From: a virus | Reading direction: 5' to 3' (one strand) | IMG/VR virus record: IMGVR_UViG_3300001851_000150 | Coordinates: 1 to 20,207 of that record | Length of the DNA stretch: 20,207 nt | Part shown: piece by piece, positions 1 to 20,207 of the stretch | Position numbering within the stretch: the stretch's first letter is position 1 | How the letters are laid out: every line of letters starts with the position of its first letter | Made by a program: the position numbers and the translations under genes | Notes under the pieces: model-generated | The model's input: only the letters and a program-made list of their open reading frames with translations | What the model was told of the DNA's origin: nothing | Databases searched by the model: none

Positions 1-273
1 GGCGACGGCTACGGCTCCGGCTTCGGCTACGGCGTTGGCCGCTACGGCTACAGCTACAGCGACGGCTATGGCGACGGCTATGGCGACGGCGACGGCGACG
101 GCTCCGGCCTCGGCTACGGCTTCGGCACCGACGACGGCTCCGACGACGGCTCCGACGACGGCTCCGGCCTCGGCCTCGGCCTCGGCTATGGCGACGGCTA
201 TGGCGACGGCTCAGGCTACGGCCTCGGCTATGGCGACGGCTATGGCGACGGCTCAGGCTACGGCAAGAAATAG
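1..273 (+). CDS. Gly/Asp/Tyr/Ser-rich repeat protein, C-terminal part (5' truncated)
   Basis: The frame starting at base 1 is open to a TAG at 271-273 and encodes 90 residues in which nearly every second residue is glycine (G-D, G-Y, G-S, G-F, G-L dipeptides), ending in SGYGKK. The gene begins before the window. No catalytic motif is visible; low-complexity Gly-rich tails of this kind are usually flexible and their function here is unknown. A second frame (starting ATG 35) is also open through the repeat and runs without a stop into the next gene as an Ala/Thr-rich stretch. I prefer the glycine frame because it ends just before a well-formed downstream start and looks like known Gly-rich repeat proteins. 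Frame choice is an inference. Confidence 0.55.
   Translation, partial: GDGYGSGFGYGVGRYGYSYSDGYGDGYGDGDGDGSGLGYGFGTDDGSDDGSDDGSGLGLGLGYGDGYGDGSGYGLGYGDGYGDGSGYGKK
181..264 (+). repeat. Two exact tandem copies of a 42-bp unit
   Basis: Bases 181-222 and 223-264 are identical. They lie in a longer tract (1-264) built from GGC-NNN hexamers, which also holds three consecutive copies of a 12-bp unit (gacgacggctcc) near 130-165. The unit length is a multiple of 3, so copy-number change keeps the glycine frame. Slippage or recombination is the likely origin. Confidence 0.9.
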
Positions 274-289
274 AGGCGGCACACACACC

Positions 290-604
290 ATGTTCAACTT
301 GGATTGGGAAATTGAGCTCCAGTTCGCAGGCAAGGTGATCGACGGCGCGTGTTTGTCGGGCAGATGCGAGGTGCTCGGCAACGGCGACATCACCGACATC
401 TCGCTGAATGCAACCAAGGGGCCACGCGGCTTTGACATCGCCACATCGGTCGACGCTCTGGACCTCGGCGGCCCGGATTTCGAACGCACACTCGCGGCTC
501 AGATCAAAGCCGACTACGCGCACGTGATCGCGGAGAAGTTCGAGGAATTCTACTCGCACATTCCGGCCACCCGATCCGATCGAAAGCTCAAGGAGGCGGT
601 CTAA
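290..604 (+). CDS. Hypothetical protein, 104 aa
   Basis: The product begins MFNLDWEIELQFAGKV and ends RKLKEAV. I chose ATG 290 because it lies 16 bases after the stop of the Gly-rich frame, is preceded by GAGG at 273-276, and begins sequence of normal complexity; the upstream in-frame ATG 35 would add an 85-residue Ala/Thr repeat. The N-terminal half looks like alternating beta strands and the C-terminal third (from about residue 64) is a charged amphipathic helix. I do not recognise the family. Its position upstream of the recombination genes makes it an early phage gene. Confidence 0.6.
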   Translation: MFNLDWEIELQFAGKVIDGACLSGRCEVLGNGDITDISLNATKGPRGFDIATSVDALDLGGPDFERTLAAQIKADYAHVIAEKFEEFYSHIPATRSDRKLKEAV

Positions 605-610
605 CCCAAC

Positions 611-671
611 ACCATCCCGGAGGGCTGGGATGGTCAGCGGAGCGGGTCGAGCGGGGTAAGGCCCGCTCCGC
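611..671 (+). other. Two consecutive stem-loops in the intergenic gap
   Basis: Stem 1 pairs 611-618 (accatccc) with 627-634 over an 8-base loop. Stem 2 pairs 637-646 (gcggagcggg) with 662-671 over a 15-base loop. All pairs are perfect Watson-Crick. No T-run follows either stem, so a simple intrinsic terminator is not indicated. They could be a Rho-dependent or attenuating structure, a processing site, or an operator. Confidence 0.6.
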
Positions 672-701
672 AATCTCTCATCACGTCAGCGAGTAGGCAC
701 C

Positions 702-968
702 ATGCAAACACAGTCAGTCATCACGACAGCCGAGTGGATCGACAACAATTGGGACGAAGCGCACGCGGCGCTGATGCGCCTTCGGGAATTTGAAACTCTG
801 GAGCGCATGCACGAAGGCACGCGCCGAACGCTTCAACTCGCCTTGCGGATGCTGATCGCAGCATCCGAACGCGACGCCAGAATAAAGCCATCAGAGGAGC
901 GAGTGCCGCGCAAGTTCGGCGCTAGTCCGCGCACGTTCCGAACGGCAGGAAAGATGCGGAGGCCTTGA
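702..968 (+). CDS. Hypothetical protein, 88 aa
   Basis: Encodes a mostly helical, Arg-rich small protein starting MQTQSVITTAEWIDNNWDEA. No signal peptide, membrane segment or metal-binding motif is visible. The central part (about residues 20-55) is a run of amphipathic helices rich in Leu, Arg and Glu. The C-terminal 25 residues are basic and probably disordered. It is followed 4 bases later by a small membrane-protein gene. I do not recognise the family. Confidence 0.55.
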   Translation: MQTQSVITTAEWIDNNWDEAHAALMRLREFETLERMHEGTRRTLQLALRMLIAASERDARIKPSEERVPRKFGASPRTFRTAGKMRRP

Positions 969-972
969 CGCC

Positions 973-1089
973 ATGGATGAGCAGCAACTCGACGACTTTG
1001 CCGAAGCGGTCAAATCGATCTCATTCGGCGACGTGGTTGTCTCGATCATTGCGGCATCGCTGATCGCGGCCGGAATAATCCTGTTTTGA
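973..1089 (+). CDS. Small single-pass membrane protein, 38 aa
   Basis: Too short for most gene callers. ATG 973 starts MDEQQLDDFAEAVKSISFGD followed by an uninterrupted hydrophobic stretch VVVSIIAASLIAAGIILF that ends at the TGA (1087-1089). An acidic N-terminal helix followed by about 18 hydrophobic residues at the extreme C-terminus suggests a tail-anchored inner-membrane peptide. The gene begins 4 bases after the previous stop, consistent with translational coupling. Function unknown; small phage membrane proteins are often host-interference or exclusion factors, but nothing here proves that. Confidence 0.5.
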   Translation: MDEQQLDDFAEAVKSISFGDVVVSIIAASLIAAGIILF

Positions 1090-1199
1090 AACAACGAGTT
1101 TGCAGGCGGAGGGAGGGGTCGTTCCGGTCGGACGGCTAGGGTGTCAACCTTCCTCGGGCGATGTGAACCGGCACTCTGCAATTCAAAAGGACGCGGCAC

Positions 1200-2096
1200 A
1201 TGGAACAGGCGGCAAATGTCTCTCATCCACAAATTCATCGAGCGAACGGCGACGGCAGCGGCGTTGTGCCTGCTGGCAGCGGCGTGCTTCATTATGGGGG
1301 TGATACTGGCGGTAATGCTGTACGCGCTCCCAATGGGGGCGCGGTTGCTCGGCATGTAGCGCGGCTGCCGGGACAGGCAGCGAGCGAAGCCGCAGCGCTT
1401 ATCTCGATGATCGAGCGCGCCGCCGCTGACCCTGGCATCGACATCGAGCGCATTGAACGAATGTTCGCGATGTATGAGAGGGCATCGGCGCGGAATGCGA
1501 GGGCGGCGTATGATGCCGCATTCGCAGCGATGCAGCCGGAGCTGCCTGAGATCGACAAGCGCGGAAAAATCATCATCAAGGAAAAGGGCACCGAGAGGAT
1601 TATTCAAAGCACGCCCTATGCGTTGTGGGACGATACGAACCGGCTTATCAAGCCGATCTTGGCCAAGTACGGGTTTGGGATCTCGTTCCGCATCGCGCAA
1701 ACAGAGTCGCGTCTGACAACGACAGCCATCCTTGCGCACTGTGACGGCCATCGTGAAGAGACGCCTTTTTCGTCTCCGATCGATTCCACCGGATCGAAAA
1801 ACAACGTGCAGGGATGGGGATCGGCGCTTAGCTACGGCAAGCGCTACGCAGGCACCGCGATCCTCAACATCACGACCAAGGGTGAGGACGACGACGGGAA
1901 AGCCGCCGGGCAGGCGCTTGCCGAGTTCATCAGCGATGAGCAAGTCGCCGAGCTTCAGAAGCTCATCGCCGAGACGAAAACCGACATCACCAAGTTTCTC
2001 GAGTTCTGCAACTTCGAAAGCCTGTCGGATATCCCAGCGGCGCAATTCGCGAAGGCTCGCTCGATGCTCCTCGCAAAGAAGGGGAAGCGCTCGTGA
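1200..2096 (+). CDS. erf: ERF-family single-strand annealing protein (phage recombinase)
   Basis: ERF-type annealing proteins bind single-stranded DNA ends and anneal homologous strands during phage recombination. The ERF core is visible from about residue 63: SMIERAAADPGIDIERIERM, then the helical segment YERASARNARAAYDAAFAAM, then YALWDDTNRLIKPIL (140-154), and the family's signature-like QGWGSALSYGKRYA (204-217). The C-terminal third is an acidic linker and a helical domain, as usual. ATG 1200 is supported by an AAGGA about 8 bases upstream. Residues 1-62 are Gly/Ala-rich, unlike a folded domain, and overlap another frame (1216-1359), so the true start could be later (ATG 1407), which however has no Shine-Dalgarno. 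The gene overlaps the start of the exonuclease gene by 4 bases, forming a Red-like pair. Confidence 0.88.
   Translation: MEQAANVSHPQIHRANGDGSGVVPAGSGVLHYGGDTGGNAVRAPNGGAVARHVARLPGQAASEAAALISMIERAAADPGIDIERIERMFAMYERASARNARAAYDAAFAAMQPELPEIDKRGKIIIKEKGTERIIQSTPYALWDDTNRLIKPILAKYGFGISFRIAQTESRLTTTAILAHCDGHREETPFSSPIDSTGSKNNVQGWGSALSYGKRYAGTAILNITTKGEDDDGKAAGQALAEFISDEQVAELQKLIAETKTDITKFLEFCNFESLSDIPAAQFAKARSMLLAKKGKRS
1216..1359 (+). CDS. Candidate overprinted membrane peptide inside erf, 47 aa
   Basis: In the +1 frame relative to erf, ATG 1216 opens 47 codons ending at TAG 1357-1359. The peptide is MSLIHKFIERTATAAALCLL followed by AAACFIMGVILAVMLYALPM and a short GARLLGM tail. That gives one positively charged amphipathic start and a strong membrane segment of about 25 residues, the layout of a real small membrane protein. 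The erf frame here is low-complexity. The upstream GGCGG is only a weak ribosome site. A GTG at 1141 would lengthen the frame. Either the two genes truly overlap, or erf begins later. The existence of this gene is an inference. Confidence 0.35.
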   Translation: MSLIHKFIERTATAAALCLLAAACFIMGVILAVMLYALPMGARLLGM

Positions 2097-2731
2097 AGGT
2101 CATCGATTGCGAGCAGGGCTCACCTGAATGGCATGCAGCCCGTGCCGGCCGCGTGACCTCCAGCCGCGTGGCCGACGTAGTACGCCAGACGAAGAACGGC
2201 CCATCAGCGATGCGCGAGACATATAAGGGCGAGTTGATCGCAGAGCGCCTATCCGGGTTCGTTGCAACCGACGGATACGTCTCGACGGCCATGCAGCGCG
2301 GGATCGAGACCGAGGACAAGGCCCGCGCCTATTACGGGTTCATCAACGACGTGCAGCCTGAGCGCGTCGGGTTCGTGCTGCATCCGACGATCGAAATGGC
2401 CGGGTGCTCGCCTGATCGCCTCGTGCTCGATGACGGTCTGATCGAGATCAAATGTCCGCATTCCAAGGAGCACATTCGCATGCTCAAGGGCGGCGCGATC
2501 GAAGCCGATTATGCCAAGCAAATCCAGTGGCAACTTGCCTGCACCGGCCGCGCGTGGTGCGACTTTATCAGCTACGATGACAGACTCCCCCCCGAGATGT
2601 GCATCAAGGTCATTCGCGTGCACCGCGACGTTGAAACGATAACGGCGTTGGAGTTGGCCGTCAGGCTGTTTCTTGCCGAGATCGAGAAAGAGGTCGCCGA
2701 ACTTCGCAGCATGTTCAAGGTCGCCGCATGA
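2093..2731 (+). CDS. YqaJ / lambda-exonuclease-like DNA nuclease
   Basis: A PD-(D/E)XK-fold exonuclease that would resect double-stranded DNA ends to give the single strands bound by the ERF partner. Visible motifs in order: GSPEWHAARAGRVTSS (residues 9-24), GIETED (70-75), the acidic motif CSPDRL with D108, the catalytic E-x-K as LIEIKCP (E118, K120), and QIQWQLACTG (143-152), the helix with conserved Gln that closes the active site. Length (212 aa) fits the family. It starts at GTG 2093, overlapping the erf stop, so the two are translationally coupled. Confidence 0.9.
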   Translation: MKVIDCEQGSPEWHAARAGRVTSSRVADVVRQTKNGPSAMRETYKGELIAERLSGFVATDGYVSTAMQRGIETEDKARAYYGFINDVQPERVGFVLHPTIEMAGCSPDRLVLDDGLIEIKCPHSKEHIRMLKGGAIEADYAKQIQWQLACTGRAWCDFISYDDRLPPEMCIKVIRVHRDVETITALELAVRLFLAEIEKEVAELRSMFKVAA

Positions 2732-2772
2732 GCCTCCCCAAGATCATGCGCGCCGTGAGCAAAACAGGGTGA
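2728..2772 (+). CDS. 14-residue mini-ORF, possibly a gene remnant
   Basis: ATG 2728 overlaps the exonuclease stop (ATGA) and reads MSLPKIMRAVSKTG before TGA 2770-2772. It begins like a normal coupled gene but ends at once. It may be the 5' stub of a gene lost by deletion, or simply a coupling peptide for the next gene. No function can be assigned. Confidence 0.2.
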   Translation: MSLPKIMRAVSKTG

Positions 2773-2776
2773 AACC

Positions 2777-2947
2777 ATGAAAAATATCTGGTGGGCGCTG
2801 GCTAATTTTATTGCGGTGATGACGTTGTTTATCGCCGCGAGATACGTATTTGGATCGTCATTCAACGCTGATCTGTATGGGGCGGGACTGGTTCTCGGTT
2901 ACGTTTACGCGAAGCTGCACGAGATTGCTGCCGAGAGGTTTTGGTGA
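2777..2947 (+). CDS. Small membrane protein, 56 aa
   Basis: ATG 2777 to TGA 2945-2947. Starts MKNIWWALANFIAVMTLFIA, a hydrophobic segment at residues 4-24, followed by a second, weaker one around ADLYGAGLVLGYVYA (31-45), and a short charged tail ending AAERFW. This looks like a two-helix or one-helix inner-membrane peptide. The stop overlaps the next ATG (TGATG), so it belongs to the early operon. It has visibly more A+T than its neighbours (aaaaatatctgg, gctaattttattgcg), hinting at separate origin. Function unknown. Confidence 0.55.
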   Translation: MKNIWWALANFIAVMTLFIAARYVFGSSFNADLYGAGLVLGYVYAKLHEIAAERFW

Positions 2948-3165
2948 TGCATGACATTGGCAAAGCCGGGCCGGTTCATCCAGGCACCTGCAAAGAGTGC
3001 CCCTTTTTTAAATCGATGGGTGAATCCTACGGGGAATGTCGATCAATTACGGTTCCTGATAAATCGAAGCCGTGGGCTGCCGTGGAGAACGAGCGTTTCA
3101 GCCGGATGCTCCCGAGCGACTGGACCGGCTGCACGCACTGGAAAGCCAACGTGAGGGCAGCATGA
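2947..3165 (+). CDS. Small Cys-rich protein, likely metal-binding, 72 aa
   Basis: Starts MHDIGKAGPVHPGTCKECPF. The CxxC at residues 15-18, a third Cys in GECRS (31) and a fourth in TGCTHW near residue 63 form a possible four-Cys zinc site of the kind frequent in small phage early proteins. ATG 2947 overlaps the previous stop, and the gene's own stop overlaps the next ATG (ATGA). No enzyme motif is visible; the role is unknown. Confidence 0.6.
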   Translation: MHDIGKAGPVHPGTCKECPFFKSMGESYGECRSITVPDKSKPWAAVENERFSRMLPSDWTGCTHWKANVRAA

Positions 3166-3416
3166 CCAACAAACCCATAGACCTTGCGACCTCTCAGGCA
3201 GAGCCGCAGAAACGAGCATGTTCGGAGTGCAGGCATATCTATCGCGCAAAGATCAGTAGCGATGCCGTGTGCGGCGCGACCGGCAGAGACCTTATTTTTG
3301 AGCGAATGAGCGATGTTGCGGCCTGTGGAAGGCGAGGCCACCTCTGGCAGCCCCGTCCTCCCCGCCTCGGGTTCTTCGCCTGGCTTCGCGTCCTGTTCTT
3401 CGGAGAGAGGAAATGA
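3162..3416 (+). CDS. Small Cys-rich protein with hydrophobic C-terminus, 84 aa
   Basis: Starts MTNKPIDLATSQAEPQKRAC. A CSECRHIY motif (Cys 20 and 23) plus Cys in DAVCGATG and VAACGRRG give four cysteines in a zinc-ribbon-like spacing, echoing the gene just upstream. The end, PRLGFFAWLRVLFFGERK, is aromatic and hydrophobic and could associate with the membrane. ATG 3162 is chosen because it overlaps the preceding stop (ATGA) as do its neighbours. Two adjacent Cys-rich genes of similar size suggest ancient duplication or similar function; the function is unknown. Confidence 0.6.
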   Translation: MTNKPIDLATSQAEPQKRACSECRHIYRAKISSDAVCGATGRDLIFERMSDVAACGRRGHLWQPRPPRLGFFAWLRVLFFGERK

Positions 3417-3544
3417 ACCGTCAGATGGGCGACTGCGCCATGAACACGCTCGGTCTCGTCTCACACCTTGCGAAGACGATGCGCGACAAATGGGGGATGG
3501 AGCACGAAGGCGGCAAGGATTTCGATCCTGAGCGATCGAATTGA
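3413..3544 (+). CDS. Hypothetical protein, 43 aa
   Basis: ATG 3413 overlaps the previous stop (ATGA) and has AGAGAGG just upstream. Reads MNRQMGDCAMNTLGLVSHLA then a charged tail ending DFDPERSN, with TGA at 3542-3544. Helical N-terminal half; no motif recognised. Support comes from coupling and the ribosome site. Confidence 0.45.
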   Translation: MNRQMGDCAMNTLGLVSHLAKTMRDKWGMEHEGGKDFDPERSN

Positions 3545-3571
3545 CCCCTGGACCAGGTCGATGAGGGACGC

Positions 3572-3805
3572 ATGAGCAATAAATGGAGACCGCTGTCGAC
3601 GACGGATGAAAAGGAAATCGTCGATCGAGTGGTTCTGCTGTTCTGCCCGCACCGGGACGTGACGAACCGAAAACGTATCGAAATCGGATGGGCGCACACA
3701 AGCCTTGGGGGCCACCACGCATGGGCAACGCATTGGATGGAGCTTCCGGGCGACCCCGATCCAGATGAAGTGGCTCGCATTCTTGCAAATGAAGTTCCAG
3801 CATGA
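3572..3805 (+). CDS. DUF551-like small phage protein, 77 aa
   Basis: The order W-x-P-L near the start, a VVLLFCP strand (20-26), IEIGWAHTS, and the ending ATHWMELPGDPDPDE match the layout of the small DUF551-type phage proteins (W-x-P, V-L-L, then H-W-M-x-LP-x-P). The biochemical role of that family is not known. The tail EVARILANEVPA is helical. Its stop overlaps the excisionase-like start (ATGA). Family assignment is from pattern recall only. Confidence 0.65.
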   Translation: MSNKWRPLSTTDEKEIVDRVVLLFCPHRDVTNRKRIEIGWAHTSLGGHHAWATHWMELPGDPDPDEVARILANEVPA

Positions 3806-4176
3806 CCGCCCCCATCCTGACCCTCGAAGAGGGAGCGGCACCGGAAGACTTCGGCCTTCCTGCCCGTCCCATCTGCACAGCACAAGAGGTCGCAACCGCC
3901 TTTCGGTGTTCCGCGACCAAGGTTCGCCGTGCCATCAATGACGGGTCTCTCCCCGCCTTCCGACTCGGCCGGGAACTCAGGATCAAGACGGCGGATGCGG
4001 CGGCATGGCTCAAAGCAAGCTCTACAGCGTCGGGAAGTACAGCCTCGGTCGGCTCAAAGGACGATGGGTCGTCACGTGGCGAGAAGGCCGAACACGACGG
4101 CGCTACGATCTCCACGCTTCCACCCAGGAAGAGGCGAAACGGGCTCTTGAGCGCTTCGCTCGCGGCCAAGCCGTAG
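3802..4176 (+). CDS. Excisionase-like HTH (MerR/HTH_17 type) DNA-binding protein
   Basis: Residues 24-71 form a winged-helix DNA-binding domain: PICTAQEVATAFRCSATKV then RRAINDGSLPAFRLGREL and DAAAWLKAS. This is the HTH_17 pattern seen in excisionases and recombination directionality factors. Such proteins bend DNA near attP and bias integrase toward excision. The position immediately before and overlapping the integrase supports that role. The C-terminal 50 residues, after the folded domain, are Ser/Gly/Lys-rich and are encoded in a different frame from the first 57 codons of int (4005-4176). The tail may be unstructured by-product of that overlap. Confidence 0.75.
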   Translation: MTAPILTLEEGAAPEDFGLPARPICTAQEVATAFRCSATKVRRAINDGSLPAFRLGRELRIKTADAAAWLKASSTASGSTASVGSKDDGSSRGEKAEHDGATISTLPPRKRRNGLLSASLAAKP

Positions 4177-5045
4177 TCCAGGCCGGCCCCGCCACCACCG
4201 TGCAAGCCGTTTGGGACGCTTACATCGCCGATCGCGAGCTTGAGGGGCGCAAGTCCGTCCCCATCCTTAAATTCAACTGGCGGGCGCTCAGAACAACGTT
4301 CGCGGGCCTATCCGCCAGCAAAGTCACGAAGCAACTCTGCCGGGACTATGCCGATGCCCGCCGGGCCGCCGGGATTGCGGAAGCCACCATCCTCACCGAG
4401 CTTCGCCGGCTGCGAACCGCCCTGATCTGGGGCGCGGCAAACAAGATGATCCCGGAAGCCCCGCAAGTCTGGCTGCCGGTCGAGCCCCGCGCCCGCGAGC
4501 GCTGGCTGACCGAAGACGAGGTTCGCAGCCTGATCGACGCCGCAGTGTCCCCGCACCTTCGCCTTTTCATCATCCTCGCCCTGGCCACCGCCGGCCGCAA
4601 AGAGGCGATCCTTGGCCTGACCTGGGCCCGCGTCGATTTGGACCGCCGGCTGATCTATCTCGACGACCCGACGCTCGACCGGACCTCTAAGGGCCGCGCC
4701 ACCGTCCCCATCAACGACATGGCCCTTGCCGCCCTGACATCGGCCAAGGGCGCAAGTCTTACACCCTACGTCATCGAGTACGCGCAAGGTCGGGTCGCCA
4801 GCATCAAGACCGCATGGGCGGCAACACTCTCCCGCGCCGGCATCGAGCACGCGACCCCGCACGATCTGCGGCGCACCGCGGCAAGCTGGATGGTGATGGC
4901 CGGGACGCCGATCGAGCAGGTCGCCCGCTATCTCGGCCACAGCAGCCCAAGAACGACGTGGAAGGTCTACGGCAAGTTCGCGCCGGATTACCTGCGAACG
5001 GCATCTGAGGCCGTGAGCCTCGATTTACGAAGAAGGATAGGGTGA
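4005..5045 (+). CDS. int: Tyrosine recombinase (phage integrase)
   Basis: Catalyses site-specific recombination between phage and host attachment sites. All catalytic residues can be placed: Arg198 in TAGRKEAILGL, Lys229 in SKGRATVPI, His286 and Arg289 in TPHDLRRTAASW, His312 in LGHSS, and the nucleophile Tyr322 in WKVYGKF. An N-terminal arm-binding-like region (KGRWVVTWREGRTRRRYDL, residues 18-36) and a core-binding domain (about 66-150) precede the catalytic domain. Length 346 aa is normal. ATG 4005 lies inside the excisionase-like gene with a 172-bp overlap, as in lambda-type xis/int arrangements. Its 3' end is duplicated at 5397-5447. Confidence 0.95.
   Translation: MAQSKLYSVGKYSLGRLKGRWVVTWREGRTRRRYDLHASTQEEAKRALERFARGQAVVQAGPATTVQAVWDAYIADRELEGRKSVPILKFNWRALRTTFAGLSASKVTKQLCRDYADARRAAGIAEATILTELRRLRTALIWGAANKMIPEAPQVWLPVEPRARERWLTEDEVRSLIDAAVSPHLRLFIILALATAGRKEAILGLTWARVDLDRRLIYLDDPTLDRTSKGRATVPINDMALAALTSAKGASLTPYVIEYAQGRVASIKTAWAATLSRAGIEHATPHDLRRTAASWMVMAGTPIEQVARYLGHSSPRTTWKVYGKFAPDYLRTASEAVSLDLRRRIG
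4995..5045 (+). repeat. Direct repeat, copy 1 (integrase 3' end)
   Basis: Encodes RTASEAVSLDLRRRIG plus stop. A diverged second copy lies exactly 402 bp downstream at 5397-5447. Bases 5006-5024 are identical to 5408-5426 (19 nt). Confidence 0.9.
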
Positions 5046-5407
5046 TGGCCAACTCGACTATTACCAACGACATTCTGTGCAAATTAGCGCACGTGAGCTT
5101 CCATGAAGTCTGGAAGGTCGCGCCAAGACCGAAAAAGCCGACGCATTGGGTCGATGTCGAATTGTCAGGCGCCGACGCGGCCATGCCGCTAGAGGAATTG
5201 TCAAAGAAGTACCTCAGACCGGCCATGACGACGCTGGCAAATCAGCTGTTCGACGTGCGCGGCGACGCTTATTTCTACCCGGTAAAAGTACCTCTAGGGG
5301 TGAGGGGAGCTTGCATCCGGTTTGGCGACACGCACATGTTGGTTTACGAGGTGCAATCACTCGACGATTTCAAGAGGACGTTTCGGTTTGCGGTGGCGTA
5401 CTGCTGA
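5045..5407 (+). CDS. Hypothetical protein, 120 aa, inserted behind int
   Basis: ATG 5045 overlaps the integrase stop (TGATG); GTG 5042 is also possible. The product begins MANSTITNDILCKLAHVSFH. It looks like an alpha/beta fold with strands WVDVELSG, DAYFYPVKVPL, ACIRFG and MLVYEVQ, and ends DDFKRTFRFAVAYC. No family is recognised. Its last codons (VAYC) are read from DNA that, in another frame, begins the duplicated integrase tail, so its 3' end sits exactly on the repeat junction. That makes it likely cargo carried by an insertion or recombination event behind int. Function unknown. Confidence 0.65.
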   Translation: MANSTITNDILCKLAHVSFHEVWKVAPRPKKPTHWVDVELSGADAAMPLEELSKKYLRPAMTTLANQLFDVRGDAYFYPVKVPLGVRGACIRFGDTHMLVYEVQSLDDFKRTFRFAVAYC

Positions 5408-5447
5408 TGAGGCCGTGAGCCTCGATCTGAGGAGGAAAGTGGGATGA
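5397..5447 (+). pseudogene. Remnant of a second integrase C-terminus
   Basis: In the frame starting at 5397 the DNA reads RTADEAVSLDLRRKVG and a stop, against RTASEAVSLDLRRRIG and a stop for the integrase at 4995-5045. Thirteen of sixteen residues match, and synonymous third-position changes show that the copies diverged as coding sequence. Homology stops just upstream of the first Arg codon. No start or catalytic domain is attached, so this is a 3' fragment of a related but not identical integrase gene. Confidence 0.85.
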
Positions 5448-5463
5448 TGACGAGGAAGCGCCT

Positions 5464-5511
5464 ATGACCATCGCAGACGACATCAAGACCAGAAAGGCGA
5501 GGAAGGTATGA
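5464..5511 (+). CDS. 15-residue mini-ORF, possible gene stub
   Basis: ATG 5464 reads MTIADDIKTRKARKV and stops at TGA 5509-5511, overlapping the ATG of the next gene (5508). It may be a coupling peptide or the stub of a lost gene. No function can be given. Confidence 0.2.
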   Translation: MTIADDIKTRKARKV

Positions 5512-6317
5512 GCGAGAGCACTGAAATTGTCGTGGCGGATGGGGACCGCACGTTTTCGCCGTCGACATACAACAAAATGAGGAAGGCCATTGCTGACTGT
5601 GTATCTATAGACGACTGCATGAAGGCGCAGAGCGTCGCGGCGGCAATGGCAACTTACTATCAGCAGGTGAATGACCGAGAGGCCGTACGTCAGTTAGAGG
5701 AAATCAGGCTGCGCGCTTGGAGGCGAATGGCCGAAATCGTGTCTAGAGTCGATGTGTCTAAATGTTCGACACAGAAGGCCATGGCTCAAAAGGTCAGGGA
5801 TGAGCTAGGAGTCGATGCCACATCGATGTTGTCGGATAGCCGCATTATACAGTTGATCAAGCTAGCCGGTGTCCCCGAGCGCAATTTTGAAAAAGAACTA
5901 GCGGCTAGCGGCGCCTCGATTGACGCTATTATCCGAAAGGCGCACCCGAACGCGATACGGGAACGCCAGGAGGCTCAGGACCGGCAACGACAATGGGAGC
6001 AGCAAGCCGAGGAACGCAGCCGAAAGTCTGCGGAGGCTGCAAAAAATGAGGCTGACAAGGAGCAAGTCGAGACGGCCAAGAAGGCCGCCGCCATCCTTGC
6101 AATGGTCAAAGAGAACGCCATCATTGAAGCGCCTGAAGTCGGTTTGACGCTTTCGCCGAAGGTCCGCGACGGGCTCGTCAGCTTTTCTGTCATGATGGAC
6201 AAAAAGATGCATGAGCAACTGCGTGACGCTGCGCACGAGCGGCACACGACAATGTGGGCAATTCTTCGGGAGGCCGCAAACTACTGGTTTGTCGTGAACG
6301 GTTACGAGAAGGTCTGA
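5508..6317 (+). CDS. Coiled-coil protein with possible C-terminal RHH-like segment, 269 aa
   Basis: Starts MSESTEIVVADGDRTFSPST after GAGGAAGG. Three parts are visible. Residues 20-85 are helical, with the run AAAMATYYQQVNDREAVRQL and IRLRAWRRMAEI, a pattern I associate with uncharacterised phage proteins found near ParB-like genes. Residues 145-200 are a long charged coiled coil rich in Gln, Glu, Arg and Ala. The end (215-265) has LTLSPKVRDGL and MDKKMHEQLRDAAHERHTTM followed by a helix, which resembles a ribbon-helix-helix/CopG layout. A DNA-binding regulatory or partition-associated role is possible but not shown. The first 400 bases have more A+T and rarer codons (cta, ata, tct) than flanking phage genes, consistent with separate acquisition. 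Confidence 0.6.
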   Translation: MSESTEIVVADGDRTFSPSTYNKMRKAIADCVSIDDCMKAQSVAAAMATYYQQVNDREAVRQLEEIRLRAWRRMAEIVSRVDVSKCSTQKAMAQKVRDELGVDATSMLSDSRIIQLIKLAGVPERNFEKELAASGASIDAIIRKAHPNAIRERQEAQDRQRQWEQQAEERSRKSAEAAKNEADKEQVETAKKAAAILAMVKENAIIEAPEVGLTLSPKVRDGLVSFSVMMDKKMHEQLRDAAHERHTTMWAILREAANYWFVVNGYEKV

Positions 6318-6319
6318 GC

Positions 6320-6510
6320 ATGAGCCAGCACGCAAAGAACGTGATCGAATTCGTCCCCCTCGCATACCGGATGAAAGAAGCCGTGAAGGTGTCAGGAATC
6401 AGCAAGGCGAAGCTGTACCAAGAGATCGCCGATGGCAAACTGAGATCAGTGAAAAAGGCGGTCGCCGGCTCATTTTACACGATGATCTTGTAGCTTATCT
6501 GAAGTCATGA
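6320..6510 (+). pseudogene. Frameshifted excisionase-like HTH gene
   Basis: ATG 6320 opens MSQHAKNVIEFVPLAYRM, then GISKAKLYQEIADGKLRSVK, a close relative of the leftward gene at 7034-7219. After the Lys-Lys-Ala codons (6452-6460) the frame drifts into AGSFYTMIL and stops at 6491-6493. Shifting by one base at about 6458-6460 restores GRRLILHDDLVAYLKS and a stop at 6508-6510, matching GRRLILRTDLEAYLRAA of the sister gene. One base, most likely a G in the gcgg run, has been lost. A preceding run of five A could allow slippage, but the ideal slippery heptamer is absent, so loss of function (or a sequencing error) is more likely. Confidence 0.85.
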
Positions 6511-6647
6511 CTCGGGAGCAAGTTGGCAAGGTAGTGCTCTCCGGTTCGCAAAACCTCTCGCCGTGCACCGAATCGCGAACCAAGCGCGCACAGCACCCAG
6601 AACATGGCCTATCTGCACCGGAAAAAACCTCATGAATCCAGCAAGCC

Positions 6648-6664
6648 ATACCTTGACATGGTAG
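6648..6664 (+). other. tRNA-Val(GAC) anticodon-arm-like sequence, possible attP core; also a TTGACA element
   Basis: Bases 6650-6662 (accttgacatggt) match 13 of 13 bases of the anticodon arm of canonical bacterial tRNA-Val(GAC) as I recall it from E. coli. They share CTTGACATG with the complete tRNA-Val at 6728-6803. No D-arm or T-arm surrounds it, so it is not a tRNA. Tyrosine integrases often use the anticodon loop as crossover, so this is a candidate attP core. Equally, TTGACA (6653-6658) could be the -35 box of the tRNA promoter, although the -10 (gcggat, 6676-6681) is poor. The rest of the gap 6511-6727 shows no gene. Confidence 0.4.
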
Positions 6665-6727
6665 TGGCCGGGCGCGCGGATTCAGGAGGTTAGGTGGGGT
6701 CACGAGGTTTTCGTAACCTGACAGGAT

Positions 6728-6803
6728 GGGGACGTAGCTCAGTGGTAGAGCACTCGCTTGACATGCGAGGGGTTCGCAGGTTCAATCCCTGCCGTCCCCA
6801 CCA
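6728..6803 (+). tRNA. tRNA-Val (anticodon GAC), CCA encoded
   Basis: Complete cloverleaf of 76 nt: acceptor 6728-6734 (ggggacg) pairs with 6793-6799 (cgtcccc); D stem 6737-6740 with 6748-6751; anticodon stem 6753-6757 (ctcgc) with 6765-6769, loop ttgacat with anticodon GAC at 6760-6762; T stem 6776-6780 (gcagg) with 6788-6792, T loop ttcaatc. The discriminator A is followed by encoded CCA (6801-6803). It lies among phage genes, so it is either phage-borne or the host attachment gene retained at a junction. Confidence 0.95.
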
Positions 6804-6900
6804 TCATTGCGTGTCTTCCCAAGGTCGACCGCGCAAGGTCGTCAGGTAGCGACGATGCGAAGTATTGCGGGTGGTGGAGAGTTTGCTGGATTTTGCATGT

Positions 6901-6917
6901 GGGTCTTTCAGAGACCC
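6901..6917. terminator. Hairpin between convergent tRNA and leftward gene
   Basis: gggtct (6901-6906) pairs perfectly with agaccc (6912-6917) over a 5-base loop. It lies between the rightward tRNA and the leftward HTH gene, where a shared terminator would be expected. No T-run follows on either strand, so termination is an inference. The rest of 6804-7033 shows no convincing gene. Confidence 0.35.
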
Positions 6918-7033
6918 GCCAGCCGGTTGAAAGCATCCGGCGATTACGCTACATCGAAGCGGTCGGTGATTTGGCGATTGCTGACGTGAGTTTCTGCGGC
7001 TCCCGGCTGGTCACCGGCGGGCCGCAACTCGTT

Positions 7034-7219
7034 TCAGGCGGCGCGAAGATAGGCTTCGAGGTCCGTCCGCAGGATCAGCCTGCGGCCAGCTTTCTTGATC
7101 GCCTTGAGGCGACCTGCTGCGATCTCTTCATAGAGCTTCGCCTTGCTGATCCCGGCTGCCTTCGAAGCGTCGGGCATACGGTAGGCGATCGGTGCGGGTT
7201 CCACGGCTTGCGTGTCCAT
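7034..7219 (-). CDS. Excisionase-like HTH_17 DNA-binding protein, 61 aa
   Basis: Leftward gene with a strong ribosome site (GGAGG, 4 bases before ATG 7219). The product reads MDTQAVEPAPIAYRMPDASK, then AAGISKAKLYEEIAAGRLKA and IKKAGRRLILRTDLEAYLRAA. This is a complete small winged-helix domain: helix-turn-helix at about 17-38, wing at GRRLIL (45-50), closing helix DLEAYL. It matches excisionase/AlpA-like factors that control integrase direction or transcription. A frameshifted sister lies in the opposite orientation at 6320-6510. Phased 14-bp direct repeats at 7305-7339 lie upstream and are natural candidates for its binding sites. Confidence 0.85.
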   Translation of the reverse strand: MDTQAVEPAPIAYRMPDASKAAGISKAKLYEEIAAGRLKAIKKAGRRLILRTDLEAYLRAA

Positions 7220-7304
7220 CGTGCCTCCAGTGATTTGGTGGCGAGCGCTGCAAATCAGCGTCGACGGACAACGTTGTGCGCTGGCGGATGACTGTCGGCA
7301 TCCG

Positions 7305-7339
7305 CCAAGATCGGTCAGTCACACACCAAGATCGGTCAG
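7305..7339. repeat. Two 14-bp direct repeats, 21-bp period
   Basis: ccaagatcggtcag occurs at 7305-7318 and 7326-7339 with a 7-bp spacer. The 21-bp period is two helical turns, so bound proteins would sit on the same DNA face. A partial third match (atcggtc) starts at 7386. The repeats lie about 85 bp upstream of the leftward HTH gene, in a 295-bp stretch (7220-7514) where I see no convincing gene. Likely protein-binding sites. Confidence 0.75.
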
Positions 7340-7514
7340 CCCGATGCCTTGCCGATGCCGGCACGTCGAAAAGTGCTCTGGCTGGCATCGGTCGAATGCT
7401 CGCGCTTGAGAACCTCAAGAATTCGTGCCCTATGATTGCTTCGGCGGGTATCGCAAATACCACTGACGCTCATTCTCGCGGACCCACTCTGCGAGGGCTC
7501 GATCCCTGTACCGC

Positions 7515-7733
7515 TCACTTCTCCGTCTCGACGATGAGCGCCGCCAACTCTCTGGGGTCAAACCCCCAGTTGCTATCGTCGTCGTGAAGCGTCATCGCGC
7601 TTTCGTCCAGGGTCATCTTCACGCCGGCTGCGCGGTCGCTTGTCATGAACGTGATGATGAGTCCGGATAGCCGCTCGATGCGATCCAGCTTTAGAGAACA
7701 ACCGCATCGCGGGCGTCGGCAGTCATCGTCCAT
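7515..7733 (-). CDS. Hypothetical protein, 72 aa, downstream of the RHH gene
   Basis: Leftward ATG 7733 is preceded by GAGGAG with an 8-base spacing. The product begins MDDDCRRPRCGCSLKLDRIE with three cysteines in the first 12 residues (5, 10, 12), then a helix RIERLSGLIITFM, a strand-like GVKMTLDESAMTLHDD and a final helix FDPRELAALIVETEK. It begins 38 bases after the stop of the RHH gene and is probably co-transcribed. The pairing recalls toxin-antitoxin or repressor-partner operons, but I see no known toxin motif. Function unknown. Confidence 0.6.
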   Translation of the reverse strand: MDDDCRRPRCGCSLKLDRIERLSGLIITFMTSDRAAGVKMTLDESAMTLHDDDSNWGFDPRELAALIVETEK

Positions 7734-7771
7734 GGCCCGGACTCCTCATTCACTCGTTGCAATTAGTATCT

Positions 7772-7942
7772 CTAGCCACGGCGCTTCTCCTTTGACTCCC
7801 GACCGTCAAGCCAATCTCGCAGAGCGGATTCGATGATTGCCGTTTTAGACGGCGCCGGGTCTTGGCGCGCTCGCCATTCGTCGAGTCGCCGAAGGATCGC
7901 GGGGTCAAGCGCGTAGCTGACCATCTTCTTGTGTCGCGTCAT
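7772..7942 (-). CDS. Ribbon-helix-helix (CopG/Arc-type) transcription regulator, 56 aa
   Basis: Reads MTRHKKMVSYALDPAILRRL then DEWRARQDPAPSKTAIIESA and LRDWLDG plus a basic tail. The RHH pattern is clear: beta strand KMVSYAL (6-12), helix PAILRRLDEWRA, turn with PSKTAII, helix ESALRDWL. RHH proteins dimerise and insert the beta ribbon in the major groove of short inverted or direct repeats. In-frame ATGs exist at 7960, 7948 and 7942. A TATAAT at 7964-7959 overlaps ATG 7960, so translation should start at 7948 or 7942, both without a ribosome site and within about 10 bases of the expected transcript start. That suggests a leaderless mRNA, as for lambda cI from PRM. Confidence 0.8.
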   Translation of the reverse strand: MTRHKKMVSYALDPAILRRLDEWRARQDPAPSKTAIIESALRDWLDGRESKEKRRG

Positions 7943-7958
7943 GTCCATGTGGTGGCAC

Positions 7959-7987
7959 ATTATAGACTTTTACACAAATGTCAACAA
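7959..7987 (-). promoter_or_regulatory. Promoter for the RHH gene
   Basis: On the minus strand: TTGTTG (7987-7982), a 17-base spacer, then a perfect TATAAT (7964-7959). An overlapping TTGACA (7984-7979) would give a 14-base spacer. Expected transcription start is about 7951-7953, directly before the RHH start codons. Confidence 0.65.
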
Positions 7988-8009
7988 GACTCTTGACGCG
8001 ACCGTCAAG
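7980..8009. promoter_or_regulatory. Operator-like array of GTCAA/TTGAC half-sites
   Basis: GTCAA at 7980-7984, TTGAC at 7993-7997 and GTCAA at 8004-8008. The last two form an 18-bp palindrome (7992-8009) with 7-bp arms cttgacg/cgtcaag around cgac. The array overlaps the -35 of the leftward RHH promoter and the possible rightward -35, as expected for an autoregulated divergent switch. Confidence 0.65.
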
Positions 8010-8021
8010 CGGCGATATTTG
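7993..8021 (+). promoter_or_regulatory. Possible rightward promoter
   Basis: TTGACG (7993-7998), 17-base spacer, TATTTG (8016-8021). Good -35, weak -10. It would drive the gene at 8106 and is overlapped by the palindrome at 7992-8009. Confidence 0.35.
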
Positions 8022-8105
8022 CGTTTTCATCGCAGCAGACGAGCAACGCGGCCAGTATTTTGGCTGCATCGATTGGCCCCGCTGATTTGTAGAGGAAGCC
8101 CCTAG

Positions 8106-8327
8106 ATGGAACGCCGAGCATTGGATGGATATTGGTTCGTATGGCATGACGGTATGGACTGGCCGGACAAACTCTACAACAAAGACATGGCGAAGGATCG
8201 GGCGCGTAGGCTGGCATCCGAAACGCTCGGCCGGACCGTGCATGTTTGCCAGCTGCAATCAGTAGGGACGCTGATGATGCCGCACAACCCTAGCGCATCG
8301 GGAGTGATGCGCGAAGACGCGGAGTGA
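8106..8327 (+). CDS. Hypothetical protein, 73 aa
   Basis: ATG 8106 with GAGGAAG about 8 bases upstream. Begins MERRALDGYWFVWHDGMDWP, a Trp/Tyr-rich strand segment, then a basic helix DMAKDRARRLASETL, a strand TVHVCQLQS, and a disordered tail. It could be a small single-domain protein that binds nucleic acid or another protein, but no family is recognised. First rightward gene after the divergent control region. Confidence 0.6.
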   Translation: MERRALDGYWFVWHDGMDWPDKLYNKDMAKDRARRLASETLGRTVHVCQLQSVGTLMMPHNPSASGVMREDAE

Positions 8328-8333
8328 GCCCAG

Positions 8334-8465
8334 ATGTCCGACAGCATGTCTACTGACACACCGTTCGCTTGGTTTTGGTATGACCAGAGCAACGAGCGTT
8401 ACGAATTTTCGCTGCGCCGCGAGGACGCTCCGTCGCACGCATTTCCCGTCTACCGCAAACCTTGA
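8334..8465 (+). CDS. Hypothetical protein, 43 aa
   Basis: ATG 8334 to TGA 8463-8465, reading MSDSMSTDTPFAWFWYDQSN, then ERYEFSLRREDAPSHAFPVY and RKP. The FAWFWYD and YEFSLRRED pattern suggests a short beta hairpin with exposed aromatics. It fills the space between two better supported genes with 6 bases before and 13 after, so it is likely real. Function unknown. Confidence 0.5.
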   Translation: MSDSMSTDTPFAWFWYDQSNERYEFSLRREDAPSHAFPVYRKP

Positions 8466-8478
8466 GAACGAGGCCGCT

Positions 8479-8934
8479 ATGGCGCGAAAATACGAGATCG
8501 ACGCAACGACCGATATCGCCGCTCACATGAGCCAAGTTGCCGACATCGCCCCGATGAGCAAAAACTTCGACATCGTGGACAAGCTCAAGGGCTGGGGCGG
8601 TCGGATCACGGTTCAGCAAGACTTGTTGCAGGATGCGACGGACGAAATCGAATGGCTTCGCACCCACATCCGGGCGCTTATCGAGAACGACCCGAACGAC
8701 GACGCGGCGGATGCCGTCACCGTGCTTGACATTTGGCGCAAGCAGGCACTTGAGCACTTCGGCGAATGGCCCACTCCTGGCGTCGCCGACAACCCCTTCT
8801 TGCGCAACAGGATAGATGAGGCCGTTGCAGCCGAGCGCGAGGCGTGCGCCGTGATTTCCAATCAGGCGGCCGAAAAAATCGGCGAACCAGCAGTCGGGCG
8901 GCTTATTGCGGATGCCATATTGAAGAGGGGATAG
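8479..8934 (+). CDS. Hypothetical helical protein, 151 aa
   Basis: ATG 8479 (MARKYEIDATTDIAAHMSQV) is preferred over the in-frame ATG 8380 because AACGAGG precedes it and the earlier start would overlap the 43-aa gene. The middle, ITVQQDLLQDATDEIEWLRT, then HIRALIENDP, and the end EAVAAEREACAVISNQAAEK are helical and acidic. The last segment resembles the helical 'AEREACA' pattern found in many small phage proteins of unknown role. No catalytic motif. Confidence 0.65.
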   Translation: MARKYEIDATTDIAAHMSQVADIAPMSKNFDIVDKLKGWGGRITVQQDLLQDATDEIEWLRTHIRALIENDPNDDAADAVTVLDIWRKQALEHFGEWPTPGVADNPFLRNRIDEAVAAEREACAVISNQAAEKIGEPAVGRLIADAILKRG

Positions 8935-8964
8935 GTCAGTCTTGTTACTCAAAAGACTCACGCA

Positions 8965-8982
8965 ACCACTAACGCTAGTGGT
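8965..8982. promoter_or_regulatory. Perfect 7-bp-arm hairpin/palindrome
   Basis: accacta (8965-8971) pairs with tagtggt (8976-8982) over acgc. It lies in a 207-base gap (8935-9141) with no convincing gene, directly before a possible promoter. It could be an operator or the terminator of the upstream group; no T-run follows. Confidence 0.5.
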
Positions 8983-8986
8983 CGTA

Positions 8987-9016
8987 TTGACGACACCCAC
9001 CAAATCACCGTATTGC
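8987..9016 (+). promoter_or_regulatory. Possible promoter ahead of the late operon
   Basis: TTGACG (8987-8992) followed after 18 bases by TATTGC (9011-9016). Moderate match only. Its position, after a hairpin and before the run of genes leading to the terminase, is right for a late promoter. Confidence 0.3.
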
Positions 9017-9141
9017 CACATTCGGACGAGCGTCCCGCCTGATTGCGCTGCTGTTTGCGAAGACTGTATGTCAGGACGTTGAGGACGCCCCTGCCCCGAC
9101 CATCCATCGGGAGCCAATTCTAAAGCTATGCCAAAACGCTG

Positions 9142-9342
9142 ATGTTCCGCGACGCCGAGCGCCAAGTCGCGCTCGAATCCGACGACCCGACACCATCCAT
9201 GCAACGTCTCGCCCTCAAGTGCGCAAAGCAGCTGAGGGCCGAACGCATTCAATGTGCGAAGTCAGAATATTACCGCGGATGGCACGCCCGCTATCGCGGC
9301 GCCCTCGACAACTCACCACTCCATGGACCGCATCGGAGGTAG
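9142..9342 (+). CDS. Hypothetical protein, 66 aa
   Basis: ATG 9142 reads MFRDAERQVALESDDPTPSM, then a basic helical segment QRLALKCAKQLRAERIQCAK and SEYYRGWHARYRG. A four-codon frame from ATG 9128 (MPKR) ends in a TGATG overlap with this start, so coupling is possible. Stops at 9340-9342, just before the next gene's start. The family is not recognised; helical and basic, it may bind nucleic acid, but this is a guess. Confidence 0.45.
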   Translation: MFRDAERQVALESDDPTPSMQRLALKCAKQLRAERIQCAKSEYYRGWHARYRGALDNSPLHGPHRR

Positions 9343-9343
9343 C

Positions 9344-10459
9344 ATGACCCCGCAGCCGAAGCGTGAAATCGCCATCGCCGGATGGGTGCGTAAGCGTCTT
9401 TCCGGATACACGCCAATGGGCAAGTTCTGGATCGTCGTCGGCGTGACTTGCATGGTTGTCGATATGGCCATCGGGTTTCTTGCCGGCAGTGCCCAGGCAA
9501 CGTTCTGGCACGGTGTTGGATACGCGACATTGGCAATCGGCTTCGCCTGCCTCCCCGAAGCCGCATACGACGAATTCGAGCAAGGGCGCTGGGTTTCCGC
9601 CGTCGTCGTCGGCCTCCTGTGCATCCCGATCGGTGTCAAAGCCTACGAACAGCAGTTGACCTACTCCGCCGGCATGCGCACGGGCGAGGTGCAGATGACC
9701 CGCGTTCAGAACGCCAAGTATGACGGCGCTCAGGACGGCGTGAAGGAGGCGAAGACCAACCTCGTCATGTGGCAGAAGCAGCTTGCCGACCTGCAATCGC
9801 AGGCCCCGTGGGCAGCGACCGTCAAAGCGGAAGCGCTGCGGGATGAGCGCGCCACGCTCGACAAGCGCATCGCCGACGAGATCGCAGGGAAGCGCGGCCG
9901 AGCCTCAGGCTGCAAGGCCGAGTGCGAGAAGCTGCAGAACGAACGCAAGATCGTAAACGATCGCATCGCCGCTGCGGAGCAGATGGCGGACCTCAAGCAG
10001 CGCATCGACGCGACTGAGCGCGTGATCGCTGCCGCTCGCGAGAAGGCCGACAAGACCGAGCACAAATCGTCGCTCAACCTTTCGGTTGCCGAGACGACGG
10101 CTCAAATCGCCAAGCTGATGTGGGGCGCCAAGCCCGAGGATGCCGTTGCTGCGGACGATATCGCTCTGCGATACGCGACGCTCGGCAGCGCCGGCCTAGG
10201 GTCGCTCGCCCTCCTGATCATGGCGCCTGTTGGGATATTCCTCGGCAATCGCCGTCGAGTGGAAGCCTCCCTCCCCCCCATCGATCCCCGTCCCATGCCG
10301 GCACCCATGCCCCCGAGCGTCCCGCCGAATTCGGCTCTGATGCCCGTGGTCCACCACACGAAGGAATATGTTGTCGACCCTCGACTTGAGAAGTGGCTGC
10401 AGACCCCGGAATACCGCAACCTCTTCCCGGAAGCCCGTAGCCTCAATGGTGCAGCCTAA
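9344..10459 (+). CDS. Polytopic membrane protein with long coiled-coil hairpin, 371 aa
   Basis: ATG 9344 follows a strong GGAGGT. Hydrophobic segments lie at about 28-48, 52-70, 83-98 and 278-301. Between them (about 120-265) is a long charged coiled coil rich in Lys, Glu, Ala and Arg, interrupted at its midpoint by GKRGRASGCKAECEK with Cys190 and Cys194, the expected turn of an antiparallel hairpin. After the last membrane segment comes a basic NRRR, a Pro-rich linker (310-335) and a conserved-looking tail, PRLEKWLQTPEYRNLFPEAR. It sits directly before the terminase genes. Membrane anchoring of a coiled-coil hairpin suggests a role at the envelope, such as exclusion or lysis, but no known family is recognised. 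Confidence 0.75.
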   Translation: MTPQPKREIAIAGWVRKRLSGYTPMGKFWIVVGVTCMVVDMAIGFLAGSAQATFWHGVGYATLAIGFACLPEAAYDEFEQGRWVSAVVVGLLCIPIGVKAYEQQLTYSAGMRTGEVQMTRVQNAKYDGAQDGVKEAKTNLVMWQKQLADLQSQAPWAATVKAEALRDERATLDKRIADEIAGKRGRASGCKAECEKLQNERKIVNDRIAAAEQMADLKQRIDATERVIAAAREKADKTEHKSSLNLSVAETTAQIAKLMWGAKPEDAVAADDIALRYATLGSAGLGSLALLIMAPVGIFLGNRRRVEASLPPIDPRPMPAPMPPSVPPNSALMPVVHHTKEYVVDPRLEKWLQTPEYRNLFPEARSLNGAA

Positions 10460-10468
10460 AGGTCTCAC

Positions 10469-10912
10469 GTGAAGCAAGGGGTAGAATACTCACTAGAGGT
10501 CGCCGAAGAGGTCTGCAAGCGGGTGGCTACTGGTCGCTCGCTCAACTCCGTGTGTGATGACCCTGATATGCCGAGCAAAAACAGCTTCTGGCGATGGGTC
10601 AATGAATACACTTGGCTGCGTGACCGATACGCGCGTGCGCGCGAAGAACGCGCCGAGTTTTTGGCCGAAGAGATCATCGACATTTCGGACACGGAAACGG
10701 ACGCGGCCAAGGCTCGGAACCGGATCGACGCCCGCAAATGGGCCGCTTCGAAGCTCGACCCCAAGCGCTACGGTGACAAGCTCACCCTCGACGGCGATCT
10801 CAACGTGAAGATGCCCGATGACCAGCTTGAATCTCGCATCGCTTTCCTCCTCGGAAAAGCGGGAGTTGCTGTCCCTGCTGGAGGAAAAGGATCGCCGGAA
10901 GAGGCGGCGTAA
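10469..10912 (+). CDS. Terminase small subunit
   Basis: Recognises the phage packaging site and loads the large subunit. Starts at GTG 10469 with AAAGG upstream. Residues 5-50 form an HTH-like DNA-binding domain (SLEVAEEVCKRVATGRSLNS, then SKNSFWRWVNEYTWLRDRYA). The typical central motif of this terminase family follows: REERAEFLAEEIIDISD, then ARNRIDARKWAASKLDPKRY and GDKLTL. Length (147 aa) is normal. The last 95 bases overlap the start of the large-subunit gene. Confidence 0.9.
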   Translation: MKQGVEYSLEVAEEVCKRVATGRSLNSVCDDPDMPSKNSFWRWVNEYTWLRDRYARAREERAEFLAEEIIDISDTETDAAKARNRIDARKWAASKLDPKRYGDKLTLDGDLNVKMPDDQLESRIAFLLGKAGVAVPAGGKGSPEEAA

Positions 10913-11567
10913 GCTCTTCGACCTGTACCCCGACGACGGGCCGCTTGCTCGCCACCTCTACCCGAAGCACTTGGAGTTCTTCGCGGGCGGCAAGGACCAC
11001 ATGGAACGCTGCATGATGGCAGCCAACCGCGTGGGCAAGACGTGGGGCGTCGGCGGATACGAGACGGCGCTGCATCTGACGGGGCTCTACCCGGATTGGT
11101 GGCCAGGACGCAGGTGGGACAGACCGATCTCGGCATGGGCAGCCGGCGACACACGGGCGACGACACGAGACATCATCCAGCAGGCGATGCTCGGGATCGG
11201 CGCTGAGGGCAAAAGTGGAGAACTGGGAACGGGATTGATCCCCGGCGAGTGCATCATCGGAGAGCCGAGTTCGATGCAGGGCACGCCGGGCGGCGTCGAG
11301 ACGGTCACGGTTCAGCACACGAGCGGCGGGCGTTCGATCCTGCAGTTCAAGAGCTACGACCAGGGCCGCCGGACGTTCCAGGGCACGAAGAAAGACCTTG
11401 GCTGGTTCGACGAGGAACCGCCGATCGACGTTTACGAGGAAATGTTGCTGCGCCTGACGGCGACCGTGCCCGGAGAAGACAGCGGCTCGATGATCAACAC
11501 GTTCACACCGCTGCTTGGACTGTCTAAGGTGGCGCTAAAATTCCTCCCGCATTTGGCGCCGCAATAG
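10818..11567 (+). CDS. Terminase large subunit, N-terminal ATPase part (split gene)
   Basis: The motor domain that drives DNA into the prohead. Visible: LYPKHLEFFAGG (adenine/linker region), Walker A as AANRVGKTWG (69-77, Lys74, Thr75), Walker B with catalytic Glu as LGWFDEEPP (194-202), and the coupling motif MINTFTPL (225-232). The frame ends at FLPHLAPQ with TAG at 11565-11567, precisely where the ATPase domain should pass into the nuclease domain. Members of this family are normally one chain of about 480-500 residues. The nuclease half continues from about 11627 in another frame. Start ATG 10818 gives the usual basic N-terminal helix. Confidence 0.9.
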   Translation: MTSLNLASLSSSEKRELLSLLEEKDRRKRRRKLFDLYPDDGPLARHLYPKHLEFFAGGKDHMERCMMAANRVGKTWGVGGYETALHLTGLYPDWWPGRRWDRPISAWAAGDTRATTRDIIQQAMLGIGAEGKSGELGTGLIPGECIIGEPSSMQGTPGGVETVTVQHTSGGRSILQFKSYDQGRRTFQGTKKDLGWFDEEPPIDVYEEMLLRLTATVPGEDSGSMINTFTPLLGLSKVALKFLPHLAPQ

Positions 11568-11626
11568 AATGACGTTTCGTAGAGTGTCGGGTTTCCCCGG
11601 CAAAACACCAGACCACGAGGAATAAA
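11568..11626 (+). other. Interruption inside terL: blocked in all forward frames, hairpin, 18-codon mini-ORF
   Basis: Frame of the ATPase half: TAG at 11565 and 11580. Frame of the nuclease half: TGA at 11570-11572, open afterwards. Third frame: open until TAA 11623-11625, with ATG 11569 giving MTFRRVSGFPGKTPDHEE. A hairpin cggg-tttc-cccg lies at 11588-11599, extended by GTGT (11584-11587) and ACAC after a bulge. taaaatt occurs at both 11536-11542 and 11623-11629; attcctc (11540-11546) is inverted as gaggaat (11617-11623). No intron-sized structure fits in so short a stretch. No single-base indel can join the two halves. Confidence 0.8.
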
Positions 11627-12358
11627 ATTTCACGCCTCTGCGTCCAGGCCACATGGGATGATGTCCCTCACCTCTCGGCCAAGACCAAGCAGGAACTCCT
11701 CGACGGCATGGAACCCCACATGCGGGACGCCCGCACGAAGGGCATCCCCGTCATGGGCGCTGGCGTCATCTATCCGGTTCCCGAGGGCGCGATCACGGTT
11801 GAGCCGTTCGACCTGCCGGAGTTCTGGCCGCGCGCTTACGGCCTCGACGTTGGCTGGAACCGCACGGCTTGCATTTGGGGCGCATGGGATCGGACGGCAG
11901 ACTGCATCTACCTCTACCGCGAGCACTACATGGGGCAGGCGGCTCCCGCGGTGCACGCATCCTCGATCAACGCGGTCGAGCCCTGGCTGATGGGCGCGAT
12001 TGATCCGGCCTCAGCCGGCGCGAGCCAAGTGGACGGCAAGTCGCTGCGGCGGGAATACGAAAAGCTGGGCCTACATCTGATCGACGCCGAGAACGCGGTA
12101 GAGGCGGGAATCCACGCGATCTACCAGCGCCTCGTGTCCGGCCGCTTGAAGGTGTTCCGAACGCTCCGCAACTGGCTGAGCGAGTTTCGCATTTATCGCC
12201 GTGACGAAAACGGCAAGATCGTCAAGGAGAACGACCATCTTATGGACGCCAGCCGGTATCTGGTCATGAGCGGAATGCGGGTCGCGCGCACGGCGCCGTC
12301 GTTTGACGATGAGGAAGATGCGCGCCGCAGCATCGGCAACAGGACGACCGGCTACTGA
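11627..12358 (+). CDS. Terminase large subunit, C-terminal nuclease part (split gene)
   Basis: RNase H-fold nuclease that cuts concatemeric DNA. From ATT 11627 the frame reads ISRLCVQATWDDVPHLSAK, the segment that normally links ATPase and nuclease domains, then MRDARTKGIPVMGAGVIYPV. Counting from Met 11708, the metal-binding acids are Asp47 in YGLDVGWN, Asp99 in GAIDPASAG and Asp176/Asp180 in ENDHLMDASRY. GAGGAA at 11617-11622 gives an ideal ribosome site 4 bases before ATT 11627, a rare but known start codon. The first in-frame ATG (11708) would remove the linker and has no ribosome site. Ends TGATG, overlapping the portal start. Confidence 0.85.
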   Translation: MSRLCVQATWDDVPHLSAKTKQELLDGMEPHMRDARTKGIPVMGAGVIYPVPEGAITVEPFDLPEFWPRAYGLDVGWNRTACIWGAWDRTADCIYLYREHYMGQAAPAVHASSINAVEPWLMGAIDPASAGASQVDGKSLRREYEKLGLHLIDAENAVEAGIHAIYQRLVSGRLKVFRTLRNWLSEFRIYRRDENGKIVKENDHLMDASRYLVMSGMRVARTAPSFDDEEDARRSIGNRTTGY

Positions 12359-14562
12359 TGAGCCCCTTCGGGATGTCTCCCCTGGCCTCCTACGGCCAAC
12401 CGATGATGGATGAGCCAGAGCCCGCCGGCTACGAGCACGGGCCGATGGGTGAGATGGGCGAGGCGCCGCATTACGGCGAGGTGATCCCGTTCCCGCTGGC
12501 GCCACCGGAGCCCGAGAGCGTCACCAAGCTCAAGCAGCAGGCGATGCTGCTCATGAAGCTCGCCAAGATGCCGAACGTCGCCGACGCGGTGACGGATGAG
12601 GAGTTGGGCAAACTCGGCTCGATCGTCGTGCGCGAGTTCAGGATCGACGAAGACAGCCGCGCGGATTGGGAGAAGTCCGCACGCCGGGCCATGGACATTG
12701 CCCGGCAGAAGGTCGAATCAAAGTCCTACCCGTGGGACGGCGCGTCGAACGTCAAGTTTCCGATGCTCACGACCGCGGCGCTGCAGTTCGCGGCTCGCGC
12801 CTATCCCGCGATCGTCGATGGCCCGCGCATCGTCAAGTGTCAGGTGATGGGCCGCGATCCTGCTGGGCTCAAGGCAGCGATGGCCGATCGCGTTTCGCAG
12901 CACATGAGCTACCAGCTCCTCTACGAGATTCCCCATTGGGAATCCGACATGGACACGGCGCTGCATCAAATCCCGATCGTCGGGTGCGCCTTCAAGAAAG
13001 TCTACCCCGACGACGCGAGCGAGGCTGGCGTCACGTCCGATCTGGCGAGCGCGTTCGATGTGGTCGTGAACCAGGGCGCCAAGTCGCTGAGTCGCGTGCC
13101 CCGTATCACGCACGTGTTCAAGCTCTACCCGCACGAGATCGAGGAACGCATTCGGGAAGGCAAGTTCCGCGAAATCGAACTCACGACCGGCAGCGACGAC
13201 AGCACCGACTCCGACAGCCCGCACACGTTCCTGGAGCAGCATCGTTACTGGGACGTGGACAGCGACGGCGTGAAAGAGCCGTGGGTTGTCACGGTTCACA
13301 AGGAAACGCAGAAGGTCGTTCGCATCAAGCCGTGCTTCGACGTTGACAAGATCGTTGTCGATCAGGAGCGCGGCAAAATCCTGCGCATCCCGCGGCGTGA
13401 CTATTGGGTGAAGATACCGTTCATCCCGGACCCAGAAGGCGGTTTCTACGATATCGGCTTCGGCAAGCTGCTGGAGGCTATCTCGGACGTGATCGACACC
13501 ACGATCAATCAGATGATGGACGCCGGCACGCTGCAGAACTCGGGCGGCGGGTTCGCGGCATCGGGCCTGCAGCTCGGCAAGTCCACGCTCAAGATGAAGC
13601 CGGGGCAGTATCCGACCGTGCCCGGCACCGGCGACGATATCCGCAAGGCGCTCGTGCATCTGGAGCACCCTGGCCCGGCTCCGGTGCTCATGCAGTTGCT
13701 GGAGTTCCTGATCAACGCAGGCAAGGACATTGCCTCGGTCAAGGACATCCTGACGGGCGAGACGCCGACGAACCAGACGGCTACGTCAACCATGGCCGCG
13801 ATCGAACAGGGGCTCAAGGTCTTTACCGCGATCTACAAGCGCATCTTCCGGGCTCTCAAGGAAGAATACAGGCTCATCTTCGACATCAACAAAGAGACGC
13901 TGAACCAGGCGAAGTATGTCGCCCTGCTCGATGAGCCAATCGAGGTTGTGGCGCAGGACTACCACGATGACATCGACGTGCTGCCGGTGGCCGACCCGAA
14001 CACGGTCACGGAGATGCAGCGCATGGCGAAAGCGCAGTTCGTGATGGAACAGGTTGAAAAGGGAAACCCGTTCATCGACGGCCTCGCGGCGACAAAGCGC
14101 GCGCTCGAGGCCGCTCGGATCGAGAAGCCGGAAGAACTGCTGAAGCCGCCGCCGCCTGGGCCGCCGCCAGAGGCCGAAGTCGCGTTGCAAGATGGAATTG
14201 CCGGCGTTGAACTGAAGCGCGCGCAAGCTGCGAAAACGGCGATTGAAGGCGTGGTGGCCGCGGCAACGTCAGGGATGGCGGTTCCGATCCCGCTGCAGCC
14301 GGAGATGTTGGTCACGCAGTCTGGCCCGCCGATGGGGCAGCCGCCGCCGCCTGGGCCGATGGGACCGCAAGGAATGCCGCCCCAAGGCATAGGGGGCATA
14401 GGGGGCATGGGTGGCCCGCCGCCGTTCGACCCGATGATGGAAGGTGGCGGCGCGGCGATTCCGCCCGACGACATGGCGCTGATGGCGCAACAGCTCGGCG
14501 GCAATATGGGGCCGAGGCCCGAGGCCGCGCCCGTGCCGCCCGGCCTTGAGGGCCTGCAGTGA
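12358..14562 (+). CDS. Portal protein (P22-like)
   Basis: Forms the ring through which DNA enters and leaves the head. The 734-residue length, gene order after terminase, and motifs such as SYPWDGASNVKFPMLTTAAL (about residues 122-141), HRYWDVDSDGVKEPW, IGFGKLLEAISDVIDTTINQ and ETPTNQTATSTMAAIEQGLK fit P22-type portals. The last 130 residues are Pro/Gly/Met-rich, with a tandem 9-bp repeat around 14386-14409 that gives IGGIGGMGG. This tail is probably disordered. The start ATG overlaps the terminase stop, and the stop overlaps the next GTG. Confidence 0.92.
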   Translation: MSPFGMSPLASYGQPMMDEPEPAGYEHGPMGEMGEAPHYGEVIPFPLAPPEPESVTKLKQQAMLLMKLAKMPNVADAVTDEELGKLGSIVVREFRIDEDSRADWEKSARRAMDIARQKVESKSYPWDGASNVKFPMLTTAALQFAARAYPAIVDGPRIVKCQVMGRDPAGLKAAMADRVSQHMSYQLLYEIPHWESDMDTALHQIPIVGCAFKKVYPDDASEAGVTSDLASAFDVVVNQGAKSLSRVPRITHVFKLYPHEIEERIREGKFREIELTTGSDDSTDSDSPHTFLEQHRYWDVDSDGVKEPWVVTVHKETQKVVRIKPCFDVDKIVVDQERGKILRIPRRDYWVKIPFIPDPEGGFYDIGFGKLLEAISDVIDTTINQMMDAGTLQNSGGGFAASGLQLGKSTLKMKPGQYPTVPGTGDDIRKALVHLEHPGPAPVLMQLLEFLINAGKDIASVKDILTGETPTNQTATSTMAAIEQGLKVFTAIYKRIFRALKEEYRLIFDINKETLNQAKYVALLDEPIEVVAQDYHDDIDVLPVADPNTVTEMQRMAKAQFVMEQVEKGNPFIDGLAATKRALEAARIEKPEELLKPPPPGPPPEAEVALQDGIAGVELKRAQAAKTAIEGVVAAATSGMAVPIPLQPEMLVTQSGPPMGQPPPPGPMGPQGMPPQGIGGIGGMGGPPPFDPMMEGGGAAIPPDDMALMAQQLGGNMGPRPEAAPVPPGLEGLQ

Positions 14563-14789
14563 GAATCGACGCTGACGATTGGGAGGAGTGGCTGGCCCAT
14601 CCCCTCACGGAAGCGGTGATGCGTGTGTGCAAGGTCGCGGCAGGCCGTTCCCGAGAGGAATGGACCGCGATGTCATTCGACCGAGGAAGCTGTGATCCGC
14701 TGGAACTCGTGAAGATGCGAGCCCGCGCGGCTGCGTTTGAGGAAATCACGAACCTGACACCACAGAAAATCGAGGAAGTTCTGGAATGA
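14559..14789 (+). CDS. Small conserved-type phage protein between portal and GroES-like gene, 76 aa
   Basis: GTG 14559 overlaps the portal stop. Product begins MRIDADDWEEWLAHPLTEAV and continues with CKVAAGRSREEWTAMSFDRG, then ends in an amphipathic helix, EEITNLTPQKIEEVLE. The W-x-x-W-x-x-HP-x-T start is a pattern I associate with small proteins found after portal genes in podovirus-like genomes. Role unknown; its position suggests help in head assembly. Confidence 0.7.
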   Translation: MRIDADDWEEWLAHPLTEAVMRVCKVAAGRSREEWTAMSFDRGSCDPLELVKMRARAAAFEEITNLTPQKIEEVLE

Positions 14790-15166
14790 AGACCAAAGGC
14801 AAGGTCACACCACTACCCCGCATGATCTTCAACAAGACCGGGATCGAGCCGACGCAATTCCAGGTTTTGATCCGGCCGAGGAAGGACAGCGGCGAGATTG
14901 AACTGAAGGGCGGCTTCAAGCTCTACAAGCCCGACGAGACGCGCGAGCGCGACGAGCATGCCTCGATGGAGGGGGAAATGATCGATCTTTCGCCGCTCGC
15001 ATTCACGTACGAGGAGTGGCCAGCGACCGCGCGGAAACCCCGTCCCGGCGATACCGTGATTTTTGCCCGCTACGCCGGGATCACCGTCAAGGGCAACGAC
15101 GGCGCCGATTACCGGCTGATGAACGACAAGGACATCGTGGCCATCCGGGAGGCCGCGCATGTCTGA
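14786..15166 (+). CDS. GroES-like (Cpn10) co-chaperonin
   Basis: Co-chaperonins cap GroEL and define its folding chamber. The Cpn10 layout is visible: FQVLIRPRKDSGEIELKGGF (25-44), where GGFKLYKP would correspond to the GroES mobile loop (GG-I-V-L), then a linker, LSPLAFTYEEWPA, the strand GDTVIFARYAGITVKGNDGA (88-107), and the terminal DYRLMNDKDIVAIRE. Length 126 is a little above bacterial GroES. It lies between portal and scaffold, where it may help fold the coat protein, in the way T4 gp31 replaces GroES. It overlaps genes on both sides. Confidence 0.8.
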   Translation: MKTKGKVTPLPRMIFNKTGIEPTQFQVLIRPRKDSGEIELKGGFKLYKPDETRERDEHASMEGEMIDLSPLAFTYEEWPATARKPRPGDTVIFARYAGITVKGNDGADYRLMNDKDIVAIREAAHV

Positions 15167-16052
15167 CACCGAAGTCCTGGAACAGCCGAAGGCCGAAGCC
15201 AACGCTGGCGTCGCGATCCCCGGCGAAGCCGCACCGACGCCGCAAGCGCAAGAGGGCGGCCACGACGACATCGAGTCTCGTGCCCGGTCCATGGGCTGGC
15301 GCCCGAAAGAAGAGTTCCGCGGGCCAGAAGAGAAGTGGGTAGATCCGGCAGAATTCGTCCGCCGCGGCGAGAACGAATTGCCTGTCCTCCGCGAGCGCCT
15401 TCGCGACCAGACGCGCAAGCTGGCGCAGATCGAAGCCGAGTCCCATGCCAAGCTCGATCGCGTGGCCAAGATGGCGGAAGTGGCTGTGCAGCGCCAACGC
15501 CAGGAGCTGATCAGCCAGTATGAGAGCCTCATGCGCCACGCGGCCGAGAGCGCCGACGTTGGCCGCTACGACCAGTTGCGCCGCGACCAGGCGCAGGCCG
15601 TGCGCCAGTTCGATGAGCACATTGCCGAGACGACGCAGCAGAGCGGTCCGCCGCAGATGAGCCCGCAAATTCAGGCTCAGGTGACGGCATGGGTGCAGGA
15701 GAATCCATGGTTCGACCGTGATCCGATGTTGCAGGCCGTCGCTAGGCAGCACTCGGTCGAACTCGATCGCTCGATGCCGGGCCTGTCCCTGCAAGAAAAC
15801 CTGGAGCGCACGCGCAGCTACGTGGCCGAGAAGTTCCCGGAGAAGTTCGGGCGGCAGCCTCGCGCGTCCGGCGGCGGCGCACAGCCCGGCATGGTCGAAG
15901 GCGGTAGCCGCGTCTCGGCTTCGTCTGGGCCTCGCTCCAAGGGAGCCAGCGATCTGCCCGCCGACGTGAGGAAGGCCGGCGAGCGTTTCGTGTCGCAGGG
16001 TCTCTACAAGAACCTCAGCGAGTACGCTCGCGACTACTACGAACAAGGCTGA
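15159..16052 (+). CDS. Head scaffolding protein
   Basis: Guides procapsid assembly and leaves the head on maturation. Acidic disordered N-terminus, then ARSMGWRPKEEFRGPEEKWV (about 42-61) and DPAEFVRRGENELPVLRERL, a pattern common to phage scaffold proteins, followed by a long coiled coil (75-160) rich in Gln, Arg and Glu. The C-terminal 45 residues are first disordered (Gly/Ser), then a compact basic-helical end, DVRKAGERFVSQGLYKNLSE YARDYYEQG, expected to touch coat protein. Position between portal and coat supports the call. Overlaps the GroES-like gene by 8 bases. Confidence 0.82.
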   Translation: MSDTEVLEQPKAEANAGVAIPGEAAPTPQAQEGGHDDIESRARSMGWRPKEEFRGPEEKWVDPAEFVRRGENELPVLRERLRDQTRKLAQIEAESHAKLDRVAKMAEVAVQRQRQELISQYESLMRHAAESADVGRYDQLRRDQAQAVRQFDEHIAETTQQSGPPQMSPQIQAQVTAWVQENPWFDRDPMLQAVARQHSVELDRSMPGLSLQENLERTRSYVAEKFPEKFGRQPRASGGGAQPGMVEGGSRVSASSGPRSKGASDLPADVRKAGERFVSQGLYKNLSEYARDYYEQG

Positions 16053-16059
16053 CACCAGA

Positions 16060-16587
16060 ATGAGCACCGCACAGGTCAACGGCATTTCCCGGCCACAGCA
16101 GCAACAGGCCGGGACATCGGCGCGCGTTCAAGAGCAACGGGCGCAGCGCCGCAGACGGGACGATCAGGGACCGGGCCGCCTCAGAAACTTGGCGATCCAG
16201 GGCAACATCGACCCCAACTACGAGTATCGGTTCGTCAACGACGATCCCGGCCGCTTGTACCAGCTCACAAAACAAGACGATTGGGACGTGGTGAACGGTT
16301 CCGATCTAGAGCCCGATTCCAAGGATCGCGGTATCGGCTCGAAAGTGGAGCGTGTGGTGGACAAGCGGACGGGCAAAAAGGCAGTGCTTGTTCGCAAGCT
16401 CAAGGAATACTACGCGGCCGACAAACGCAAGGAACAGGCGGCGATCGACGCGACGGAAGCAGTTCTGAGGCGAGGCGCGACGCCAGGGGCCAAGGGCCTT
16501 TCGGCAGAGGAAGGCGCCAGTGCCTACGTGCCAATGGGGGGTATCCAGATCGGAACTCCGGCCGGCGGCAAGCCCTACACACCCTGA
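16060..16587 (+). CDS. Hypothetical virion-region protein, 175 aa
   Basis: Begins MSTAQVNGISRPQQQQAGTS with a Gln/Arg-rich disordered N-terminus, followed by GNIDPNYEYRFVNDDPGRLY, QLTKQDDWDVV, KVERVVDKRTGKKAVLVRKL and a helix EYYAADKRKEQAAIDATE. I know this layout from proteins between scaffold and coat genes of P22-like phages of alphaproteobacteria, but not a defined function. It may be an assembly helper or minor virion protein. Starts 8 bases after the scaffold stop. Confidence 0.7.
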   Translation: MSTAQVNGISRPQQQQAGTSARVQEQRAQRRRRDDQGPGRLRNLAIQGNIDPNYEYRFVNDDPGRLYQLTKQDDWDVVNGSDLEPDSKDRGIGSKVERVVDKRTGKKAVLVRKLKEYYAADKRKEQAAIDATEAVLRRGATPGAKGLSAEEGASAYVPMGGIQIGTPAGGKPYTP

Positions 16588-16599
16588 GGATAACCCCAC

Positions 16600-17172
16600 A
16601 TGCCAAACGCGAATACGCCGTACGGGCTGCGCCCGGTTCGGCACCGCAACGGCGCCCCCTACAACGGTGCCGCGACTCGTTACGCCGTTCCTGCCAGCGA
16701 TGGCACGGCGCTCTACCTCGGTGATCCCGTCATTCTTGCGGGTTCGGCCGATGCCGATGGTATCGCAACCGTGACCAAGGCAACGGCCGGTTCGGGCGCC
16801 TACATGCTCGGCCCCGTCGTCGGCGTGGAGCCGGTGACGCGCGACTCGACCACGTACCGCGCGGCCTCCGAACTTCGTTACGTTTACGTGGCCGACGATC
16901 CCGACCTCATTTTCGAGGTGCAGGAGGATGCCGTTGGCGGCGCGCTCGCGGCGGTCGACGTCGGCCTCAACGCTGACTGGATCGATGGTTCGGGCTCGAC
17001 TGTGACCGGCCTGTCCGGCGTCCAGCTCGACACGTCGACCAAGGCGACCACGAACACGCTGCAGCTTCGCATTCTCGGCTTCTCTCAGAAGGTCGATAAC
17101 GCGATCGGCGCGAACGCGAAGGTGCTGGTTGCGATCAACCTGCATTCGCTCCGCAACCAGACCGGCGTCTAA
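16600..17172 (+). CDS. Probable capsid cement/decoration protein, 190 aa
   Basis: Starts MPNANTPYGLRPVRHRNGAP and is rich in Gly, Ala, Thr and Val with predicted beta structure throughout: YAVPASDGTALYLGDPVILA, GAYMLGPVVGVEPVTRDSTT, ELRYVYVADDPDLIFEVQED, and the ending AKVLVAINLHSLRNQTGV. The motif 'DPDLIFEVQED' and the position just before the coat gene are typical of structural cement proteins of P22-like phages. It has no signal peptide. Assignment rests on pattern and context. Confidence 0.75.
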   Translation: MPNANTPYGLRPVRHRNGAPYNGAATRYAVPASDGTALYLGDPVILAGSADADGIATVTKATAGSGAYMLGPVVGVEPVTRDSTTYRAASELRYVYVADDPDLIFEVQEDAVGGALAAVDVGLNADWIDGSGSTVTGLSGVQLDTSTKATTNTLQLRILGFSQKVDNAIGANAKVLVAINLHSLRNQTGV

Positions 17173-17186
17173 GGAGAACCCGAGAT

Positions 17187-18098
17187 ATGGCTGGCGTCAT
17201 AACGACTGGCAATCATCCCAAGGCCCTGTGGCTGGGGGTCAACAAGTGGTTCGGCCGCTCCTACGACGAGCACCCCGTCGAGTGGAAGATGATCTTCGAC
17301 GAGGAGACTTCCGACAAGAACTACGAGGAGGACGTGCAGACGACGGGCTTCGGCCTCGCGCCGGTCAAGGCGCAGGCTGGCTCGGTGTCTTACGATTCCG
17401 AGTCGCAGGGCTACACCAAGCGATACACCCATGTCGTCTACGGCCTGGGCTACATCGTCACCGAGGAGGAGCTGGAGGACAACCTCTACGAGGAGGTTTC
17501 CAAGAAGCGTTCCAAGGCGCTGGCGTTCTCGATGCGCCAGACGGAAGAGATCGTGGCTGCCAACGTGCTGAACCGCGCGTTCAACACGAGCTATACCGGC
17601 GGCGACGGCAAGGCAATGATCGTCTCAGATCATCCGACGTTGACGGGCAACCAGTCGAACGTGCTGACCACGGCGGCGGACTTGTCGGAAGCCTCGATTG
17701 AAGACCTCTGCATCCAGATCATGAACGCCACCAACTCGCGTGGCCTCAAGATCAGCGTGATGCCGCGGAAGCTGATCGTGGCGCCGAACGAGGCCTTCAA
17801 CGCCGAGCGCATCGTCAAGTCATCGCTGCAGGCGGGCACCGCCAACAACGACCTGAACGCCATCAAGAACATGGGCATCTTCCCGGATGGCGTGACCGTG
17901 AACCACTACCTGACCGACACCGACGCTTGGTTCATCAAGACCAACGTGCCGAACGGCCTGACCCGGTTCACGCGGCGCGCGCTCAAGTTCGCGCAGGACA
18001 ACGACTTCGACTCGGCGAACGCCAAGGCGAAGGCGACGGTTCGTTTCTCGGTCGGCTGGACGGACTGGCTGGGTGTCTATGGCACGCCTGGCGCGTGA
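17187..18098 (+). CDS. Major capsid (coat) protein
   Basis: Builds the icosahedral shell. AAGGAG lies upstream of ATG 17187. The product begins MAGVITTGNHPKALWLGVNK and contains KMIFDEETSDKNYEEDVQTT, KRYTHVVYGLGYIVTEEELE and the ending VRFSVGWTDWLGVYGTPGA. These match Mu gpT-like/HK97-fold major head subunits that recognise YxHxxYGLG-type strands before a helix with many Glu. Length 303 aa fits. Codon use is strongly biased to C/G endings, as expected of a highly expressed gene. It lies in the expected order after scaffold and cement genes. Confidence 0.9.
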   Translation: MAGVITTGNHPKALWLGVNKWFGRSYDEHPVEWKMIFDEETSDKNYEEDVQTTGFGLAPVKAQAGSVSYDSESQGYTKRYTHVVYGLGYIVTEEELEDNLYEEVSKKRSKALAFSMRQTEEIVAANVLNRAFNTSYTGGDGKAMIVSDHPTLTGNQSNVLTTAADLSEASIEDLCIQIMNATNSRGLKISVMPRKLIVAPNEAFNAERIVKSSLQAGTANNDLNAIKNMGIFPDGVTVNHYLTDTDAWFIKTNVPNGLTRFTRRALKFAQDNDFDSANAKAKATVRFSVGWTDWLGVYGTPGA

Positions 18099-18107
18099 GG
18101 TGAGCCC

Positions 18108-18524
18108 ATGGCAACCAGACTGACCAACTTCCCGAACGGGATCACGTGCGGCGGCGGCAACCAGCGACACTCGCTTGCGGGCGTCGAACTCAAGCTGATT
18201 GCCACGTTCGACCCGACGAGCAGCACGCAGGTGTTGCTTGGCACGCTGCCGATCGGTGCCATCCCAATGGACGTGGTGTCGTTCGGCGGCGGCACCGGCG
18301 GCACCAACCCGACTGTCGATATCGGCACGTCGGGAACCACGGACCTGTTCGCCAACGAGTTGCGGGCCGACGTGACGCGGAGCGCGATTGCTTCGACCAC
18401 GGCGGGCACCGGGCTCGGCACGCAGTTGACGGCCGCGACGCCAGTTTACGGCAAGGTCGGCGGTTCGGCGGCGACCGGCGGCACGGTGAAAGTGGCCATC
18501 CGCTTCGTCGTTCTGCCCGTGTGA
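18108..18524 (+). CDS. Virion-region beta-rich protein, 138 aa
   Basis: Starts MATRLTNFPNGITCGGGNQR and is rich in Gly, Thr, Ala and Val with short strands (LKLIATFDP, QVLLGTLPIG, KVAIRFVVLPV). It looks like a small beta-sandwich protein such as a head decoration or head-vertex protein. Begins 9 bases after the coat stop. No specific family recognised. Confidence 0.6.
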   Translation: MATRLTNFPNGITCGGGNQRHSLAGVELKLIATFDPTSSTQVLLGTLPIGAIPMDVVSFGGGTGGTNPTVDIGTSGTTDLFANELRADVTRSAIASTTAGTGLGTQLTAATPVYGKVGGSAATGGTVKVAIRFVVLPV

Positions 18525-18530
18525 CCATGA

Positions 18531-18555
18531 CCGGCGGCGGGTGATCTGCCGCCGG
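18531..18555 (+). other. Strong GC-rich stem-loop after the 138-aa gene
   Basis: ccggcggc (18531-18538) pairs perfectly with gccgccgg (18548-18555) over a 9-base loop. No T-run follows. It may stabilise the upstream coat mRNA or partly stop transcription into the neck genes. Confidence 0.55.
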
Positions 18556-18572
18556 CAACTGACGAGGGTCCG

Positions 18573-18848
18573 ATGGATCGCAGGTTTCTACCGAAGAATA
18601 TCACCAGCGCTACGACAACCGCCGTCAAGGCGACGCCCGGAATTCTCATCCGAGTGACCGTCAACAAGCCTGTCTCGGGCTCGACGATCACGATTTACAA
18701 CAACACGGCGGCCAGCGGCACGAAGGTGGCGACGATCACCAACTCGACCGATACCAAGCCCTACTATCTCGACTTCGGGTGCTGGTGCGACACGGGTATT
18801 ACCGTGGTCACATCCGGCGCTGATGACGTGACGATCACTTACGCATGA
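18573..18848 (+). CDS. Small beta-rich virion-region protein, 91 aa
   Basis: Begins MDRRFLPKNITSATTTAVKA and consists of alternating strands: GILIRVTVNKPVSGSTITIY, KVATITNSTDTKPYYLDFGC and ITVVTSGADDVTITYA. The fold looks like a single immunoglobulin-like or beta-sandwich domain, as in decoration proteins. Two nearby Cys (GCWCD) could bind or crosslink. Stop overlaps the next start (ATGA). Function unknown. Confidence 0.6.
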   Translation: MDRRFLPKNITSATTTAVKATPGILIRVTVNKPVSGSTITIYNNTAASGTKVATITNSTDTKPYYLDFGCWCDTGITVVTSGADDVTITYA

Positions 18849-19087
18849 GCAACCTTTACCGCCGCGGCGATTTCTATCGCATCTGCGACGAATGCGGGTT
18901 CAAGGTGCGGGCTTCCGACACGCGCCGCCGGTGGGACAACAAGATCGTTTGCCGCGCGGATTGGGAGCCCCGGCACAGCCAGGACTTCGTGCGCGGCCGG
19001 AAAGACAAGATTACCGTGCCGTCCCCGCGCCCTGAGGCGCCAGATACGTTTCTCGAACCCAACGACGTGACAGCGAGCGATCTGTGA
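18845..19087 (+). CDS. Small zinc-ribbon-like phage neck-region protein, 80 aa
   Basis: Reads MSNLYRRGDFYRICDECGFK then VRASDTRRRWDNKIVCRADW and EPRHSQDFVRGRKDK, followed by a Pro-rich tail. The CxxC at 14-17, Cys near 36 and His in EPRH could bind a metal. The pattern 'YRRGD-x-x-x-C-D-x-C-G ... V-C-x-x-DWEPRHxQDF' is one I know from small proteins between coat and neck genes in podovirus-like genomes. The exact role is unknown. Confidence 0.7.
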   Translation: MSNLYRRGDFYRICDECGFKVRASDTRRRWDNKIVCRADWEPRHSQDFVRGRKDKITVPSPRPEAPDTFLEPNDVTASDL

Positions 19088-19767
19088 CCACATCGGGATC
19101 GACGGACTTCACGCTCAATGCTGCCGACGTGGTGCGGTTCGCGCTGAAGAAATTGCGCGTGACGCGCTCGCCATCGGCCGCCGACATGAGCGACGGCATT
19201 CAGTCCCTCAATCTGATGCTCAAGACGTGGCAGATGACCGGGCCGAACCTTTGGCGGGCGACGGAGGGCAGCGTCAATCTGGTAGCGAACCAAGCCGCCT
19301 ACACGACGGGCGACGTGGCCAAGGCGTTCCGCATCATCTCGGCGCGGTTCACGCAAAGCGGGCGCGATCTTCCGATGGAAGTGATGACCCGCGAGGAATA
19401 CCGCGATCTGCCCTACAAGACGACCACGGGCATCCCGACGCAATACTACTTCGACCCGCAACGCGACGGCGGCACGCTCTACGTCTGGCCAGTGATCGCG
19501 GCTATCCCGAACGCGGAAACCATCAGCTTCACGTATCAGCGCCGGTTCGAGGATATCGACGCGATCGGCAACAGCCTCGACATCCCGCAAGAGTGGCTGG
19601 AGACGGTCGGATATTCGCTTGCGGCGCGTCTGGTGGGTGACTACTCGCCCGCGGCGGACGCGGTGTCTCACGTCATGGGCATGTCGCAAGTGTTGCTCCA
19701 AGCCGCACACTCGGCCGATCGCGAGCCCGTGGTGCGGATCGAGCCGGAGCGGAGGTGGGGCCGGTGA
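19084..19767 (+). CDS. P22 gp4-like head-completion/tail adaptor protein
   Basis: gp4-type proteins bind below the portal and help keep packaged DNA in the head. The 227-residue protein starts at GTG 19084 and shows the family layout: an N-terminal helix pair (NAADVVRFALKKLRVTRSPS, DMSDGIQSLNLMLKTWQMTG), a beta-rich middle (VNLVANQAAYTTGDVAKAFR, REEYRDLPYKTTTGIPTQYY) and ETISFTYQRRFEDIDAIGNS. It ends with a helix, ETVGYSLAARLVGDYSPAAD. Coupled to genes on both sides. Confidence 0.85.
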   Translation: MTTSGSTDFTLNAADVVRFALKKLRVTRSPSAADMSDGIQSLNLMLKTWQMTGPNLWRATEGSVNLVANQAAYTTGDVAKAFRIISARFTQSGRDLPMEVMTREEYRDLPYKTTTGIPTQYYFDPQRDGGTLYVWPVIAAIPNAETISFTYQRRFEDIDAIGNSLDIPQEWLETVGYSLAARLVGDYSPAADAVSHVMGMSQVLLQAAHSADREPVVRIEPERRWGR

Positions 19768-20207
19768 GCGATCCGATCCCGATCTCTCTCGGCACCGGCA
19801 GCAATCGTGCGCGGTTTGGGCTTGCGGGCGCCGAGCGGCATATCAACTGCTACGTCGAGCAATTGGGCGATGAAGCGGCGGACCCGAGCGTGATCGTGGC
19901 GCACGATGGGCTGTCCGACTTTGCGACGATGGCAAGCGCTGGCGTGCGCGGGATGATCGAGGTTGGCGCCTATCTCTACGTCGTGTCGGGCCGGCAGGTG
20001 TATCGGGTGGACGCGGGCGGCGGCGTAACGACGATTGGCGGCATTCCGACCGATGGGCCAGTCTACATGGCGCGGAATCGGCGCGCTGTCCCGCAGATTG
20101 GCATTTTGTCCTCCGGCCTTTTTTACGTGATCGACACGGGTGCCAATACGCTCCAATTGGTGACAGGCGCGACGAGCACGAGCGCCACGCTAACGGACCC
20201 CACGCTA
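19764..20207 (+). CDS. P22 gp10-like packaged-DNA stabilisation protein, N-terminal part (3' truncated)
   Basis: GTG 19764 overlaps the gp4-like stop. The 148 visible residues start MSDPIPISLGTGSNRARFGL and contain VNC-like RHINCYVEQLGDEA, DGLSDFATMASAGVRGMIEV, YLYVVSGRQVYRVDAGG, then GGIPTDGPVYMARNRRAVPQ and GLFYVIDT. This is the start of the gp10-type tail-hub family, which follows gp4 in P22-like genomes. The gene runs off the window. Confidence 0.82.
   Translation, partial: MSDPIPISLGTGSNRARFGLAGAERHINCYVEQLGDEAADPSVIVAHDGLSDFATMASAGVRGMIEVGAYLYVVSGRQVYRVDAGGGVTTIGGIPTDGPVYMARNRRAVPQIGILSSGLFYVIDTGANTLQLVTGATSTSATLTDPTL

Follow-up and report, generated by a model that had tools for sequence, protein, structure and literature searches.

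The integrase locus and the region up to the tRNA

The window analysed here is an IMG/VR virus record of 20,207 bases. Its genes include an Erf annealing protein, a YqaJ exonuclease, an excisionase-like HTH gene, a tyrosine integrase, a tRNA-Val and the set from terminase to capsid. The nearest named phage is MW202785 (Manatee Spring), with 66% identity in the terminase and 44% in the integrase. On the plus strand, the Erf-type single-strand annealing protein (1200..2096; PF04404, 7.8e-12; phrog_155, 9e-37) is followed by a YqaJ-type exonuclease (2093..2731; PF09588, 3e-24), which is likely the partner of Erf. An HTH_17 excisionase-like gene (3802..4176, plus strand; domain and phrog profile matches) then overlaps the start of int, the tyrosine integrase gene of 346 aa (4005..5045, plus strand; PF00589, 3e-22; phrog_1, 1.7e-56). 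The domain match of int is to the phage integrase family alone (PF00589), and its relatives are found mainly in Alphaproteobacteria.

Two features lie outside the locus. The left end of the window (1-270) is a GC-rich repetitive stretch with several open frames that code for alternating small residues, and the large terminase is found in two frames (10818-11567 and 11708-12358) separated by a gap of about 140 nt, as it is also annotated in MW202785.

Two records from other assemblies, 3300001849_000217 (37.9 kb) and 3300001836_000093 (28 kb), both carry positions 4801-5600 at 100% identity, and no mismatch was present in the compared pieces, whose combined span is window 42-11314. Because the identical sequence is present in two other assemblies, an assembly chimera was rejected and a local assembly error is unlikely.

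In many relatives of the window int, an arm-like inverted repeat and a tRNA end follow within about 100 nt of the integrase gene. In the case of locus L173, int is followed directly after its stop by an arm-like 21-mer and then by a tRNA 3' half with a TTGACAT (GAC) anticodon loop. The window has the same elements in the same order: the identical 21-mer, AGGTAGTGCTCTCCGGTTCGC, at 6529..6549 (plus strand; recognized by its match to L173) and a complete tRNA-Val (GAC) with the same anticodon loop at 6728..6803 (plus strand), which matches Alphaproteobacteria at up to 89%. From the tRNA prediction and the order in L173, the attP of the window is likely this tRNA-Val region, about 1.7 kb downstream of the int tail. 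L173 thus represents the arrangement without cargo, and the window 21-mer and tRNA sit 1.5 kb further from int. Since L173 has the 21-mer and the tRNA half right after int, positions 5046-6528 can be regarded as extra DNA between int and attP.

We infer that these positions form a cargo block, consisting of a 120-aa gene, a second integrase tail, short frames, a gene starting at 5508 and an HTH gene. The 120-aa gene (5045..5407, plus strand; 121 aa if read from a GTG at 5042) begins with an ATG that overlaps the int stop. Its GC content is 0.54 compared to 0.66 for int, and a single-sequence structure model of its product, with a pLDDT of 55, was too weak to read. Further downstream, AGGAGG within the second tail (5430..5435, plus strand) is a possible ribosome-binding site for an ATG at 5447. 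Reading the sequence from there, two very short frames, MTRKRL and MTIADDIKTRKARKV (5447..5511, plus strand), are chained by stop/start overlaps to the 269-aa gene at 5508..6317 (plus strand; phrog_33995, 2e-14), which found no match among named phages. The earlier note had suggested searching for the 120-aa gene elsewhere and for int followed by the 5508 gene in relatives. Within the collections searched, both genes occurred in the window phage only, and for the 120-aa gene no relatives were found in named phages, viral contigs or 85,000 genomes.

The last gene of the block encodes an excisionase-like HTH_17 protein (6320..6493, plus strand; domain and phrog profiles), whose 3' part is seemingly frameshifted relative to a paralogue. 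This paralogue lies at 7034-7219 on the minus strand, so that the two diverged copies face each other across the tRNA-Val. The pair forms an 83-nt inverted repeat of 72%, and the shift in the first copy seems to fall near 6460.

The repeated end of the integrase gene

The top-ranked direct repeat in a search of positions 3500-8500 was found between 4994-5047 and 5396-5449, over 54 nt at 72%. This bears out the original observation of the earlier note that the end of int (4995-5045) recurs, diverged and in coding register, at 5397-5447. The two copies are spaced by 402 nt, i.e. 134 codons, and are in the same frame. Copy 1 (4995..5045, plus strand), located by the repeat search and by alignment with relatives, reads RTASEAVSLDLRRRIG and a stop. 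It represents the native end of int, because relatives align with it through the int C-terminus. Copy 2 (5397..5447, plus strand) is a diverged integrase tail, RTADEAVSLDLRRKVG and a stop, with the rest of the integrase gene absent: no integrase precedes it, and the upstream frame is interrupted by stops. Each tail is closed by TGATG, in which the stop shares one base with the next ATG.

Both tails contain an exact core of 19 nt, TGAGGCCGTGAGCCTCGAT, at 5006..5024 and at 5408..5426 (both plus strand). The core includes GAGGC-cgtga-GCCTC, a 5-bp inverted repeat around a 5-nt spacer. The second core starts one base after the cargo stop codon, which ends at 5407. The claim that the cargo gene ends exactly at the junction therefore holds for the exact match, which begins at 5408; it does not hold for the repeat as a whole, because diverged similarity already begins at about 5396 and the last cargo codons consequently overlap it.

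A search with an 18-mer of the core, allowing up to 3 mismatches, retrieved these two places only, with a chance expectation of 0.01. At the protein level, the tail scored 66 against the downstream sequence and shuffled tails about 27. A chance origin of the repeat is excluded by these two results. The same 18-mer search did not find the core in the attP region of the window, and the idea that the core is a repeated arm site near attP was rejected for this reason.

Comparing the copies codon by codon shows two very different regimes. In the six core codons, 18 of 18 bases are identical. In the remaining ten codons of the tail, every codon differs (10/10) and the residue is nevertheless kept in 7 of the 10. 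These changes outside the core affect 9 of 10 third positions, compared to 6 of 20 first and second positions (Fisher p = 0.005). RTA, LRR..G, the stop and the next ATG are conserved between the tails, so that the homology to int continues in register on both sides of the core. Because all ten non-core codons are changed, nine of them at the third position, with seven residues kept, copy 2 seems to be the end of another integrase that was functional in the past, and not a decayed duplicate. The statement in the earlier note that this is not a fresh tandem duplication agrees with such third-position-biased divergence around an identical core. The pattern is unlike decay within a single genome and resembles two int genes diverging under selection. 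Consequently the unchanged core needs a separate reason, which could be a shared crossover point or a constrained site.

Parallel cases and DNA-level conservation of the tail

Loci encoding relatives of the window int were drawn from bacterial genomes and virus contigs, and in each of them the locus's own int tail was sought downstream. Among 162 distinct int 3' ends, the longest exact downstream match was 6-13 nt, save for four exceptions, namely the window, L148, L134 and L085. The repeat is thus absent from nearly all relatives, and a different small insert precedes the repeated tail in each case. This is not what would be expected from an ancient conserved repeat unrelated to the cargo, which the earlier note had named as the result that would refute its reading.

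In the case of L148, GCCGAGGCGCTGGAGATCG is repeated (19 nt exact, 266 nt apart) behind a 68-aa gene of membrane type. In the case of L134, CGAGGCGCTGGAGATCGA is repeated (18 nt exact, 289 nt apart) behind another small gene. In the protein alignment, the cores of the window, L134 and L148 cover homologous int codons, xEA[VL][SE][LI]D. A single site with recurrent inserts, bounded at both ends by exact repeats of 18-19 nt, is therefore found in these three phages, and the core-to-core inserts are GC-poorer than int in all three (0.54 vs 0.66, 0.45 vs 0.62 and 0.48 vs 0.57). The core of L134 and L148 has no clear dyad. Between the copies of L134 there is no similarity outside the core, and its post-core end also resembles the end of a coupled cargo gene in L123. 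For this reason, the reading of copy 2 as an old int end is weaker for L134. Relatives with a single core are L123, L232 and L263.

The fourth exception, L085, is from an alphaproteobacterial MAG and has a different appearance. Here an identical repeat of at least 120 bp, 1943 bp apart, lies around an AbiE-type gene pair and covers the last 9 int codons, the arm motif and part of a tRNA-like end. Judged by this content, L085 looks like tandem elements at one tRNA. The genes between the identical copies (L085 5290-7360) are an AbiEii-type toxin gene and a DUF6088/AbiEi-like partner.

Searches for further cases gave little. A degenerate AEALEID scan returned two already known int genes only, and no new tail repeat was detected in the 80 nearest relatives of L180 or in 17 bacterial prophage integrases. 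Small genes of DUF551 type, or with a similar W.PI.TAP.D motif, are located behind int in L134, L117 and L180. In L117 and L180 they are coupled directly to the int stop; in Pfam the L134 gene passes and the L117 gene does not.

L134 belongs to a group of five phages, the other four (L123, L148, L232 and L263) having integrases 72-78% identical to that of L134. In these five, codon identity given the same residue was 0.89 over the tail DAAEALEI, compared to 0.47 gene-wide. The sequence right after these tail codons is hypervariable and is then followed by differing cargo. The excess of codon identity in the tail amounts to +0.40 in the L134 clade and lies between -0.17 and +0.07 in other family clusters, with one further cluster, consisting of a single pair, at +0.29. 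Tail DNA conservation as a family-wide trait was therefore rejected, as the other clusters, this single pair excepted, had no excess. The main other peak of the L134 clade, near the int start, is also seen family-wide: in 900 pairs of relatives, the DNA of int codons ~33-41 (window 4100-4130) is conserved. In 159 of 175 relatives the int start is overlapped by an excisionase-like frame, which accounts for this conservation, and the int start was thus rejected as a second anchor. Single-strand predictions gave no stable common RNA fold or hairpin at the cores, and the core as an RNA hairpin was likewise rejected. As the excess in the tail is confined to the L134 clade, apart from the one single-pair cluster, the tail DNA of this clade may either be under constraint or have been kept alike as a crossover point.

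Possible origins of the repeated tail

Two integrase-type tails, an identical core, the foreign composition of the insert, the recurrence in two phages and the clade-level DNA conservation are observed. The explanation that we favour, with moderate confidence, is that a cargo slot exists between int and attP and that the repeated tail is a recombination joint of two related int tails at a short anchor. The first part of the joint would be int with its own end (copy 1) and the coupled 120-aa gene. The joined second part would contribute the last ~16 codons of a related int (copy 2), the short frames, the 5508 gene and the HTH gene. A short part of the int tail in which related phages are alike would have served as the anchor, and phage-driven recombination at short homology would have made the joint. 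This pathway and order of events are inferred from the sequence, and copy 2 may at present serve in ribosome binding and coupling. The earlier note had proposed, as one of its readings, recombination of two related integrase genes that captured a gene, and the coding-type divergence, the GC-poor insert and the two parallels at the same codons all speak for it.

Erf and YqaJ are the candidate proteins for such an exchange, and their genes are present in the window phage, the one phage checked for them. As Erf and an exonuclease recombine diverged DNA well in a lambda assay (PMC3945230), phage recombination proteins are likely agents. In the same work, most of the longest exact stretches measured 41-298 nt and one region had 11 nt; an anchor of 18-19 nt is short beside these stretches, which counts against the proposed joint. 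Neither a donor phage with an int ending in LRRKVG nor an integrase ending in DEAVSLDLRRKVG, for which the earlier note had proposed a search, was found in the named phages, viral contigs and genome loci examined. In addition, if two int genes simply crossed over, the post-cargo junction is explained only by a non-homologous joining or by a donor that already had a second core. The remnant begins within ~15 nt of the core in all three cases, which also counts against a simple crossover.

A possible, if unlikely, alternative is that the core in the int tail is the site of a tyrosine recombinase, either the phage's own or that of a co-infecting phage. Circular units of 266-402 bp, each made of a core and one small gene, would insert there. 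Int would thereby gain new last codons and its old end would be pushed behind the cargo, as in tRNA-targeting islands or in integron cassettes beside intI. Such a site-specific cassette would account for the exact repeats of 18-19 nt that flank inserts of 266, 289 and 402 nt in three phages, always at the same int codons, and for the cargo stop codon that abuts the window core at 5407/5408. The 5-bp inverted repeat with its 5-nt spacer in the window core would suit it as well, but L134 and L148 have no clear dyad in theirs. The core is kept as DNA in the cargo-bearing clade only, the single-pair cluster (+0.29) aside, which again fits. However, the loci examined yielded neither a matched empty/occupied pair nor a circle nor an array with at least three cores. 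It is the tRNA end, not the int tail, that adjoins int in many relatives, and the likely attP lies at the tRNA-Val. Furthermore, the similarity in the window covers the entire tail, the stop and the next ATG, and a bare core would need less. The second reading of the earlier note, a small element that aims at the int 3' end and restores it, is possible too, but no sign of site-specific recombination at the tail was found. Overall, homology-driven exchange is likelier than a site-specific cassette. The wider proposition of a one-gene cassette system in some temperate phages, with a short site at the int end that takes up genes and an int that gets a new C-terminus each time, appears more doubtful still.

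It is less plausible again that core and tail were retained as a cis element of DNA or RNA (regulatory, ribosome-binding or coupling) that is required before downstream genes, with the rearrangements that placed cargo behind int trimmed down to this element. Tail DNA conservation in the L134 clade points in this direction, as do the AGGAGG and the TGATG overlap in copy 2 and the similar ends of the coupled-cargo tails of related phages, e.g. L180. Yet the other family clusters, where they comprise more than one comparable pair, lack the DNA constraint, the window attP region does not contain the core and there is no stable common RNA fold. Because every post-core codon is changed in the window, the cis element would have to be the core alone.

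Tandem elements at one tRNA are an improbable source. Here, two related elements would have been adjacent, the second would have been mostly deleted, and aberrant excision would have carried the remnant into the phage. L085, with its long repeat (at least 120 bp, 1943 bp apart), shows such a state, but the arm motif or tRNA end predicted between int and cargo is absent in the window, L134 and L148. Finally, it is hardly credible that the int tail was simply duplicated in tandem, then drifted and received a gene, or that the repeat arose by chance, even with both copies in one genome, in the same frame and at a short distance, as drift of a dead copy should neither favour third positions (p = 0.005) nor spare 18 mid-tail bases, two further phages have the repeat at the same place, and chance is excluded by the core-match expectation and the shuffled-tail scores.

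The favoured recombination joint has partial counterparts in known systems. Phage mosaic joints and cargo near attP are already known. The mosaic joints that Rad52-like recombinases (Red-beta, Erf, Sak) make in temperate phages, and the morons near int/attP, also have variable foreign genes at a module boundary, a short shared stretch at the junction and a phage-encoded annealing recombinase. Unlike in these, the shared stretch here lies inside the coding end of int, a second copy of it remains behind the cargo, and cases unrelated to one another show it at the same codons. Another counterpart is provided by islands and phages whose integration into a gene 3' end rebuilds that end, as in icd for phage 21 and e14. 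Integrators of this kind, at tRNA or protein genes, also leave a displaced gene end behind the insert, and the target gene keeps working with a slightly different end. Here, in contrast, the target is the phage's own int and the insert is one small gene without a recombinase, and no empty site was seen among the loci examined. Integrons share the one-gene inserts beside a tyrosine recombinase gene and the short repeated site that bounds them, whereas here single-strand predictions gave no common fold at the core, no array was seen among the loci examined, the domain match of int is to the phage integrase family, and the site is within the int coding sequence. In SSV-type archaeal integrases attP lies inside int, so that a recombination-related DNA site is likewise found within the integrase gene, but here the likely attP is at a tRNA outside int. 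No match for duplicated int tails, or for cargo behind int, emerged from the literature searched, nor did a description of a joint that recurs at fixed codons and consists of a duplicated int end.

The ways in which phages acquire small accessory genes mostly have to be reconstructed from junctions that are blurred, and here the scar is still readable. In three phages, repeats of this kind fall on the same int codons and mark a position beside int at which phages take up new genes. The position to examine is exactly defined, directly after the conserved EA..(L/I)D codons of this integrase family, and the anchor sequence can be tested. Should the process prove site-specific, phages would have an equivalent of the cassette capture of integrons; a homology-driven process would be a clear example of gene uptake at a short anchor.

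Follow-up and report, generated by a model that had tools for sequence, protein, structure and literature searches.

What does a phage make from a large terminase gene that is closed by stop codons in all three reading frames: one protein, two proteins or none at all? This question is raised by the terL locus of a virus record of 20,207 bases, in the following called the window, by which we mean this entire stretch of DNA. Read from the sequence, the first open reading frame ends with the residues LAPQ at TAG 11565-11567, the frame of the second half is closed by TGA 11570-11572 and open downstream of it, and the third frame between the halves is shut by TAA 11623-11625. A first-pass annotation of this DNA had named the same stops at the same positions and had stated that no single indel can join the halves, and both statements are borne out, as stops occur in all frames between the halves and a one-base indel cannot unite them. 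As possible readings it had listed a terminase made of two polypeptides, a gap that is bypassed by the ribosome, a very small spliced element, and the footprint of an excised mobile element. The features of the locus are compiled in Table 1.

The interruption is not a product of two independent sequencing errors, a possibility that the annotation had advised to rule out, since the same 1,538 bp of terL are present in three separately assembled contigs from three other IMG datasets. These contigs are 100% identical to the window (99.985% in one stretch) over 2.1-13.4 kb across the site, and an assembly error as source of the interruption is excluded as far as the data allow.

Table 1. Features of the terL region, with positions in the window.
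Feature	Position	Strand	Remarks
Terminase small subunit, Sf6-like	10469..10912	+	PF20901, E 2.5e-36; phrog_1482
terL-N, first large-terminase polypeptide, 249 aa	10818..11567	+	Walker A, Walker B, coupling motif; PF03237, phrog_31467
Intergenic stretch between the terL halves	11568..11626	+	Length and sequence vary among relatives; no significant RNA structure
GAGG, likely Shine-Dalgarno site	11617..11620	+	6 nt before ATT; ACGAGGAATARA kept in L027/L028
ATT, proposed terL-C start codon	11627..11629	+	Relatives have ATG/GTG/TTG at the aligned position
terL-C, second polypeptide, 243 aa	11627..12358	+	Last ATPase strand, lid helices, RNase H-like nuclease; PF17289 Terminase_6C, 4DKW
Portal protein, SU10/P22-type	12358..14562	+	phrog_1216, PF23899; start overlaps terL-C stop (TGATG)

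Taken together, the two halves contain what defines a P22/Sf6-like TerL, namely an ATPase domain with its motifs in the N half and an RNase H-like nuclease with its acidic triad in the C half. In Pfam, terL-N matches Terminase_6N (PF03237) with an E value of 7.7e-9 over model positions 1-144, and in PHROGs it matches the N-only family 31467 (261 positions), while terL-C matches the C-only family 5653 (199 positions), Terminase_6C (PF17289, E 3.1e-10) and the P22 nuclease 4DKW (E 7.3e-32; Foldseek TM 0.85 of the target). The Walker A motif AANRVGKT, the Walker B motif WFDEE and the coupling motif TFTP (alignment A3), as well as the acidic nuclease residues D74, D126, D203 and D207 of the C half (alignment A1), show little or no variation among relatives, and the earlier claim that both halves keep their catalytic residues is thus correct. 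The dN/dS ratio is about 0.15-0.27 for terL-N within its clade and about 0.15 for terL-C, of which codons 2-27, upstream of the first ATG (11708), are also constrained, with few replacements and many synonymous changes. To judge from these substitution patterns, purifying selection is acting on both terL halves.

Is the split peculiar to this phage? To collect relatives, viral contigs, phage records and bacterial genomes were searched with protein queries and alignments, and 134 distinct loci with both terL halves were obtained. A two-gene terL with the same split point is found in 67 of them, and terL is intact in 66 as well as in one further row that was misclassified (L054). Within the split loci, the aligned start of the C half may precede the stop of the N half by up to 32 nt or follow it by as much as 2,180 nt, every relative frame is represented (33, 24 and 10 loci), and in 17/67 loci the second gene begins 1 nt ahead of the stop of the first, resulting in an ATGA, GTGA or TTGA overlap (e.g. 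L025, L053, L076). Such overlapping halves are ordinary translationally coupled cistrons. Among the close relatives of the window, the gaps comprise 47, 62, 73, 74, 136, 139 and 142 nt, and 59 nt in the window itself. On a tree of the N half (128 rows, quick method), the window falls into a group of 41 rows (SH-aLRT 93), all of them split, and nine changes between the split and the intact state suffice for the whole tree, versus 43 expected with shuffled labels. Among the members of this group is a prophage of IMG genome 641228476 (L131/L191). These few changes and the all-split group indicate that the split is old and stably inherited, and that it has arisen or been reversed several times. 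The same division is visible in databases, as PHROGs contains N-only as well as C-only terminase families and as GenBank record MW202785.1 lists the large terminase as two CDS divided at this point. The locus thus has the properties of a gene in pieces, with two adjacent and conserved cistrons that jointly match one intact protein of relatives, and the first of the listed readings, a terminase of two polypeptides, is well supported, as terL is divided into two genes at this point in half of the family, in many cases with overlapping stop and start codons.

The same data bear on the idea that terL of the window is a pseudogene, broken by two independent lesions in a prophage that is defective or a phage in decay. 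Such decay could account for a region closed in every frame and for a second half that lacks a canonical start codon, but dozens of relatives share the split despite different gap sequences, the 41-row group is split throughout, dN/dS is low (about 0.15) in both halves, the motifs are intact, and separate assemblies are identical. We therefore regard decay as very improbable.

Further observations on these relatives concern other positions or other levels of variation. In L045 and L047 (1228-2889), an interruption of about 0.9 kb lies in the N half around residues 166-187 and the N/C junction is intact, which represents a second insertion point in terL. In L038 (1190-2851), which also has the N/C split, the match to the N half is divided into residues 6-72 and residues 48-249, with about 0.9 kb between the two pieces. 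Moreover, 18 distinct C halves that are about 40% identical to that of the window form one clade on the C tree (support 100) and require five changes on the N tree. A test of whether this group is one clade on the N half gave a p of 0.05, and 0.16 without L015, so that an exchange of C halves between phages is only suggested by the trees, a lead that is not significant.

How else could the two halves be brought together in one product? A ribosome that bypasses the gap, or that shifts frame twice, would generate one fused TerL in the manner of T4 gene 60, and for this one could point to the different frames of the halves, the short non-coding gap and a small hairpin that can be drawn at 11585-11600. 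However, the spacing of -32 to 2,180 nt in all three frames does not permit any conserved frameshift or bypass signal, and even close relatives do not conserve the length, frame or sequence of the gap, while others have ATGA overlaps. The hairpin, which the first-pass annotation had noted inside the interrupting segment, is no more stable than shuffled sequences (z = -0.46), the gaps of five sequences range from z = -0.2 to -1.3, and no consensus fold was found among relatives. A bypass of the T4 gene 60 type would call for a conserved gap with take-off and landing codons and a take-off hairpin, which does not fit a gap of varying length and frame and with no significant structure, and the part downstream comes with a conserved site of its own, GAGGAATARAATT. 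A bypass is thus highly unlikely.

A similar argument applies to splicing. The gap could in principle be a tiny spliced element or the still-splicing relic of a self-splicing intron, as group I introns split terL in other phages (PMC12363816, PMC11878797). However, Rfam intron models gave no match in ten loci, most of them split and with gaps of up to about 1.3 kb, the 59 nt of the window are far below the size of known introns, the gap contents differ between loci, and overlapping genes cannot be exons; in the many relatives with ATGA or GTGA overlaps, splicing and hopping are alike impossible. A group I or group II intron would have a conserved catalytic core, a length of some 200 nt or more and exons in register, and the locus does not fit this description. 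In view of the varying spacing and frame of the halves and the lack of a detected intron family, the chances of the splicing reading are close to negligible. The sole Rfam match in the ten loci is a DUF3800-IX RNA (RF02968, 51.5 bits) at 2240-2303 of L015, which lies upstream of the split terL and is unrelated to it. With stops in all frames and no sign of splicing or bypass, terL of the window does not encode both domains in one polypeptide.

Where would the translation of the second polypeptide begin? The annotation had suggested searching for a peptide that starts near 11627, and this suggestion was right. The ATT at this position aligns with the ATG, GTG and TTG starts of relatives. ATT occupies this position in the window and the contigs identical to it, in L026, L027, L028 and L112, and in none of these does the reading frame offer an ATG, GTG, TTG or CTG from the upstream stop as far as the conserved block; in L026, a GTG lies five codons inside the block. 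The ATT rows are five in number, two of them near-identical, and the clade of the window is known only from metagenome contigs. A pattern scan for the block S-R-x-C-x-Q-x-x-W-D-D-V-P-H, which ignored the preceding codon, found this codon to be ATG, GTG or ATT in 17 of 17 matches. On either tree, three changes are needed between ATT and other starts, which means that different start codons have replaced each other at a single position, as is expected of a working start codon. The segment ACGAGGAATARA with the putative Shine-Dalgarno site is identical at 12/15 nt between the window and L027/L028, compared with 26/44 nt for the remaining gap; in L026, the ATT is not preceded by a clear Shine-Dalgarno site. 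The locus thus has what is found in AUU-initiated genes, an AUU at the homologous start position and no canonical start, and from this alignment we infer that AUU 11627 is really used as the start of terL-C.

Initiation at AUU is rare and usually weak, and this, together with the fact that the first in-frame ATG is at 11708, may speak for a separate terL-C protein that begins elsewhere, either at an upstream codon such as ACG 11615 or at ATG 11708 itself. We consider this unlikely, as a start at 11708 would drop ATWDDVPHL, which is conserved and under selection, and as the ATT is exactly aligned with the starts of relatives and follows GAGG at a distance of 6 nt. Precedents for a start at AUU exist: AUU with a ribosome-binding site is the proven start of a Yersinia pestis gene, RcsD-Hpt (PMC10191623), and the AUU of infC in E. 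coli is described in papers cited by PMC5472188. Like these genes, terL-C has AUU in place of AUG and a ribosome-binding site upstream, but in contrast to them its AUU is a putative start, belongs to a phage assembly gene and occurs in several related phages.

The split had been described as falling exactly between the motor and the nuclease domains. This is incorrect, as the Terminase_6N positions, the intact relatives and a structural model all place it inside the ATPase domain. Residues 6-52 of the C half weakly match Terminase_6N positions 165-211 (Pfam; E = 0.025, below the curated cut-off), and this match agrees with the intact relatives, in which the Terminase_6N match continues to 212-214, and with the fold. 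In an AlphaFold model of the intact relative L160 (pLDDT 87.5; Foldseek matches to the D6E, P22, HK97, T4 and P74-26 terminases), the coupling-motif strand 221-226 is followed by a short helix, the split position lies in the loop 242-251 with a pLDDT of about 68, which is low for an inner part of the chain, and after this loop, before the nuclease, come a strand (252-257) and two lid helices. When the C half of the window was modelled alone, it gave a good nuclease, with the first ten residues at pLDDT 37 and without the strand. In these models, the split is thus positioned within the ATPase core before its last beta-strand, and the second chain is predicted to carry the last strand and the lid of the motor. 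With a split inside the ATPase fold, the halves would have to associate to complete the motor.

The most plausible explanation is that terL of the window specifies a two-polypeptide large terminase, whose terL-N and terL-C chains associate and whose second chain is independently started at AUU 11627, and we assign to this explanation a probability of roughly 0.86. Sequence comparison shows the two-gene state, its inheritance, the selection on both halves and the alignment of the start codons. Mechanistically, terL-N would provide the ATP-binding half of the motor, and ribosomes would initiate terL-C at AUU 11627, aided by GAGG 11617, where related phages have AUG, GUG or UUG. The two chains would then bind to each other in such a way that the strand at the beginning of terL-C completes the ATPase sheet, followed by the lid helices and the nuclease, and together they would perform the work of one TerL.

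How the split arose is a separate question. It may go back to the insertion of a homing-endonuclease gene or another mobile gene, with the 59-nt gap as remainder after its loss, which would be compatible with the two-cistron reading. In L037, an ORF with a T5orf172 (GIY-YIG-like) domain lies between the halves, and near-identical terL halves in L009 and L010, from one dataset, are separated by 205 and 118 nt, respectively, so that gap content has turned over recently; L056 and L057 also differ in this way. In our reading, the 46-aa gap ORF of L002 resembles the end of an AP2/HNH endonuclease, but as it has no Pfam match it was rejected as a homing-endonuclease remnant. Homing endonucleases are frequent, though not obligatory, at the split of genes in pieces; the gap of the window contains none and has no trace of such a gene, many split members lack a gap altogether, and most gap ORFs of relatives, including those of L008 and L040, match no Pfam family. 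A mobile-gene origin is therefore possible, but doubtful. The annotation had also noted flanking repeats, and these are indeed present, TAAAATT at 11536 and 11623 and the inverted pair ATTCCTC/GAGGAAT. The upstream copy of TAAAATT/ATTCCTC encodes the residues LKFL and does not occur in L027/L028, two relatives with the same split, and hence the repeats are incidental, apart from GAGGAAT, which by its position and conservation is likely the ribosome-binding site. An excised element thus may be considered as origin in view of the gap ORFs of some relatives, but the repeats were ruled out as its insertion footprint.

The rest of the window contains several other features. Positions 1-273, at the very start of the contig, consist of low-complexity repeat units resembling GGCGACGGCTAT, with reading frames rich in Gly/Tyr/Asp or Ala/Thr. 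An ERF-family recombinase is followed by a YqaJ exonuclease at 1200-2731, which constitutes a phage recombination pair. A tyrosine integrase (PF00589) at 4005-5045 and a tRNA-Val (gac) at 6728-6803 are about 1.7 kb apart, and this pair probably points to a temperate phage or to the tRNA as an integration site. On opposite strands, the tRNA is flanked by two similar small helix-turn-helix ORFs, of which that at 7034-7219 (-) matches HTH_17 and that at 6254-6493 (+) stops early with a different tail; they are possibly excisionase genes from two elements.

With respect to known systems, the window resembles the single-chain P22/Sf6-type TerL (Terminase_6N plus Terminase_6C) and that of EBPR podovirus 1 (JF412294.1) in sequence, motif order and the order TerS-TerL-portal, but it has two genes instead of one. 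MW202785.1 (Podoviridae sp. ct2G2228, Manatee Spring) has the same split, with halves that are 66% and 75% identical to those of the window, but its C half starts with an ATG that overlaps the stop of a 46-aa gap ORF, whereas the window has ATT after a 59-nt gap. Interrupted terL genes are known with group I introns in Jug phages and SIOphi (PMC12363816, PMC11878797) and with an intein in cyanophage Mic1; these are rejoined by RNA or protein splicing, of which the window has no sign. Two-chain phage enzymes from split genes include NrdA of Aeromonas phage Aeh1, the polymerase of phage 25 (genes 43A/43B) and the T4 topoisomerase (PMC2988022). Like terL of the window, Aeh1 NrdA and the phage 25 polymerase are encoded by neighbouring cistrons as two chains, with the break in a critical region; their halves function by re-assembly, and the split of phage 25 may predate its endonuclease (PMC2988022). 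The present case differs in that another enzyme is concerned, that the split characterizes a large and old lineage, and that it runs through the ATPase core of a packaging motor. Neither a natural two-cistron large terminase nor an AUU start in such a gene was found in the open literature, and the novelty is provisional, as subscription journals were mostly outside the search.

TerL is treated as a universal single-chain marker of tailed phages. Phages with a two-gene terL are readily taken for defective, or overlooked, by gene finders and TerL trees, above all if the second start is an AUU. It can be speculated, albeit doubtfully, that the motor is heteromeric in a functional sense: the split might free the nuclease from a 1:1 ratio with the motor and make its amount tunable, an IF3-sensitive AUU might keep the nuclease chain low or tie it to the translation state of the host, and the C gene might become exchangeable. 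A large two-chain lineage represents a natural split motor, in which it becomes askable which contacts are needed, in which ratio the chains occur and how many nucleases a ring requires. If confirmed, the AUU start would belong to a phage assembly gene whose relatives swap AUU, GUG and AUG at one place.
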